Part shown: in pieces, positions 1 to 64,000 of the stretch
How positions within the stretch are numbered: the first letter of the stretch is position 1
Layout: each line of letters begins with the position of its first letter
Assembly: GCA_937928555.1 (NCBI GenBank)
Contig: CALFWR010000014.1
Span: 1-64,000, forward strand
Direction: 5' to 3'
Source of the DNA: an uncultured Pirellulaceae bacterium
Lineage (GTDB): Bacteria > Planctomycetota > Planctomycetia > Pirellulales > Pirellulaceae
DNA length: 64,000 nucleotides
Program-made: the position numbers and the translations under genes
Notes under the pieces: model-generated
The model's database searches: none
What the model was told of the DNA's origin: nothing
Seen by the model: only the letters and a program-made list of their open reading frames with translations

Positions 1-182
1 CGAAACCGTGGCAAGCTTTGGAGCGCTGGAGTTTTTCGATTGGCAAAGTGCAAGGGCAGGGCAGATGCCGGAGCGGCGGACACGGCAGAGAGATTGGACC
101 GTGTTGAGAAAGCGCAGAATCGCAAACCGGGTTTGGATGTCGGAGTAATTCAGCGTCCTTGATCCGGCCTACAAATACAGCG
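1..182. other. Window edge, no supportable gene
   Basis: The stretch before the nadE stop codon holds no feature I can support. Plus frame 1 is open from the edge to a TGA at 160-162, and minus-strand frames are partly open too, but none gives a recognisable protein. It may be the end of a neighbouring gene or the 3' flank of nadE. Confidence 0.3.
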
Positions 183-2192
183 CTACCCGAGCGACGAATT
201 GAGAACCGTTTCGAGTTCTTCGATCTCGCGTTTGAAGCCGCCGGAGAGGATCGGGAAGCGGCACCAAGTCTTGGGGTCAAGGTTTTTGTCGTCCAGGTGG
301 AACGAAGGCGCGTAGCGCTCGCGTTTCCACTGGTTGCGACACCAGAGACGAAAGAAACGAATCGTCCATGCGCCCAACTGTGCCGAATCGATCTGCGGAT
401 AGTCGACCTTGAGATTCTCAAGGACTTCCATCGGAACCATCTTGTCGCGAATCGCGAAACACTCGATCGCGTCAAGAATTTCATACGGCATCAAATCGCC
501 TTCGTCGGTCTGGTTGTCTTCAGGGGGACGAAGCTCTGCGGTGGGTTGTTGATCGTTGACGGCTTTGAGAGCCGGAATCGCACTGCCGCCAACGGGACCG
601 GACTGTTCCATCCAAACCAGCCACTGGCGAAGATAATCTTTGTCGATCCCGGCGATGGGGCTGATCCCGCCGGATGTATCACCGTCCATCGTCGCGTACC
701 CAACGGCCGCTTCGCTGCGATTGCTGGTGGAAACCAACAATGCATTTTTGATGTTAGCCAGCATCCAGACGCCCGGAGAGCGAACCCGGGCCTGAATGTT
801 TTGCAATGCAATATCGTGCTTTTCCCAGGTCAGCGGTTCACCGATCGCGGCGCTGACGATCGACTGGTAGCCCTGGACCAGCGAGTCGACATCGAATTGG
901 TAATGCGTTGCGTTGACTGCGGCAGCAAGTTCGGCGGCGGCGTTTCGGGTGACATCGCCACTGTTTCGAGTTGACTGGTAAACGGTCGTGAGCAGCCGAC
1001 TGGCCATCTCGTCAACATCGGCAGGAAGGTTTTCGCCGGCAGCGCCGGGGATGGAAAACTTGAGCCGTTCGACGACGCCATCAAAACCAAGTTCGTCGAC
1101 AGAAAGCTCCAGCATGCAGCGAATCAGGGCAACAATGCTGGACGAATCACAGCCACCGCTGAGCGAGACGACGAAGCCTTTGGACCAGCTTTTTCGCAGG
1201 TAGTCAAAGAGCCCCAAGGAGACCGCGCGGGTAAATTCTTCTGCTTTGAGGTCCGTGCCCTGCTCCCATTGCATCTTGATCGGTTCGTTGCGTTGCAGTT
1301 GGCAGGCGGGATAGTCAAAAGTGACTCCAACGACATCTTTTTCGTCGCCATCGATGTCGGGCACAAAACTTCCGGTGCGTGCCCGGGCCATCCGTGTCGC
1401 TTCGATGTTGACGACCGCAGACGTAACCAGGACGGGTTTGAAGGAAAGCCGCTTGCCGCAAGCCAACAGGTTACCGCCGGTGGCGATCATGGCGTCGCCA
1501 TCAAAGATCGCGCGGCCCGATTCGTTGCCGGTAAGATTGCTGTAGATGTAGGAGACATTGAACGCGCGGCTGCCTTCGAGGACAAATCGTTGCCGAACTT
1601 GGTGTTTGTCGAAAGCAAAATGGCTGGCGCTGGGGTTGAGGATAATATCCACGCCACGTTCGGCGAGGCTTGCTCCGGGGCGCGTGCCGACCCATGCGTC
1701 CTCGCAGATTTCGAATCCGATGCGGATGCCTCCGACGTCGAAAAGCAGATCGCCGATCGGGTAAGACCTGTCGCCGACTTCGATTTCTCCGTCGATGCCC
1801 GCCGGCCATGGCTTGAACCAACGCGGCTCGTAATGAATGCCGTCGCCGGCGAGGTGTTGCTTGGAAACAAAGCCGGCGATCGTTCCGTCGACCACTAGGG
1901 CGGCGCAGTTGAAGACACCTCCGGCGTACATCATCGGCAGTCCTAGTGAAACAATCATGCCTTTTGTTTCAGGCACAATTTCGAGCAGGACTTTTTCTGC
2001 CGTCGCACGGATGCCGGGGCTGTGAAATTCGTCTTCGCAGCCGTAACCGGTGACGCAAAGCTCCGGGAGGCAGAGGATGGAGACGTTTTCACTGCGAGCC
2101 TGCTCAATCGCTTCGAGAATGTTCTGTTTGTTGGTGTGCCAATCGATTGGCGTTTGGTTGAGCACGCCGGCGGCGACCTTGACAAGCTTCAT
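183..2192 (-). CDS. nadE: Glutamine-dependent NAD+ synthetase
   Basis: Cytosolic enzyme that makes NAD+ from nicotinate adenine dinucleotide, ATP and glutamine. The first ~290 residues are a nitrilase-type glutaminase: LPELCVTGYG carries the catalytic Glu, KQHLAGDG the Lys and FEICEDAW the Cys. The second half is the ATP-PPase synthetase, with the PP-loop SGGCDSSS and the family motif SNRSEAAVGYATMDGDTSGG. I choose the ATG at 2192 (MKLVKVAAGVLNQ, 669 aa) rather than the ORF start at 2240, because nitrilase homology begins there and the extra 16 residues are not family-like. It is divergent from the zinc-ribbon gene downstream. The length is normal for the two-domain enzyme. Confidence 0.95.
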   Translation of the reverse strand: MKLVKVAAGVLNQTPIDWHTNKQNILEAIEQARSENVSILCLPELCVTGYGCEDEFHSPGIRATAEKVLLEIVPETKGMIVSLGLPMMYAGGVFNCAALVVDGTIAGFVSKQHLAGDGIHYEPRWFKPWPAGIDGEIEVGDRSYPIGDLLFDVGGIRIGFEICEDAWVGTRPGASLAERGVDIILNPSASHFAFDKHQVRQRFVLEGSRAFNVSYIYSNLTGNESGRAIFDGDAMIATGGNLLACGKRLSFKPVLVTSAVVNIEATRMARARTGSFVPDIDGDEKDVVGVTFDYPACQLQRNEPIKMQWEQGTDLKAEEFTRAVSLGLFDYLRKSWSKGFVVSLSGGCDSSSIVALIRCMLELSVDELGFDGVVERLKFSIPGAAGENLPADVDEMASRLLTTVYQSTRNSGDVTRNAAAELAAAVNATHYQFDVDSLVQGYQSIVSAAIGEPLTWEKHDIALQNIQARVRSPGVWMLANIKNALLVSTSNRSEAAVGYATMDGDTSGGISPIAGIDKDYLRQWLVWMEQSGPVGGSAIPALKAVNDQQPTAELRPPEDNQTDEGDLMPYEILDAIECFAIRDKMVPMEVLENLKVDYPQIDSAQLGAWTIRFFRLWCRNQWKRERYAPSFHLDDKNLDPKTWCRFPILSGGFKREIEELETVLNSSLG

Positions 2193-2256
2193 GTTTTTTC
2201 GCACTGGAATCAGGATTGGGCGGTGCAACGGGTGATGCACGGGTTTGGCTTGCGTC

Positions 2257-2262
2257 TATAAT
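2257..2262 (+). promoter_or_regulatory. Candidate -10 box (TATAAT)
   Basis: A perfect TATAAT lies in the divergent gap, 56 bases before the TTG start at 2318. No good -35 hexamer lies at standard spacing, so this is a partial promoter match only. Confidence 0.35.
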
Positions 2263-2317
2263 AGGGACTGGGAATAGACTCACATAGTTCACCTGAAAGA
2301 ACTTCAAAGGAGAACCG

Positions 2318-4012
2318 TTGTCAGGCGGTAGTGGAAAACAGGCCAGTTGCTCAAAATGTAGCGCGTCGTTCGCGGTCAAATCGGAAAACGACAAACCGTT
2401 GTGCCCCGATTGCCGGTCCGATGATATCGATGCGTTACTCGAAGGCATCCATCCGGGCATCGAAGCGGGAGCGTCGCGGGCGGATGACCACCCCGGTTCG
2501 CTTCGAATCGATGGACTGGACGATCTGCACCACGATTCGGATTCGTGGAGCATCAGGTGTCCGATTTGCGAATCGACGCTGCTGGTGACCGAGGAACTTA
2601 TTGGGTCCAAGGTCAAGTGTAGCGATTGCTATTCGAAGGTAAATGTGCTGCCCAGGCCCGGTGGTTCAGCGTCTGGTTCCTCGCGGGCCAACAAAAAAAC
2701 GCCCGCATCGCAGTCGCCGGGTGGTGATGTCGGTGCGGATCAATCGGCAGAATCAACATCAGACCTGTTCGAAGATCTGACACCCGCCTCGGAGGACTTC
2801 GGCGAACTGACTTTGGCGCCACCGGTTGAGCTAGATAATGAATTGATTCAGGCAATGCCGTTGGAAGTCACAATCGACGACGCTGTCGAAGAGGACGATG
2901 TGACCCAAGACGGCAACGGGGAAGTTCTCCAACTGGGCGATCCCCCGATCGAGGAAATTGAACCGGCGGTTCCGATGCCTGAAGTTCCGATCGCTGCTGC
3001 TGTAATGCCGACGGTCGAAGATCCGTTTGCCGACGACGATGACGATGACGACGAGATGATCGAATTGATCGACATGCCGCCGGAGATTGCCAATGCGGAT
3101 GTGTCGGCGGCGACACCGGTGGCGATGCCGCGAATCCCGCGACAGAAGAAAACTCCCGATCCGGTCAAAGTCGAAGACGATGCGCCGGTCCGCGTTCATG
3201 CGAAAAACAAAAAGAAACCAAAGCCAGAGAAACCGAACGAGTCCGCTCGCAACGGTGCCAAACCGGCAAAGGATCGTTTGCGAATCGGTGACTTGGGGCC
3301 CGCCGGGGTGTTTGACAAGTCGCTGGCAATGCTGCAGTCGATCGGTGTTTACATATGGGCCGGGTTGGCGATCGTGCTACTGTGGGTAGGCAGTGCCGCC
3401 TGGCACGGCTTTGGCCCGGCGAACCCTACTGAAGGCGCAGCGATGACCAATCGGATCGTCGACTGGGGGGTTGGCATGGCAGTGGGAAGAATCCCCTGCT
3501 GGATTGGCTACACGCTGCTGCTGTTTGTTTCAGGCGTGATATTTCGAGACGCAGCCAACGGGAAAACGACGGTGGAAGAAACCAGACCCACCGATGCATC
3601 GGACTTTTTCAGCACCGCGATGTTGTTTGGATTCAGCATGTTTATTGCGGCCTTGCCGTGGTTGCTGACCGGCTTGCTCAGCGTGATCCTTCCGCTGCAA
3701 TTGATTCTGGCGGTGCTGTTTCTGACTTCTGCCTGGGACAACCAGTCGCCGTACGGGATTGTCTCGGCGACAATATTGACCTCATTTTCGGAATGTCGTG
3801 ATGCGTGGATGGTTTGGGGCAAGTGCATTGCTCTGGCGATTCTGGGTGTGGCGATCGGTGGTGGGATGATGGACATACCTCTTCGCGGCGTGAGTATTTT
3901 TACTTCACTGGTAGGCGCGGTTTTAGTGACGTTTGCGACGTTGATTTATGCAACGGTCACCGGATGGCTGGCTGGCGAAGTTTCCGACACACTCAGCAAG
4001 GAGGTCGACTAG
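2318..4012 (+). CDS. Zinc-ribbon multi-pass membrane protein
   Basis: Protein of 564 aa and unknown function. Two CxxC...CxxC zinc ribbons sit at residues ~11-32 and ~81-104; the second resembles the MJ0042 type. A long acidic, Pro-rich, low-complexity linker (including DDDDDDDE) and a Lys-rich stretch follow. The last ~230 residues hold about five hydrophobic segments, beginning near SIGVYIWAGLAIVLLWVG. The start is TTG, supported by an AAAGGAG ribosome-binding site 5 bases upstream. The next gene starts one base after this stop codon, so the two are almost certainly co-transcribed. The layout (zinc ribbon, disordered linker, membrane domain) is common in planctomycetes but has no assigned role. 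Confidence 0.8.
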   Translation: MSGGSGKQASCSKCSASFAVKSENDKPLCPDCRSDDIDALLEGIHPGIEAGASRADDHPGSLRIDGLDDLHHDSDSWSIRCPICESTLLVTEELIGSKVKCSDCYSKVNVLPRPGGSASGSSRANKKTPASQSPGGDVGADQSAESTSDLFEDLTPASEDFGELTLAPPVELDNELIQAMPLEVTIDDAVEEDDVTQDGNGEVLQLGDPPIEEIEPAVPMPEVPIAAAVMPTVEDPFADDDDDDDEMIELIDMPPEIANADVSAATPVAMPRIPRQKKTPDPVKVEDDAPVRVHAKNKKKPKPEKPNESARNGAKPAKDRLRIGDLGPAGVFDKSLAMLQSIGVYIWAGLAIVLLWVGSAAWHGFGPANPTEGAAMTNRIVDWGVGMAVGRIPCWIGYTLLLFVSGVIFRDAANGKTTVEETRPTDASDFFSTAMLFGFSMFIAALPWLLTGLLSVILPLQLILAVLFLTSAWDNQSPYGIVSATILTSFSECRDAWMVWGKCIALAILGVAIGGGMMDIPLRGVSIFTSLVGAVLVTFATLIYATVTGWLAGEVSDTLSKEVD

Positions 4013-4013
4013 C

Positions 4014-6899
4014 GTGCTCTTTATCACCGCGATCAGAAGTTTAATTTTTCTTGCTGCGTTGTTGGTTCAGCAACCGGCGACACCGCCCACCGCACCGCCA
4101 GCACAGCAGGAGCAGACCGGCAAGGCCGATGCGGAGACTGTCGAATCGGTCAAACGATGGGTCGGGCTATTGTCGAGTCCCATATTTGAGCGACGCCAGG
4201 AAGCGACACGGGAATTGTGGCAGTTGGGGCCCAAGGCGCTTCCAGAGCTGGAGAGCTGGGCATCGCGTTCACGGGGCGACGCGTTGATCCGCCTGAATGA
4301 CCTGATCCTGTTTGCGCGCTGCGACGTCGGGCCGGAGGAGAACGAAAACGTGATTGATTGCGTGTCAGGTTTTTTGGAGCGTGAGTACACCGTCCAGCGA
4401 CGGTCTCTTGAAAAACTGTGCTTCCTTGACCGACGACCGGCTGCGTTTCGACTGGTCGAATTAGTGGAAGATAACGAAACGAGAATCAAGCTTCGCAGGG
4501 TTTGCACCAGCTCGATCGACGATGCCAAAAAGGCTTTGCGCAGCGAGGATAGCGAGAAAATCAAAGCGTGGATCGAAGATCCAACATCCAAAAGCAGCTT
4601 CAAGGCGGCCTACTATTACTGGCGTTGGATGCGAGGCGAATTGGATGACGAGATCAAAGCGCTAAAAGAGCAGGTCAAGCCTGAATTGGAAGCAGGTGCG
4701 AAGTACAAAGTGGCGTTGGAAAAATTCAAAAAGAAAAAAGGGGCTCAACGACGCAAGAAAGACAAAATGAACCCGCCCAAGGTTCCGTCTCAGGAAATCC
4801 TGCGTGACCTGATTGGAGTGCTTCGTTTTCAGCGGCGGGCAAAGGAGGCTGCGGAATACGCGAACGAGGTCGTGAATGAGTCGAAGCGACGCGAGCTAAC
4901 GCACACCATTCTGATGGAAAGCGGCGACTGGTCGTCGCTTCAATCGCTGATCGTGAGTGCCAAACAGGACGAGGACGAGGACGAAGAAGGCATTGACCAG
5001 GACGCAGACGAAGACACGCAAACCAAAAAGCCGCCCAAAGATGGGCTCGCCTACACCGCTGATGGTTACAAAAAAGCGTTGATCGAATTCTACGCAGGTG
5101 ATGAAAAAGCTTTTGCCGCATCGCTCAGCGAAATCAAGAAAGGTTTGAAGCCCGGGTCAAGCAAAAGCACTTACCGGGAGTTTCTGGATTACACCCTTGA
5201 GCGGGAGCCGGATGAACCGGAAGAGAATAATAAGAAAAAGAAGAAGCTCACCAGGAGCTACACGATGTTTACGACGCTGGCCAGCCAGCGCCGCTACGAT
5301 GAATTGTTTGACCTTTTCGGGTGGAACACCGTTGAGCAGCGGATCAAATATTTCAAACGCAGGCTTTCGACGATCAAGGCGGTAGCGAGTTCGGCGAGGT
5401 TGATCCGCAAAGCAAATGTGCTTGAAGAGCTTGCCGTCAAAGAAATTGAAAAGCTTGACGACCGTCGGCAGCAGATGACCAATCACTATCAGCAAGCGGT
5501 ACGACTGGTCGCGTCCCTAGGGATGACAGAAGAGTCCGAATACTACTTGCGGCGGTTCTATTTTGAACTCGCTGGCGACAGGGAATTTGATTTCGTGGCC
5601 AAAGCAGTGATCGTCGCGCTTCAAAGTCAGGGTGCGTATCAGTCGGCGATGGAGATTGCTTCAATTGAAGCAAAACGCACCGACGACGGGGATGCTTTTT
5701 CACTGGTTTTGAAAACCTACGATGCGCGGGGACGGATCCTGAACAACGATGCGATTTCGGAACTGGAAAGCAAACTCAAGGATTCAATCAAAGACCCGTC
5801 TGAACGCTACAAAGTCATCGCCAAACTGGTCAAAAGCCCCGCTGCCAGCGAGACATGGAAGGACATCGACATCTGGTCCGAATTTGACCGCTACGGGATC
5901 ACGTTTGGCAATGGCCCTGCCGATCAGCTTTTTCGAATCTGGCACATCGATGAGAAATTCCTGTCACGGTCGACGAGATCCAATGAGCCTATCGTGCTTG
6001 CGAGAGACTGCGTCTCGTCAGGGAATTATTTGCAAGCCGGCCAACTGTTTGAAACGTTGGCTTCTTCCAACGATTCGCATTCCTACTTTGGCAAAGCAGC
6101 GTGGGCTTACCGCAAGGCGGGCAACGAGCAGAAAGCACAAGTCATGCAAATGCTTTTCATGCTCGACTTTGAGCCGGATGATGCTTACGAATACTTGGAT
6201 GAATTCAATGGCGAACAATGGCAGATGATCGCGTTTGATGCGATGCGACTACATGACTGCCTGCGGGAAGATAGCATTGGCGAAAACTGCTACTATCTGT
6301 GGCGAATGACCGAACAGGACGAAAAAGGATTTGTTGATCCGTTTCAGGCGATGATCCGAACCCAGCTTTTGCGGCTGTACTATATCGACTCGCCGTACCT
6401 CGACGACAGCGAGCAAGACATTGCGCGATTCGTACGCGGGGGCTTTGCCAACGGCAATATTGAAACCGCCGCACGCTGGTACCGAAAGATTCTCAAGCAC
6501 CGCGCGGCCGATGCAAGCCTGTGCGAATCGGTATTTCCGCTGCTAATCAAAAGCAACCAGACCGAAACGTTGGACGACCTATTTATGCTGACATCAGAAG
6601 AATTTTACAAAGTGCTTTCGCGGTTTCCCGACAGCCCGTTGCTGTTGAACAACTACGCGTGGGTCTGTGCCAAAGCGAAAAAGAATCTGGACAATGCGAT
6701 TGAGTTGTCGCAAAAATCGGTCAAACTTCGTCCCGGCAACCCGCAGTATTGGGATACCCTTGCGGAGCTTTATTTTGCCAATGGAGAAAAGCAAAAAGCG
6801 ATCGAAGCAATCCGCAGGTCGATTGAACTGGCCCCCGAGACAAAACGTTATCGTGAGCAACTGAAGAAGTTTGAAGGCACCCGGGCGACTAACGGATAA
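4014..6899 (+). CDS. Secreted TPR/helical-repeat protein
   Basis: Large protein (961 aa) of helical repeats. The ORF track starts at 3948, inside the upstream gene. The GTG at 4014 directly follows the upstream stop and gives a proper signal peptide (VLFITAIRSLIFLAALLVQQP), so I use it. A charged region with runs such as EDEDEEG and NNKKKKK lies mid-protein. TPR-like helices continue to the C-terminus, where LLLNNYAWVCAKAKKNLDNA and the following AIEAIRRSIELAPE-type unit are classic TPRs. No catalytic motif is seen. Its likely role is as an envelope or periplasmic scaffold, perhaps working with the zinc-ribbon membrane protein in the same operon. Confidence 0.8.
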   Translation: MLFITAIRSLIFLAALLVQQPATPPTAPPAQQEQTGKADAETVESVKRWVGLLSSPIFERRQEATRELWQLGPKALPELESWASRSRGDALIRLNDLILFARCDVGPEENENVIDCVSGFLEREYTVQRRSLEKLCFLDRRPAAFRLVELVEDNETRIKLRRVCTSSIDDAKKALRSEDSEKIKAWIEDPTSKSSFKAAYYYWRWMRGELDDEIKALKEQVKPELEAGAKYKVALEKFKKKKGAQRRKKDKMNPPKVPSQEILRDLIGVLRFQRRAKEAAEYANEVVNESKRRELTHTILMESGDWSSLQSLIVSAKQDEDEDEEGIDQDADEDTQTKKPPKDGLAYTADGYKKALIEFYAGDEKAFAASLSEIKKGLKPGSSKSTYREFLDYTLEREPDEPEENNKKKKKLTRSYTMFTTLASQRRYDELFDLFGWNTVEQRIKYFKRRLSTIKAVASSARLIRKANVLEELAVKEIEKLDDRRQQMTNHYQQAVRLVASLGMTEESEYYLRRFYFELAGDREFDFVAKAVIVALQSQGAYQSAMEIASIEAKRTDDGDAFSLVLKTYDARGRILNNDAISELESKLKDSIKDPSERYKVIAKLVKSPAASETWKDIDIWSEFDRYGITFGNGPADQLFRIWHIDEKFLSRSTRSNEPIVLARDCVSSGNYLQAGQLFETLASSNDSHSYFGKAAWAYRKAGNEQKAQVMQMLFMLDFEPDDAYEYLDEFNGEQWQMIAFDAMRLHDCLREDSIGENCYYLWRMTEQDEKGFVDPFQAMIRTQLLRLYYIDSPYLDDSEQDIARFVRGGFANGNIETAARWYRKILKHRAADASLCESVFPLLIKSNQTETLDDLFMLTSEEFYKVLSRFPDSPLLLNNYAWVCAKAKKNLDNAIELSQKSVKLRPGNPQYWDTLAELYFANGEKQKAIEAIRRSIELAPETKRYREQLKKFEGTRATNG

Positions 6900-6910
6900 C
6901 TTTGGTACCG

Positions 6911-6935
6911 CCGGACTGCGATGGCTTGCAGCCGG
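6911..6935. terminator. Hairpin between convergent genes
   Basis: CCGG-A-CTGC pairs with GCAG-CCGG around an 8-base loop with one bulged A. It lies between the convergent TPR gene and cmk. No U-tract follows on either strand, so it is only a possible transcription end signal. Confidence 0.35.
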
Positions 6936-6938
6936 GAG

Positions 6939-7607
6939 CTAACTGCCCTGGCCGGTAGTCTTGATACGGGATTCGGCCAACTGCACTAGCTCTGCAACGA
7001 CCTGATCGATCGACTTGTTGTCGGTGTCAACTTCGACCGCATCTGCGGCTCGAACCAGCTTTCCAACAGGGCGGTTAACGTCCTGTTGGTCGCGAATTTT
7101 TTGGTCCGCAATCACCTGATCAAAATCGACGTACTGACCTGCGGCCTTCATTTGATCGGCTCGCCTGATCGCACGAAACTGCGGCGAGGCGGTCAGGAAG
7201 ATTTTCAGAAAGGCATCGGGAAAAGCTATCGTTCCCTGGTCGCGGCCTTCGCAAACGAAATTGCCTGTGGATGCGATCTGACGCTGCAAGCCCACCAGAC
7301 GACTGCGAATTTCCGCATGGTCCGCCACGTGGACGATGCTACGGGTGACGAGCGGATCACGGATCTGGACAGAGGCATCAACGCCGTCAACGAACACGCT
7401 TTCTCCGTCAAACCGGATATCGATTGCTTGAGCCAAAGCGAGAAGCGCATCGCCGTCGTCGAACTGCACGCCGCGATCGATCGCCGCCCAGGTCACGGCC
7501 CGATACATCGCTCCGGTATCGAGAAAAGCAAAGCCCAATCGCTGGGCAAGCCGACGGGTCACGGTGCTTTTTCCCGCACCGGCCGGCCCGTCAATCGCGA
7601 TCACCAT
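6939..7607 (-). CDS. cmk: Cytidylate kinase
   Basis: Phosphorylates CMP and dCMP to the diphosphates with ATP in the cytosol. The protein opens with the P-loop IDGPAGAGKST, followed by the family segment FLDTGAMYRAVTWAA. CEGRDQGTIAFPDAFLKIFLTAS matches the NMP-binding region, where most family members read GRDIGT; Gln replaces Ile here. 222 aa is the usual length. It is transcribed convergently with the TPR gene. Confidence 0.95.
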   Translation of the reverse strand: MVIAIDGPAGAGKSTVTRRLAQRLGFAFLDTGAMYRAVTWAAIDRGVQFDDGDALLALAQAIDIRFDGESVFVDGVDASVQIRDPLVTRSIVHVADHAEIRSRLVGLQRQIASTGNFVCEGRDQGTIAFPDAFLKIFLTASPQFRAIRRADQMKAAGQYVDFDQVIADQKIRDQQDVNRPVGKLVRAADAVEVDTDNKSIDQVVAELVQLAESRIKTTGQGS

Positions 7608-7713
7608 ATGGCATCCTCACTGCAAATAGGACGGGATTTCCGTCAGTCGTTAAATCTATGCGGCACTCTGCACGCGTTTTACAAAGTGTTGCCCTGGTCG
7701 GGGAACGTGCCCG

Positions 7714-10590
7714 CTATTGAAAATTTAGCAGCAGTTGGAAAAAGTCGAAAGCGCCACAGTCAAATTGGCACGACCACCAGTTTTCAGATTGCCCCTGAGT
7801 GGATTCGACGGCCAGCTCGCGGATCGATTCGTTGGCGAATGATTCTTTGGTGGCAGAGAGAATCTTTCGTTGGGAGTAGAGTTTCAGCGGTCCGTTCTGG
7901 CCGTGGACTTCCTGGAATCGAATTCGAACAGAATCACAGCGACTGTCGGCGGCAGCAAAAACCGGTTGCATGGAAGTGACAACAATGTTGCGATTGGCAA
8001 TGTGAATTCCTGCCAATGGATCGGCATTGATTGCAATCGGCGGGACCGATTCTGAAATGGCGGTTTGCATAATATTGGGGACGTCGATCGCATAGGCAAA
8101 ATCAAAACTGCAATCGGCATCGCATTGGCGGGCTGCAAGTGTGGTTTCGAGTTTGTTTCGCTCAGTCCGGGTGTGCAGCGGAAGCCCTTTGCAGAGCAGG
8201 GCAAAACGGTGGTCGGCGTCGATGACTTCGATAAAGTGCGCGGCGTTGATTTGCGGCTTGCGCACATCCTGGCGAGTGCCCACGCTGTCGCAAGCAAGCG
8301 ACGACGCTTCGCTGGCCCAGGCAGTGCGCAGGCAAAATGTTCCGCCGGAATCCAGCAGTTTCTGGCCTAGGTCGGTCGGCTGGATATCGACATGGACATC
8401 GATCAGTTTTCGTCCACGAGAGAGTGTTGTTGTTTGCTGAAACGACGCGAGCGTCTGGCTGCCGTCGAGCAGTTTTCCGCTTGCTGTTATGTGGGAGCGA
8501 ATTCTCGAATCGCGAACCGTTTCAAGTTTTTCGCAGACGTTCTGGCCGTAGCGGGCTTTGCCGGACCCGTTGAGCCTTGCAGAGACCTGCTGACCGAAAA
8601 GGCTGCCGCGTTTGCCGTAGAAAGCAACGCCCTTGATGCCGCCCGACTGCGGGTCGATGCGGACTTCGAAGCTCTCGTTCTGCAACCTGTTTTCGTTGTC
8701 GACAAAGGGGGCTTTTGCAAGGTCCGTCGTTTCGGGCGGCGATGGGCCGGGCAGTGCGACGGTCTGCATGCCGTTGAGCTTGGTGACTGTCTCCCAGCCT
8801 CGGGGCGAATTGGCGGCGAAACGAAATTTTCCCCGGGAGGCGAATTCAGGACCGCTGTGCCCGCTCACCGTGGCGTGAGACTGAGTGGTCCAGACGGCAG
8901 GATTGAAGAGCGATGCAGGGCCGTCGGTCGTGGCTTTGATGTCGCTTGTCAGCCGAATCAGTTCGTCGTCAATGTCGGCGCTGGAATCGCCCGCCGCTGC
9001 AGACTCGATTTTGTTTTGGAGTTGGTTGCCTTGCTCCAGAAGCAGTGCGATTTTTGTGTTGTCACAGGAATTGGCAAGGGCCAGTTGGCAGGCGAGTGAG
9101 CGGACTGAAAAGAGTTGATACCAGCGCCGCCAATAGGTAACGGCGGTTGCGATGTCCTGATTTGGCCACGCGTTTTCATACTCGTCGGCTTCGAAGTGAT
9201 CACCGTAACCGGGATCGTAGGCTTCACGAAAACAGGCTTCTGCGGTCACGAAATCACCCAGCGGATTACCGAACTGACAGGAAGCCTTGAGGTCGTCGTA
9301 GGCCGTACAGGACTGGCCGGGCCAGCGAGCAAAGACCACCGTCGCGGTATGGGTCGAATCAAGTTCGGTTCCAATCTTTGGACCCAAACCCAAAAACGAT
9401 CCGTCATTGGCGGCGTTGAGGGCTCTTTCTCCCAGCGCCATCACCGAGGAGCCATCGATACCATTCCAACGGATGCAATTGGAAGAACTGCGGGGGTACT
9501 TTGTTGCGTCGAGGGTAAAGTGCATCGCACCGGCAAAGCCAAGTCCTTCCAGGAGGCGAGGGGTCAGATGATGAAGCCCGGATTTTCGCCGCATGTAAAC
9601 CCCAGGGCTCACGCCAAGGTGCTTTGCGAAAGCCTCGCGTCCGACAAGGAGCTGGTTCAAGCCCGATTCGATGGACATCACTCCGAGCGGAAGTTCACCT
9701 GCTTCACCACCGACAACCGACAGGCTTTCGGAGTCAACCCGGTCGCGAATCGCGCGGGTCAAATCGGGACAGGTGTCGGCAATAGATTGCAGTGTTTCGC
9801 CGTGAAGGAGAATGTTCGTTGCTTGCCGATGGTTGACTTCGGCTGTGATTTTTTCGGAGCGTGTGCCGCGGTGAGTCAGAACAACATCGAGCAATTCGGC
9901 GGAAACCGGGTAGTAGCGGTTTCGTTCTTCGATCAGCAAGTCAAAGGCAGCCTGAAGCTTTGCCCGGGCCGTTTCTTTAGAGGAACCGGCAGACTCGGCA
10001 GCGGCAAAAGCTGCCGCCCGGGTGGCGTCGTTAAACTTTTCGACATCAAGTTCTGATGAAAAACGCAGTTGCCGGGTCATCAATTCGACTTGAAGGCGAA
10101 CGTATCCCAACGCAAAGAAGCCTTTGACGAGATCGTCTGCGACTTTTGAGTCGATCCCGATCTGATCGAGAAACTGATTGCGGTCATCGCAATGAACGAC
10201 CGTCGCACCGGCTTGGGCGGCAGCGGACGCGAACCCCGCGTGGATCTTGTCCGACGCGTGAGCCGCCACAGCGACCAGGCTGCCTTGCCAATGGTTGTTG
10301 AATTGTTCGCAGTCGAACAGTTCGTCGCCCTCAGCCCAGTCTTCGGTGTTTTCGTAGTAGATTTGCTGCAGCCGGTTTTGTCGTTGGATTTCGGCTTCTT
10401 CGTCGTTGGAAACCGTATCTTCGGCGGGATGCCAATCCGGGATCGATCCGCAATGGTGAATCAGCAGCGGATGCCATAGCGCGGTCCAAGCGTGATGCAG
10501 GCTACTGGCAGATTTTTCGCTCAGGTGAACGGGAAAGTCTTCGAGGTGGCGACAGGGGAACAGTGTGATCAGACGGGAAAATTTTTCCAT
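7714..10590 (-). CDS. GH38-like (alpha-mannosidase-type) large protein
   Basis: Protein of 958 aa from the ATG at 10590 (MEKFSRLITLFPC). The ORF track extends 29 residues upstream without support. The middle region (for example GFAGAMHFTLDATKYP, IRWNGIDGSSVMALGE and TATVVFARWPGQS) reads like the N-terminal catalytic region of glycoside hydrolase family 38 proteins found in planctomycetes. The C-terminal third looks like an all-beta domain. No signal peptide is evident, so it is probably cytosolic. I did not identify a metal-binding Asp/His set with confidence, so activity is inferred from overall resemblance only. It stands alone, between cmk and the pilus operon. Confidence 0.6.
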   Translation of the reverse strand: MEKFSRLITLFPCRHLEDFPVHLSEKSASSLHHAWTALWHPLLIHHCGSIPDWHPAEDTVSNDEEAEIQRQNRLQQIYYENTEDWAEGDELFDCEQFNNHWQGSLVAVAAHASDKIHAGFASAAAQAGATVVHCDDRNQFLDQIGIDSKVADDLVKGFFALGYVRLQVELMTRQLRFSSELDVEKFNDATRAAAFAAAESAGSSKETARAKLQAAFDLLIEERNRYYPVSAELLDVVLTHRGTRSEKITAEVNHRQATNILLHGETLQSIADTCPDLTRAIRDRVDSESLSVVGGEAGELPLGVMSIESGLNQLLVGREAFAKHLGVSPGVYMRRKSGLHHLTPRLLEGLGFAGAMHFTLDATKYPRSSSNCIRWNGIDGSSVMALGERALNAANDGSFLGLGPKIGTELDSTHTATVVFARWPGQSCTAYDDLKASCQFGNPLGDFVTAEACFREAYDPGYGDHFEADEYENAWPNQDIATAVTYWRRWYQLFSVRSLACQLALANSCDNTKIALLLEQGNQLQNKIESAAAGDSSADIDDELIRLTSDIKATTDGPASLFNPAVWTTQSHATVSGHSGPEFASRGKFRFAANSPRGWETVTKLNGMQTVALPGPSPPETTDLAKAPFVDNENRLQNESFEVRIDPQSGGIKGVAFYGKRGSLFGQQVSARLNGSGKARYGQNVCEKLETVRDSRIRSHITASGKLLDGSQTLASFQQTTTLSRGRKLIDVHVDIQPTDLGQKLLDSGGTFCLRTAWASEASSLACDSVGTRQDVRKPQINAAHFIEVIDADHRFALLCKGLPLHTRTERNKLETTLAARQCDADCSFDFAYAIDVPNIMQTAISESVPPIAINADPLAGIHIANRNIVVTSMQPVFAAADSRCDSVRIRFQEVHGQNGPLKLYSQRKILSATKESFANESIRELAVESTQGQSENWWSCQFDCGAFDFFQLLLNFQ

Positions 10591-10914
10591 GGAAGGGATT
10601 TGTGTGGGGAACTTTTGTCTGATTTGCTTCGTCGTATGGGTACTGGTCAGCCCGCCGCGTGTCGGTAACTCAGGCAATGAGGATCGTGAGGCCCAGGCAG
10701 GGCGTACAACCCACGCATACGGCGACCGGTTTGTTGAAGGTTTTTATCCGAGTAAAACAGGGATAATTTGACATTTTGGGGCATCCTTCACTAGAGTATA
10801 ACGTGGGAGAATCCTTCCCGAAAACGCAACATTGTTGCGACTTTCATCAGGCACTGAGCGTAGACGATTTTTTGTTTGCGTGGATACAGGTGCCAAGACA
10901 AAAAAGGCTGACTC
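10591..10914. other. Intergenic region upstream of the pilus operon
   Basis: A divergent gap of 324 bases. It contains the candidate promoter at 10768-10797 listed separately; the short ORFs in the track do not look coding. Nothing else is recognisable. Confidence 0.5.
10768..10797 (+). promoter_or_regulatory. Candidate promoter of the pilM operon
   Basis: TTGACA at 10768-10773 and TAGAGT at 10792-10797 are separated by 18 bases, a good sigma-70-like match. It would give a leader of roughly 110 bases before the ATG at 10915. An overlapping TATAAC (10797-10802) is too far from the -35 box for normal spacing. Confidence 0.5.
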
Positions 10915-13215
10915 ATGGCGAAAACTAATGCCGTTTGGGGAATCGATATCGGGCAATCGGGCTTGAAGGCGCTTCGGTGCACCAAGGGCGAAGGCGATTC
11001 GATCGTCGCGGACCGGTATGACTTTATTGAATACCCAAAGATTCTAAGTGCTGCTGACGCGGAACCCGAAGCCATCATCAAAGAGGCGTTGGAGCAATTT
11101 CTTTCTCGCAATGAGGTTGCCGGAGATTCGATCGCGATCAGCGTTCCGGGTCAGGCGGGCCTTTCAAGATTCTTCAAGCCGCCACCAGTCGAAGCCCGCA
11201 AGATGGGCGACATCGTCAAATTTGAAGTCTCCCAGCAGATTCCTTTTCCGATCGAAGACGTGATCTGGGACTGGCAGCAGATGGGCGGAAGCACCGACGA
11301 GGATGGCCGAACGGTCGATGCCGAAATCGGCTTGTTCGCGATGAAGCGTGACGCAGTGTTCCGGGCCTTGCAGCCGTTTGACGATGCCGGTGTCGAAGTT
11401 GACATTGTTCAGTTGTCGCCGCTTTCGGTTTTTAATGTTGTTTGCCATGACTACATTGACGAACTGCCAACCGCCGAGGAGTTCGACCCTGAAGATCCTC
11501 CGGAATCCATCGTGATGATTTCGATGGGCACCGACACCACTGACTTGATCGTTTCCAACGGCGTCAAGCTCTGGATGCGAAACATTCCCATCGGTGGAAA
11601 TCACTTTACGAAACAACTTTCGCGCGAGATGAAACTGACTCAGGCCAAAGCCGAGCATCTCAAGCGCAATGCAAAGATGGCGGAGAATCCCAAGGCTGTC
11701 TTTCAGGCGATGCGACCGGTTTTCAACGACCTGGTCAACGAAGTCCAGCGTTCGCTGACTTTCTTTGAAAGCATGGACAAATCCGCCAACATTTCCGAAA
11801 TGGTTCTGCTGGGCAACGCGGCCAAACTTCCGGGTTTGACTCAGTTTCTTGGCAAACAGCTTGAGATCAAGGTTTCCCGTGCGAAAGGGTTCAAGCATCT
11901 CGACGGCGACGAGGTTACCAGCCAGTCCACGTTTGCAAACAATTCACTTTCCTTTGCTCCCTGCTACGGCCTCTGCTTGCAGGGACTCAGCCACGGGCAG
12001 ATCAAGACCAACCTGTTGCCCAACGAGATGGTGATCGAGCGTGTGATTCGCGCCAAGAAACCATGGGTATTGGCATCGGTCAGTTTGTTGCTGCTGGGTT
12101 GTTCGCTGGGGCTGTTTTACAAGACGCTGGCCAACGAAAACGTGGCTGAAACTCACGTTGACGCCGACGGCACCACGACGTGGGACTCGGCCATGAAAGC
12201 AGCCGACCGGGAATCCAAAGCCAGCAAGACGTTCGTTACCCGTGACACCGAACTGAAGGAGCTGCTGGGCAAATTCAAAGTCGTCGCCAACGAGCTGACG
12301 GCTTCGGATCTGGACCGTGCGTCGTGGATCGAGATTTACAGTGCTTTGTATCAGGCATTGCCCAAGGACGAAAATATCGAAAAGAAGTTGAGTGAACTTC
12401 CGGATGATGCCTTCAAGGCGATCGACCCCAAGGAAGTTCCCTTTGCGGGGCGGCGCGAGATTTACATCGATCATATCGAAACCGAATTTCAGAAGGATCT
12501 GGGCGAATGGCATGCCAAAATCGAGAAGATCTTTGAAAACCAGAACGCACGCGACATCGACTCGCTTCAGGACGACGTTGCCGCTGACAAAACCCCCAAA
12601 CCGGCGACCGCTGCTGGCGCTGGCGATGAAGGCGAGGACAAAGGAAAGCTGAAAGACAAAGCCGGCTGGGTGATCGAAATTCAGGGGCATCACTTCTTCA
12701 ACGAGGACCCTCTGACTGGGGAACTTGACTTTGTGCGTTCAACCTTTCTCAAGAACTTGACCAGTGGAACGGTCAAGCTTCCCGAAGGCGACTTCACCTA
12801 CGAGGACTTGGGGATCAGCTACCCGACGGTTGTCCGCGTATCACCGAAAAGCAACCCAAAAATCATTTCCATCGAATCCGACACATCCGGTTCAGGGATG
12901 GGCGGCATGGGCATGGGCGGTATCGGCAGCGGTGGTGGAAAGCGCTCTGGCGGTAGCCTAGGCGGCGGACCCGGCGGCATGGGCATGGGAGGTATCGGCG
13001 GCATGGGAATGGGCGGCATGGGAATGGGCGATTCTTCCGGTCAATCCCTGGTCGACAACGAGAAGGTTTTCGAGGCCAAAGAGTACATCTTTGTTGTGCA
13101 AATGGCCTGGATTCCCAAGAGCACAGCCGAACGCAATGAAGCCAAGACAACCCGTGAGGAAGCTGCCGCCAAGGCAGAAGCCGACGCGGCAGCAGCCGCA
13201 GCAGAGACCAACTAG
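10915..13215 (+). CDS. pilM: PilM-type pilus assembly ATPase fused to a PilN-like membrane segment
   Basis: Residues 1-~350 are PilM, the actin-like ATPase of type IV pilus and secretion platforms: GIDIGQSGLKAL (phosphate 1), a DTTDLIV segment, PIGGNHFTKQL and LLGNAAKLPGLTQFLGKQL. Stand-alone PilM is about 350 aa, but this protein has 766. KTNLLPNE, near residue 365, resembles the NLLP motif with which PilN docks onto PilM. A membrane segment (KPWVLASVSLLLLGCSLGLFY) and a ~370-residue periplasmic part follow. That part includes a Gly-Met repeat near residues 660-705 and an Ala/Glu-rich C-terminus. It is the first gene of a three-gene operon. PilM identity is secure; the PilN part is inferred from motif and topology. 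Confidence 0.85.
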   Translation: MAKTNAVWGIDIGQSGLKALRCTKGEGDSIVADRYDFIEYPKILSAADAEPEAIIKEALEQFLSRNEVAGDSIAISVPGQAGLSRFFKPPPVEARKMGDIVKFEVSQQIPFPIEDVIWDWQQMGGSTDEDGRTVDAEIGLFAMKRDAVFRALQPFDDAGVEVDIVQLSPLSVFNVVCHDYIDELPTAEEFDPEDPPESIVMISMGTDTTDLIVSNGVKLWMRNIPIGGNHFTKQLSREMKLTQAKAEHLKRNAKMAENPKAVFQAMRPVFNDLVNEVQRSLTFFESMDKSANISEMVLLGNAAKLPGLTQFLGKQLEIKVSRAKGFKHLDGDEVTSQSTFANNSLSFAPCYGLCLQGLSHGQIKTNLLPNEMVIERVIRAKKPWVLASVSLLLLGCSLGLFYKTLANENVAETHVDADGTTTWDSAMKAADRESKASKTFVTRDTELKELLGKFKVVANELTASDLDRASWIEIYSALYQALPKDENIEKKLSELPDDAFKAIDPKEVPFAGRREIYIDHIETEFQKDLGEWHAKIEKIFENQNARDIDSLQDDVAADKTPKPATAAGAGDEGEDKGKLKDKAGWVIEIQGHHFFNEDPLTGELDFVRSTFLKNLTSGTVKLPEGDFTYEDLGISYPTVVRVSPKSNPKIISIESDTSGSGMGGMGMGGIGSGGGKRSGGSLGGGPGGMGMGGIGGMGMGGMGMGDSSGQSLVDNEKVFEAKEYIFVVQMAWIPKSTAERNEAKTTREEAAAKAEADAAAAAAETN
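12895..13031 (+). repeat. Gly-Met-coding tandem repeat
   Basis: Short imperfect repeats of the type ggcatgggcatggg encode GMGG/GMGMGG units in the PilM-PilN-like protein. Similar tracts occur at about 13841-13873, 14645-14722, 15732-15849, 16479-16620 and 16806-16875 in the same operon. Confidence 0.85.
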
Positions 13216-13267
13216 TTTGCCCCAGGCAATCGCAACGAATCATTTTTGAAAAACATCGGAGAGTACC

Positions 13268-15172
13268 GTGGAACAACTGGCTCCTTTTATCGCCTGGATG
13301 CAACGCAATAAATTTTGGATTAGCTGCTTCATGGTGGCGGCGACTTCGATTGGAATCTGGTTCTTTACGTCCAACCAACTGGTCGCCGCGCAGAAAAAGC
13401 GTGAAAACGAGATTCGCAAGCGTGTCGGTGAACTTGACAGAGTCATGAAAGTAAATGCCGAGGAGGACGGCGAGAGGGCTCATCCGAACAAAGCCACCCA
13501 GGCAGGCATGGACGCTGTCATCGACGACACAATTTCTTCGATCGTCGCTGGCTGGAACGAGCGCTACAGCGCCCAGAAGGGATCTTTTCAGTGGCCCAAA
13601 GAGATTCTTGGTGACGAGGCGACCCGGTTCTTCAGTCAGATTGAAGTGGTTGAGAAGTTCAATCCAAAAAGCAGCCGGGGATTCGAGAAGTACCTGATCA
13701 CGTTTTACAACCGCATCCCACAGTTCATGGACAAAATTACCCGCGAATTGGGCACCAACTGGCAATACGATCCCGAGTACATCAAAAAGAAACAGGAAGC
13801 CCAAATGGGCGACAGCGAAGGCAGACGCGGTGGTACTCCTGGCATGGGCATGGGAATGGGAATGGGCATGAGCGGAGGTGGCGATTCCGGGCTTTCACTG
13901 ATCGACGAGCTGAACAGCTATCCGGTGCAGTGGGAGGAGCCCAACCAGCTTCTGTGGCAGCAAAAGCTGACGCAGTTTGCCGGTTACGATGACAACAAGG
14001 GAGCCTCTGTTGCGCCCAGTTTCCTGCAAGCCAACATGCTGATGCAGGATCTGTGGCTTTTGGAAGCGATGTTCAAGAACATCAAGGATATCAATGGCGA
14101 TTCGTCGTCAAACGACACATCGATCATTCGAAATATTGACCACATTGCTTTTGGTCGTGAAGCAGACGGAGACTTGGGGGTATTGCATGAACCGGACCCA
14201 CGTCTGAAGGGGGAGGTTCCCGGTGAAGACGATGCCGCAGCATCCACTGGCGCAAGAGGGCCCATGGGAGGAGCGAGCATGAGCATGGCGGGCGCCCGGG
14301 GAGCCTTGCCCGGGGCAGAGGATGGTCTTGATATGAATGCCGAGCGAAATCCATATCACGGTCGCTATGTCACGCCGGATTTTGAAAAAATTGCTGCGGC
14401 GGACATTCGTGCCGTCATCGGCGGCGAAGCACTTCCGGAGAAGAATCTTGAACTGATTGTTGCCAAGCGCGTTCCGTTTCGATTGGGTGTGACCATGGAT
14501 GAACGAAAGATTCCCGAGTTCATCGCGTTGTGTGCTAATTCAAACTTTGTATTCGAGATTAACCAGTTACGTGTGAATCGTCACCAGGACGAAGACGTTC
14601 AGATCGCATTCAATGGCGGGATCACCAAAAACGATTCCGATGACGGCATGGGCATGGGAATGGGCGGCATGGGAATGGGCGGCATGGACATGGGTGACAT
14701 GGGTGACATGGGCATGGGCGGAGGCGGTGGTCCTTCTGTGTCGCTCGATGCACTGGAATCGCGCCCTGTCGAAAGCCGAATCAACTTCGACGTGTCGGTG
14801 GAATTCTTTGGCATCGTCAAGCTTTACAACCCGGTCCGGGAGAACTTTCTCAGAAAGGCCGCCGGCCAGAAAGTTGTTGACGAAACGGTCCAGGAAATCG
14901 AAGCTCCCGAACAACCGCCAAAAGTGGCTGCACCGGCCAATCGCACTGCACCTGCGGCAGGGGCTGGTCAGGCTGCTGCGGGCAATGCTCAGCCTGCAGG
15001 CGGTGTCGCAGCCCCGATCCCTGGTGCTGAAGCGACACCTGCCGCAGCTCAACCCAATCCACGGCCTGCCGGAGCGGCTCCAACTGGACAAGCCGGTGCT
15101 CCGGCGGTACCTCCTGTCGGTGGCGTTCAGGCTCCGGGACAGGTTCCCGAAGCTGGCGGTGCCAGCCAGTAG
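13268..15172 (+). CDS. PilO-/Amuc_1100-like inner-membrane assembly protein
   Basis: 634 aa from a GTG start, 52 bases after pilM. A short cytoplasmic N-terminus is followed by one membrane helix (FWISCFMVAATSIGIWFF), a coiled-coil-like stretch (AAQKKRENEIRKRVGELDRV) and a long periplasmic region with two Gly-Met tracts. A segment near residues 400-535 (IPEFIALCANSNFVFEINQL..., then FDVSVEFFGIVKLYNPV) resembles the ferredoxin-like domains of PilO and of Amuc_1100, the PilO-like protein of the Akkermansia pilus cluster. The C-terminus is a long Ala/Pro/Gly-rich tail. The assignment rests on topology and operon position beside PilM; sequence resemblance is weak. Confidence 0.65.
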   Translation: MEQLAPFIAWMQRNKFWISCFMVAATSIGIWFFTSNQLVAAQKKRENEIRKRVGELDRVMKVNAEEDGERAHPNKATQAGMDAVIDDTISSIVAGWNERYSAQKGSFQWPKEILGDEATRFFSQIEVVEKFNPKSSRGFEKYLITFYNRIPQFMDKITRELGTNWQYDPEYIKKKQEAQMGDSEGRRGGTPGMGMGMGMGMSGGGDSGLSLIDELNSYPVQWEEPNQLLWQQKLTQFAGYDDNKGASVAPSFLQANMLMQDLWLLEAMFKNIKDINGDSSSNDTSIIRNIDHIAFGREADGDLGVLHEPDPRLKGEVPGEDDAAASTGARGPMGGASMSMAGARGALPGAEDGLDMNAERNPYHGRYVTPDFEKIAAADIRAVIGGEALPEKNLELIVAKRVPFRLGVTMDERKIPEFIALCANSNFVFEINQLRVNRHQDEDVQIAFNGGITKNDSDDGMGMGMGGMGMGGMDMGDMGDMGMGGGGGPSVSLDALESRPVESRINFDVSVEFFGIVKLYNPVRENFLRKAAGQKVVDETVQEIEAPEQPPKVAAPANRTAPAAGAGQAAAGNAQPAGGVAAPIPGAEATPAAAQPNPRPAGAAPTGQAGAPAVPPVGGVQAPGQVPEAGGASQ

Positions 15173-15237
15173 TTTTCTTTTGTTCAACCTTTTCCCTTTT
15201 TCCGACAACCATTTGTTTTCCCAACGGGTTACGAATC

Positions 15238-17757
15238 ATGAAAAAACCAGACCTGAGTTCCGCAGCGATCAAGAAATTCTTTCTCTATCACGTTGAGAAA
15301 ATCGTTCTTGCGTTGGGCATCATTTTGCTTGGCCTGTTCTTCTGGCTGGGTTACGCGACGCCTGTCTGGGATCAAATCTCACCCAAGGGGATGGTCGACA
15401 AAGCCAAAAGCGCCAATCGATTCATGGTCGCTGAAAGCAATTGGGACAAAATCTCGTCGCGCAGGGCCGGCGACGACAAGGTGCTTGAGCGGATCCGCGG
15501 CGCGGGTTCGATTGCAGCGGGTGATTTCGTAATGACGCCAGCGTCCTATCCGGTCAAACGCGATTCGATGCGCCGCGACCGGGACCTTGCGCAAGTACGT
15601 GACATCTCGGGGACTTCTTTTTCTTCGACCGTCATCCTTCAGCCACAACAACGTGCTGTTGTGGACGCACTGGTTAACTTTGAAGTGGTCAAACCAGAGT
15701 TCCCCAAGCAGATCGGCAGTTCCAGCAAAAGCATGGGCGGATTCGGTGGCATGGCAATGGGTGGCCCGGGGATGAGCGATGAAGATGACGATAGCGGCGA
15801 AGGCGGCATGAGCATGGGAATGGGCATGAGCATGGGAATGGCGATGGGCGATTCCAAAAAGAAGAAAAAGAAAAAGAAGAAAAAGAAAGGCGAAGAAGTA
15901 GAAGCCGGAACGTACGTTGCCAAATGGAACGAGTACACATTCCCCGGCTATCGTCCACGCAACCTTTCACCGACAGAGGTTGCTCCGTTTTCATTGGACG
16001 TTGTGGCGGTCAGTGGTGTTATCGACCACAAGAAGATGTGGGAAGATTTCCGCGACCACTATTCCGGTAGCTTTGCTTTCCATCCGGAGCGTGATGCCCC
16101 CAACTACGATTACCTGCAGATTGAGCGACGCGAAGTTGCTGCCGATGGCAGTGCCGGTGAGTGGAACGATGTCTCCGAAGCCATCCTTCGTCAGGAAGAA
16201 CTTTTTCCGGGCAATGGATTCACTGCCGCCGAAGTCGTTTCACCTCAAGAGTTCGATGTTGCGATCTGCCTTCCCATTCCGGCGATGACGGGAATCGACT
16301 ACAAGTCGCTCGCGATGCATGGTGGCTGGGATCCAAAGCGGGCTCGTGATTTCCCGTTCCCCGAAAAGGAAGAAGTCAAGATTGCCACCGGTGACGATAT
16401 CCTCAAGGACAACACCGACAAAGACGATGACGATGACCAGATGATGGATCGCCCAAGTGGCCGACGCCGGGGAACCATGAGCGGTAAAGGCAACATGGGT
16501 ATGGGTATGGGAATGGGCATGGGAATGGGCGGTAGCCGTGGCGGACCTGGCGGCGATCTAGGCATGGGTGACATCGGTGGCATGGGCATGGGTATGGGCA
16601 TGGGAGGTATCGGCGGGGCCCGGTCTTCTGCCGACACGACTGCCTATGACGAAATCGACATCAAGAAAAAGCCTGAGAGCGATGTCAAAGTTGTGCGTTT
16701 CTTTGACATGGCTGTTCGTTCTGGAAAAACCTACCAGTATCGCATGCGAGTTTGGGTCCGAGACCCCAACAATGAAGATCCGGAACTTGCCAGAGGCGGA
16801 AGCGGTATGGGAGCTGGCGGCATGGGCATGGGTGGCATGGGCATGGGTGACATCGGTGGCATGGGCATGGGTAACGCTGGTGGTCGCAGCAAGAAGGGCA
16901 AAACAGGAGATGACGGTGACGACGATGACGATGACGATCAGTTTGAGTTCGTCAAAAAGGAGCCCGTCTCATCAAAGATGATTCATCCACAAGCTCGTAA
17001 ACGTCTTGCTTTGGCTCGCGAGGAAGAGGCCGAAGACGGAACCGTGACTTACTTTGTTAGCGAACGCTATGGCGAGAACGACGAGTGGGTTGAGTACAAG
17101 GTTCCCGGAAACGGAAATCGCGACTACCTGAGGTTTGCACGTCCAAGCCGCTGGAGTGATCCAGTCGAGGTCAGCGTCAACAATTCCCGTTCGTTTGTCT
17201 ACGCTGGCAATCCTGTCGAACCTCGCAAAGTCGAAATCGGCAATCGGCAGATTGTTGATGGCGATCGTCGCATGGAAGTCGCTGCCGGAAAGTCTTTCCG
17301 GGGCGGAAAGCTGAGCGGAATCACGGTTCCATTCAAAGCGGAAGTTCGTGCGGGACAACTGCTGGATTTCTCAAAACCAACCCATGTTCTTCATCCGGTC
17401 ACCTGGGCGATCCATCGCCTTGAGAACGTTGACCTTGACGGAGACCAGGAACCGGATCCCATCAAAACGGGTTCGGTCGTGGTTGATATCTCTGGTGGAG
17501 ATCGCTTGGGCATCAAACGTAACGAGCCAATCCAGTATCAGTACCCGGGTGAGACTTTGGTGATGTTGGCCGATGGCCAACTGTCGCTGCGAAACGACCT
17601 TGAGGATCGTCGCGAATACCTTTCTTCGTTGCTGAAAGCAGATGACAAATTCGAATTCGGTGCCAAGAAGGCTGCCAGAAAGGCGGCCCGTGCAATGGAA
17701 GAAGCCGAGGACAGCGGTTTCGGACCGGGACCAGGTATCGGAGCCGGTCGGCAATAG
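15238..17757 (+). CDS. Gly-Met-rich bitopic membrane protein of the pilus operon
   Basis: 839 aa, third gene of the pilM operon. One membrane helix near the N-terminus (IVLALGIILLGLFFWLGY) is followed by a large periplasmic region. Three GMGMGM-type tracts fall at residues ~165-205, ~415-460 and ~520-548. A run of eleven lysines (KKKKKKKKKKKGEE) lies near residue 207 and acidic runs such as DDDDDDD near 563. It belongs to no family I recognise. Position suggests a structural partner of the PilM/PilO-like platform, possibly in the PilP or scaffold role. The operon ends at the terminator at 17794. Confidence 0.7.
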   Translation: MKKPDLSSAAIKKFFLYHVEKIVLALGIILLGLFFWLGYATPVWDQISPKGMVDKAKSANRFMVAESNWDKISSRRAGDDKVLERIRGAGSIAAGDFVMTPASYPVKRDSMRRDRDLAQVRDISGTSFSSTVILQPQQRAVVDALVNFEVVKPEFPKQIGSSSKSMGGFGGMAMGGPGMSDEDDDSGEGGMSMGMGMSMGMAMGDSKKKKKKKKKKKGEEVEAGTYVAKWNEYTFPGYRPRNLSPTEVAPFSLDVVAVSGVIDHKKMWEDFRDHYSGSFAFHPERDAPNYDYLQIERREVAADGSAGEWNDVSEAILRQEELFPGNGFTAAEVVSPQEFDVAICLPIPAMTGIDYKSLAMHGGWDPKRARDFPFPEKEEVKIATGDDILKDNTDKDDDDDQMMDRPSGRRRGTMSGKGNMGMGMGMGMGMGGSRGGPGGDLGMGDIGGMGMGMGMGGIGGARSSADTTAYDEIDIKKKPESDVKVVRFFDMAVRSGKTYQYRMRVWVRDPNNEDPELARGGSGMGAGGMGMGGMGMGDIGGMGMGNAGGRSKKGKTGDDGDDDDDDDQFEFVKKEPVSSKMIHPQARKRLALAREEEAEDGTVTYFVSERYGENDEWVEYKVPGNGNRDYLRFARPSRWSDPVEVSVNNSRSFVYAGNPVEPRKVEIGNRQIVDGDRRMEVAAGKSFRGGKLSGITVPFKAEVRAGQLLDFSKPTHVLHPVTWAIHRLENVDLDGDQEPDPIKTGSVVVDISGGDRLGIKRNEPIQYQYPGETLVMLADGQLSLRNDLEDRREYLSSLLKADDKFEFGAKKAARKAARAMEEAEDSGFGPGPGIGAGRQ

Positions 17758-17793
17758 CGATCTGCGAATTCCCGATCTCTTCAACAGCCAATC

Positions 17794-17825
17794 AAAAAGG
17801 CACCCATTCCGGGTGCCTTTTTTTT
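17794..17825. terminator. Strong Rho-independent terminator, bidirectional
   Basis: AAAAAGGCACCC, a 5-base loop, GGGTGCC and eight T residues form a textbook terminator 36 bases after the pilus operon. The A-run on the other side makes it usable for the convergent minus-strand gene as well. Confidence 0.9.
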
Positions 17826-17830
17826 GTGGT

Positions 17831-17880
17831 TCATCCGGGTTTTCGACCCGGATTTATTAACCCGGATTAAATTCCCGGAA
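17831..17880. repeat. CCCGGAT-rich hairpin cluster
   Basis: ATCCGGGT-TTTCG-ACCCGGAT forms a perfect 8-bp stem and is followed by two further CCCGGA-type motifs separated by A/T-rich spacers. It may be part of the 3' end of the minus-strand gene ending at 17920. The motifs partly resemble the ends of the 187-bp mobile repeat, but no interior of that element is present. Confidence 0.5.
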
Positions 17881-17919
17881 GGACTCCTTTGTTGGGCAAG
17901 AAGCATTCCGGTCAATGGG

Positions 17920-19179
17920 TTACTTGACCGCAGTCGTGGTGGCGGTTGATTCGCCTGCGTACTGATCGGAGACTCCACAGATAACTGATTGAGTCAGATC
18001 GCCAGGGTCTCGTGCGACCGCTTTGTACTGAATCAATTCGGACTGGCCGTTGGCAAGGGCATCAATTTCCCACGTCAGCTTTCTGGTTTGTTCGTCGAAC
18101 CAGGCCGAGCGATCCAGAATGGCGACTTCGAGAGAATCGGGAATCGTCAGTTGGATCAGGATTTTGCTCGCTTTTCTTCCCGAGTTATTCTGCACAGAAA
18201 TGGCGTAGTCGGTGATTTCTCCAACCTTGACACTTTGAGGTGATTCGATCGTTGCCGTGAGTCCCGCAAAGAAACTGGGAGTTTTTGTCGCCTGTTCCGT
18301 TTCGATGGATTCAACTTGCCGGACGGTTGCTTCGGTTGGCAACGAATCGACTTGCGTGACTTCCGTCGGAACAACATTGAGTTCCGGGAGGATGTTGTCG
18401 ATACCCTGAGGCTGGTCTGCGATGACCAGTGGCAGAAAGGGCTTGTCATCGGTTTCGGTGGTTGGCCGATTGGAAATCACAGGCGAAAAGGGGTCCACCG
18501 GAAGAGAATCGGGAGTCCGTCGATGTGCGGCAAGGATTGCTTTGGGACTGGTTTTTCGGACCCATTCGACATCAGAAATTCCAGTTGCCTTTGACTTTGA
18601 AACGTCTGCGAAAACTTTCGCGGGGAATTCAACTCTCTCACCATCGGGGGTCGTGGCGGCGATACTAATCTTGTGCTTGTCGCGGCCGGTCAGTTCAGGG
18701 ATACTGAAAATGACATTGGTTCCCGACACTGCGATGGGTTTGGGAAGGATTTGGTGGACTTTGCAATTATCCGGTATCTTCACGACAATCAACAACGATT
18801 TGTAATCGGTAGTGCCTGTGTTGGTCACCGAAAGCGTGTAATTGTCATGCAACCCCTCTTCGAAATTGCTGACCGTGACAGCGATGTCGTTGGAATGGGT
18901 ACCGAACTGGGCGGTTTTGTCGCTGAATTTGGTAGGTGTTGTTGACTGGGAGATCGGCTGGAGCAAAGAATAATTCCTGTCCGAGCGGATTTGCACTGCG
19001 GACGCCGAGGTGACGTTGCTTTGGTCGGGATCGACATCGATCGTCGACGCGACGTCTTTGTCCGGAGAGAGGACTTGCCCGGAAACAAGCATTACCTCTT
19101 GCTGGTTGGCAAAAGCGGCGCAAGGAAGCGACAGACAGGCTAAAATGGCAAAACGAAAAAGTTGCGTGGGCCGGTGCAT
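17920..19179 (-). CDS. Secreted protein with two DUF11-like domains
   Basis: 419 aa with a signal peptide (FRFAILACLSLPCAAFA). Two immunoglobulin-like repeats of the DUF11/CARDB kind are visible. The first has LHDNYTLSVTNTGTTDYKSL near residue 110; the second has VKVGEITDYAISVQNNSGRK near residue 320, followed by LTIPDSLEV and LTWEIDALANGQSELI. These domains are common in large planctomycete surface proteins; here they make up most of a modest-sized exported protein. It is a monocistronic gene, convergent with the pilus operon. A role in the envelope or as an adhesin is inferred only. Confidence 0.75.
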   Translation of the reverse strand: MHRPTQLFRFAILACLSLPCAAFANQQEVMLVSGQVLSPDKDVASTIDVDPDQSNVTSASAVQIRSDRNYSLLQPISQSTTPTKFSDKTAQFGTHSNDIAVTVSNFEEGLHDNYTLSVTNTGTTDYKSLLIVVKIPDNCKVHQILPKPIAVSGTNVIFSIPELTGRDKHKISIAATTPDGERVEFPAKVFADVSKSKATGISDVEWVRKTSPKAILAAHRRTPDSLPVDPFSPVISNRPTTETDDKPFLPLVIADQPQGIDNILPELNVVPTEVTQVDSLPTEATVRQVESIETEQATKTPSFFAGLTATIESPQSVKVGEITDYAISVQNNSGRKASKILIQLTIPDSLEVAILDRSAWFDEQTRKLTWEIDALANGQSELIQYKAVARDPGDLTQSVICGVSDQYAGESTATTTAVK

Positions 19180-19359
19180 TTATGGGCTCCTGAACGAGCG
19201 GGAATCATTCCTCTTGCGAATCGGTATAATTCATGCCTCTTCACGAACCCGATTTGCCATTACATCCGCAATAATCCGGCCCGGCCAATCCACCAATCGA
19301 CAAAACCGTTACACTTTATCATTTTCAATTCGTAAACAACTTCGGAGTGCTGTCCCTCA

Positions 19360-20223
19360 ATGAGCGATCAAAGCGATTCAGACAAGGATCTCAGCCAGAC
19401 TGCTGGCAAAAATCAGGGTGACGCCCCCAACCGCAGGGACTTTCTTGAGTCAGCGTCTGTAGCGGCATTTGCCGGCGGGCTTGCTGGCGCGGCGGATTCC
19501 CCGACACAGGATTCGGAAGATCTTTTCCAGCCCGAGGAGTTCTGGAAAGACCGGATGCAGGCACCCGATGACGGCAAGCGTTACGGTTGGTTTATCGACA
19601 CCCGTCGTTGCTTTGGTTGCCATGCCTGCGAAGTGTCGTGTAAGGCCGAGAACGACGTTCCCCTGGGCAGTTACATTCGCCAGACGTTTTACCAGGACGT
19701 TGGGGAATATCCCAAGGTAGCACGGATGTTTCTTCCGATGGCATGTCAACACTGCGAAGACGCACCATGCGTCAAAGCCTGTCCCTGCGGCGCGTTGCAC
19801 AAGGGTGGCGGCGGCAGCGTGGTGGTGGACTACGAAAAATGTTGCGGTCACGCGACCTGCGTGGAAGTTTGTCCTTACGGTGCGATCTACATCGATTCGG
19901 TAGCCAATCAAGCCGTCAAATGCCACAACTGTTACCATCGCGTTGAGAACGACATGGAGCCAGCGTGTGCGTCGACGTGCCCCTCCGATGCGATCCATTT
20001 CGGCGATCTCAACGATCCCGATTCGAAGGTTTCGGTTGCGATGCGAGAAGCCAAAAAGGCGACGCCTCTGGTTCAATTGCGTGGCGAAAAAGAAACAAAA
20101 CCTCGCATGTGGTTTGCAGGCGATGGCCCCACCGAAGTCGAATCGCGCGTCCCTCGCGAGGGCGAATCGTACAACAACGACGCCTACAATATTTACAACT
20201 GGAAAAAGGAATCGGATTCGTAG
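19360..20223 (+). CDS. Tat-exported 4x[4Fe-4S] oxidoreductase subunit (DmsB/PsrB-like)
   Basis: Electron-transfer subunit of the kind that partners molybdopterin oxidoreductases. A twin-arginine signal (NRRDFLESASVAAFAGG) starts near residue 25. Four Cys clusters follow: CFGCHACEVSC, CQHCEDAPCVKAC, CCGHATCVEVC and CHNCYHRVENDMEPACASTC, which would hold four cubanes. The 287-aa length fits once the leader is counted. Neither a catalytic molybdopterin subunit nor a membrane anchor is adjacent: upstream is a divergent DUF11 gene and downstream a glycosyltransferase. It is therefore an orphan subunit whose partner lies elsewhere, or it works with another complex. Confidence 0.85.
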   Translation: MSDQSDSDKDLSQTAGKNQGDAPNRRDFLESASVAAFAGGLAGAADSPTQDSEDLFQPEEFWKDRMQAPDDGKRYGWFIDTRRCFGCHACEVSCKAENDVPLGSYIRQTFYQDVGEYPKVARMFLPMACQHCEDAPCVKACPCGALHKGGGGSVVVDYEKCCGHATCVEVCPYGAIYIDSVANQAVKCHNCYHRVENDMEPACASTCPSDAIHFGDLNDPDSKVSVAMREAKKATPLVQLRGEKETKPRMWFAGDGPTEVESRVPREGESYNNDAYNIYNWKKESDS

Positions 20224-20309
20224 CAGTCTGATGCACGGCCGACGGGCATTGGTGATGACCTGTTGGCCGGTGCCAAAGATTTGATGATTCCAATTGGTAA
20301 CAGGTAATC

Positions 20310-21614
20310 GTGCCCGGCAAACGGATTCTGATCGCGACCGATGTTCCGTACTGGCGATCCTGTACCGGCGCCCAACAGCGAATTCTGCACCTGGTCAAAG
20401 CACTGGGAACAGACGTTTTGGGCGAGCACGTGATTGGGACGTTTTACGTTGGCGAGAAGTTCGGCATCGAAGACGCGGACCGGGTCGCCGAACTGGGACT
20501 GAGCGTTGAGCACCACCAGTCCCACGACCCGCCATCGGGTGCCATGAAAAGGATTCGCTGGCACGTCGATGGGACGCTGCATTTTGTGCGGCAGGCCTTT
20601 CGCGACAGGTCACAATCAAAAGAGGCACTGGAGCCTGTTTTGCTGGAGGATTTTTGCTGGCCCTGGGCGATGGAAGCTTTTGCCGATCAGGTGAATCGAT
20701 TTGAGCCCGATGTGGTTATCTGTGAATACGTCAAAATGGCGTATTTGCTCGATGGCGTAGATCAGACGAAACGGCAGCAGATCGCTTGGGCTATCGATAC
20801 GCATGACGTTTTGCATCAAAGGCAGCAGCAGTTTGTCGAATTTGGATTCGATCACTGGTTGATCATCGGAAAGAATCAGGAGTCGCGGACGCTGTCGAAA
20901 TTTGATGCCGTGATGTCGATCAATGCAGCAGAGTCGGTTACGTTTCGGGAAATGTCGCCCGGGTCGGAGGTCATCACGGTGGGTCACAGCGTTGAACCGC
21001 TGGTGGAAGAAAACGGGCTCCCGGATGCCGGTGCGGTTTCGCAAGACGGTTTGGTGATCGGCTACATCGGGTCGGGAAACGCTTCCAACAGTCACGCGTT
21101 GACGAAATTCTTTCGCACCGCGTGGCCGGTTGTGCGCAAGTCGCTTCCCGGGGTGAAGCTTGTGGTCGCCGGCAGCATTGGCGACTGGCTGTTGTTTCAG
21201 GAAGACAGTTTGCTGGAGGATGATGACCCCGTCGCGCTCCGGATGGAACTGACGGCCGATCCACAGGTCGAACTGCTGGGGCGGGTGGATCATCCTCGCG
21301 CGTTCTATCGCCGCATTGACCTTTCGCTCAACCCGGTCGAATTCGGAACAGGCCTGAAGATAAAGTGCTGTGAGGCCTGCGCGTTTGGGGTGCCTTCGGT
21401 CGTGACGACGCAAGCTCTTGATTCGGTGCCCAAGGAAGCCGCTAGTGCGTTTTTGGCTGCAAACTCGGTTCTTTCGATGGCCGGATTGATCCAGCAGTTG
21501 GGCGAAGACGCGGAGCGATTGCGAGGTTTGAAAGAGGAAGCGATGCGGGTCGCGAAAGAGGTGTTTAACGACGGCCAAGCGTACGGTGATTTCGCGAAGT
21601 GGCTCTCGGGATAA
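20310..21614 (+). CDS. Glycosyltransferase, GT4-like
   Basis: 434 aa from a GTG start. It has the GT-B fold pattern: an N-terminal acceptor half opening with RILIATDVPYWRSCTGAQQR, then a C-terminal half with GYIGSGNASNSHALTKF, VVAGSIGDWLL, LLGRVDHPRAFYRRIDLSLNP and the acidic/Lys segment VEFGTGLKIKCCEACAFGVPSV typical of GT4 donor sites. Substrate and acceptor cannot be read from sequence. It lies 86 bases after the Fe-S gene, but functional linkage is doubtful. Confidence 0.8.
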   Translation: MPGKRILIATDVPYWRSCTGAQQRILHLVKALGTDVLGEHVIGTFYVGEKFGIEDADRVAELGLSVEHHQSHDPPSGAMKRIRWHVDGTLHFVRQAFRDRSQSKEALEPVLLEDFCWPWAMEAFADQVNRFEPDVVICEYVKMAYLLDGVDQTKRQQIAWAIDTHDVLHQRQQQFVEFGFDHWLIIGKNQESRTLSKFDAVMSINAAESVTFREMSPGSEVITVGHSVEPLVEENGLPDAGAVSQDGLVIGYIGSGNASNSHALTKFFRTAWPVVRKSLPGVKLVVAGSIGDWLLFQEDSLLEDDDPVALRMELTADPQVELLGRVDHPRAFYRRIDLSLNPVEFGTGLKIKCCEACAFGVPSVVTTQALDSVPKEAASAFLAANSVLSMAGLIQQLGEDAERLRGLKEEAMRVAKEVFNDGQAYGDFAKWLSG

Positions 21615-21648
21615 ATGTGGCGCGTTAGAAGAGTGAAGAAAGCGACAT

Positions 21649-21688
21649 CTGGCGAGCCCGGCTACGCGTAGCGCGGGCTGTTTGCCAG
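21649..21688. terminator. Large hairpin between convergent genes
   Basis: CTGGC and AGCCCGGCTACG pair with CGTAGC-G-CGGGCT and GCCAG to form a near-perfect cruciform with one bulged G. It lies between the stop codons of the glycosyltransferase and the SPFH gene. There is no T-run. A transcription end or mRNA-stability role is plausible. Confidence 0.5.
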
Positions 21689-21697
21689 AGAGAAGCG

Positions 21698-22813
21698 TCA
21701 GATGAGTTTGGTCACCCGATCGCTCAGGTTGCCTCCATCGCCAAGCATGACCTGGAGGCTGCTGCTTTCGGCGATCTTTTCGAGGACTTCGAGTTCACGA
21801 AGTCGCATCAGCGTTGGGCTGGCGTCGAGCAGTTTCGCGGTGTTGGCCTGACTGCGGATTGCAGACGTTTCTTCGCGTCGCGAAATCAGGTTCGCTTCGG
21901 CCGCTTTCTTTGCCGCTGTCACCTGGTTGAGCAGATCCTTCATTTCGCCCGGCAGGATGATGTCCCGAATACCGAACGAAACGAGTGCCAATCCAAACTC
22001 GCGGACCCGCCGCTGAAGCTGCTGTTGAGCTTCGGCAGCAGCCTTGTCCTTGCCACCGAGCAGATCGTCCAGAGTCCGGCCGCCGATGACGTCACGCAGA
22101 ACCAACTGGGATTCGCGGTAAAGCGTGGGGCCAATTTTTTCGCTGGTTCCGACCACGGCACGGGCATCGACAACCTTGTACGCCACGACCGCATTGAGCC
22201 GCAGAGTCAGGTGGTCGGACGTCATGACATCCTGACCGGCAATATCAAGCATCTGTTCGCGCGTATCGACTTCGATCACACGCGTGTTGCCTGCCTTGCT
22301 CCAGAATGCGTAGCGGCCCGCTGACAGCGTTTGCACGTAGCGACCATTGTGAAAGTAAACTCCCTCGTGATCGCGAGCGACGTCGCAGACTTCCATGTGA
22401 TCCGCAGCGGTGCTGTGCCGAGTGATGATTTCGATGTCGTCGTGTTCAAATCTTGGGCTTTGTACATCAACCACATCAATCCGCACGCGACGGGATTGAG
22501 TCCAGAGGACATGGGCGCCAGCGCCCAGGGTGGTGAAAAATCGACCATCAACCCAAACGAGGCCGCGCTGATGGTCGGTCAGGTCCAGGGACGTCGCTAC
22601 GCCTTTGAGAGTACCGTTCTCACGGTCGGCGCGGACGACATCGTTGAGCAGACGATTTTTTAGCAGGATGTCCCGGGTAGAAACGACCTCGACTCGTTCC
22701 TTGCCAAATGGAGTAAAACTCCAGTGGCGACCCGCCAACTTGATTCCAATGAACTGATCGTCGCGAAAATGAAGGCCGATTTCGTGCGGCATGATTTTGT
22801 AGATTCGAAGCAT
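21698..22813 (-). CDS. SPFH/band-7 domain protein
   Basis: 371 aa. Residues ~160-310 carry the SPFH/prohibitin domain (for example VIEVDTREQMLDIAGQDVMTSDHLTLRLNAVVAYKV, then FGLALVSFGIRDIILPGEMKDLLNQVTAAKKAAEA), ending in a coiled coil rich in Ala, Arg and Glu. Unlike slipins and HflK/C it shows no N-terminal membrane helix; instead, two diverged N-terminal segments precede the domain. A likely role is a scaffold oligomer at the membrane, partner unknown. The start ATG has an upstream AGAGGAAAG ribosome-binding site. A mobile repeat begins only 21 bases upstream of the start codon. Confidence 0.8.
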   Translation of the reverse strand: MLRIYKIMPHEIGLHFRDDQFIGIKLAGRHWSFTPFGKERVEVVSTRDILLKNRLLNDVVRADRENGTLKGVATSLDLTDHQRGLVWVDGRFFTTLGAGAHVLWTQSRRVRIDVVDVQSPRFEHDDIEIITRHSTAADHMEVCDVARDHEGVYFHNGRYVQTLSAGRYAFWSKAGNTRVIEVDTREQMLDIAGQDVMTSDHLTLRLNAVVAYKVVDARAVVGTSEKIGPTLYRESQLVLRDVIGGRTLDDLLGGKDKAAAEAQQQLQRRVREFGLALVSFGIRDIILPGEMKDLLNQVTAAKKAAEANLISRREETSAIRSQANTAKLLDASPTLMRLRELEVLEKIAESSSLQVMLGDGGNLSDRVTKLI

Positions 22814-22834
22814 TCTTTCCTCTTGTTATTTACC

Positions 22835-23020
22835 CCGGATTATTCACGAGGCGTGGGCGTCAGAATCAGTTCCGACATTGATCGGTTACTCTGATGCGCT
22901 GAAACGATCGCTGCGGCTTTCACCTACCGAATGATTCACATTTCTTGTTGAAATTCAGTTTTCCCCTTGCTCCTGTTGGCCAAACGTAGAATTAACGCCC
23001 GTCGTCGTGAATAATCCGGG
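22835..23020 (+). mobile_element. MITE-like 187-bp element, copy 1
   Basis: 186 bp, bounded by CCCGGATTATTCACGA and its reverse complement TCGTGAATAATCCGGG. It is flanked on both sides by the 5-bp direct repeat TTTAC (22830-22834 and 23021-23025), as expected for a transposition target duplication. It carries no ORF of its own. Orientation A means the GAGGCGTGGGCGTCAG end comes first. It sits 21 bases upstream of the SPFH start codon. Confidence 0.9.
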
Positions 23021-23454
23021 TTTACTTTGAACCCGGACGGATCGTGGCGAAAAACGTTCGGCCAAAAACAGGGAAGGTGCATAAAAAGAGCCCGGGAAGC
23101 TTCGGCGCTGTTCATTCACACCGATCAATGCGGAGTGTTGCTTGAAACGATGCAGGAAATGAGACGACTGAAAGTTAGCGTGCCTTGTGGGATGGGACGC
23201 GGCAAACAAAGGCGACGATGCGCGATCGGTTGCGTTGTTCCAGCCCGCTGGCAAGCCAGAGCTTTCTTGTGAGTTCACGTCTGCGATCGGTTCAGCGGCA
23301 CACTGCAAGGCATCTTTCAGTGCTGCCCGAAGTTCTGTTCGTGTTGTCCGAAGACGCATCGAACGTGGACGCCGGGAAGAATTTACAGTCGCTTTCTGCC
23401 TCCCGAGCCAAATGGAATAACCCGTTGGTTACAGGTGCAAGGTTTTCAGGCTTG

Positions 23455-23526
23455 CGGTTGGTATGGGACTCGAACCCATGACATCCAGATAACAATCTGA
23501 TGCTCTGCCTACTGAGCTAACCAGAG
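23455..23526 (-). tRNA. tRNA-Asn (GUU)-like, degenerate
   Basis: The D arm (TAGCTCAGTAGGCAGAGC), anticodon arm with GTT, 5-base variable loop and T arm (ATGGG-TTCGAGT-CCCAT) are clear. Two defects stand out. The anticodon loop is TTGTTA, six bases instead of seven. The acceptor stem CTCTGGT/ACCAACC pairs at only the inner four of seven positions, as if the 3' end had been replaced. CCA is not encoded. It may be a tRNA pseudogene or a remnant left by recombination at a tRNA 3' end. Confidence 0.6.
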
Positions 23527-23750
23527 GTGAAATGGCCTTTGTCCAAAACCGTTCACGGAACACAGACGGCAGAAACCCGGGGGCTTGCCGCTGCGCCGCC
23601 GGCACGGAGCACATTTCATGGAACAGGAGCATTTGGCCCGGATTTGGTTCGCTTTGGAATCGCTTTGGTACGTCGCGGACTCGCTGGCAGGGATGCCCGT
23701 TTGGCCAAGTGTCGCGACAAAAGGAGGCTTTAATTTTTTTCCAGCGTACG

Positions 23751-23833
23751 ACTCAATCCAAAACTTCTGCAAAAACAACGTAATTTTGGCCATTTGCGGG
23801 ATGCAGAAAGTGTGAAAACTTGTTGGATTGAGT
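23751..23833. repeat. Perfect 11-bp inverted repeat upstream of the pseudopilin gene
   Basis: ACTCAATCCAA at 23751-23761 and TTGGATTGAGT at 23823-23833 are exact reverse complements, 61 bases apart. Inside, TTCTGCA and TGCAGAA pair as well. The structure ends 91 bases before the pseudopilin ATG and could fold in the leader RNA or mark the ends of a tiny element. Confidence 0.6.
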
Positions 23834-23924
23834 AAGGGGTACTATTTTTGATAGTTCGGGAAGGAACCTGTCGCGACCCACATCATGTCCACTTCACATC
23901 CACCTCGGCGTACAAGGCTCTTTG

Positions 23925-24848
23925 ATGATCAAACGGAAATCAGGATTCACGCTGATTGAATTGCTGGTGGTGATGTCGATCATCGGCATTCTCGTCGGGA
24001 TGCTACTGCCGGCTGTACAGGCGGTCCGCGAAGCGGCTCGCCGTACTCAATGTGCCAACAACCTCAGGCAACTGGGGCTGGCAATTCAAAATTTCGAATC
24101 CGCTCAGATGATGATTCCGCCGTCTCGACCTGCGGACGGGTTTTTGACATGGCCGGTATTCCTGTTGCCATGGGTTGAACAGGAAAACCTTTTTCGTCGC
24201 TTTGACACTCAGGCGATGTACGTGGATCAGGATCCTGAAGTCCTCCAGCAGGGAGTTCCTGTCATGATCTGTCCCAGTCGCCGCTCGGGTCCGATGGTCA
24301 GTCTCGCCGAAGCAAATGACTATCCAGTTGGAGCCGTCGGAGACTACGCTGGAAACGCGGGTTCGCACTTACATTTTTTGAACTTCAGGTGGGCGTTGTT
24401 TGTTGATGAAGTCGACGGCGTGTTTAACTCGGGTCTAAGCGGTGACAATCCGGTTGTAAACAGACGCCTGGCCGGAGGCCCAAGAGGTCGTTACAACTAC
24501 GACAAAGTCACCGACGGGTTATCGAACACGATCTTTTTGGGTGAAAAACATCTTGATCCGTCCTTCCTCGGACAGCCGTCTGGCTGGGCTGATGGTTCCA
24601 TCTACAACGGCGACGAACCGGCCACCATCATGCGTATCGGCGGCATCCTGCTCCAGATGGCATCCAGCCCGGACTACGGGATCGCGCCCGGCGATGCGCC
24701 GGTTTGGGGTTCGGCTCATCCTGGCACCGTGAATTTTGTTCTTGGTGACGGAAGCGTTCAGACGTATCCGGTGGAAACATCTCCGGAGCCCCTGTTTCGG
24801 CTCTGTTCTCGCAACGACGGCCTGACGGTCAACAGCCAGGATCCGTAA
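23925..24848 (+). CDS. DUF1559 pseudopilin-like protein
   Basis: 307 aa, one of the planctomycete-expanded family with a type IV prepilin N-terminus. The cleavage/methylation site is KSGFTLIELLVVMSIIGILVG; prepilin peptidase would cut after Gly. The conserved PAVQAVREAARRTQCANNLRQLGLAIQNFE follows. The DUF1559 body ends with the H-x9-DG motif (HPGTVNFVLGDGS). I prefer the ATG at 23925 over the TTG at 23922. It is probably displayed at the cell surface or built into a pseudopilus. It precedes a glycosyltransferase cluster by 23 bases, which suggests co-transcription. Confidence 0.9.
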   Translation: MIKRKSGFTLIELLVVMSIIGILVGMLLPAVQAVREAARRTQCANNLRQLGLAIQNFESAQMMIPPSRPADGFLTWPVFLLPWVEQENLFRRFDTQAMYVDQDPEVLQQGVPVMICPSRRSGPMVSLAEANDYPVGAVGDYAGNAGSHLHFLNFRWALFVDEVDGVFNSGLSGDNPVVNRRLAGGPRGRYNYDKVTDGLSNTIFLGEKHLDPSFLGQPSGWADGSIYNGDEPATIMRIGGILLQMASSPDYGIAPGDAPVWGSAHPGTVNFVLGDGSVQTYPVETSPEPLFRLCSRNDGLTVNSQDP

Positions 24849-24871
24849 GGCCTGTTGCCGGGGGAAATTCG

Positions 24872-26212
24872 ATGAAAAGGAAAGTTTGGTTCGTGGGAAC
24901 CGCAGCGGAGGTCGCCCATCAAGCTGCGCCGCTGGCCGACCGTTTGTCCTTTGACGTGGTAGTGATCGACGCCAGCGAAGTCGCCAGTGCTGCGTCTGAA
25001 GGCGACCTTGCGGTTTTCTTTTCAGAGCACTTTGAGCGATTTCGACGGGCCGTGATTGAGCTTCGCGAGAAACGCGTTGGCACGGTTTACCTTGTGGACG
25101 GGATCCTTGAGTGGCGAAACGCCTGGGAGAATCGGGACGATGAACCGGCATGCCCGTTTACGATGCGCCCGGTGCTGTCGGACAAGGTTGCATCGATTGG
25201 CTTTTCCCAGTCCAGAATCCTTCACAGTTGGAGCAACGGTCCGAAGGTCGAAACGGTCGGCATTCCGCGGCTTGACGGGCTCAGGTCGCGATGGCGAGAG
25301 TCTGATTTCTCGGTTACTGACGCGGACGTGTCGAGAGTTTTGGTGATGACCGCGAAAACGCCGGGCTTCACACCGAAGCAAATTGAAACGACGAAACAGA
25401 GTCTGATTGCGATCAGGGAGTTCCTGACGAATCAGCCGCAGATCGGTGGCCGGAAATTGGAAGTCACATGGCGGTTAACAGCGGGACTTGCCGAATCGAT
25501 CGGCGTGGAAAATCGCTTGGATGATTTTGCCGGTGGCGATGTTCAAAATGCAATTCAATCCAGTGACGTTGTAATCACGACGCCTTCGACAACGATGCTT
25601 GAGGCGATGCTGCTGCGAAAGCCGGTTGCGATGTTGGACTTTCATCACTGCCCCGGTTACGTGCCGGCGGTCTGGAACATCAACAGCCGTGAGTCGATCG
25701 GGCCGGTGATGAAAAGCCTGCTGAATCCGACCGGCGCAAAATTGAATCTGCAGGATGCCCTGCTGTGCGACGCGATGCAGATGTCTGAATCGGCGGTGGA
25801 CCGCTTTGAACGTTTGGCCGGTGCGATGTTCGAGGCCATCGAACAGCAGGCTGGCTCGGGAAAAGCGTTGGCGTTTGAAGCGAATTTACTGGGCGAGAAA
25901 AATCATGTTGTCGATTCGTTCGCACACGAAAAAGTGTTCGAGCGTTTCGACGAATTCTCGCGAGGTGAACTGACAGAGTTACAAGCGGAGCTTGCCCACG
26001 CACGCCGCGAGGTCCAGCGGCAAAAGCAGATTGCGAAGCAATTGGCGGAAGAACTGGGGCAGGCTCACGAGATTTTTGAGCAGATTCAAAAGCATCCGAT
26101 TGCCGGACCGGTCGTGCGGATTCGCGAGCGAGTGCTGAACCTGCTACAGCGAAGCGAATCGCACAACGGAGCAGGTGCAACTGCATCGCCAAACCAGGGG
26201 ACGTCAGACTAG
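24872..26212 (+). CDS. GT-B-like glycosyl/glycerophosphate transferase-like protein
   Basis: 446 aa. The stretch SSDVVITTPSTTMLEAMLLRKPVAMLDFHHCPGYVP near residue 230 is the donor-site region seen in GT-B enzymes and CDP-glycerol transferases. The N-terminal half (KVWFVGTAAEV...) reads as a Rossmann-like domain. After residue ~360 a coiled coil rich in Glu and Gln (RGELTELQAELAHARREVQRQ) forms the C-terminus. It is the first of four consecutive glycosyltransferase-like genes and ends two bases before the next. The precise reaction is unknown. Confidence 0.65.
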   Translation: MKRKVWFVGTAAEVAHQAAPLADRLSFDVVVIDASEVASAASEGDLAVFFSEHFERFRRAVIELREKRVGTVYLVDGILEWRNAWENRDDEPACPFTMRPVLSDKVASIGFSQSRILHSWSNGPKVETVGIPRLDGLRSRWRESDFSVTDADVSRVLVMTAKTPGFTPKQIETTKQSLIAIREFLTNQPQIGGRKLEVTWRLTAGLAESIGVENRLDDFAGGDVQNAIQSSDVVITTPSTTMLEAMLLRKPVAMLDFHHCPGYVPAVWNINSRESIGPVMKSLLNPTGAKLNLQDALLCDAMQMSESAVDRFERLAGAMFEAIEQQAGSGKALAFEANLLGEKNHVVDSFAHEKVFERFDEFSRGELTELQAELAHARREVQRQKQIAKQLAEELGQAHEIFEQIQKHPIAGPVVRIRERVLNLLQRSESHNGAGATASPNQGTSD

Positions 26213-26214
26213 TC

Positions 26215-27276
26215 ATGTCAGACTTGCTACAGCAACCGATTGAGCAACTTGCGGCCAGGGCTTTGCCCGGTGACCCGGTTCTGCTGTGCGCGGCGGATGA
26301 AAATTACGTGCGTCCACTGACGGTGATGCTGCATTCAGCCGCCATGTCGATGCGGGTCGGCAACCAACTCAACGTGGTGCTGTTTGATGGCGGGATTAGC
26401 GAGTCCAGTCTGGAGGGAATCGCGGAATCGCTGCGTGGACTTTCGGTGAGTCTTTCCGTTATTCGTCCCGGCTTGAATGATGTTTCGGACCTTGTCACGT
26501 CGCACCACATCACACACACGGCGTACCTGCGATTGCTGGCCGCAAGGTTGCTTCCCCGCGAGATTGAAAAGGTGATTTACTTGGATTCCGACGTGATGGT
26601 GCGGGATGATCTGACGGAGCTTTGGGAGATGCCGCTGGGGGACAACTATTGCCTTGCGGTGACGGATGTTTCATGTCCCTTTGTAGATGCCAGAGAAGTT
26701 CGCGATTCGGAAATTCAGGCAGCAAAGCCATACATGAATGCGTTGCAGCCGATCGGAAACTGGCAACAACTGGGGCTCGACGGTGCCGCGAATTACTTCA
26801 ACAGCGGTGTGATGGTTTTGAATCTGGACAAGTGGCGGCGCGACGGCGTCGAAGAAAAACTGCTGCGTTGCCTGCGGGAGAATGAGGCCTATGTCTGGTG
26901 CTGGGATCAGTACGCCCTGAACGTTGTATTCGCCGGGCGTTGGGGACGTTTGCCGCTTAGGTGGAACCAGGGGGCGCATGCGTTTGAGTATCCCAATGCG
27001 AAGCTTGCCCCTTTTGACAGCGATGAGTTTTTGGCGATGCGTGACCGGCCGGCGATCGTACACTTTACGACGGAATTCAAGCCATGGGATTTCGAGTCCA
27101 CGCATCCACTGCGGTCACGGTTCTACGAGCAGTTGGACCAGACGGCGTTCGGTGGCTGGCGTCCGGACGATCCCGGATTCAGATTTCGTAGCTGGATGGA
27201 TCGAAAAGTAATCGACGCCATTCGCGCGTGGCTGATTCAGTGGCGCAAGTTCAAGTTGATGTTCGCACAGATTTGA
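26215..27276 (+). CDS. Glycosyltransferase family 8 protein
   Basis: 353 aa with the GT8 signature: VLLCAADENYVRPLTVMLHSA at the start, then the metal-binding DxD motif in VIYLDSDVMVRDDLTELWE, then FNSGVMVLNLDKWRR and WDQYALNVVFAGRWGRLPLRWNQG. Retaining enzymes of this family add hexoses in LPS core or surface-glycan synthesis (LgtC-like). It is the second gene of the cluster; the sugar is not predictable. Confidence 0.9.
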   Translation: MSDLLQQPIEQLAARALPGDPVLLCAADENYVRPLTVMLHSAAMSMRVGNQLNVVLFDGGISESSLEGIAESLRGLSVSLSVIRPGLNDVSDLVTSHHITHTAYLRLLAARLLPREIEKVIYLDSDVMVRDDLTELWEMPLGDNYCLAVTDVSCPFVDAREVRDSEIQAAKPYMNALQPIGNWQQLGLDGAANYFNSGVMVLNLDKWRRDGVEEKLLRCLRENEAYVWCWDQYALNVVFAGRWGRLPLRWNQGAHAFEYPNAKLAPFDSDEFLAMRDRPAIVHFTTEFKPWDFESTHPLRSRFYEQLDQTAFGGWRPDDPGFRFRSWMDRKVIDAIRAWLIQWRKFKLMFAQI

Positions 27277-27284
27277 GGAATTCT

Positions 27285-28214
27285 ATGGCTCAGGTTTCAA
27301 GGCAACAGGAACAGACCGATCGCGCCGCGGGCTTGCGAACGGTCTGTCATGCGCCGGTGACACTTTTTGCCCTTCCCAAACCTTTTACTGGCCAAGCCCA
27401 ACGAATTCAAGCGAACGCGATTTCGTCGTGGTTGCGGCTTCGGCCTGCGGTCGATGTGCTGCTGCTGGGGGGCGAAGAGGGAATCGAAGAGTTCGCAGAG
27501 CAAAGCGGTGCCTTTTATGGGGGCAACGTTCGGCGAAACGAACACGGAACTCCGCTGGTCAGCTCTGCATTTGAGATCGCTCATCAGGTTTCGACCAGTC
27601 CGATTCTTGTGTACTGCAACGCGGATGTGATTCTTGATCGCGGGTTTGTGCGAGCGCTCGAGCAACTCTCAGAACACTTCTTGGACAACGGCAACGATTT
27701 CCTTGCGATTGGGCAGCGGACCGATCTAAAGGTCGAGCAACTGGTTGACTTTGCGAATGCTCATGACGTCGAAGCGTTGAAGGATCACTGCAAACAATCA
27801 GGCCAATTGTCGTCTGCGGTTTGCAAGGAGTATTTTGCGTTTCGGCGAACGCAGTACCGGTCGATTCCGCCTTTTGCTGTCGGCCGAGGCAACTGGGACA
27901 ACTGGATGGTGGCTCATGCTCATCGAAGTAACTTTCAGGTGATCGACTTGACGCCCGCCGTGTTGGCGATTCATCAGTCACATGACTATACGCACGCTCT
28001 CAGCAGTCGGATGGCGTGTTATGTCAACGGAGATGAAGCACGGGAGAACCAGCGACTCGCCGGCGGCAGAAATTTGCTTAGCGGATCGACTTGCTCGCAC
28101 GAGCTTCGCGACGGCATGGTAAAACCGATTGGGCTGCTGAAAAGAACCTGTCGGACCATCGGCGACATTCCCCGATTTTCAAAGCTGTTGGTTCAGCTGT
28201 TGGTGCAAAAGTAA
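27285..28214 (+). CDS. GT-A-type glycosyltransferase-like protein
   Basis: 309 aa from the ATG at 27285, eight bases after the GT8 gene; the ORF track start at 27228 lies inside that gene. After an N-terminal nucleotide-binding-type segment, SPILVYCNADVILDRGFVRALEQL carries an NxD motif in the position of DxD. Later VGRGNWDNWMVAHAHRSNFQVIDLTPAVLAIHQSHDYTH matches a planctomycete/plant family of glycosyltransferase-like proteins. There is no membrane helix. Its stop overlaps the next start (TAATG). Confidence 0.65.
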   Translation: MAQVSRQQEQTDRAAGLRTVCHAPVTLFALPKPFTGQAQRIQANAISSWLRLRPAVDVLLLGGEEGIEEFAEQSGAFYGGNVRRNEHGTPLVSSAFEIAHQVSTSPILVYCNADVILDRGFVRALEQLSEHFLDNGNDFLAIGQRTDLKVEQLVDFANAHDVEALKDHCKQSGQLSSAVCKEYFAFRRTQYRSIPPFAVGRGNWDNWMVAHAHRSNFQVIDLTPAVLAIHQSHDYTHALSSRMACYVNGDEARENQRLAGGRNLLSGSTCSHELRDGMVKPIGLLKRTCRTIGDIPRFSKLLVQLLVQK

Positions 28215-29446
28215 TGTTTCCGCTGTTTTTGTTTTTGGCAGCGGCGGTCCAGTGGATGTTGACGCTGTGGTTCTGGAAATGGCTGCAGGGTCGACCCAAA
28301 GTTGACCCCGTGGACGACGAAAGCCACGATTCGGTTTGGGCGATTGTGTGTGTACGCGGCCCGGACCCGTCACTTGAACAAGGCTTACGTCGCCTGTTGG
28401 GCCAATCGTATCGGGGGTTGAGAGTCTGCGTGGTCATCGACCATCGCGATGATGCGGCTTGTGCGGTGGTTGAATCAGTGCGGGAAGGCCTCGCGGACTC
28501 GCATCGCCTGACGGTGTTGCACTTGCAGCGGCCGCTTGAGTCCTGTTCGCTCAAATGCAGTTCGCTTGCCGAAGGCATTGAGTTTGTGCTGGAACACGAT
28601 CCGTCGGTCGAGTATTTCGTGATGTTCGATGCCGATGCGGGGATTGACCGGAAGTATGTTTCGAGGCTGTTGGGGCCACTGGCGGACCCCAAAGTAGGTG
28701 TTGCAAGTGGCAATCAGTGGTTTGAGCCCGGGGCGCAGGCCAACTTGGGCACGGTGGTGAGAAGCCAGTGGTATGCTGGTGCGTTTTTCTTTTCGATGCT
28801 TTTTGGCAATCCGTGGGCGGGGGCGTTTGCGGTTCGGGCAACCGATGTGCGACGACTGGGACTGGTAGCGTTGTGGCGAAAGTCCGCGGTCGACGATGGG
28901 CCGCTAAAAAAAGTCATGCACTCGGACGGGCTCGAATGTGTCAGCGTGCCGGAGCTTGTGACCGTCAACCACGAGAAATGCACTCTTGGATACGCGAACC
29001 GGTGGATGACGCGAATTCTGACGTGGTCCAAAATGTACGAGCCAGGATTCTGGTTGACGTTTCTGCAGATGACGTTTGCGACTACGCTGATTTTCGGATC
29101 GGCCGTTGAACTGATCGCGTGGCCCGGACGGTTCCGGGCGGCATGCTGGTTCGTCGGAAGCGGTGTTCTTTCGGTGTTCGCGTGGCTGACGATACGCAGT
29201 GCTGTTGCAAATGCACTCGCAACCGGCGTTGAGCTGCCAAAGCTTTCCGGGGCTTTGATCTACGTCAAGGCACTCATTGGCGTTCCGATCGCTCAGGCCG
29301 TGTACGCGATTGCGTGTACAAAGGCGGCGTTGGCATCAAAGGTCAAATGGCGGGGTGTTGAGTACCGCATCGAGGGACGCGGCCTGAGACTGGAGCAATA
29401 CCGGCCCTTCAAAAGCGAAAACCAAGCGGGGCATTCGATCGATTAG
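28214..29446 (+). CDS. Membrane glycosyltransferase, GT2-like
   Basis: 410 aa starting at the ATG in the TAATG overlap with the upstream gene. An N-terminal membrane helix (FPLFLFLAAAVQWMLTLWFW) precedes the catalytic domain with VVIDHRDDAACAVVESV and the DxD-type VMFDADAGIDRKYVSRLLGPLADPKVGVASG. C-terminal membrane segments include FLQMTFATTLIFGSAVELIA. This is the layout of ceramide glucosyltransferase or cellulose-synthase-like GT2 enzymes. It is the last gene of the cluster and probably adds sugars at the inner membrane during surface-glycan synthesis. Confidence 0.8.
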   Translation: MFPLFLFLAAAVQWMLTLWFWKWLQGRPKVDPVDDESHDSVWAIVCVRGPDPSLEQGLRRLLGQSYRGLRVCVVIDHRDDAACAVVESVREGLADSHRLTVLHLQRPLESCSLKCSSLAEGIEFVLEHDPSVEYFVMFDADAGIDRKYVSRLLGPLADPKVGVASGNQWFEPGAQANLGTVVRSQWYAGAFFFSMLFGNPWAGAFAVRATDVRRLGLVALWRKSAVDDGPLKKVMHSDGLECVSVPELVTVNHEKCTLGYANRWMTRILTWSKMYEPGFWLTFLQMTFATTLIFGSAVELIAWPGRFRAACWFVGSGVLSVFAWLTIRSAVANALATGVELPKLSGALIYVKALIGVPIAQAVYAIACTKAALASKVKWRGVEYRIEGRGLRLEQYRPFKSENQAGHSID

Positions 29447-29618
29447 GGGTGGTCGAAGAGAGCCTGCGGAATGGGCGACCGATTCACCCAACCACGCTGG
29501 CAAAGTGAGGATCGGCATTGGATTACCACGAAGTCGCTGTAAAAGCCTGCCGATGGTCTGTGTTGGGTAAAAATTACAGCCCTCAGAAAGGTTACAGCTG
29601 CGATCTGGGTCAAAGAAT

Positions 29619-29647
29619 TTGACTCAGAAACTTCGCCGGTTGATAAT
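29619..29647 (+). promoter_or_regulatory. Candidate sigma-70 promoter of the TPR gene
   Basis: TTGACT (29619-29624), a 17-base spacer and GATAAT (29642-29647) form a near-consensus promoter. It would start transcription about 30 bases before the ATG at 29686. Confidence 0.65.
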
Positions 29648-29685
29648 ATTGGGACATCGTTTCAGGATCCCAACACAGCACGCCC

Positions 29686-32600
29686 ATGGCAGTTCGGTGC
29701 CCCAGTTGTAACTCCCGTCTGGCAGAATTCGCGATCAATTGCGATGCGTGTAATTGGTCTGTTTCGACGGCCGAATCGTCTGCGAACGCGACTGCTGCGG
29801 ACAATTCTGTTGCTGACTCTAGTTCCAGAGGCAAATCGAAAAACAACGGCACAGCACAGCACAACGGTCGGGCCGACAAGCAAGTCGACCAAACAGCTAG
29901 GCCGCAAAAGAAAAGCGTCAATCAGCGGAGTGATTCAATCGCCGAAGCTCACCTTAACAAGGCGATGGAGCGAATTGAAAATGAACACTGGGAAAAGGCA
30001 ATACGCTCCATCAACCGGGCCATTGTTGCGGCACCGCTGGGACGAATCGGGGAATGCTATTCACTGCGAGCCTACTGCCACCTGAAACTGGATGACTTTG
30101 AGCGATCGGAAAAGGATTGCTCCGAGGCGATTCGCCTGAACTGGAGCGATTCGCAGACCTTTGCCTGGCGGGCAGCGGCCAGGGGAGAGCAGGACAAATG
30201 GCGTTTGGCCTTCGCAGACCTCGATCGGGCATGGAGGATGTCGGAAGAGTCCCGGGATCGATTTTCGGTTTTGATGGATTCCTACGCCCAAGCTTGCGAA
30301 AACTGGTTTGGAGAGCAAAAACGTGGACCCGATGCATTGTCTGAAATGGGCTGGGTTTACTTTCGGCGGAATCACTACAAAGACGCCGAGCTTTGTTTTC
30401 GCGAGGCGATCGACAAACAACCGGGCCATCCGATGGCCAGCGCGGGGTTGGCTCGGTTGATTTTTGAAGGCCGATCGGCGGCCGGAAGGTACACCTCTCG
30501 GCAGACCGGCGAAGTCCTTGACCTGTGCAACACTGCGGCGATCGCTGACGAAGAATGCCAAAAGATCGCGGTGCCGATTCGCGCCCGAATTTACCGCGAC
30601 AAAGGCGATCTTGAGCGTGCCCTTGAGGATCTGGTTTTGCTTCGTGGACTCGCACAGGACGACATGGAGTTGACGGTCAAATGCTGTCGCTTGCGGATCG
30701 ATGCCGGTGACTACATGGTCGCCATTGATGAACTTTCACGGATCATGCAAGCGGATCCTGTGCCACCCGAAGCGCTGATGCTGCGAGGCGATTGCTACCG
30801 CGAGATCCGAAATTTTGCCTTGGCCAAGGTCGACTATTCGCGATTCATCGAGCGTCGACCACGATCGCCAGATGGTTTTACACGGCGAGCGGATATATGG
30901 GTTTCGATGGGGGAACTTGATCACGCAGCGGACGATGTCGCCGACGCCATCGCGTTGGATGAAGCATGCTTTGACGCCTATATCTGCAGCAGCCGAATTG
31001 CGCTGCAAAAGGGGAAGCTTGACGAAGCGATGACGGCCTGCCGCAAGGCTTCGCTGATCGACAACAGCAAGACGGAAGTCTTTGCGACCCTGGCGTCGAT
31101 TTACTTCAAACTGGGTCAGTACACAGAGTCAATCGAGGAGTACTCGCGGTCGATCGAACTGGAAGAGGATAGCAAGCAAAAAGCAAATATGCTGTATTTA
31201 CGAGGCATCGCGTTTTATGAGTTGGGCAAATTCCAGCAGGCCTACGCCGACCTGAAAAAGGCCTGCCATCTTCGACCCAACCACGCCGGTAGCTGGATTT
31301 GGAAATCGGCAGCGTGTGCGCGGTTGGAGAAGTGGACCGATGCGATCGCCGGGCTGCAGCACGCGATCGCAACTCGGCCGACCTCTCGGGAGGAGTACCG
31401 AAAGCTGGGCAGGCCTGTCGCGGAAAAGGCGATTGAGTTCTTTGATCGACAGCAGCAGCGTGAGCAGGTGAGTGCGGATCTTTTCCGGCGGCGTGCGTTG
31501 GCGTTTCAGTTTCTGGGAAAGTTTCGCGAAGCCGCAGAAGACTACTCCAACGCCTTGAAAATGGATCCGGGCAATGTGGAGACGTTAATCCGTCGCGGGC
31601 AGACGTGGGCTTCGCTGGAGCAAACAGAAAAAGCGGTCAAAGACTTCAAGTCCGCGATCAGTCGCGATCGCGGCAACGATCAGGCACTTTATCATCTCGC
31701 CCGAACACGGTTTTTTGCTGGAGAGTTCAAGCTTGCAAAGCGTGACATTCAGCGGGCCATTGACAGTTCGCCCCGAAACGTTCAGTACCACTCGCTGTAC
31801 GCCGATGTGCTGCAAAGGCTTGGCGACCACAACGGAGTGGTGCAGGCCCTGGACCGGGCAACGCTTCTCGATTCCACCGATCCGTCAATCTACAGGCAGC
31901 GCGGGCAGGTGTACTTCCTGAGAAAAGATTACGTTCATGCGGTCAGTGACTTTACTCGCTCGCTGGAACTGAACCCGGCTCAACCCGACGTTTTGCTGAA
32001 CCGGGCTCAGGCTTATTCGAGAGCCAACCAGTTGACCGAAGCAATCGAAGACTACGAGCGGGTGCTGACCCAGAACCCAAACTGCGCAAAGGCTTGGTCG
32101 GGCCGAGCGGCGGCGTTGGTGCTGCGGGGCCAGCACGAGTACGCACTGATTTGGCTGACGAAAGCTTTTCACCGGTTCAAAACCGCCCGTGACCTGAGTG
32201 AGGTCGTGTTTGCCAGGGGCAAGATTTTTTACCAGATGGGTCGCCCTGCCCCGGCGATCGATGACTTTTCGACCGTTGCCAAGTTAATGTCAGAAGACGC
32301 CGTCACTGTTGCAGCGGCGCGATACGCCCGCGGTTTGGCTCGGTTTGCATCCGGAAAGCTGGAAAAAGCAGTGCGAGACTTCAATCACGTGCTCAAGGCG
32401 GACCCTAACCACGAGGGATCCCGGCAGGCAATTGCCTGGATCGCCAACCCACAAGACAGCGTTCAGCCGACGTTTCTGGACGACTCAAAAGAAGTCATTC
32501 GGCCAACACGACCGCCGGTGATACGTTCCGCAGTGCAAATCACGACGCGGACCAAAGATTGGGCTGCCGAACGCCCCTACAGCCAGTGGATCCTGCGGAC

Positions 32601-32808
32601 GCTGGATAAAAAAGAATATGGGCCCCTTTCTCGTGAGACCCTGAATTTGTGGATCGAAGAGGGAAGGCTCGATTTCGGAATGAAGTTGCTTCGTGCAGAC
32701 TGGTCAAAATGGAAGCGGGTCGAAAAGATCTTTCCGGAACTACAGTCGAATTCGGGCGTGTCCCGGCCTCCGCAAAAAGTGCCTTTAGCGCCGAATGTCG
32801 AGCAATAA
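29686..32808 (+). CDS. Giant TPR protein with N-terminal zinc ribbon and C-terminal GYF_2-like domain
   Basis: 1040 aa. Residues 4-21 form a CPSC...CDAC zinc ribbon. A Ser/Asn/Lys-rich linker leads into a long solenoid of TPR units from residue ~80 to ~920 (for example YTESIEEYSRSIELEEDS, FREAAEDYSNALKMDPGN and YVHAVSDFTRSLELNPAQP). The end (YSQWILRTLDKKEYGPLSRETLNLWIEEGRL) resembles a GYF_2 domain, often found on planctomycete membrane and regulatory proteins. There is no signal peptide. It is probably a cytosolic scaffold binding partners through TPRs. It has its own promoter and a 439-base gap before the ribosomal operon. Confidence 0.85.
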   Translation: MAVRCPSCNSRLAEFAINCDACNWSVSTAESSANATAADNSVADSSSRGKSKNNGTAQHNGRADKQVDQTARPQKKSVNQRSDSIAEAHLNKAMERIENEHWEKAIRSINRAIVAAPLGRIGECYSLRAYCHLKLDDFERSEKDCSEAIRLNWSDSQTFAWRAAARGEQDKWRLAFADLDRAWRMSEESRDRFSVLMDSYAQACENWFGEQKRGPDALSEMGWVYFRRNHYKDAELCFREAIDKQPGHPMASAGLARLIFEGRSAAGRYTSRQTGEVLDLCNTAAIADEECQKIAVPIRARIYRDKGDLERALEDLVLLRGLAQDDMELTVKCCRLRIDAGDYMVAIDELSRIMQADPVPPEALMLRGDCYREIRNFALAKVDYSRFIERRPRSPDGFTRRADIWVSMGELDHAADDVADAIALDEACFDAYICSSRIALQKGKLDEAMTACRKASLIDNSKTEVFATLASIYFKLGQYTESIEEYSRSIELEEDSKQKANMLYLRGIAFYELGKFQQAYADLKKACHLRPNHAGSWIWKSAACARLEKWTDAIAGLQHAIATRPTSREEYRKLGRPVAEKAIEFFDRQQQREQVSADLFRRRALAFQFLGKFREAAEDYSNALKMDPGNVETLIRRGQTWASLEQTEKAVKDFKSAISRDRGNDQALYHLARTRFFAGEFKLAKRDIQRAIDSSPRNVQYHSLYADVLQRLGDHNGVVQALDRATLLDSTDPSIYRQRGQVYFLRKDYVHAVSDFTRSLELNPAQPDVLLNRAQAYSRANQLTEAIEDYERVLTQNPNCAKAWSGRAAALVLRGQHEYALIWLTKAFHRFKTARDLSEVVFARGKIFYQMGRPAPAIDDFSTVAKLMSEDAVTVAAARYARGLARFASGKLEKAVRDFNHVLKADPNHEGSRQAIAWIANPQDSVQPTFLDDSKEVIRPTRPPVIRSAVQITTRTKDWAAERPYSQWILRTLDKKEYGPLSRETLNLWIEEGRLDFGMKLLRADWSKWKRVEKIFPELQSNSGVSRPPQKVPLAPNVEQ

Positions 32809-33019
32809 ACGGGCACTTTCGGTAACGAGTCTTGCTTTACGGCAACGAAGCGTCGGGCGGTCCTGTTCATGAATCATCAATGCTTACACCAAAGCGCGTA
32901 AGCGGCAATCTTTGCCGTCTCGACAATTGAAACGCGGCTGGCCACCCTGCCATTGCCAACACAAAAGACCGCTGGTGGCATTCCCGGACAATTCCTTGAG
33001 AATTTCCTCAATTTCACCG

Positions 33020-33048
33020 TTGACGCTCTCCGACATCAACTTTACATT
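33020..33048 (+). promoter_or_regulatory. Candidate promoter of the ribosomal operon
   Basis: TTGACG at 33020-33025 and TACATT at 33043-33048 are 17 bases apart. This would give an rpsJ leader of about 190 bases, long enough for translational feedback structures. Confidence 0.4.
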
Positions 33049-33108
33049 TTTGCTTTCCCAGCGAAAACACCTCTGGGCATTGCTGTGCCCATGGTTGCCG
33101 TCCGTACG

Positions 33109-33126
33109 GGAAATCGTGCGATTTCC
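33109..33126 (+). promoter_or_regulatory. Perfect hairpin in the rpsJ leader
   Basis: GGAAATCG-TG-CGATTTCC is an 8-bp perfect palindrome inside the putative leader, 120 bases before rpsJ. It is a candidate for ribosomal-protein feedback control. The two-base loop would open slightly in RNA. Confidence 0.45.
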
Positions 33127-33247
33127 GGCAGCCAATGCTTTCATTCTGCTTGTGGGTAGCGTGTAGCTAGACATGCCAGCAGGTTGGAGTTGTGTTTTTG
33201 TGGTCGAAGTAGTTGGCTTTGTTGCCGTTAACTGGAGTTGAATCCGC

Positions 33248-33568
33248 GTGGCTAATCACGAAGTAATCCGAATCCGAATGGAAGCTTACGATCACTCGAT
33301 CCTTGATCAGAGTGCTCAGGACATCGTGGACACTGCAAAGCGGACACACTCGGAGGTTCACGGGCCGATTCCATTGCCGACACGAATTGAAAAATACACC
33401 GTCCTTTCGGGGCCGTTTGTTAACAAGAAGGCGCGACAGCAGTTCGAAATTCGGACTCACAAGCGTCTGATCGACATCGTTCAGGCTACAGCCAAAACGA
33501 TTGAGGCGTTGAACAAACTGAACCTTCCAGCTGGTGTGTCGATCAAGATTAAGGCTTCGACCAAGTAG
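33248..33568 (+). CDS. rpsJ: 30S ribosomal protein S10
   Basis: 106 aa from GTG, with GGAG 10 bases upstream. [35 protein letters not shown] and the RTHKRLIDI loop are all present. First gene of the operon; no tuf gene precedes it. Confidence 0.98.
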
Positions 33569-33686
33569 GGACGATAACTAACGCTCAAGCGATTTAAGAT
33601 ATGAACGGAAGTCGCAGGGATAACCCTTTTGCACGCTAGTGCGGAATTGTTCTCTGACGGCAATCACTGAAATACAAGGCACAGTC

Positions 33687-34406
33687 ATGACAAAAGGCAT
33701 ACTCGGCCGTAAGGTCGGGATGACCCAGGTGTTCGACCAGGAGACCGGGGTCGTCACTCCAGTTACGGTTATCCAAGCGGGCCCCTGCAAGGTACTGCAG
33801 GTTCGCACTCCAGAAGTCGACGGATACTCAGCTGTGCAGCTTGGTTTCGGTGAAAAGGCGCGTCCCAAAAAGGACCGACGCTCGCGACAAAGTCAGGCGT
33901 CTCGTTCAGAACGCGGGCATGTTGCAGACATTAAGAGCAAGCGAGTTCAAAAGCTTGCCGCTGGCGGCCAAGAGGTTCGTGCCAAAGCGGGTTGTGAGCC
34001 CTGCAAGTTCATCCGAGAGATTCGTGGCGAAGCCGCTGAAGCCGAGGTTGGGCAGGAAATCAAAGTCGATGTGTTGGCCGAAGTGGGCCGCGTGGATGTC
34101 TGTGGCATCAGCAAGGGGCGCGGTACCGCTGGTGTGATGAAGCGTCACAATTTCTCTGGTCAGCGTGCCAGTCACGGCGTCAAGAAATGTCACCGTCATG
34201 CTGGGGGCACGGGCATGAGCGCCTACCCAAGCCGCACATTCAAAGGCAAGCGTATGGCGGGTCACTATGGCAACGCCAAAATTACTGTTCGCAATCTGAA
34301 TTTGGTCAGCGTGGACGAAGAAAACAATCTGTTGCTGGTCGAGGGCGCGGTCCCCGGTCCCAATGGTGGTTTTCTCGTGATCCGTGAAACCAACATGAAG
34401 AAATAG
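33687..34406 (+). CDS. rplC: 50S ribosomal protein L3
   Basis: 239 aa from the ATG at 33687 (MTKGILGRKVGMTQVF); the ORF track start at 33639 is 16 codons too early. HNFSGQRASHG and HRHAGGTGMSAYPSRTFKGKRMAGH are the family core. It is slightly longer than the ~210-aa E. coli protein, from the inserted Arg/Ser-rich stretch near residue 55 and the C-terminus. Confidence 0.97.
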   Translation: MTKGILGRKVGMTQVFDQETGVVTPVTVIQAGPCKVLQVRTPEVDGYSAVQLGFGEKARPKKDRRSRQSQASRSERGHVADIKSKRVQKLAAGGQEVRAKAGCEPCKFIREIRGEAAEAEVGQEIKVDVLAEVGRVDVCGISKGRGTAGVMKRHNFSGQRASHGVKKCHRHAGGTGMSAYPSRTFKGKRMAGHYGNAKITVRNLNLVSVDEENNLLLVEGAVPGPNGGFLVIRETNMKK

Positions 34407-34446
34407 TTCGCTGGTCGAAGGTTAATAGGAATACAGGTCAAAAATC

Positions 34447-35121
34447 ATGGCGAGCTTGCCCGTTTACGATGCTTCCGGAAGTGAAGTCGGAAAGTACGAG
34501 ATTGATCCCGATGCGATTGCCGCAAACATCAACAAGCAGTTGTTGCACGATGTTGTTGTGATGTACCAGGCGAGTGCTCGTCAGGGAACGCACAAGACAA
34601 AGAATCGATCTGAAGTTGCCGGCACCGGCAAGAAGATGTATCGCCAAAAGGGAACTGGTAACGCTCGTGCTGGTAGTAAGCGATCCAACATTCGCCGTGG
34701 TGGTGGTCACGCGTTTGCAATTCGTCCTCGCGACTACTCATACCGTTTGCCGAAAAAGGCTGTCCGTGCTGCGACTCGCATGGCTTTGGCTGGCAAAATT
34801 AAAGGCGAGCAGGTTGTTGTGATTGACAAGCTGTCGATGGACGAACCGAAAACAAGCGCCATGGCAAAGATGCTCAAAGGCATCGGCGTCGATGGCAAGA
34901 CGGCGTTGATTGCGACATCCAGTGTTGCCTCCAATGTGCACAAGAGTGCTCGCAACATTCAGGGGGTTTCGGTTTTGCCGGTCTCTGATTTGAATGCGTT
35001 CGAAATCCTTCGTCCCGACAAGGTTCTTTTCACCAAAGAAGCGTTGGACCAGATGAAGGAAGGCGGGGTGCTTTCCAAATCGCAGGCAGAAGCTGAAAAG
35101 CCTGCCGCGGATCAGGAATAG
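34447..35121 (+). CDS. rplD: 50S ribosomal protein L4
   Basis: 224 aa. QGTHKTKNRSEVAGTGKKMYRQKGTGNARAGSKR is the conserved rRNA-contacting loop and RPRDYSYRLPKKAVRAATRMAL follows. In some bacteria L4 represses its own operon through the leader; no conserved target is recognisable here. A Glu/Ala-rich tail ends the protein. Confidence 0.98.
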   Translation: MASLPVYDASGSEVGKYEIDPDAIAANINKQLLHDVVVMYQASARQGTHKTKNRSEVAGTGKKMYRQKGTGNARAGSKRSNIRRGGGHAFAIRPRDYSYRLPKKAVRAATRMALAGKIKGEQVVVIDKLSMDEPKTSAMAKMLKGIGVDGKTALIATSSVASNVHKSARNIQGVSVLPVSDLNAFEILRPDKVLFTKEALDQMKEGGVLSKSQAEAEKPAADQE

Positions 35122-35162
35122 GCCTTTTAAGATCACGGTCGCAACGACCGCAGGAGTAAGTC

Positions 35163-35486
35163 ATGGCCAAGGCCAAAAAGAAAGAACAAGTCAAAAAGGG
35201 GCCGACCCTTGAGCCGCATCAGATAATCATCAAGCCGATGGTGACTGAGAAGGGTGTGTATCAGTCGAATGAGCTGAATCAGTACACGTTCAAGGTCAAT
35301 GCTCTGGCTACCAAGACCGAAATCAAGAACGCCGTTGAGGGTTTGTTCAAGGTCAAGGTCGTCAAAGTCGCCACGCAGAATCGCAAAGGTAAGCCACGGC
35401 GTTACCGATTCACGTGGGGGCGAACCAAGCCGTGGAAGAAGGCGATCGTCAAGCTTGATGCCGAGCACAGGATTGACTTCTTCTAA
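35163..35486 (+). CDS. rplW: 50S ribosomal protein L23
   Basis: 107 aa. HQIIIKPMVTEKGVYQSNELNQYTFKV and the RKGKPRRYRFTWGRTKPWKKAIVKL end match L23, located at the peptide exit tunnel. A Lys-rich N-terminal extension (AKAKKKEQVKKG) precedes the core. Confidence 0.97.
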   Translation: MAKAKKKEQVKKGPTLEPHQIIIKPMVTEKGVYQSNELNQYTFKVNALATKTEIKNAVEGLFKVKVVKVATQNRKGKPRRYRFTWGRTKPWKKAIVKLDAEHRIDFF

Positions 35487-35561
35487 GGTTCAAAGGTTTA
35501 GATGCGTGGCGAAACTCGTCGCGTCCAGGGAACTTAACCGGAACATTCCGGAGCCAATAAA

Positions 35562-36419
<858 letters not shown>

Positions 36420-36431
36420 AAGTAAACCGAC

Positions 36432-36698
36432 ATGAGCAGATCACAGAAAAAAGGGCCGTACGTCGACGACAAGCTTTATGCGAAAGTCGAAAAGGCCGAA
36501 GCCGCTGGCGACAAGCAGCCCATCAAAACATGGGCTCGGGCTTGCACGGTTGTCCCCGAGTTTATCGGGTACACGTTTATGGTTCACAACGGTCGACAGC
36601 ACGTCAAAGTGTACGTGACCGAAGACATGGTCGGCCACAAATTGGGCGAGTTCGCGGCGACGCGTACTTTCCGTGGTCACGGCGGCAAGAAAAAGTAG
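36432..36698 (+). CDS. rpsS: 30S ribosomal protein S19
   Basis: 88 aa. [19 protein letters not shown], then [44 protein letters not shown], which is complete and typical. It follows rplB by 12 bases. Confidence 0.98.
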
Positions 36699-36707
36699 GA
36701 ACAAGTC

Positions 36708-37055
36708 ATGGCTTTTGAATCATCCATTCGCTACGCGAAAATCAGTCCTCGCAAGGTGCGTCCTTTGGCGAACCTTATCCGGGGGCAGTACGTCGACGAC
36801 GCCCTGGACATCCTTCGTTACCAGCCCCACCGTGGTGCTCGAATGTTGGAGAAGACCATCAAGGCAGCTTTGGCGAACGCACAGGATCCGGAGCAGAATC
36901 CGGGTCGGATTGTTGACGAAAAGGACTTGGTGGTGTCGGAGGCTCTGGTCGATGGCGGCCCCATGTTCAAACGAGTTCGTCCCCGCGCCCGTGGCATGGC
37001 GATGATGATCCTCAAGCGTCAATCGCACATCAAAGTAAAGTTGGAAGAAGTTTAA
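36708..37055 (+). CDS. rplV: 50S ribosomal protein L22
   Basis: 115 aa. IRYAKISPRKVRPLANLIRG and the tunnel-loop region ending RVRPRARGMAMMILKRQSHIKVKL are diagnostic. It begins nine bases after rpsS. Confidence 0.98.
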   Translation: MAFESSIRYAKISPRKVRPLANLIRGQYVDDALDILRYQPHRGARMLEKTIKAALANAQDPEQNPGRIVDEKDLVVSEALVDGGPMFKRVRPRARGMAMMILKRQSHIKVKLEEV

Positions 37056-37125
37056 GCCGTCCGTAGCCGGCATCTGCCGGGACGCCCTTTGGGTGTAACT
37101 ACCAAGCTCAAATCGAGAACAAATC

Positions 37126-37833
37126 ATGGGTCAAAAAGTCAATCCAGTAGCTTTCCGTACCGGCGTCATGGAGACATGGAAGAGTCGCTGGTACGCGTCA
37201 AAGAACGAATTCGCTGACTTCCTTCTGGAAGACAAAAAGATTCGGGATTTTGTGGCAAAGCACCCAACTCAAAACTACAAGGCCGCCGGCATCGACAAAA
37301 TCGAGATCGAGCGAACACGTGACGAGGTTAAGGTGACCCTGTTTGTGGCTCGTCCCGGTTTGATCATCGGCAAAAAAGGTCAGGAAGTCGAACGGCTTCA
37401 AAACGAAATTCAGAATCTGGTCGGTCGCCGAATCAATCTGAAGATTGAAGAAGTATCCCGCCCAGATCTGCAGGCTCAGCTTGTCGCTGAGAAAATTGCG
37501 GAGCAACTTTCCAGACGCGCCAGTTTCCGTCGCACGATGAAGCGGGCCGCTGAGGAAAGCATGGATGCGGGAGCCAAGGGGATCAAGATCCAGTTGGCTG
37601 GACGATTGGGCGGTGCCGAGATGGCTCGCCGGGAAAAACACATTACTGGTTCGATTCCACTGAGCACACTTCGTGCAAAGATCAATTATGGCTTTACCGA
37701 AGCGTTGACCGCTCAGGGCCACATTGGCGTTCAGGTTTGGATCAATCAGGGTAACTACGGAGAAGAAGACAATGGCGCAGATGCCAAGACGGGTCAAACA
37801 CCGAAAGGTCCAAAGAGGTCATATAAAAGGTAA
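37126..37833 (+). CDS. rpsC: 30S ribosomal protein S3
   Basis: 235 aa. The KH domain shows ARPGLIIGKKGQEVERLQNEI; the C-terminal domain includes GRLGGAEMARREKHITGSIPLSTLRAKINYGF and VWINQGNYG. The last ~20 residues, beyond the normal core, are written in a region that also encodes the first 20 residues of L16 in another frame. Confidence 0.98.
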   Translation: MGQKVNPVAFRTGVMETWKSRWYASKNEFADFLLEDKKIRDFVAKHPTQNYKAAGIDKIEIERTRDEVKVTLFVARPGLIIGKKGQEVERLQNEIQNLVGRRINLKIEEVSRPDLQAQLVAEKIAEQLSRRASFRRTMKRAAEESMDAGAKGIKIQLAGRLGGAEMARREKHITGSIPLSTLRAKINYGFTEALTAQGHIGVQVWINQGNYGEEDNGADAKTGQTPKGPKRSYKR

Positions 37834-38188
37834 TGCGACCCGGGGCAACAAAGTTGTCTTTGGGGACTATGGCCTTCAGGCCCTTGATCCAGGTTGGCTC
37901 AAGGCGCAGACCATCGAAGCTGGACGTATCGCGGCTCAACAATATATTCGCGGCGAAGGTAAACTCTACATTCGCGTATTCCCGCACCGGTCGATCACTT
38001 CGACTCCGCTGGAGACGCGCATGGGTAAAGGTAAGGGTGAACCTGAGTACTGGGTGGCTACTATCAAGCCCGGCACGATCCTTTATGAGATCGGCGGGGT
38101 GACCGAACAGCAGGCAAAAATCTGTTTTGCCCGCCTCGCTCACAAGATGCCGTTCAAAGTTCGTATGGTAAAACGACTTCCAATGTAA
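37772..38188 (+). CDS. rplP: 50S ribosomal protein L16
   Basis: 138 aa from the ATG at 37772, which has GGAG nine bases upstream; an alternative ATG lies at 37781. PRRVKHRKVQRGHIKGNATRGNKV, RVFPHRSITSTPLETRMGKGKGEPEYWVA and GGVTEQQAKICFARLAHKMPFKVR are canonical. The start lies 62 bases inside rpsC, in a different frame. Confidence 0.97.
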   Translation: MAQMPRRVKHRKVQRGHIKGNATRGNKVVFGDYGLQALDPGWLKAQTIEAGRIAAQQYIRGEGKLYIRVFPHRSITSTPLETRMGKGKGEPEYWVATIKPGTILYEIGGVTEQQAKICFARLAHKMPFKVRMVKRLPM

Positions 38189-38254
38189 GTGTGCTGTGGT
38201 TTGGAAACTGTTCCGGCCACAGCCAAAAAGGGATAACAGTCAAAGAGACAAATC

Positions 38255-38485
38255 ATGACCAGCATGAACGACATTCGTGACATGGACGAAGAGCAGATGG
38301 ACGCCACTCTCAAGGAGTGCTATCAGGATCTGTTTCGTCTGAAGGTCAAAGCTCAGACCGACCGTCTGGACCAGCCTTCGGAGTTGATGCGGAATCGCAA
38401 GCTCATCGCACGTATTAAGACCGTTCAGTCCGAACGTCGGATTGCTGCCGCCAAAGCGGAAAAAGCCGCGCCGGCCGACGCGTAA
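38255..38485 (+). CDS. rpmC: 50S ribosomal protein L29
   Basis: 76 aa helical hairpin protein. MNDIRDMDEEQMDATLKECYQDLFRLKVKAQTDRLDQPSELMRNRKLIARIKTV fits L29. Translation could also start at the Met four codons in. The short Ala/Lys tail is unremarkable. Confidence 0.95.
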   Translation: MTSMNDIRDMDEEQMDATLKECYQDLFRLKVKAQTDRLDQPSELMRNRKLIARIKTVQSERRIAAAKAEKAAPADA

Positions 38486-38512
38486 CAGAACACTTTTGAG
38501 ACAGGTAACGAA

Positions 38513-38935
38513 ATGCCAAAACGAGTTTTGATTGGTCGCGTCAAAAGCGACAAGATGAACAAGACGCGCGTGGTTGAAATTCCACGTACGGTCAAGCATC
38601 CGAAGTACGGCAAGTACTATCGCGATCGGACCACTTGTTACGTCCACGACGAGAACAATGAATCCAACGAAGGCGACACCGTTCAGATCGTCGAAGCCGC
38701 ACCGACGTCAAAAAAGAAGCGTTGGCAGTTGGTAAAGGTGATCGAAAAGAGTAACGCGGTTGACGTCGTCGCGATGCGTGCGGCGCGGAAACAAAAAGAA
38801 ATTGAACGGCAGGAAATGGAGGGCGGCAAGCCCGCCGAAGTGGCTGTCGCGACCGCACCGGCGGTGACTGAAGAAGCAACCGCCCCCGAGGCACCTGCTC
38901 CGGCTCCCGAAACGACCGAGCAACCCACTGAGTAG
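38513..38935 (+). CDS. rpsQ: 30S ribosomal protein S17 with long C-terminal extension
   Basis: 140 aa, compared with ~85 usually. The first ~85 residues are S17 (RVLIGRVKSDKMNKTRVVEI, then HPKYGKYYRDRTTCYVHDENN, then GDTVQIVEAAPTSKKKRW). The remaining ~55 residues are an Ala/Glu/Pro-rich, probably disordered tail ending EATAPEAPAPAPETTEQPTE. Such tails are unusual; the function is unknown. Confidence 0.95.
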   Translation: MPKRVLIGRVKSDKMNKTRVVEIPRTVKHPKYGKYYRDRTTCYVHDENNESNEGDTVQIVEAAPTSKKKRWQLVKVIEKSNAVDVVAMRAARKQKEIERQEMEGGKPAEVAVATAPAVTEEATAPEAPAPAPETTEQPTE

Positions 38936-39000
38936 GACCGGGCACTGCCCAACAGAGATAAGTCGACAAAGGTTCGACCTACCCAATCAGGCGAAGAAAA

Positions 39001-39369
39001 ATGATTCAACAGGAAACAAGATTACAGGTCGCAGACAACACTGGAGCGCGTGAGATCATGTGCATCAAGGTGCTTGGTGGTTCCCGTCGGCGAACCGCAG
39101 GGCTTGGTGACATCATCGTTTGCAGTGTCAAAAGCGTGATTCCCGGCAGCGACGTGAAGAAAAAGTCGATCGTCAAAGCCGTCATCGTGCGAACGAAAAA
39201 GGAAGCCCGCCGGGCCGATGGTTCCTATATTCGCTTTGACTCCAATGCAGCTGTACTGATCGATAACGACAAGAACCCACGCGGCACTCGCATTTTTGGT
39301 GCGGTCGCTCGTGAGCTTCGTGAGAAGAATTTCATGAAGATCGTCAGCCTCGCCAGTGAAGTGATTTAA
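39001..39369 (+). CDS. rplN: 50S ribosomal protein L14
   Basis: 122 aa. [31 protein letters not shown] and [28 protein letters not shown] are complete family ends. Normally rplX follows; here the next gene is rplE. Confidence 0.98.
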
Positions 39370-39431
39370 GAAATATAAGTAACCCAGCAATGTCCGGGTC
39401 TATTTGCGACCTTCATGACACGGGAAAACAA

Positions 39432-40001
39432 ATGACAACTCCAAGACTTAAAACCAAGTACAACACTGAGATCCTGCCATCTCTCAAGGAAGTCTGCGGT
39501 CGAAAAAATCGGCTTTCACTTCCAAAGCTTGAGAAGATCGTGATCAACATGGGAGTGGGCGAAGCCGTTCAGGACAAAAAGAACCTGATTGACGCCCGTG
39601 AAGCTCTTGGTTTGATCGCCGGTCAACGGCCAGTAGCGACTTTGGCTCGCAAATCGATCGCGAACTTTCGTCTTCGCGAAGGCCAAGCGATCGGCTGCAA
39701 AGTGACGCTGCGTGGGGATCGGATGTTCGAATTCATGGATCGTCTGTTTGCCTTGGTCCTGCCTCGCGTGCGTGACTTTCGCGGCGTCAGCAGCAAAGCA
39801 TTTGACGGTCGGGGCAACTACAGTCTTGGGCTCAATGAGTACTTGGTTTTTCCGGAACTCAACCCCGATAAATTTACTCGCCGTCAGGGAATGAACATCG
39901 TGTTTGTCACCTCGGCGGAATCCGACGAGGAAGGTCGCGAACTGTTGAAGCAGTTCGGGATGCCCTTCAAGGAAAACAAGGCAGCCGAGGCTGCATCGTA
40001 G
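39432..40001 (+). CDS. rplE: 50S ribosomal protein L5
   Basis: 189 aa from the ATG at 39432 ([21 protein letters not shown]); the ORF track starts 14 codons earlier. [42 protein letters not shown] and [29 protein letters not shown] are typical. Only 62 bases separate it from rplN, too few for rplX. Confidence 0.97.
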
Positions 40002-40069
40002 AACTGTTTGAAGGTGTGTGGCGGCGTGTATCGCCATGCAAACCACTTACGAATTAAAAAGGTTAACTT

Positions 40070-40255
40070 GTGGCTCGAAAAGCAAAGATCGCCAAAGCGA
40101 ATCGAAAACCGAAGTATCCCACCCGTCAGGAGCGGCGCTGCAAACTCTGCGGTCGTCCCCGAGCGGTTTACCGCAAGTTCGGCATTTGCCGAATCTGCTT
40201 TCGTAATCTGGCCGATCGCGGCTTGATTCCCGGCGTCCGCAAGTCCAGTTGGTAG
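40070..40255 (+). CDS. rpsN: 30S ribosomal protein S14, zinc type (type Z)
   Basis: 61 aa from [23 protein letters not shown] supplies the four zinc ligands of the short S14 form. The C-terminus [15 protein letters not shown] is typical. Confidence 0.97.
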
Positions 40256-40273
40256 TGAACGAGGAACATCATC

Positions 40274-40669
40274 ATGATGACTGACCCTATTGCTGACATG
40301 CTTACCCGCATTCGTAACGCTGTCAGCGTTGAGAGACCAACTGTTGAAATGCCCATTTCAAAGGTCAAAATTGGCGTAGCGGAAGTGCTCAAGCGTGAAG
40401 GCTATATCTGGGATTGGAAAGCGGAAGAAGCCGAACCGATCGGCCAACTCCACATCGATCTCAAGTACGGCAACTCCGGTGAAAAAGTCATTCGCAGAAT
40501 CAAGCGAGTGAGCAAACCCGGATGTCGTGTGTATTCAAAATCCAAGGATCTTCGTCCGGTGCTTAACGGCATGGGCATCGCGATCCTGAGTACTTCCCAA
40601 GGCCTGATGAGCGACCGTGAGTGTCGTCAGCAGAAGGTCGGCGGCGAAGTCCTTTGCGAAGTCTGGTAG
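40274..40669 (+). CDS. rpsH: 30S ribosomal protein S8
   Basis: 131 aa. [26 protein letters not shown] and the C-terminal [33 protein letters not shown], where the end contacts 16S rRNA helix 21. A second ATG one codon in is also possible. Confidence 0.98.
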
Positions 40670-40738
40670 GAAAATCGAGTTCGTAGTTATCCGCTACCGG
40701 GACTAGCTACTGGGATTACACAAACGGAAAGCAAAACA

Positions 40739-41284
40739 ATGTCACGACTTGGTAAAAAACCTGTTGCCATCCTCGACGGCGTGAAAGTTAGCGTGGCTAA
40801 CGGATCGTTGAACGTGGAAGGTCCGGCTGGAAAGCTTGATTACATGCTCCGCCCGGAAGTCGATGTGCAGGTCGACGAAGAAACAAAATCCGCTTTGGTC
40901 ACCCGCAAAGGCGACGATCGCATTTCCAAAGCCATGCACGGACTGACCCGTGCATTGCTGGCCAACATGATTGTTGGTTGCAAGGAAGGCTACGAAAAGA
41001 ACCTTGAGCTTCAGGGAGTCGGTTACGTCTGCAACCTCAAAGGAACAACTCTTTCGCTTCGCGTTGGTTTGGCCAACGAGTTGAAAAAAGAAGTTCCCGA
41101 AGGTCTGGATGTAACCTGTCCTGATCAGACACACATCAAAGTTCGCGGGTGTGACAAGCAAAAAGTTGGTCAGTTCGCGGCCGAAGTTCGAGCCCTTCGC
41201 AAACCCGAGCCTTACAAGGGCAAGGGGATTCGTTATGTCGGCGAGTACGTGAAGATCAAACCTGGTAAGGCGGCTCAGAAGTAG
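40739..41284 (+). CDS. rplF: 50S ribosomal protein L6
   Basis: 181 aa. MSRLGKKPVAILDGVKV, NMIVGCKEGYEKNLELQGVGY and the C-terminal RKPEPYKGKGIRYVGEYVKIKPGKAAQK are the standard L6 motifs. Seventy bases separate it from rpsH. Confidence 0.98.
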   Translation: MSRLGKKPVAILDGVKVSVANGSLNVEGPAGKLDYMLRPEVDVQVDEETKSALVTRKGDDRISKAMHGLTRALLANMIVGCKEGYEKNLELQGVGYVCNLKGTTLSLRVGLANELKKEVPEGLDVTCPDQTHIKVRGCDKQKVGQFAAEVRALRKPEPYKGKGIRYVGEYVKIKPGKAAQK

Positions 41285-41367
41285 CGCTGAACTAAAAGTA
41301 CTGATTGAGCAATTAACACAAATGTTGGCAACCTGGATGGAAGCCAGCGCAGAAGTGAGACAGTCCG

Positions 41368-41736
41368 GTGAAACATCAAAAATCACTCAACAAACAACGT
41401 TGGCGTCGCACCAACCGGGTACGCAAAAATATCCGGGGCACTGCCGATCGCCCGCGCCTTTCTGTGCATCGCACCAACAAGCATATTTATTGCCAGTTGA
41501 TCGATGACGAGTTGGGCAAAACTTTGTGCTCAGCCAGCACACGCGACACGGAGCTCGCGGCAAAAATTGCCAACGGCGGCAACTGCGAAGCTGCTAAAGT
41601 CATTGGCGAGGCTCTCGCGGCGAAAGCTGTCGCTGCGGGTGTCAAGCAGGCGAAATTTGATCGAGGTCGATTCAAGTTTCATGGACGAGTGGCTGAGTTG
41701 GCAAAGGCAGTCCGCGAAGGCGGCGTAGAACTTTAA
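41368..41736 (+). CDS. rplR: 50S ribosomal protein L18
   Basis: 122 aa from a GTG at 41368. RPRLSVHRTNKHIYCQLIDD and FDRGRFKFHGRVAELAKAVREGGVEL fit L18, the 5S rRNA-binding protein. Confidence 0.97.
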   Translation: MKHQKSLNKQRWRRTNRVRKNIRGTADRPRLSVHRTNKHIYCQLIDDELGKTLCSASTRDTELAAKIANGGNCEAAKVIGEALAAKAVAAGVKQAKFDRGRFKFHGRVAELAKAVREGGVEL

Positions 41737-41764
41737 TTGAACCCCATTTGGGTACGAGGATATC

Positions 41765-42265
41765 GTGGCTAAGAAGCAACGCGAAGACAGAGACAAAAAA
41801 GACTCCGGCATGATCGAACGGACGGTCAAGATCAAGCGCTGTGCCGCTGTGGTCAAAGGCGGTCGTCGATTCAGCTTTGCTGCGATGGTCGTCTGCGGCG
41901 ATGGCAAAGGCAAAGTTGGCTGGGGCTACGGCAAAGCTAACGAAGTTCAGCCATCGGTCGAAAAGGCCAACAAGCAGGCGATACGAAGCCTTGTGAAGGT
42001 GCCCATGGTTGATGGTGCACTTCCTCATCGCGTCGACGGTCGCTACGGCGCGGCCCGCGTGGTGCTGCTTCCGGCCGGGCCCGGTACTGGAATCATCGCC
42101 GGTTCTGCTGTTCGTGCCGTTTGCGAAGCAGCCGGTGTAAAAAACATTCTGACCAAGAGCTTTGGCAGCAACAATCCTGTCACTCTGGTCAAAGCAACCA
42201 TTGACGCCTTGCAAAGCGTTCGCACCAAAGAAGACGTAGAGCGTCTGCGAGGAGTGGAACTGTGA
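41765..42265 (+). CDS. rpsE: 30S ribosomal protein S5
   Basis: 166 aa from [44 protein letters not shown] and [32 protein letters not shown] are diagnostic. Its stop overlaps the rplO start by four bases (GTGA). Confidence 0.98.
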
Positions 42266-42768
42266 AAATTCATGACGTAAACGAAGGTATCAACAAGTTC
42301 AAGAAGCGAAAGCGGATTGGACGTGGTACCGGATCTGGCTTGGGCAAGACTTCGGGTCGCGGCCACAAAGGTCAAAAATCGCGAAGCGGTTTCTCGCAGC
42401 ACCCGACGTTTCAGGGTGGTGCAATGCCGATGATTCGACGCGTCGCCAAGCGTGGCTTCAACAACAAGTGGGCCAAGAAAATCGGCGAAGTCAACCTTTG
42501 GGAACTAGAAGCCAATTTTGACGCCGGCGCCGAAGTGACACCGGAATTGCTCAAAAAGCGAAACCTGTGCAACTACCGCTTCGACGAATTGAAAGTCCTC
42601 GGCAAAGGCGAGCTCAAGAAAAAGTTGACCGTGACGGCTCATCGGTTCAGCAAATCGGCTCGCGAAGCGATCGAAAAGGCGGGCGGGACCTGCGTGGTTT
42701 TGGAAACTGCCAAACCAGTGATCAAGAACAAAATGGGTTCTGCCAAGGCGGCTGCCGCAAAGGCCTAG
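42262..42768 (+). CDS. rplO: 50S ribosomal protein L15
   Basis: 168 aa from GTG in the GTGA overlap with rpsE, so translation is probably coupled. [30 protein letters not shown] is the glycine-rich rRNA-binding N-terminus. rpmD, which often lies between rpsE and rplO, is absent. Confidence 0.97.
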
Positions 42769-43187
42769 TCCTAGCATGAATTCAGCGATTGGCGCAGCCC
42801 TGCACGTTGCTGCGGGGGTTTGCTTGCAGGGTTGACTGGACTTGCAACGCGTCAGATGGGCCGTTCTGCGATCTGGCGATGGCCCCTTGATTTACCTGCC
42901 TTTACCTGCCTTTTGGCAACTGGCCCGCCAGCTTGAGCCAATCAGGACATTTGCACGTGTTGTTCTGAGGGTCGTAAAATTCGTTTGGCACCAAGTTTGC
43001 TTTTCCTTGTTTGGAAACCGGCTTCTGCTGCCAATCTGTCTTGAAGAAAACTGCGGAAGCAACGACAATCCCCGGTTGAGGCAACGTGCCACTTTGTCGG
43101 CGAAACACTCGCCAACTGTCGGAACTCGGATCCTGTAATCCCCTTTGTTAACGCGAACAGATAGTCGCGAAACCCAAGGCAAAACCC
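42769..43187. other. Gap between rplO and secY
   Basis: 419 bases. A 7-bp inverted repeat (CCCTGCA...TGCAGGG, 42798-42831) could attenuate transcription between the ribosomal genes and secY. A minus-strand ORF (42902-43108, 68 aa) has no family I recognise. Nothing else is supported. Confidence 0.45.
42798..42831. terminator. Weak hairpin after rplO
   Basis: CCCTGCA and TGCAGGG are perfect complements with a 20-base loop, 30 bases after rplO. No T-run follows, so it may be an attenuator or only a chance repeat. Confidence 0.3.
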
Positions 43188-44591
43188 ATGCTGGAAAAGC
43201 TTCGAATCATCTTCACGATCCCTGATCTTCGGTACAAGATTTTGCTGACGCTTGGTCTGTTGGCTGTCTATCGCATTGGTTGGCAGATCCCGCTACCGAT
43301 CATCGATCAGGCGCAGGTGTCGCAGTTCGCTCAAAACATGGAAGGCAGTACGCTGGGAGGCTTTCTGAGCAAGGTCTCCGTTTTCAGCGCCAGCCAGTTG
43401 ACCAATGCGACGATCTTCGGACTGGGCATCATGCCCTACATTTCGGCATCGATTATTCTTCAGCTGATGGGGACGGTTTACAAACCGCTCGAGGAATTGA
43501 AGAAAGAAGGAGAAGCCGGCCGCAAGAAGATTACAGAATACACTCGCTACCTGACGCTGGTTCTTTGCCTCCTGCAAAGCTACCTGTATCTGAAATTCAT
43601 CCTGATGGGGGCCAACGTCGAAGGCAACCTGATCGACAACAGCTTTGAGGCTGGAGGCGGGTTAGGGTTCTTTTGGCAAGCCATCGCAATTCTGGTCATG
43701 ACCGGGGGAAGCATCTTCCTGATGTGGTTGGGTGAGCAGATCGACGAATACGGGATCGGTAACGGAATCTCCCTGTTGATCATGGCGGGTATCGTGGCTC
43801 AGATGCCGGGTGCTCTGTTTGGCTTGCTGGCCAATGTTTCGATGAAGCTTGAGGGTCTCAACTACGGCGGAACCATCGGCTTGGAAAAGATCCTGCTACT
43901 GATCATGATCTTTGTCGGGGTCGTTGCCGGGGTAGTGTTTATCACCCTCGCACAGCGGCGTATCCCGACGCAAAGCGCAAAACATGTTCGCGGTCGCAAA
44001 GTCTACGGCGGAACCCGTCAGTACATGCCGCTGCGAATCAATCAGGCCGGCGTGATGCCGATCATCTTCGCCCAGTCGCTGCTGATGCTTCCACCGGTTT
44101 TGTTTGTCGCGATTGGCAAGTCATTCGGTGGCGGCGCTGAAAGCACTGGCTTTTGGCGATTCCTGTCCCAGTTAATCATTAACTTCGGCAACACGCTGCA
44201 GGATTACTCATCCATGCTGTACGTCCTTGTGTACATCGCGATGATCTACTTCTTCTGTTACTTCTGGACCGCGATTACTTTCAACCCGAAAGAGATCTCG
44301 GACAACCTCAAGGACAGTGGAACGTTTATTCCCGGCTATCGTCCGGGTCGCCGAACCGAGGATTACCTCGAAAAAGTGCTCGAGCGGATCACTTACGTGG
44401 GTGCCGGGTTCCTTTCGCTGATCGCGATCGTGCCGACAATCATCACCGAAACACTCAGTGTCGACTACATGGTCGCCAGTTTCTACGGTGGTACGGGCCT
44501 CCTGATCGCCGTGAGCGTTGCCTTTGACCTTGTTCAGAAAATCGACAGTCACTTGGTGATGCGGAACTTCAGCGGACTGCTGGAAGAGTAA
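43188..44591 (+). CDS. secY: Protein translocase subunit SecY
   Basis: 467 aa inner-membrane channel of the Sec pathway, with about ten membrane helices (for example IPLPIIDQAQVSQ..., then IFGLGIMPYISASIILQLM). GIGNGISLLIMAGIVAQMPG and SLIAIVPTIITETLSVDYMVASFYGGTGLLIAVSVAFD match the family. No adk, map, infA or rpmJ follows, unlike many spc operons. Confidence 0.98.
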   Translation: MLEKLRIIFTIPDLRYKILLTLGLLAVYRIGWQIPLPIIDQAQVSQFAQNMEGSTLGGFLSKVSVFSASQLTNATIFGLGIMPYISASIILQLMGTVYKPLEELKKEGEAGRKKITEYTRYLTLVLCLLQSYLYLKFILMGANVEGNLIDNSFEAGGGLGFFWQAIAILVMTGGSIFLMWLGEQIDEYGIGNGISLLIMAGIVAQMPGALFGLLANVSMKLEGLNYGGTIGLEKILLLIMIFVGVVAGVVFITLAQRRIPTQSAKHVRGRKVYGGTRQYMPLRINQAGVMPIIFAQSLLMLPPVLFVAIGKSFGGGAESTGFWRFLSQLIINFGNTLQDYSSMLYVLVYIAMIYFFCYFWTAITFNPKEISDNLKDSGTFIPGYRPGRRTEDYLEKVLERITYVGAGFLSLIAIVPTIITETLSVDYMVASFYGGTGLLIAVSVAFDLVQKIDSHLVMRNFSGLLEE

Positions 44592-44773
44592 CAATGCTGC
44601 CGGGCTGGTGCTCGTTCGACTGCCTCGCGCCCGCTTCATTAGCTTGTATTTAATCTGGACCGGAACTATTTACGACGTGAGTAATCCGGGCTGAATTTTG
44701 CAGAAATTATCGCAAAGCTTTCGCTGGTTCCAGGGAAGAGTTTGGCGGTACAAATGCATAAATCGGTGATGCC

Positions 44774-45226
44774 ATGTTTGGATTTCTCGCTCCCGCTCGC
44801 CAACACCGCGAATATCGACAGGTTTACGCTGCCTATTGTTCACATCAGCGGCAACACTACGGAAGCCTCGCGTCGATCTTCACCAGCTACGAGGCTAGTT
44901 TATGTGAATCGGGATTCGACGGATGCGACTGCAACGACGGTTTCTCAAGCTGCCTGAACGGTTGTGGCCACGAATGTGGCATCGGAGTTTGCGACTGTTG
45001 CGTTGGGACAGAAAAGAATCAGGATCAAAAGGAGAGCCTCTCCGAAGCAGATCCGCTGATTGGCAGCGTCGCCGAGGCCGTGTCGCCACTTGTCCCCACC
45101 GGATATCTCCTCGTTGATGGCAAAGAGGTTCCCGTCCAAATCGAAAGCGGCTCGGCAAAAGCCGGCGAGAAGGTCGTTATCCTGCGTCGGGGAAGTTTTG
45201 GCTACGTTGTCGGTCGACCCGATTAG
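44774..45226 (+). CDS. Cys-rich N-terminal domain fused to an NfeD-like OB domain
   Basis: 150 aa. Residues 1-45 (MFGFLAPARQHREYRQVYAAYCSHQ...) resemble the start of DUF5685-type proteins. Ten Cys occur within the first 76 residues (C22, 44, 51, 53, 60, 64, 68, 73, 75, 76), suggesting metal binding. From residue ~92, LIGSVAEAVSPLVPTGYLLVDGKEVPVQIESGS...VVILRRGSFGYVVGRP reads like the OB-fold domain of NfeD, but without the usual membrane helices. I know no named family with this pairing. There is no signal peptide. It lies alone, downstream of secY. Confidence 0.65.
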   Translation: MFGFLAPARQHREYRQVYAAYCSHQRQHYGSLASIFTSYEASLCESGFDGCDCNDGFSSCLNGCGHECGIGVCDCCVGTEKNQDQKESLSEADPLIGSVAEAVSPLVPTGYLLVDGKEVPVQIESGSAKAGEKVVILRRGSFGYVVGRPD

Positions 45227-45285
45227 CCGGAATCACAGGATCGCATCACGATGCATTCGACGAACCCGCGGACGGCCGAGCAACA

Positions 45286-46368
45286 TTATCGCCGCGACTT
45301 CATTCGTTCGCTGGCGTGATTGAGAATTCTTTTTTCCCGTTCGCCCAGTGACTCGATCCCGGATGCCGAAATCTTTTCGAGAACCTGATCCAGTTCGGCC
45401 TCCAAGCGTTTCTCTCGGGAACTGGCGCGAGTGGAAACGTTGGAATCGCCGGGAGGTTGCGACCGATCCGAAGCATCCCCAAGGCTCCCACGTTGATTCG
45501 ATCCGGAGAAGAAACCCAAAAACCGATCGGCCAGCGGCGTCAGGTGCCAATCGTATTGCCAGTAGAGAAAACCAAACAGCAAGCCACCGAGGTGAGCGGC
45601 ATGTGCGGTACCTGTGAACACTGGCGTTCCGGCAAGCTTCAGCAGCAGCGGATGCAAATCAAAGGCGATGTAGATCAGCAACAGAAACCGCATTTGAATC
45701 GGAATCAAAAACCGAAAATGGAACTCTTCGTAGGGGTGGTGCATTGTGTACAGGCAAAAGATGGCCATCACCGCCCCCGACGATCCGATCGCCGGGATGC
45801 GTTCGCCCAACCAGAGCTGCAATCCGAAAAAGAACAAACCAGCCAGTGTCGCCGCGAACAGGTAAAACGCGACCAGCTCTTTGGAGCCGTACATTTCTTC
45901 GATCCGCCGACCGAACCAGTACAGCAACAGCAGGTTCACAAAGATATGCCAGATGCCGAATCGACTGTGTACAAACGCGTAGGTCGTCAGCCTCCAGACC
46001 TGACCGCCCAAAACCCGGCCGGTATCGAGCTTGAACCATTCTTCAAGGACGGAGACTTTCGCAGGAGCCATGTGGGCAAACGCTTCGTCTAGGACAACCG
46101 ACTGCGTCTCTTCATCGATCAGCACCCGGTTGGAATTTTCCTGAAGCTGCCGCGACATCTGCTCGACTTCAGACCGGTTCACCGCTTTCGTGAAGATAAT
46201 CTGACCGATGAAAAAACCAACTGATATGAACAAAAGCCAGCGGCAAGCCGGGTAGCCGGGCATGATCGACGATCCACCGCCCGAATTGTTCTGCATGTAG
46301 TCGCGGTCTTCGTAGCCCATGTTCTCTGTTGCGTCGGTCCGATTGAATTCTGACGATGCGATGGGCAC
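45286..46368 (-). CDS. Rhomboid family intramembrane serine protease
   Basis: 360 aa, cleaving membrane-protein substrates within the bilayer. Catalytic Ser197 is in the GxSG motif (IPAIGSSGAV) and His259 is in AHAAHLGGLLFG. Rhomboid helices run from ~130 to ~280 (FGIWHIFVNLLLLYWFGRRIEEMYGS is the TM1-2 region). A charged, non-membrane C-terminus follows. The start may be the ATG at residue 17 instead. The gene is divergent from the RidA remnant and convergent with the Cys-rich gene. Confidence 0.9.
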   Translation of the reverse strand: MPIASSEFNRTDATENMGYEDRDYMQNNSGGGSSIMPGYPACRWLLFISVGFFIGQIIFTKAVNRSEVEQMSRQLQENSNRVLIDEETQSVVLDEAFAHMAPAKVSVLEEWFKLDTGRVLGGQVWRLTTYAFVHSRFGIWHIFVNLLLLYWFGRRIEEMYGSKELVAFYLFAATLAGLFFFGLQLWLGERIPAIGSSGAVMAIFCLYTMHHPYEEFHFRFLIPIQMRFLLLIYIAFDLHPLLLKLAGTPVFTGTAHAAHLGGLLFGFLYWQYDWHLTPLADRFLGFFSGSNQRGSLGDASDRSQPPGDSNVSTRASSREKRLEAELDQVLEKISASGIESLGEREKRILNHASERMKSRR

Positions 46369-46434
46369 CGAGTTTACGCCCTGCCCCTTGCAAATTCAAA
46401 TGTTTTCTCGATTGTCATCAATGAGACGATAACC

Positions 46435-47046
46435 ATGCAACGAAAAAACATCTCGTCAGGCGCTCCTTGGGAAGAAATCGTGGGCTATTCCCGCGCGGTG
46501 CAGGTTGGTTCCTTTCTGGAAATCGCAGGCACAGTCGCGACAGATGCCAACGGTGAAATTCCCGCTGACGATGTCGCTGCACAGACAAAGATGATTCTGG
46601 AAAAGATCAAAAGCGTCATCAACCCGGATTATTCACGACGACGGGCGTTGATTCTACGTCTGGCCAACAGAAGCAAAGGAAAAGCTGAATTTCAACAAGA
46701 AACTTGAGCCATCCGGTAGATGAAAACCACAGCGATCGTTCCGTCGCATCAGAACCGCGGATCACTATCGGAACTGATTCTGACGCCCACGCCTCGTGAA
46801 TAATTCGGGATCAAAGAAGCCGGCGGTTCGCTTGGTGACGTCGTGCGAACACGGATCTTTGTCGCCGACATCACCCAGTGGGAATCCATCGGACGCGTTC
46901 ACGGACAGTTTTTCGGTGCCATCAAACCGGCATCGACGATGGTCGAAGTCAGCCGCCTGGTGGACGACCGCTATTTGGTGGAAGTTGAAGCTTCGGCGAT
47001 TCTTTCAGGTGCAGACAAAGACTCAGTCGGTAAAACCCGAGATTAG
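46435..47046 (+). pseudogene. RidA/YjgF-family gene split by a mobile repeat
   Basis: RidA proteins deaminate reactive enamine/imine intermediates. The first 62 codons (to LEKIKSVI) are interrupted at 46623 by the 187-bp element and translation stops at 46707 inside it. The rest (KEAGGSLGDVVRTRIFVAD..., HGQFFGAIKPASTMVEVSRLV) resumes at 46813 and reads to a TAG at 47044-47046. Removing the element and one ATCAA duplicate restores one uninterrupted ~139-codon frame. The lost half holds the trimer and active-site Arg region (VRTRIFV), so the 90-aa truncated product should be inactive. Confidence 0.9.
46623..46809 (-). mobile_element. MITE-like element, copy 2
   Basis: 187 bp in orientation B (reverse of copy 1), inserted in the RidA-family gene. 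It is flanked by a perfect direct repeat ATCAA at 46618-46622 and 46810-46814. The right end reads CCCGAATTATT on the complementary strand, one mismatch to the consensus tip. It carries no gene. Confidence 0.95.
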
Positions 47047-47114
47047 AACCATCGGCAAAGCGAACCGTCTGAAAGCCACCGCATTGCAGCGATGCGATTG
47101 ACTCCGGGTCGCCA

Positions 47115-47681
47115 CTATTTGCCGATGCTAGGGGTCGGTTCGCTGTCTGTATCTTCCGCCCCAACCTCCAGGCCCTCGACTTCGGCTTTAAGAAGCTCAA
47201 GGCTCTGCTGGTATTTCATCTGCATCCCATTCTCGTACACGCCGCGAAAGAAGCCATAAAACGGACTCCATGGAAGCCGCCCGCTGCTCCTCCAGGTGAC
47301 CTTTGTCCGCTCGCCTTCGGAATCGAGTTCGATCGTCGAATCCATTTCCGGAAAGTTCGCAAAGCGAAGCTTGTACGCGACTTTTTTGTCAGCAACCTGA
47401 TCGGTAAACCAAAGCTTCCCACTGCCGCGAACATCGGTCCACGACTGGCTGGTCCCATCTGCACCGTATTCGATTTGCAGGCTGTCGATTTTATCGGGGT
47501 TGAAGTGCGACCAGCTTTTCCAGTCCTGCAATTTGTCAATGCGATCGTAAACGGCAGAAGGCTGGTCAGCGATGGTTGTTTGTGCTGATATGTCGTAGCC
47601 CCGTGGGAGCAGACAGCCAATCCCGGCAATGAAAGCCAGCACAACGGCGACAAGCAAGAAAAGTCGGATCCAGTATTTCAT
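47115..47681 (-). CDS. SRPBCC-fold (polyketide cyclase-like) membrane-anchored protein
   Basis: 188 aa from the ATG at 47681; a TTG lies two codons upstream. An N-terminal helix (MKYWIRLFLLVAVVLAFIAGIGCLLP) anchors or exports it. The START/SRPBCC body has the family layout: TTIADQPSAVYDRIDKLQDWKSW, then LWFTDQVADKKVAYKLRF, then GERTKVTWRSSGRLPWSPF. These domains bind hydrophobic ligands. The ligand is unknown. Confidence 0.8.
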   Translation of the reverse strand: MKYWIRLFLLVAVVLAFIAGIGCLLPRGYDISAQTTIADQPSAVYDRIDKLQDWKSWSHFNPDKIDSLQIEYGADGTSQSWTDVRGSGKLWFTDQVADKKVAYKLRFANFPEMDSTIELDSEGERTKVTWRSSGRLPWSPFYGFFRGVYENGMQMKYQQSLELLKAEVEGLEVGAEDTDSEPTPSIGK

Positions 47682-47791
47682 TCCCAAATGATAACACAGT
47701 CGGTACCAGGCGATACGAGCGTTTGCAATTGAATCAGCAGCTTGCGATTCTTTTGCTATGATGCTGAAAACATTCCTTCGAGAATCTCAAC

Positions 47792-49120
47792 ATGCATCGA
47801 TACGCCCAGGCCGTCATTTTATCCGCGCTCTCTTTGCTGCTTTTCGCCCGTGGCACCGAAGCCCAAACGACATCTGCGGTTCAGCAATCGCGGGCATGGG
47901 CATCTGAAAACAGAGAGCAGCTTGGGCGGCTGTACATGGAATTCCATCGCAACCCCGAACTGTCCTTTCAGGAAGAGCAAACCGCCAAACGGCTTGCCGA
48001 CCAATGGCGGAAGGCCGGTTTTGAGGTGACCGAAAAGGTCGGCGGCCACGGAGTGGTTGGCTTGCTACGAAACGGAGACGGCCCGACCGTGATGGTGCGA
48101 ACCGACCTTGACGCGTTGCCGATCACCGAAGAGACCAACATCCCGTACGCTTCGGAAGTCAAAGTCAAAAACTCCAAAGACGTTACCGTTGGCGTGATGC
48201 ATGCTTGCGGGCATGACATTCACATGACCTGTGCTGCGGGTGTGGCACAGTATCTTGGCAAGCACCGCGATCGCTGGAATGGAACTTTGATGCTCATCGG
48301 CCAACCCGCCGAAGAACGCGGTGCCGGTGCCAAAGCCATGCTCGACGAAGGCCTGTTCACCCGTTTTCCAAAACCCGATTTTGGCTTGGCGCTTCATTGC
48401 CATGCGGGCCTGGCGACGGGCAAAATCGCCATGCGTGGCGGCTACACGATGGCGAACGTGGATAGCGTCGATGTGCGACTGTTTGGTTCCGGTGGCCACG
48501 GGGCGTATCCGCACAAGACGATTGACCCAATCGTTCAGGCAGCCAAATTTATCCTGGACATTCAGACGATTGTGTCCCGCGAAGTCAAACCGATCGATCC
48601 GGCCGTTATCACCGTGGGTTCGATTCATTCCGGAACCAAACACAACATTATTTCGGACTACTGCGACCTGCAACTGACGGTGCGTAGTTACTCCGATGAA
48701 ACAAGAAACACGCTGCTTGCCGGGATCAAGCGAAAAGCCAAAGCGGCCGCGATGAGCGTAGGCGCAAACGAGCCCGAAGTGTTGGTATCCGAAGGAACTC
48801 CGTCGCTGTACAACGACCCCAAGCTCACCGCAAGGATTCGGACGGCTCTGGGAGAGCAAATGGGTACCACGAATGTGCTTGCCGGCGAGCAAGTGATGGG
48901 CGGGGAAGACTTCAGTCAGTTCGGGCGGGAGGGCGTTCCCCTTCTGATGTTTTCGTTGGGAACGGTGAACCAAAAACGCCTTGATCGATTTGCGAAACTG
49001 GGAACTTCGGTGCCGTCACTGCACTCGCCGCGATACTATCCGGACTTTGACGAAACCATCGAATCGGGAGTTGCCGCAATGTCCGCATCGGTCATCGAGT
49101 TGATGCCGCCAAAGCAATAA
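47792..49120 (+). CDS. M20 family amidohydrolase (exported)
   Basis: 442 aa with a signal peptide (AVILSALSLLLFARGTEAQ). Metal ligands and the general base of the M20D/amidohydrolase family are visible: MHACGHDIHMTCAAGVA (His, Asp), QPAEERGAGAKAMLDEG (Glu), LALHCHAGLATG, and GGEDFSQFG near the C-terminus. Likely activity is hydrolysis of N-acyl amino acids or similar amides in the periplasm. Its last 29 bases overlap the convergent gene. Confidence 0.9.
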   Translation: MHRYAQAVILSALSLLLFARGTEAQTTSAVQQSRAWASENREQLGRLYMEFHRNPELSFQEEQTAKRLADQWRKAGFEVTEKVGGHGVVGLLRNGDGPTVMVRTDLDALPITEETNIPYASEVKVKNSKDVTVGVMHACGHDIHMTCAAGVAQYLGKHRDRWNGTLMLIGQPAEERGAGAKAMLDEGLFTRFPKPDFGLALHCHAGLATGKIAMRGGYTMANVDSVDVRLFGSGGHGAYPHKTIDPIVQAAKFILDIQTIVSREVKPIDPAVITVGSIHSGTKHNIISDYCDLQLTVRSYSDETRNTLLAGIKRKAKAAAMSVGANEPEVLVSEGTPSLYNDPKLTARIRTALGEQMGTTNVLAGEQVMGGEDFSQFGREGVPLLMFSLGTVNQKRLDRFAKLGTSVPSLHSPRYYPDFDETIESGVAAMSASVIELMPPKQ

Positions 49121-50186
49121 CCGCAAAACTGGTTGCGATGATCGGGTCGTCTTCTCGCATCAGAGCCACCGGATTTTGAAAACGGCCGTCGGACTGTTGT
49201 CGCTTACAGATCGCGTCTTTGAGGTCGCTCAGTCGTTGCGGAGCCCAGTCGCGATCTTTCAAAATGGAAAGAGACGCACCCAGAGCCTGGCAGTAGTAAA
49301 AGTAAAGCCCCTGGCTCCAACCCGGCTTGTTGGGCATCGCCTCGAATCCCGGCACAGAATCGACCGCAGGATTGCCTTTGATCCAATCCGCCGCAGCGGC
49401 GAAGTAACCGCTCTGGTCTTCAAAGATCGCATTGCAGGCAATCAGGTAATCGCAGTTGGCCGAACCGTAAGGGATCGCTTTGTTTTCGATGTCGCGCGCT
49501 TTGTTGAGCGCCGTCTTGGGCTGGGTGGAGAAAGTGCTTCCCAGTTCGCCGGACTGCTGGAACAGGAAAGTCAGCCATTTCTTGACAAGCCGCTCAGAGC
49601 CAACGATGCGATCTTGAGACGGACCATCAAAGCCCTGCGCGGTAGCTTGTCTGCGATCGAGTCGATAGAAGGAGGCCATCGCTTCGACGACGTAGCGGGT
49701 CACCGAGATGTTCGGTCCCGAGGTCTTTCCTGGTTTCACGTCCGGACCAAGGACATCCCAGCCACCGGACTGCGGATTTTCGTCGTCAAAGCCTCGCGGT
49801 TTGGAAACTTGCGAGGCAACAAGAAAGTCAACCAACTTACTGCGGGTGCCAGCGGGAACCGCTCGCCCCAGCTTTTTTGTAGCCGCAAGGTACATCGCTG
49901 TCGCGTAAACCGGGTTGTCCAGCGAGCCATCGGTGTTGGCGACTTGTTGCCTTTTTTCAATGCCCGCGCCCAGGAATTCCATCGTGCGATCGATCGCGGG
50001 CATGCTCTTGTCGCGCCACGCGTCGGGCAAATGAGACATCGCGTACAGGACCAGCGACGTTAGCGCCGCCCCCTGTTTCATGCCGCCATATGTTTGGCTT
50101 TTCCAGGAGCCATCTTCATCCTGTGCCCGCTGCAACCATTGAATCGCACTGGCGAGCGCCTTTTGATGCGCGTCGTTGTCTCGCAT
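49092..50186 (-). CDS. Squalene-cyclase-like repeat protein (paralogue 2)
   Basis: 364 aa with alpha/alpha-toroid repeats as in prenyltransferases and squalene-hopene cyclases: AIQWLQRAQDEDGSWKSQTYGGMKQGAALTSLVLY is a QW-like repeat, and KDAICKRQQSDGRFQNPVALM is another. The DxDD acid of true cyclases is not seen, so enzymatic cyclase activity is doubtful. No signal peptide. It is nine bases downstream of a related gene, in one operon. Confidence 0.75.
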   Translation of the reverse strand: MRDNDAHQKALASAIQWLQRAQDEDGSWKSQTYGGMKQGAALTSLVLYAMSHLPDAWRDKSMPAIDRTMEFLGAGIEKRQQVANTDGSLDNPVYATAMYLAATKKLGRAVPAGTRSKLVDFLVASQVSKPRGFDDENPQSGGWDVLGPDVKPGKTSGPNISVTRYVVEAMASFYRLDRRQATAQGFDGPSQDRIVGSERLVKKWLTFLFQQSGELGSTFSTQPKTALNKARDIENKAIPYGSANCDYLIACNAIFEDQSGYFAAAADWIKGNPAVDSVPGFEAMPNKPGWSQGLYFYYCQALGASLSILKDRDWAPQRLSDLKDAICKRQQSDGRFQNPVALMREDDPIIATSFAVIALAASTR

Positions 50187-50195
50187 GGAGTTTTG

Positions 50196-51257
50196 TTACC
50201 TTTGCGAAATCGGCAGGTAGCGATTGGGCGCCGAAAGCACCAGGACCGCTGCCGCTGTGCAGAAGGTGCGACTGGTGATGCAATGATGCCCCGTCCAGCT
50301 TCCGTCTTTGTTTTGCACCGAAATCATTTTGTCGCGAACGATGGGAAACCAGGTCTTCCAGTCGTCGTCTTCTTTTTGCAGCATCGTTTCGGTGATCAAG
50401 TGGAAGGCAAGAAATTCTTCGCCGCCGGCCTGGTTGAAAGCCGTGTTATCCGTTTTGACCAGCCTGATGACATTCTTGAATGCTTCCTCTGAAACGGCTT
50501 CGTTCTCTTTGCCCATCGCGTACAGCACGCGGATGCCTGTAGCATTTTTGTAGAGCGTGTGCATCCAGTGTTCACGCCGAACAAGGTTGGAGTTCATCTG
50601 CTTCATCAGGTGTTCGGCAGTCTTCTCCGGCGAACCACCGACTTTGAATCCTGCAAAGTGCGCCGACCGCAGACTGGTCCAACCCATCACCGTCCCCAAT
50701 GTCGGAGCCCACGACTCCTGCCCCCAGTCACCTCGCGGACTTTGCGCTTTCACGACCGTATCGGCGAGCTTTGCGCAGGCGGCACCGACGCGATTGTGAA
50801 CGTTGACTTCTCCCGCCACTTGGCTGAGAAACAGCAGGGCAAAGAACGTGTGGGCTTGTCGTCCGATTTTGTTTTGAAGCTGCGTTCCCGATTTTGATGT
50901 GATGTTTCCCTTTGGCATCGCGTCAACACAGCCGATCAGGTAATTCACAATCCGGCGCAGGTGAAGCTTGTGGGGGCCCTGGCTGGGAGTACTCCCATTA
51001 GCCAACAACGCCAGACCCGTCATCGCACTACAACCGATGTCTTCGGGTTGCCCAATGTCGACGCCGTGTCCACCCTGGCGGTTTTCGGTTCGCTTCAACC
51101 ACTCGATACCGCTCTTGATCGTTGCGATGGATTCGGCCGTCTGCTCCTCAAAGTCGGGCTCTGGCCAGAAGCTCGCATCGGATCGACCCAAAAAGCACCT
51201 AGAAGCGGGAAGCAGGGTGAGTCCTGCCGAGATGGCCTGTCGCCGGTTAATCCACAT
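50196..51257 (-). CDS. Squalene-cyclase-like repeat protein (paralogue 1, probably Tat-exported)
   Basis: 353 aa from the ATG at 51257 (a TTG lies one codon upstream). The N-terminus has a Tat-like motif (INRRQAISAGLTLLPA). Toroid repeats follow (IATIKSGIEWLKRTENRQGGHG, DTVVKAQSPRGDWGQESW, SVQNKDGSWTGHHCITSRTFCTAAAVLVL). It is homologous to the next gene, so the pair is a tandem duplication. Catalytic acids of cyclases are not seen. Function unknown; perhaps substrate- or partner-binding at the envelope. Confidence 0.75.
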   Translation of the reverse strand: MWINRRQAISAGLTLLPASRCFLGRSDASFWPEPDFEEQTAESIATIKSGIEWLKRTENRQGGHGVDIGQPEDIGCSAMTGLALLANGSTPSQGPHKLHLRRIVNYLIGCVDAMPKGNITSKSGTQLQNKIGRQAHTFFALLFLSQVAGEVNVHNRVGAACAKLADTVVKAQSPRGDWGQESWAPTLGTVMGWTSLRSAHFAGFKVGGSPEKTAEHLMKQMNSNLVRREHWMHTLYKNATGIRVLYAMGKENEAVSEEAFKNVIRLVKTDNTAFNQAGGEEFLAFHLITETMLQKEDDDWKTWFPIVRDKMISVQNKDGSWTGHHCITSRTFCTAAAVLVLSAPNRYLPISQR

Positions 51258-51483
51258 CAAACATTCTCCATAAGGGTGGCCGAGGGCTCATTATGACGCT
51301 TCGCGGCAGTTGCGTCAATTTTCCGCCCTGATGCATCGTCGTTCTTCTGACACAAACCCTAATAAAGCGACAAGGACTCACGCCAAACCGGATCAATTGC
51401 CGGTATCGCGGCCAGTAATCCCGACACAGAGCGTTTTTTAAACGTAAGTTTCCCCAAGGTTTCTTTCATTTAGGGATTTGTCC

Positions 51484-53076
51484 ATGGCAGAAGTGACTGC
51501 AAATACTGAGTTCAACGATCTGGATTCGTCTGTGGAAATGCTTCAGCAGATTCAGAGCCTTGCATCTCAGGTGGAGCACTATGAACGCGAACGGGAGATT
51601 CAAAATGCGGTTTTTCGCATTGCGGACATCGCGGCTTCTTCCGAAGACATGGGAGACTTCTATGGCTCACTTCACGAAATAGTTACCGACCTTACATCAA
51701 CCGATGCGTTCTTTGTGGCGATCTATCACGAACAGGAAAATTGCATCAGCTTTCCCTACTACGAAGACGAATACGACGATGAACAGGAAGCAGAATCGAC
51801 ACCGCTTCGCAATCGCGGCCTGATTCCTGTCGAGCAGTTGAGTCATTCGTTGACGTGGCGCGTGCTTCAAAACAACAGTGTGGTTCGCGTTGAAGACATT
51901 GCCAATAGCGGCCTGAGCGCCTTCGGAAAGCTGGCTCAAGACTGGCTGGGAGTGCCGCTGCAGCGGGATGATGGAAAGCCAATTGGAGTTTGTGCGATTC
52001 AGAGCTACGTGGAGGGCTTTCGCTACACGGATGCCGAAGTCGAACTGATGGGGTTCATGTCACGGCACATCGCGACCGCAGTGCAACGAAGGCGTGACGC
52101 GTTTTCGCTCAAGAAAGCGCACGATGATCTTCAGGCTACCGCGGCACAACTCGCCACCGCAAATGAGGCTTTGAAAAAACAGATCGACGAACGCGAGGAA
52201 ATCTCGGATCGAATGCTGGCGCTTTCTCATCAGGCCGGAAAAGCCGAAGTTGCAACGGGTGTCCTGCACAACGTTGGCAATGTACTCAACAGCATCAATG
52301 TTTCTGCACATCTTGTTCGGGATCTACATCGCAAGTCACGATTGCCGTCACTTCGCAGGGCCATCGACCTTGTCCACGAACAATCCGACCCAGGCGCGTT
52401 CCTGTCCCTTGATCCGCGTGGCAAGCAATTGCCGGGATTCATTGGAGAACTCACAACCTGCCTTGAAGGCGAAGTTCACGAGAGCCTCAAAGAGCTCGAG
52501 AAACTGATTGAACATCTTGAGCACGTCAAAGTCGTCGTGGCGATGCAACAATCCTTTGCCGGAGTATCGGGGCTTAAAAAGCCCGTCTGCATTGCAAAAC
52601 TTTTCGACGATGCAGAGATTCTTCTGTCCGATTCGATGTATCGACACGAAATCAATGTGATTCACGAATTTAGCGGATTGCCGAACGAAATTATGATCGA
52701 ACGGCAAAAACTGTTACAAGTCGTGGTGAACCTTTTGAAGAACGCAAAAGACTCTCTCATTGAAGGACGCCAGGACGGTCGGAAAATGACCATTCGCGCC
52801 GGCAAAGTCGGCTCCAATCTGAAGATTGAAATCGACGATAACGGTGTCGGGATTCGAACAGAAGATCTGACAAGAATCTTTTCTCACGGTTTCACAACAA
52901 AGTCGAATGGGCACGGTTTTGGCTTGCACAGTTGTGCCAACACAATCGGGAGCATGGGAGGAAAATTGACAGCCCGCAGCGACGGCCCCGGCAAAGGCGC
53001 CACGTTCACAATGGTTTTGCCCTTTGTGGATGCCAACGATGAAACAAAATCTAACGCGGGTTCGTTAAATGAGTAA
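51484..53076 (+). CDS. Sensor histidine kinase with GAF domain
   Basis: 530 aa from the ATG at 51484. A GAF domain occupies ~35-200 (FYGSLHEIVTDLTSTDAFFVAIYHEQ). A coiled coil follows to ~245, then an atypical phospho-acceptor helix (GVLHNVGNVLNSINVSAHL, His ~262). The ATPase domain has N box VVNLLKNAKDSL, G1 IEIDDNGVGI, and the F/G2 region FTTKSNGHGFGLHSCANTIGSMGG. There are no membrane helices, so it senses a cytosolic signal. It overlaps the response regulator by eight bases. Confidence 0.88.
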   Translation: MAEVTANTEFNDLDSSVEMLQQIQSLASQVEHYEREREIQNAVFRIADIAASSEDMGDFYGSLHEIVTDLTSTDAFFVAIYHEQENCISFPYYEDEYDDEQEAESTPLRNRGLIPVEQLSHSLTWRVLQNNSVVRVEDIANSGLSAFGKLAQDWLGVPLQRDDGKPIGVCAIQSYVEGFRYTDAEVELMGFMSRHIATAVQRRRDAFSLKKAHDDLQATAAQLATANEALKKQIDEREEISDRMLALSHQAGKAEVATGVLHNVGNVLNSINVSAHLVRDLHRKSRLPSLRRAIDLVHEQSDPGAFLSLDPRGKQLPGFIGELTTCLEGEVHESLKELEKLIEHLEHVKVVVAMQQSFAGVSGLKKPVCIAKLFDDAEILLSDSMYRHEINVIHEFSGLPNEIMIERQKLLQVVVNLLKNAKDSLIEGRQDGRKMTIRAGKVGSNLKIEIDDNGVGIRTEDLTRIFSHGFTTKSNGHGFGLHSCANTIGSMGGKLTARSDGPGKGATFTMVLPFVDANDETKSNAGSLNE

Positions 53077-53605
53077 AGCGAAATACAGAATCATTGTGAT
53101 CGATGACAATCCCGCCGTTCACGAGGACTATCGAAAAGTTCTGTGCCCCAGTTTGCAGGACCACAAACTGTTGGACGATCTTGAGGCGTTGCTGTTCGAC
53201 CAGACGCCTGAAAAAGAAAGCCCAGAATTCGAATTTGAGATCGATTCGGCGTACCAAGGGCAAGTCGGATTCGAGCTGGTACAAAGATCCCTCGAAAACG
53301 ATCAATCTTACCACGTTGCCTTTATCGATATGCGAATGCCTCCTGGTTGGAACGGATTGCGAACCGCCAAAGAAATCTGGAACATTGATCCAAATTTGCC
53401 AATCGTTATCTGTACCGCCTACGCCGACCACACCTGGGAACAGATCGTTGCCGAACTTCCACGTAGCGAATTGTTGCTGATCCTGAAGAAGCCCTTCGAC
53501 AACATTGAACTCAAACAGATGGCGATGTCGCAATCAAAGATGCGGTCTCTGGTAGAACTGGCAGAAAGCGCTGGCAACCAAATGCGAACCGCACTGGGCA
53601 ACTGA
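53069..53605 (+). CDS. Response regulator with an inserted segment
   Basis: 178 aa, partner of the upstream kinase. The acidic pair is in IVIDDNPAVHEDY; the phospho-acceptor is Asp87 in VAFIDMRMPPGWNG; the conserved Lys is in LLLILKKPFD. About 35 extra residues (LCPSLQDHKLLDDLEALLFDQ...) lie between the first helix and the acceptor, so the Asp is shifted from the usual ~54. No DNA-binding domain follows, so it acts by protein contact. Confidence 0.88.
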   Translation: MSKAKYRIIVIDDNPAVHEDYRKVLCPSLQDHKLLDDLEALLFDQTPEKESPEFEFEIDSAYQGQVGFELVQRSLENDQSYHVAFIDMRMPPGWNGLRTAKEIWNIDPNLPIVICTAYADHTWEQIVAELPRSELLLILKKPFDNIELKQMAMSQSKMRSLVELAESAGNQMRTALGN

Positions 53606-53668
53606 CACGCCCAACCCGGGCTCTTCGCCGGGAAGCAAACACAGCAAGGCTCAAAATCGCCATCCAAT

Positions 53669-54967
53669 TCAGGCCGTCAGCGTGTCGACGACGATTGTCT
53701 GTTCCCGATCCGGACCGACAGAGATAAATTCAATCGGCCGGCCAATCAGCTCCTGGATTCGTTGGCAATAGGAGATGGCTTTCTCGGGAAGATCGGCAAC
53801 GGTTCTGGCACCCGTGACGTCATGATTCCATCCCGGAAGCGTCTCGTAGATCGGCGTCAAGCGTTTGAGGTCTTCGGCGTGAGACGGGAAGTAATCGATT
53901 CTTTCGCCGTCAAGTTCATACGCCGTGCAAACCTGAATTTCGTCCATCGCACTGAGCACATCGAGCATCGTCAATGCAACCGAAGTGATTCCGCCGAGCC
54001 TTGCGGTGTAGCGAACAGCAACCGCATCAAACCAACCGCAGCGCCGCGGCCTGCCCGTAGTGGTGCCAAACTCTTTGCCCATTTCGCGAATATGCTCTCC
54101 ATGTTCGTTATCCTGTTCCGTCGGGAACGGGCCGCCGCCGACGCGCGTGGAATAGCTTTTACAAACACCGATGATCCGCGTCAGCCAATTGCCGGGCGCT
54201 CCGGAGCCCGAAGAGATCCCCGTGCCCGACGCGTTGCTGCTGGTTACAAACGGGAACGTGCCGTGGTCGATGTCCAACAGAGATCCCTGTGCACCTTCAA
54301 AGAGAACTTGCTTTTCGGCTTCAACCGCATCAAGAACAATTCGGTTGGTGTCTGTCACGAAAGGCCGCAAGCGATCCGCATACCCGGAGAACTCACTCAC
54401 AATCTTCGCGGCGTCCAGCGAGCCGATGTCTTCGGCCCCCGTTGCCGACAGGACTTTCTTTTTGACTTCAACAATTTGATCGACGCGAGATGCAAAGTCA
54501 TCACGAATCAGATCGCCCATCCGAATCGCGAAAGATCTTCCGATCTTGTCTGCGTAGCAGGGGCCAATTCCGCGCAGCGTCGTGCCGATGTTCGCTTCGC
54601 CGGAAACCAGGCGATTCCACATCCGGTCTTCGAGGGTGTGCCAGGGCATCACGACGTGCGCCCTGCGGCTGATCTTCATTCTGCTGGCGACATCAACACC
54701 ACGAGCCTGCAAGCCATCAATTTCGTCAAGGATCGTGGCAGGATTGATGACCACCCCCGCAGATATCAGGTTCAGCACGCCGTCATTGAGGATGCCACTG
54801 GGAATATGGTGGAGCTTGTAGACGTCGTCGCCGTAAACGACGGTATGCCCCGCGTTGGCTCCGCCCTGGTAGCGGACAACCAAATCCATGCCCTCGGTGA
54901 GGATATCGACCAGTTTCCCCTTGGCCTCATCACCCCACTGCAGCCCAATGACACAAGTTCCCCCCAC
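53669..54967 (-). CDS. purA: Adenylosuccinate synthetase
   Basis: 432 aa; joins IMP and aspartate with GTP in the first AMP-specific step of purine synthesis. The N-terminus is [22 protein letters not shown], with Ala where most enzymes have Gly (GDEGKGK). [29 protein letters not shown] and [23 protein letters not shown] are typical. Normal length, complete. Confidence 0.97.
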
Positions 54968-55128
54968 GATGTCTCCCGATATTATCGAATCCCGAGAACC
55001 AGAACTTGTCCTGCTCTCGCAAAAGCAAACTTGAAAGTTTACGGTTGTCTGTAAAGAATGGTCAAGCGTCTGCTCGATTAAAGTCGGAACGTCGGTTTTC
55101 TGGCATTGTTTTTCCCTTGGCCCTTCCC

Positions 55129-56211
55129 ATGAAGTCCTTTTTTCACGTTATTTCGCTGCTGCCAGTGATCCTGCTTGTGGTGGCATTCTCAGCCGATATT
55201 GCCGCCGCTCAGCGGGGCAGTGCTCGTGAGAAACAGGTCAAGAAAGAGCTTGCGGTCGTCAGTGGCGTGATCGAAGTCGATAGCCGAAAAGCGTTTCAGG
55301 TCAAGTACGAAGAAATTAAAACCAAACTTCGTCAGGAAGTCCAGGTCGAGAAAGTCCCGACTCCGCCGCAGTGGAACACCATGGTGGAAGTCGACCGCAA
55401 GCAGTGGTTGACGAAATTCTACCAGTCCGACAAAGGCAAGCGTTTCCTGCAGACGCAAGACAAGAAAATCAAAGACGCCGCCGTATTCGATGTCCGCTAC
55501 AACGACAAAGGAAAATTCGAAGTCTACGACGTACCTGCGGGCACCTATGGCTTGCAAGGACGCGTCGACAAGGAAATCGATGGCGTGCTTTATGGGTTTG
55601 AGGTCTTTGCAAAAATCGTCGTCAGTGAGGACGTTGACCAGGTCAACCTCGAACCGATTCCAATCGAAATCACACCCCTGTTCAAGCCTAACCAGGCGGC
55701 CCCGCCGATCAACGTCAGTACCAACGATGGCAAACAACTGACTTACGATTTGGCGGCATACAAGGACCACTACATCTTTTTGAATTTTCTCAACAGCAAA
55801 GACCAAACTCCCGGATACCAGGAACAGGTGCAGCAGATGTACAAAGACCTGGGCAAGTCACACAAGGTGAAGCTTATTTCGATTGTCGTGGACGACAAAG
55901 ACTACAAGAAAAAGGGGGACGGCAAAGGGCGCGCGGTGGCGATCAAATGGCTCTTGGAAAAAAAGCTGAAGTTCGGCAGCTATGGCTTTACCGATGGCTG
56001 GGAACATCCAGTGACTCAGGCTTACGGAATTCGCTCCACGCCTTCCGGTTGGCTGATCAGCCCCGACAAAGAGCGCAAGATCCTGATGAGCCAACACGAG
56101 TTCTTTCAGCAGGCTCGCGTCAAAGCTTCGATCACAGAAATTGTTCGCGACCGCATCGACGGCAAGGACAAACCTACATTGGCCAAGCCGCCTGAAAACG
56201 CCAAAAAATAA
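55129..56211 (+). CDS. Exported thioredoxin-fold protein without CxxC
   Basis: 360 aa from the ATG at 55129; the ORF track begins 41 codons earlier without support. Signal peptide [21 protein letters not shown]. An N-terminal beta-rich domain is followed by a TlpA/peroxiredoxin-like C-terminal half: [25 protein letters not shown] stands where a TlpA protein has WATWCGPC, and [18 protein letters not shown] carries the cis-Pro region. Both redox Cys are missing, so it is probably a binding or structural version. Confidence 0.75.
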
Positions 56212-56246
56212 CGTGGTTGTGGCTTCTAACCGCAATCATTTCTTAC

Positions 56247-56433
56247 CCCCGATTATTCACGAGGCGTGGGCGTCAGAATCAGTTCCAACAGTGATCCACG
56301 ACTCTGATGCGATGAAACGATCGCTGTGGTTTTCATCTACCGGATGATTCAAATTTCTTGTTGAAATTCAGCTTTTCCCCTGCTCCTGTTGGCCAGACGT
56401 AGAATCAACGCCCGTCGTTGTGAATAATCCGGG
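56247..56433 (+). mobile_element. MITE-like element, copy 3
   Basis: 187 bp in orientation A. The tip reads CCCCGATTATT (one substitution). Flanks are CTTAC (56242-56246) and CTTAT (56434-56438), a decayed 5-bp duplication. It lies in the gap after the thioredoxin-fold gene and forms one border of the island-like segment. Confidence 0.88.
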
Positions 56434-56456
56434 CTTATCAACCGCTCCCCTGTTCC

Positions 56457-56499
56457 AAAACGTTGTGGGTTCCAACGCTGGAGCTCTCCACAACGTTTT
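56457..56499. terminator. 12-bp hairpin downstream of the island operon
   Basis: AAAACGTTGTGG and CCACAACGTTTT are perfect reverse complements with a 19-base loop. It is 19 bases after the stop of the minus-strand operon and ends in a short run of T on either strand, a plausible bidirectional terminator. Confidence 0.65.
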
Positions 56500-56517
56500 G
56501 ACATGCGCCATGTCGCG

Positions 56518-57834
56518 CTAGCGGTCAGGCTTTGGGTCATCCAAACGGAAAGCTTCAAGCACAGCTTCTTCAGCTCCATCCTCAATGAATTGATATTCAG
56601 ATTCAAAAACCGGAAAGGCCTTGAGCGGAATGGGCCGATTGGGTGTCGAATCCCACGACATCATCCAGTTTGCCCGTAGCCGGGGCGTCGTAATGGAACC
56701 TGGCTTCAGATGATCCGGCAGCGAATCTCGCAACCAGGCCTGCGCTTCCTCAACGGTAAGCCCTTTTTCTCGCATAAAAATACTTGCCTTTAGGCTACCC
56801 AGAAGCATTGGGCTCAGTTGCGAGGCAGAGGTAAATGGCTTGCCCTCGCGGGTCAACCCCAGAGTCTCTACGTGCCATAGTTGCCACTTGTCCACAAGCC
56901 CTTGAAACTCTTCTGGCGAGCAAAACTCGGAACACAAAAACAGGCTCGAATCCATTGCATGCAATAGTGCAACAGGAACTGAACTATGGTAGAAATTTTC
57001 GTCGAAATAATCTGTGAACAGGTTAAATTGTTTGTCAAAATTCCCTCGTGCCAAAGTTTCGGCGACTTCCGGTTCCAATGCCGATAGCAAGTCATGAATT
57101 CGCGAAATCCTGCGATCAGCGAGGATCCCCCACATACTAATGGTGTTTCCACCACTGGTCGGCAGTGTCGCAGGGGCAATGAATCTCACTGATGCTTCCG
57201 AATTTTCTCCCAAGGCTGTTAGCAGTTCACCCAAACTCATGTTGGCCGTGTCTTCCAGAAACCGCAGTTGCAAATCGCTGCTTTTGGAAAAGGTCAGCCA
57301 CCATTTTTTCAGCTTGGCAAAGTCTTTGAAGACACCCGACTTGGAGCGTATCGAAACGTTGGAAAGCTCTGTTTTCTCCTTGGCAAAAACGGCCAAGCGA
57401 AGCGGGCTATTTCTGTCCAGTTTCTGCGGCAACAAGAATACTAACGTTGTTTCATTGGAGCCAAGCTGATCTAGTTTGATTCTTTTCCCATGGTCATCCA
57501 GAAGCTCAACCGCCTCAATACTTTTGATTCCGGTTTCTGACCGAAGAACCAATCCGTCAAAAAAAGCCATCGCTTTGCCCGTTCCTTCAGGCAGAGCCAA
57601 CTCATTCTCGATATCAAGCTTGCCACTCAAAAGCTGAACTTCGAAAAGCTTGTCCCGGCTTTTGTTCCACTGGCACTTTTTCTCTTTGATGAAGTCCTTT
57701 AACAGAATCTCATGTTCAGCCTTATGAGCATCGAGACGGTCATGTACAGACACCGGCTTCTCATCAGCAGGCAGCACTCGCACAAGCAGAAGTGACCAGG
57801 TTAACGCAAAAACTACTCTTAATTTGAATTTCAT
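56518..57834 (-). CDS. Secreted protein of unknown function (island gene 3)
   Basis: 438 aa. Signal peptide RVVFALTWSLLLVRVLPA. No domain recognised. After a helical N-terminal region (DAHKAEHEILLKDFIKEKKC) comes a beta-like region (IKSIEAVELLDDHGKRIKLDQ). The rest is mostly helical, with CSEFCSPEEFQGLVDKW near residue 300. It is the last gene of a three-gene minus-strand operon, 32 bases after the previous stop. The base composition seems more A/T-rich than the ribosomal and housekeeping genes, suggesting recent acquisition. Confidence 0.6.
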   Translation of the reverse strand: MKFKLRVVFALTWSLLLVRVLPADEKPVSVHDRLDAHKAEHEILLKDFIKEKKCQWNKSRDKLFEVQLLSGKLDIENELALPEGTGKAMAFFDGLVLRSETGIKSIEAVELLDDHGKRIKLDQLGSNETTLVFLLPQKLDRNSPLRLAVFAKEKTELSNVSIRSKSGVFKDFAKLKKWWLTFSKSSDLQLRFLEDTANMSLGELLTALGENSEASVRFIAPATLPTSGGNTISMWGILADRRISRIHDLLSALEPEVAETLARGNFDKQFNLFTDYFDENFYHSSVPVALLHAMDSSLFLCSEFCSPEEFQGLVDKWQLWHVETLGLTREGKPFTSASQLSPMLLGSLKASIFMREKGLTVEEAQAWLRDSLPDHLKPGSITTPRLRANWMMSWDSTPNRPIPLKAFPVFESEYQFIEDGAEEAVLEAFRLDDPKPDR

Positions 57835-57866
57835 TTGCTCGACTACTGTGGTGATCCAGTGTTGGG

Positions 57867-58928
57867 TTAATTTGCTCCGGAGCCAGGCGGGTTTGCTCCG
57901 GAGCCAGGCGGGTTTGCTCCGGAGCCAGGCGGGTTTGATCCAGAATCCGGCTCATGTGGTCCTGAGCCGGGCTCATGTGGTCCTGAAAAACCAGACAGAG
58001 CTCTTCGGAATTTGAAACCTCTAAATCCGCCAAACTCGCCTTTTGAAAGATCGTGAACCTCTTCATGGCGTTCAGCAATATTCAAACCAATCTGATCTTC
58101 ATCACAGCTCTTGTTTTGGTTTCTGGTGTAAGTGCCACTTTCCCGCCACTGCTCCGACGTCTCACGAATGACAAAGTTACTGCAGCGTCTCCATCTGCCT
58201 TCAATGAAATCGTACGCCTCACACTGAAACCATTCGGCATCGGGGAATTCACATTCCTCAACCTTATCAATCCTGATCGTGTGTCGACGATTCGTTGCGA
58301 CCTGCGCCTCCTCGACTGCAACTTCGGGGAAACACACCAAGTCTGCCCCCCACATGCTGGCATCAAGTTCTTCCTCTGGAGCAGGCGCGCCAAGGCCAGC
58401 ATCCACTGGGGCCGATATTTTGCCTGGTACATGAGAGAAAATCCAAACTCCCAGACCGTGTGCATAACCATGACAGTTTTGCGTATAATCACACCTGCCT
58501 TGTTCACATTCATATCCCCAATAGTACCAATCCCACCACCACTTATTCTGCTCATGTGACCAAGTTCTCACTGCTTCTTTTGAAGGCGATTTCCAGTCCA
58601 TTGAGATGTCGAATTCTTGGTAGGAAAACTTTTCCTCCATGCAATTTTCCAAATTGTTTCTGACGATTCTGCCTGAACTGGGATGCATAAACCCTCCTCC
58701 AAGTCGCGGATTTTCCTGCCAGTCAGGATCCAAAAAGATGAACACTTTCTTCGGATGAGGAAATACATCTTTCCCTATTGGCTCACGAGCAACACAGAAA
58801 ACAGCCATTGTTTTCAATATCCTAATATTCTCGTCGCCGTCCTGACCGTGTGAATCAGATGAAGAAATAAGGAGTTGATAGATCAACACCGATACAACCA
58901 TCAGAAGTTTTGTGTTTGTCATGTTCAT
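57867..58928 (-). CDS. Secreted protein with Pro/Gly heptad tail (island gene 2)
   Basis: 353 aa. Signal peptide MNMTNTKLLMVVSVLIYQLLISSSDSHG. No known domain; Cys-rich segments include GYECEQGRCDYTQNCHGYAHGLG, suggesting disulfides or metal binding. The C-terminal ~35 residues are repeats of a PPGSGAN heptad preceded by HEPGSGP-type variants. It sits between the other two operon genes. Secreted or surface-exposed role inferred; function unknown. Confidence 0.6.
   Translation of the reverse strand: MNMTNTKLLMVVSVLIYQLLISSSDSHGQDGDENIRILKTMAVFCVAREPIGKDVFPHPKKVFIFLDPDWQENPRLGGGFMHPSSGRIVRNNLENCMEEKFSYQEFDISMDWKSPSKEAVRTWSHEQNKWWWDWYYWGYECEQGRCDYTQNCHGYAHGLGVWIFSHVPGKISAPVDAGLGAPAPEEELDASMWGADLVCFPEVAVEEAQVATNRRHTIRIDKVEECEFPDAEWFQCEAYDFIEGRWRRCSNFVIRETSEQWRESGTYTRNQNKSCDEDQIGLNIAERHEEVHDLSKGEFGGFRGFKFRRALSGFSGPHEPGSGPHEPDSGSNPPGSGANPPGSGANPPGSGAN
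57874..57983 (-). repeat. 21-bp tandem repeat coding Pro/Gly heptads
   Basis: Three exact copies of a 21-base unit (57874-57936) and two diverged ones (to ~57983) encode PPGSGAN-like heptads at the C-terminus of the overlapping gene. Being three-fold in length, they change copy number without a frameshift. Confidence 0.85.
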
Positions 58929-58962
58929 GTTTTTCCTAAGAGCAAGTCATGCGTCGAAACAA

Positions 58963-60060
58963 CTACTGCCTCGACGAAACAATTTTTGCGTGAACAATTG
59001 TGCTGGATGACTCAGAACTAAAAACCTCGGCTTTGAGCGAAGCCGCGTCACTCTTGAGAAGTGTGCGTGGGAATTCCACCAGTACGAGTTTTCTTTTCGA
59101 ATTTCCGCTCGTTCTTTCAACACGTGTAGTAACAGCCTGTCCGTCCACAGAACAACGAACCGATTCGTCGCCATCAAGAAAACCAATCTTAGAGGTGACA
59201 ACGAACCGCACGCGACAAACTAAGCCAGCTTCGTCTTCTCGAAGTGTCAATACAGTAGAGATTAGGCTGACTGCCGGCACATGACGTATCACGACACAGA
59301 CCTCTCGAGATTTGCCAGTTTCAGAATCAGAAACTGTGACGTTTGCCGAATTAACCTTAAGATCTTCCAGTCGCTCCTTCAGCGGGCTAGCCTTCAAGAC
59401 AAGAAATGCTTCTCCCGACGATTCTTCTCGAATTTCCGCATGAAGACCCGCATCACCATTGACAGCACATGTCAGGTTCTGCGCACGAATCGGTTTGGAA
59501 ACGACAACCGGAATTCGCCTTTCAACGGTACTGGCGAATTCTCCTGCAGGAACCTCAAAGCTCACCTGCCGTTCTCCAACGGAAAGATTGTCATCCAAGA
59601 AATATTTAAATACCAAAGATGCCATTCGCTCGCCCGCTTCATTTACAAGTTCCATGCGCAACGATCGTTCACTTTTCGAAGAATGTGCAGGAGCGCGAAA
59701 GGAAAACTCTCCCTCAGCAGATTCGCCCATGCCAATCGATTTAGAGGAAAAGGAGATCTGACGGCACCTACATCCGCCGCTTGCTTTGAAAAACACCAAG
59801 GGGCCAGTTAGAGAAAACCGAACCTTCTTGACCGTTGAGCAGGGCACTGATCCAAGATTGGCCACCCGAACCCCAGTTGCGTTTGTGTCGAAGTGCACAA
59901 CATCTGAATTCACCCGTGTTGCCGCTTCGAACACATCTCTGGCTACGACGGGAAGGTACGCAGGCGCGGCGTGAAAGCCAAGAACAAATATCAGCAGACA
60001 AAAACGCGTAATCGAAACAACCATGGGATCAAAGTTCCGCATAAGCATGCACACATCCAT
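58963..60060 (-). CDS. Secreted protein with DUF1573-like segment (island gene 1)
   Basis: 365 aa from the ATG at 60060; the ATG at 60024 gives a cleaner signal peptide (MVVSITRFCLLIFVLGFHAAPA), and the track uses a TTG at 60066. Residues ~55-140 resemble DUF1573: VRVANLGSVPCSTVKKVRF, then GGCRCRQISFSSKSIGMGESAEGEFSF, with a Cys pair where DUF1573 has a CGC-type motif. A second beta-rich half follows. It is the first gene of the unknown operon. Export is likely; function unknown. Confidence 0.6.
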   Translation of the reverse strand: MDVCMLMRNFDPMVVSITRFCLLIFVLGFHAAPAYLPVVARDVFEAATRVNSDVVHFDTNATGVRVANLGSVPCSTVKKVRFSLTGPLVFFKASGGCRCRQISFSSKSIGMGESAEGEFSFRAPAHSSKSERSLRMELVNEAGERMASLVFKYFLDDNLSVGERQVSFEVPAGEFASTVERRIPVVVSKPIRAQNLTCAVNGDAGLHAEIREESSGEAFLVLKASPLKERLEDLKVNSANVTVSDSETGKSREVCVVIRHVPAVSLISTVLTLREDEAGLVCRVRFVVTSKIGFLDGDESVRCSVDGQAVTTRVERTSGNSKRKLVLVEFPRTLLKSDAASLKAEVFSSESSSTIVHAKIVSSRQ

Positions 60061-60227
60061 TGCCAAGATTTCTAGAATGTCAGGTGATCAGACATGTGTC
60101 AAGCGACCTGGCTGTCTTAATTCGTGTTTTGCACTTATTTGAGCATTGCTATGGCATAAAAAAAGCGACATCCGTAAAAGAAAATGATTCTCTAAAATCC
60201 AATTCTTTCGACACGGACGTCGCAGAC

Positions 60228-60440
60228 ATGGAGCTTACCAGTTCGTTTTCAAATTTACTACTGACATTTTCTCCCGTCTTCACCGAGCCGAGTTTTGTCA
60301 CGTTTCGGCTTCTGATGACCGGCTGGATCATGTCAATGCGGCATCGCTACATCACTGACATGATCGTCTCCAGTGACTCGGTGCATTTTGGCCACTTTTC
60401 CGACTACCATCGTTTCTTCAGCCATGCGGTCTGGCAAATG
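60228..60440 (+). pseudogene. Transposase N-terminal fragment (IS701/DDE_5-like)
   Basis: 71 codons from the ATG at 60228. FSPVFTEPSFVTFRLLMTGWIMSMRHRYITDMI, then HFSDYHRFFSHAVWQM, match the N-terminus of IS701-type DDE transposases. The match stops at ~60440, where sequence continues as an unrelated leucine-rich-repeat fragment in another frame. The catalytic part is missing. It is evidence of an insertion sequence and later deletion here. Confidence 0.75.
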
Positions 60441-60804
60441 TCAGGTCGAGGGACAGCCAAAGTCTCTCAAGAGCCTGGGGCAACTTGAAAACTGCTACAT
60501 TGCCGATTGCGATCTAATGGGTTGGGATTGGTTGGCAGGGTGCTCGGCTCTTTCACACCTGATACTTAAATTTGAGCACCGTTCTGAAGTGAAGCTTGAC
60601 GCCCTCGAGTCGTTACCAAAGCTCAAAATTTTGATTGCCAGGAATTTCGATGTTTTGGACTCAACAGCTCCCGTGATGCCTGCACTTGAGATATTCAGGC
60701 TTGAAGAAGCAACGATAGATGATGCACTTTTGAGCGAATTTAAACAGCTGAACCCTGACATGAGAGTCGAGGTTCAGCATCATCAATCGCCTGCGGACAG
60801 ATAG
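60439..60804 (+). pseudogene. Leucine-rich-repeat protein fragment
   Basis: The frame reads SLKSLGQLENCYIADCDLMGWDWLAGCSALSHLILKF, then ALESLPKLKILIARNFDVLDS and MPALEIFRLEEATIDDALLSEF, which are LRR-like units, ending at a TAG. Its 5' part is missing and is replaced by the transposase fragment in another frame. The track start at 60373 lies inside that fragment. Probably the 3' end of an LRR gene broken by the insertion. Confidence 0.6.
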
Positions 60805-61125
60805 GTCGCCGACAATCGTCGTTTGGCAAGTTTGTTAAGAGAAACTTCAGTACGTCGAGGGTGCTGTAAGTGAATTTAAGCCCGGATTATTCGCGACGAC
60901 GGGCGTTGATTCTACGTCTGGCCAACAGGAGCAAGGGAAAAGCTGAATTTCAACAAGAATCGCGAATCATCCGATAGATGAAATCCACAGCGATCGTTTC
61001 ATCGCATCAGAGCCGCGGATCACTGTCGGAACTGATTCTGACGCCCACGGCTCGTGAATAATTCGGGGTAAAACTAATCCGGGCTCGCCAGACAATTCAT
61101 GAACCCGGAAACCAAGCGTGGTCAA
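60805..61125. other. Non-coding region with mobile repeat copy 4
   Basis: 321 bases between the LRR fragment and the RND gene stop. It is mostly filled by repeat copy 4. The short stretch 61068-61125 holds an extra ATCCGGG motif but nothing else that I recognise. Confidence 0.6.
60881..61067 (-). mobile_element. MITE-like element, copy 4
   Basis: 187 bp in orientation B, opposite to copy 3. Its tips read CCCGGATTATTCGCGA and, on the complement, CCCGAATTATTCACGA. Flanks are TTAAG and GTAAA; no target duplication can be seen, so this copy may be old or rearranged. Confidence 0.88.
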
Positions 61126-64000
61126 TTAGCCGTTGGCCAATCCGGGGGTTGGAATTGGCTGTGGTTTGTCGTTGGGTTGCGAAGCCTCTTCGGCGTGATC
61201 GAACACAAGCGGAATGCCCATGGTCTTCAGGGCTGAACCGTAAAGCGAATAGAACACCGGAACAAGAATCAGAATCAACAGCGTTCCAAACAACAGACCA
61301 AAGATCAGACTGACCGCCATCGGGATCAGGACTTGAGCTTGCATGGACGTCTCCAGCAACATCGGGAACAGCCCGGCGATCGTCGTCATCGAAGTCAACA
61401 TGATTGGGCGGAATCGTCGCCGTCCGGCCTGGGTGAGTGCTTCCTGAAGCGGCACGCCGCTGCGAACGCGGTGGTTGATAAAGTCCACCAGCACGATCGA
61501 ATCGTTCACAACCACGCCGGTCAGTGCGATCAAGCCAAAGAAGGTAAACAGTGTCAGTTCCAGGCCCATCACCGCGTGTCCAATGATCGCACCCAGCAGG
61601 CCAAAGGGAATGATCGACATGATGATCAGCGGCTGCATGTAGGAGCGGAACTGCAGGGTCAGCAAAACGTACATGCACATGATCGCGATAAAGAATCCCG
61701 TGATCATGCTGCTTACCGACTCCTGATTCTGGGCCTGTTCGCCTTCCCAGTTCACCGAAAAATTCGCCCCCGTGCGCTCGCGCCACGACTGAAGAAGTTC
61801 CGGAAGAAACTCGTTCTGCATTTCGACGACCAACTGACGACCGTTGACGCGTTTGCTGTCCGCATCGGCGGTCACGGTGATGCTGCGTCGTTGATCCAGC
61901 CGATTGATTTCAGCCAATTCTTTCTCGTGGCTAATGTTGGCGACTTCGGTGATGGGTCGTTCGACGCCCTGGGCATCCCGCACGCGAATCTCTTCAAACG
62001 CTGCCTGGGTTTCGCGGTCAGCCCGGGGATAACGGACCATCAGCTTGACCTCGTGCCGCCCCCGCTGAAGCCTCATGACTTCGTTGCCGAAGTAGACCGA
62101 TCGAATTGTTTCGGCAAGGTCCTGTTCGTTGAGCCCCAGAGCCTGGCCTTCGTTGTTCAGGCTCAGGTTCCGCTGCCACTTTCCGGGTCGCATGTCGTCT
62201 TCGAGGTCGAAGACACCGTCCTTGCTGGCCAGCCATTTTTTGCAATCTTCGGCGATGTCTTCCAGGAAAGGAGCTCCTTTTTCGTCGGCGAGAATTTTGA
62301 ATTCGACGGCCGCACCACCGGGGCCCATCGAACGGGCTCCAAACCGCAGAATCTCCGTGCCGGGGACTTTGGGGATCTCCTGCCGCCACATGTCGATCAG
62401 TTGGCGCGTGGTGATTTCGCGTTCATCCGGCGGGGTGAGCAGAACAGAAACATTACCGACGTGGCTACCGGTGGTGACACCGTTGGGGCCCTTGATCGCG
62501 TCGCCGACTTCGCCGACTTTTTCGTACAGGTTTTTGATCACCGACGGCTGGCCCGAATCCTGAATCTTCTGGTCGATATCAAGGATCGCGGCCTTCAGCT
62601 TTTTTATCGACTCCTGTGAGTACTCAGCCGATGTGCCGTTGGGAAAGACAACGGTGCCGCTAATTTCGCGTCCATCGAGTTTCGGGAAAAGTCCAACCGG
62701 AGCGATGCCCGCCGCAACGAGCCCGACGCAGACCGCGCCGAACGCAAACGCACCTGCACAGGTGATGCGGCGATTGCTCAGGGAAAATTCCAGCAGCGGC
62801 GAATAAATGCTGTCGATACTGAACTGCATGGCCTTCGATGCGGCGGCGTTGAGTTTTTTGAACAACCATAGCAATGGCTTGAACACATACAGGACGACGC
62901 CAACGGCGCGCATGAACAGGTTGTTGTCGTGGGCCAGGTGAGCCGGAAGAATAAAGGCACTTTCAATCAATGAAATGAACAGCATCGCGATGACCGCCAG
63001 CGGCATCACTGCGATGAATTTGCCCATCACGCCCGAAACGAACATCAGCGGCACAAAAGCGATAATGGTGGTGGTGACCGACGCCGTCACACTGGGGAGG
63101 ACTTCGACCGTACCTTCGATCGCCGCCGCGACAAACCCCAGGCCCTGTTCGCGTTTATTGTAGATATTCTCGCCGATCACGATCGCGTCATCGACAACGA
63201 TCCCGAGGGCCATCAGAAAGGAAAACATGGAAAGCATGTTCATCGTCTGACCAAAGGCAAGCAGCATCACTCCTGCGCCCAGGATCGAGATCGGGATCCC
63301 CATGGCAACCCAAAACGCCAGTCGCAAATCAAGGAAAACGGCCAGAACCACGAAAACAAGCAGCAGTCCCTGAGCGCCGTTTCGCATTAGCAGGTCGATG
63401 CGATCGTAGACGTCTTCGGACATGTCACCCCAGTACGTGATCTCGTAGCCGGTGGGCATCTGTTTGCTCTGGATATAGTCTTTGACCGTTTCGACGACGG
63501 TGAACAGGTCTTCCTTGTTGGTTTTCGAGACCTGCAAGACCATGCCCGGCTTGCCGTTGATCAGGTTGATGGAAGTCGTTTCGGCAAAGCCATCGATGAC
63601 GTTGGCGATGTCGCCGACACGAATCACGTCTCCGTCAGATTTGGTGATCGCGGGAAGATCCGCAATGCCCTGGCCGTCTTCGCGTTTATTATTTCCGCGA
63701 AGCAGCATTTCTTGTGATCCGGTAACCATTTTGCCACCGGGCACGTCGATGTTCTGCTGGCGAATGATGTTGGCCAATTGGTCCATGCTCATCCCGTACT
63801 GCCGCAACGCGTCTTCGGAGACTTCGACGGAAACCTCGTAGGGACGCTCGGCGGAAATTTCCGCGGAGGTGATCGCGGGGCCCTTGGGTTGGAAGAGGTC
63901 TTTGAAAACTCGCCGCACCGGACTGAGCGGTTCGGTGGGCCGCAGTTGCAGCATCTGACTGCGGACTTCTTCCGCCAGGGAGCGCAGTTGCCTTTCGGAT
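61126..64000 (-). CDS. RND efflux permease, partial (5' end beyond the window)
   Basis: Proton-driven inner-membrane pump subunit of the AcrB (HAE1-like) superfamily. The frame stays open to the window edge (SERQLRSLAEEVRSQM precedes the ORF-track Met), so the gene is incomplete. The TM4 motif FLMALGIVVDDAIVIGENIY has the two Asp of the proton relay. A porter/docking region with DIANVIDGFAETT is present, and the C-terminal half repeats the fold (FFGLIALTGVVVNDSIVLVDFINHRV). The C-terminus ends KPQPIPTPGLANG. An adaptor (MFP) partner is not in the window. Confidence 0.93.
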   Translation of the reverse strand, partial: SERQLRSLAEEVRSQMLQLRPTEPLSPVRRVFKDLFQPKGPAITSAEISAERPYEVSVEVSEDALRQYGMSMDQLANIIRQQNIDVPGGKMVTGSQEMLLRGNNKREDGQGIADLPAITKSDGDVIRVGDIANVIDGFAETTSINLINGKPGMVLQVSKTNKEDLFTVVETVKDYIQSKQMPTGYEITYWGDMSEDVYDRIDLLMRNGAQGLLLVFVVLAVFLDLRLAFWVAMGIPISILGAGVMLLAFGQTMNMLSMFSFLMALGIVVDDAIVIGENIYNKREQGLGFVAAAIEGTVEVLPSVTASVTTTIIAFVPLMFVSGVMGKFIAVMPLAVIAMLFISLIESAFILPAHLAHDNNLFMRAVGVVLYVFKPLLWLFKKLNAAASKAMQFSIDSIYSPLLEFSLSNRRITCAGAFAFGAVCVGLVAAGIAPVGLFPKLDGREISGTVVFPNGTSAEYSQESIKKLKAAILDIDQKIQDSGQPSVIKNLYEKVGEVGDAIKGPNGVTTGSHVGNVSVLLTPPDEREITTRQLIDMWRQEIPKVPGTEILRFGARSMGPGGAAVEFKILADEKGAPFLEDIAEDCKKWLASKDGVFDLEDDMRPGKWQRNLSLNNEGQALGLNEQDLAETIRSVYFGNEVMRLQRGRHEVKLMVRYPRADRETQAAFEEIRVRDAQGVERPITEVANISHEKELAEINRLDQRRSITVTADADSKRVNGRQLVVEMQNEFLPELLQSWRERTGANFSVNWEGEQAQNQESVSSMITGFFIAIMCMYVLLTLQFRSYMQPLIIMSIIPFGLLGAIIGHAVMGLELTLFTFFGLIALTGVVVNDSIVLVDFINHRVRSGVPLQEALTQAGRRRFRPIMLTSMTTIAGLFPMLLETSMQAQVLIPMAVSLIFGLLFGTLLILILVPVFYSLYGSALKTMGIPLVFDHAEEASQPNDKPQPIPTPGLANG

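Follow-up and report, generated by a model that had tools for sequence, protein, structure and literature searches.

Two exported protein families with a conserved gene order, and a burst of short repeats around them, in a Pirellulaceae genome

When three genes of no known family lie between two inverted copies of the same repeat, it is natural to ask whether the repeats bound a transferred module, and whether the three genes belong together. Both questions are raised by a locus near the end of the window, i.e., the 64,000-nucleotide stretch of an uncultured Pirellulaceae genome (GCA_937928555.1, contig CALFWR010000014.1, positions 1 to 64,000) that was analysed here. The interval considered is 56247-61067, with the outer ends of repeat copies c3 and c4 as its limits. 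In the original prediction it was described as a repeat-bounded island with an operon of three exported proteins, possibly transferred. The features of the locus and its two neighbours are:

55006..56211, plus strand: TSA, the left neighbour, a thioredoxin/AhpC-TSA-like exported protein
56247..56433, minus strand: MITE copy c3, 187 bp; flanks CTTAC / CTTAT, 4/5 bases match
56518..57834, minus strand: P1, exported; predicted CBM-like beta-sandwich (about 54-169) and helical domain (about 172-371)
57867..58928, minus strand: P2, exported and cysteine-rich; invariant NCHG and, further on, an invariant His; lies upstream of its partner P1
57871..57975, minus strand: 21-bp tandem repeat that encodes P2's Pro/Gly heptad tail; of its units three are identical and two diverged
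58963..60066, minus strand: P3, exported; weakly DUF1573-like with a conserved CxC; an orphan with distant relatives in congeners
60228..60487, plus strand: possible transposase remnant (weak), with plasmid-protein matches
60373..60804, plus strand: possible leucine-rich-repeat gene remnant (weak); LRR_8 E=0.22, pattern read by eye
60881..61067, plus strand: MITE copy c4, 187 bp; flanks TTAAG / GTAAA, 3/5 match, target duplication not recognisable
61126..63999, minus strand: RND efflux transporter, the right neighbour; its best orthologue in the congener G025 is located elsewhere

The basic description of the genes holds. P3 (60066-58963), P2 (58928-57867) and P1 (57834-56518) are consecutive minus-strand open reading frames separated by gaps of 34 and 32 nt, and each starts with a strongly hydrophobic, signal-like N-terminal segment. 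Searches against Pfam, NCBIfam, PHROGs, PADLOC and the PDB returned nothing significant for any of the three, and the PADLOC anti-phage defence models gave no family at E up to 1, in agreement with the claim that none of them belongs to a known family. The suspected A/T-richness is also real: the GC content of the block is 0.484, against 0.545 outside, and every 3.5-kb segment in 1-55.5 kb reaches 0.521 or more. At third codon positions the trio has a GC3 of 0.45-0.52 vs 0.63 in the reference genes, and its codon usage is deviant. A promoter and terminator scan found sites no more frequently than in shuffled sequences.

The repeats turned out to be something other than the boundary of an island. 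Copies c3 and c4 do form an oppositely oriented pair around the block (56243-56437 / 60877-61071, 92% complementary, 4,439 nt between them). Together with c1 and c2 they represent a single repeat family. All four have the 16-bp TIR CCCGGATTATTCACGA at both ends, and most copies of the element (43 of 54) are 187 bp long. Identical 5-bp flanks are found in 27 of the 53 copies with readable flanks, compared to 1.4 expected from shuffled pairing. TIRs, 5-bp target duplications and a length that is too short for a transposase gene are the features of a MITE. The RNA of the element is a strong hairpin that folds much more stably than shuffled sequences (z -3.8 and -3.5), and in contigs C82 and C65 one MITE is nested within another with ATCAG on both sides. 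When the TIR was searched genome-wide with at most two mismatches, 672 forward and 653 reverse matches were found in the 4.87-Mb genome, i.e., about 1,325 termini, while the reversed TIR pattern used as a control gave 1 forward and 0 reverse. This corresponds to up to about 650 elements, as many termini may be partial copies, or roughly one element per 7.4 kb. The family of c1-c4 is clearly a MITE that has spread through the whole genome. In 27 other genomes of the genus there are 0-6 TIR matches per strand, mostly with two mismatches and approximately what is expected by chance, so the burst is all but limited to a single species within the genus.

Given a mean MITE spacing of about 7.4 kb, it is unremarkable that the block is bracketed by two copies; a further copy would fall within 4.4 kb with a probability of about 0.45. 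Copies c3 and c4 are two of roughly 650 and therefore do not mark the gene trio as a transferred unit. We consider it very improbable that they moved the 4.6-kb block together as a composite, MITE-flanked cassette. Such a cassette would agree with the inverted, highly complementary copies and with the low GC of the block, and MITE ends are also present near P1 copies in contigs C128 and C65. However, the outermost flanks of a composite transposon should match, and here they are CTTAC at c3 and GTAAA at c4, whereas the two flanks of c3 itself agree at four of five bases. In addition, the density of the element makes bracketing a roughly 45% event, and an intact helper transposase was not found. 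Copy c3 looks like an independent insertion with a near-perfect target duplication of its own, and we hold with moderate confidence that c3 and c4 were inserted separately. As c4 lacks a clear target duplication, a rearrangement could have occurred through it. The segment between the oppositely oriented copies may also have been inverted. In a MITE-saturated genome an island cannot be delimited by the repeats on either side of it, and the natural inference of a module bounded by the repeats, made in the original prediction, has to be corrected.

The gene order at this place differs between species. The linkage of purA and TSA is kept in 10 of 10 congener loci examined, but the next gene is not constant, being of PQQ type in G025 and of DegT type in G015. 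The trio and the RND gene were both missing downstream of TSA in all ten congener loci, which confirms that the trio is absent from the locus in close relatives, and none of these loci offers a clean empty site for comparison. In G025 the RND orthologue lies about 88 kb from TSA. Because the gene order after TSA varies and this orthologue is located elsewhere, the trio can be placed at a rearranged junction. The interval would best be seen as accessory sequence with a fast turnover, at a junction whose gene order changes from species to species.

Two further fragments between P3 and c4 had been pointed out, and both are weak. For the transposase fragment (about 60228-60440), five of six plasmid matches are named transposase, but with E-values of just 0.04-0.8, and there is no Pfam match. 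A relative in G020 is part of another, DoxX-like protein, and the match was attributed to chance. The leucine-rich-repeat fragment is limited to its LRR_8 match at E=0.22.

Comparisons across genomes show that P2 and P1 form a pair and that P3 is not part of it. Profile searches show relatives of P2 in G115 (Pirellulaceae KatS3mg111), G190 (Planctomycetaceae MAG-47) and G056, in each case as the same-strand gene directly before a relative of P1. The gene pair is therefore conserved in three further Pirellulaceae genera, and a second pair, in the same gene order, exists in the window's own genome at the end of contig C80. The distribution is patchy: of 241 family genomes, counting that of the window, 5 have P2 (in one of them, G189, the match covers the low-complexity tail only), as opposed to 0 of 391 other sampled genomes of the phylum, and P1 in 7 of 240 family genomes. 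Short peptide patterns of P2 searched in 85,462 GTDB genomes, with the window's own genome left out, returned only two MAGs that had already been found, and there were no matches in plasmids and viral contigs. Several sister copies are decaying. The P1 copy in C80 carries an internal stop, in C82 a MITE has split a P2 fragment, and the P2 of G056 is broken and lies beside an inserted transposase-like gene. A rough hand estimate of MITE enrichment beside the P1 copies was not significant given the intergenic density of the element.

The relatives of P3 in G025, G027 and G015 do not adjoin P2 or P1. Hence, the idea of the trio as one system is not supported, as only the pair P2-P1 recurs: the trio is a conserved but patchy exported pair and an adjacent orphan. 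It can be speculated that P3-P2-P1 nevertheless make up one three-protein envelope system, with P3 as a chaperone or redox-linked partner of the cysteine-rich P2. The narrow intergenic gaps, the CxC kept by P3 and the ten cysteines of P2 would agree with this. Moreover, the P1 copy in C80 heads a same-strand gene run that includes a rhodanese-domain gene and MauE, and in G015 the next gene after a P3 relative encodes a cysteine-rich exported protein. However, P3 is beside P2 or P1 in no other genome examined, and we find such a system unlikely. With 34 nt between P3 and P2, the three genes may still form one operon in the present species.

The origin of the pair is a separate question. P2-P1 might have been acquired horizontally, independent of the MITEs, with MITEs inserting nearby later. 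The very patchy distribution, the deviant codon usage and a GC below the host loci in G115 and G190 as well are what such an acquisition would leave. However, ancestral presence followed by loss predicts the same pattern, with the low GC being typical of weakly expressed accessory genes, and the other copies in the genome and the P1 relatives in the congeners G015 and G025 fit vertical persistence. Low GC is common to the family members in G015, G115 and G190, and for this reason it is not by itself evidence of recent transfer. Horizontal acquisition is a possibility to which we give less than even weight. The account that we favour, and regard as probable on balance, is an accessory interval with a lineage-restricted exported pair P2-P1, here preceded by an unrelated, DUF1573-like gene P3. 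Copies c3 and c4 would most likely be separate insertions of a species-specific burst that did not mobilise the block.

For the proteins themselves, HMM searches and structure predictions had been proposed. The former gave no family; of the latter, the AlphaFold2 model of P1 is fair (pLDDT 81, pTM 0.76) and that of P2 is unusable (pLDDT 31). The P1 model has a beta-sandwich at about residues 54-169, where it is locally confident, and a helical domain at about 172-371. With the sandwich, Foldseek finds local matches to GH86, GH156, AlgX, CBM32 and CBM35, none of them below E=0.001 and with a probability of at most 0.94, and the fold search with the helical domain gave no convincing match. Residues 31-101 of P1 also match the N-terminus of a 789-residue protein in G015 (E about 3e-6) that carries a porphyranase domain. 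P1 thus resembles the N-terminal CBM-like module of GH86 agarases and porphyranases both in this match and in the GH86 sandwiches, but it has an unrelated helical domain in place of the glycosidase domain. It is reasonable to infer that the sandwich binds a glycan. Between the intact P1 of the window and the C80 copy, dS is 1.49 and dN 0.25. With a ratio of about 0.17, purifying selection has acted on P1 through most of the time since the two diverged.

P2 offers a different kind of clue. In an alignment of four relatives, DW-x-Y, NCHG, a later His, an EQ..S..YT motif and several cysteines are kept, and both C152 and H216 are invariant. The Pro/Gly heptad tail noted earlier is real; it is a 21-bp minisatellite and is absent from distant relatives. 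The Cys in NCHG followed by the His presumably resembles papain-like cysteine enzymes of the NlpC/P60 or CHAP type, and we use this as a lead only. In contrast to those enzymes, none of the four P2 members has a Pfam match at E up to 10 or a convincing match in the PDB. As neither the HMM and PDB searches nor the P2 model lend it support, the Cys-His reading is based on four aligned relatives. Judged from its sequence, P2 is perhaps a cysteine hydrolase or a disulfide-rich surface protein.

An envelope or surface role, as first suggested, is plausible for exported proteins of no known family, but our confidence in any biochemical mechanism is low for the trio proteins. P2 and P1 may leave the cytoplasm together and work at the cell surface or in the envelope, where the N-terminal sandwich of P1 would bind a glycan and P2 would be either a Cys-His hydrolase or transpeptidase-like enzyme that uses Cys152 and His216, or a disulfide-stabilised surface protein. 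We infer a dispensable exported pair in which P1 would be the glycan-binding partner of P2. The more specific proposal, an undescribed two-protein Pirellulaceae system at the cell surface that combines a cysteine enzyme of a new sequence family with a glycan-binding helical partner, is doubtful. P2 and P1 represent two protein families that are missing from current libraries and are tied by a conserved gene order. Selection acts on at least one of them, and both are tractable targets in a phylum rich in unexplained exported proteins.

The DUF1573-like segment reported in P3 was recovered at a sub-threshold level. The N-terminal match to DUF1573 (PF07610) has E=0.13 and 12.7 bits in P3, and E=0.0032 and 17.9 bits in one relative. 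The CxC is invariant in four relatives, but P3 and its relatives stay below the Pfam gathering score of 26.1 in every case tested. Among the papers searched, none dealt with DUF1573 together with planctomycetes or MauE.

The more surprising by-product of the analysis is the MITE burst in a single species. A search with PF13701 for an autonomous partner gave no intact candidate bearing the TIR at its ends. In contig C96, a truncated DDE_Tnp_1 transposase has CCCGGATTATTCATCA about 150 bp past its stop, and a MITE has removed the other end. A 1.6-kb TIR-bounded segment in C2 was rejected as the autonomous partner, as it has no recognised transposase inside. The family resembles the ERIC and Correia MITEs: all are short, TIR-bounded and mostly without coding capacity, with target duplications, nested insertions and a strong hairpin RNA. 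It differs from them in its TIR, in being essentially restricted to one species of its genus and in that no intact helper transposase was identified. In size, the burst is about the same as that of ERIC in Photorhabdus luminescens, where 711 copies are cited as a high prokaryotic count (PMC10969869). It is thus near the highest copy numbers cited for prokaryotes, and its limitation to a single species allows a clean before-and-after comparison.

The 187-bp MITE has about 1,325 matches to its terminal inverted repeat in the whole genome of the window (G000), and within the genus it is essentially restricted to this species. A candidate for its helper is a truncated DDE_Tnp_1 transposase on another contig, C96; the 5' end of this gene is lost to a MITE insertion, and CCCGGATTATTCATCA is found ~150 bp 3' of its stop codon.

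Window 22834-23020, 46623-46809, 56247-56433, 60881-61067: MITE copies
L152 (G000:C96), about 1107-2290: truncated transposase
L122 (G000:C82), about 6150-6570: P2-like gene fragment (NCHGYAFGVGDWP)
L049 (G000:C80), 97-3907: P1 copy with a stop, and same-strand downstream genes
L055 (G015:C64), 9651-11499: P3-like DUF1573-related gene and next gene
Window 12880-16874, plus strand: Gly-Met-rich repeats

The fragment resembling cysteine-rich P2 is interrupted by a MITE, inside which a second MITE is nested. Downstream of the P1 copy follow a rhodanese-domain gene, whose N-terminal half by eye resembles peptidase C39, a MauE gene and an exported gene of unknown kind. In the congener G015, a small cysteine-rich exported protein is encoded directly after the P3-like gene.

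The window tRNA at 23459-23523, matched by Rfam (44.7 bits) and not called by ARAGORN, is possibly degenerate or unusual. The Gly-Met-rich GGCATGGGC units are present in several adjacent genes.
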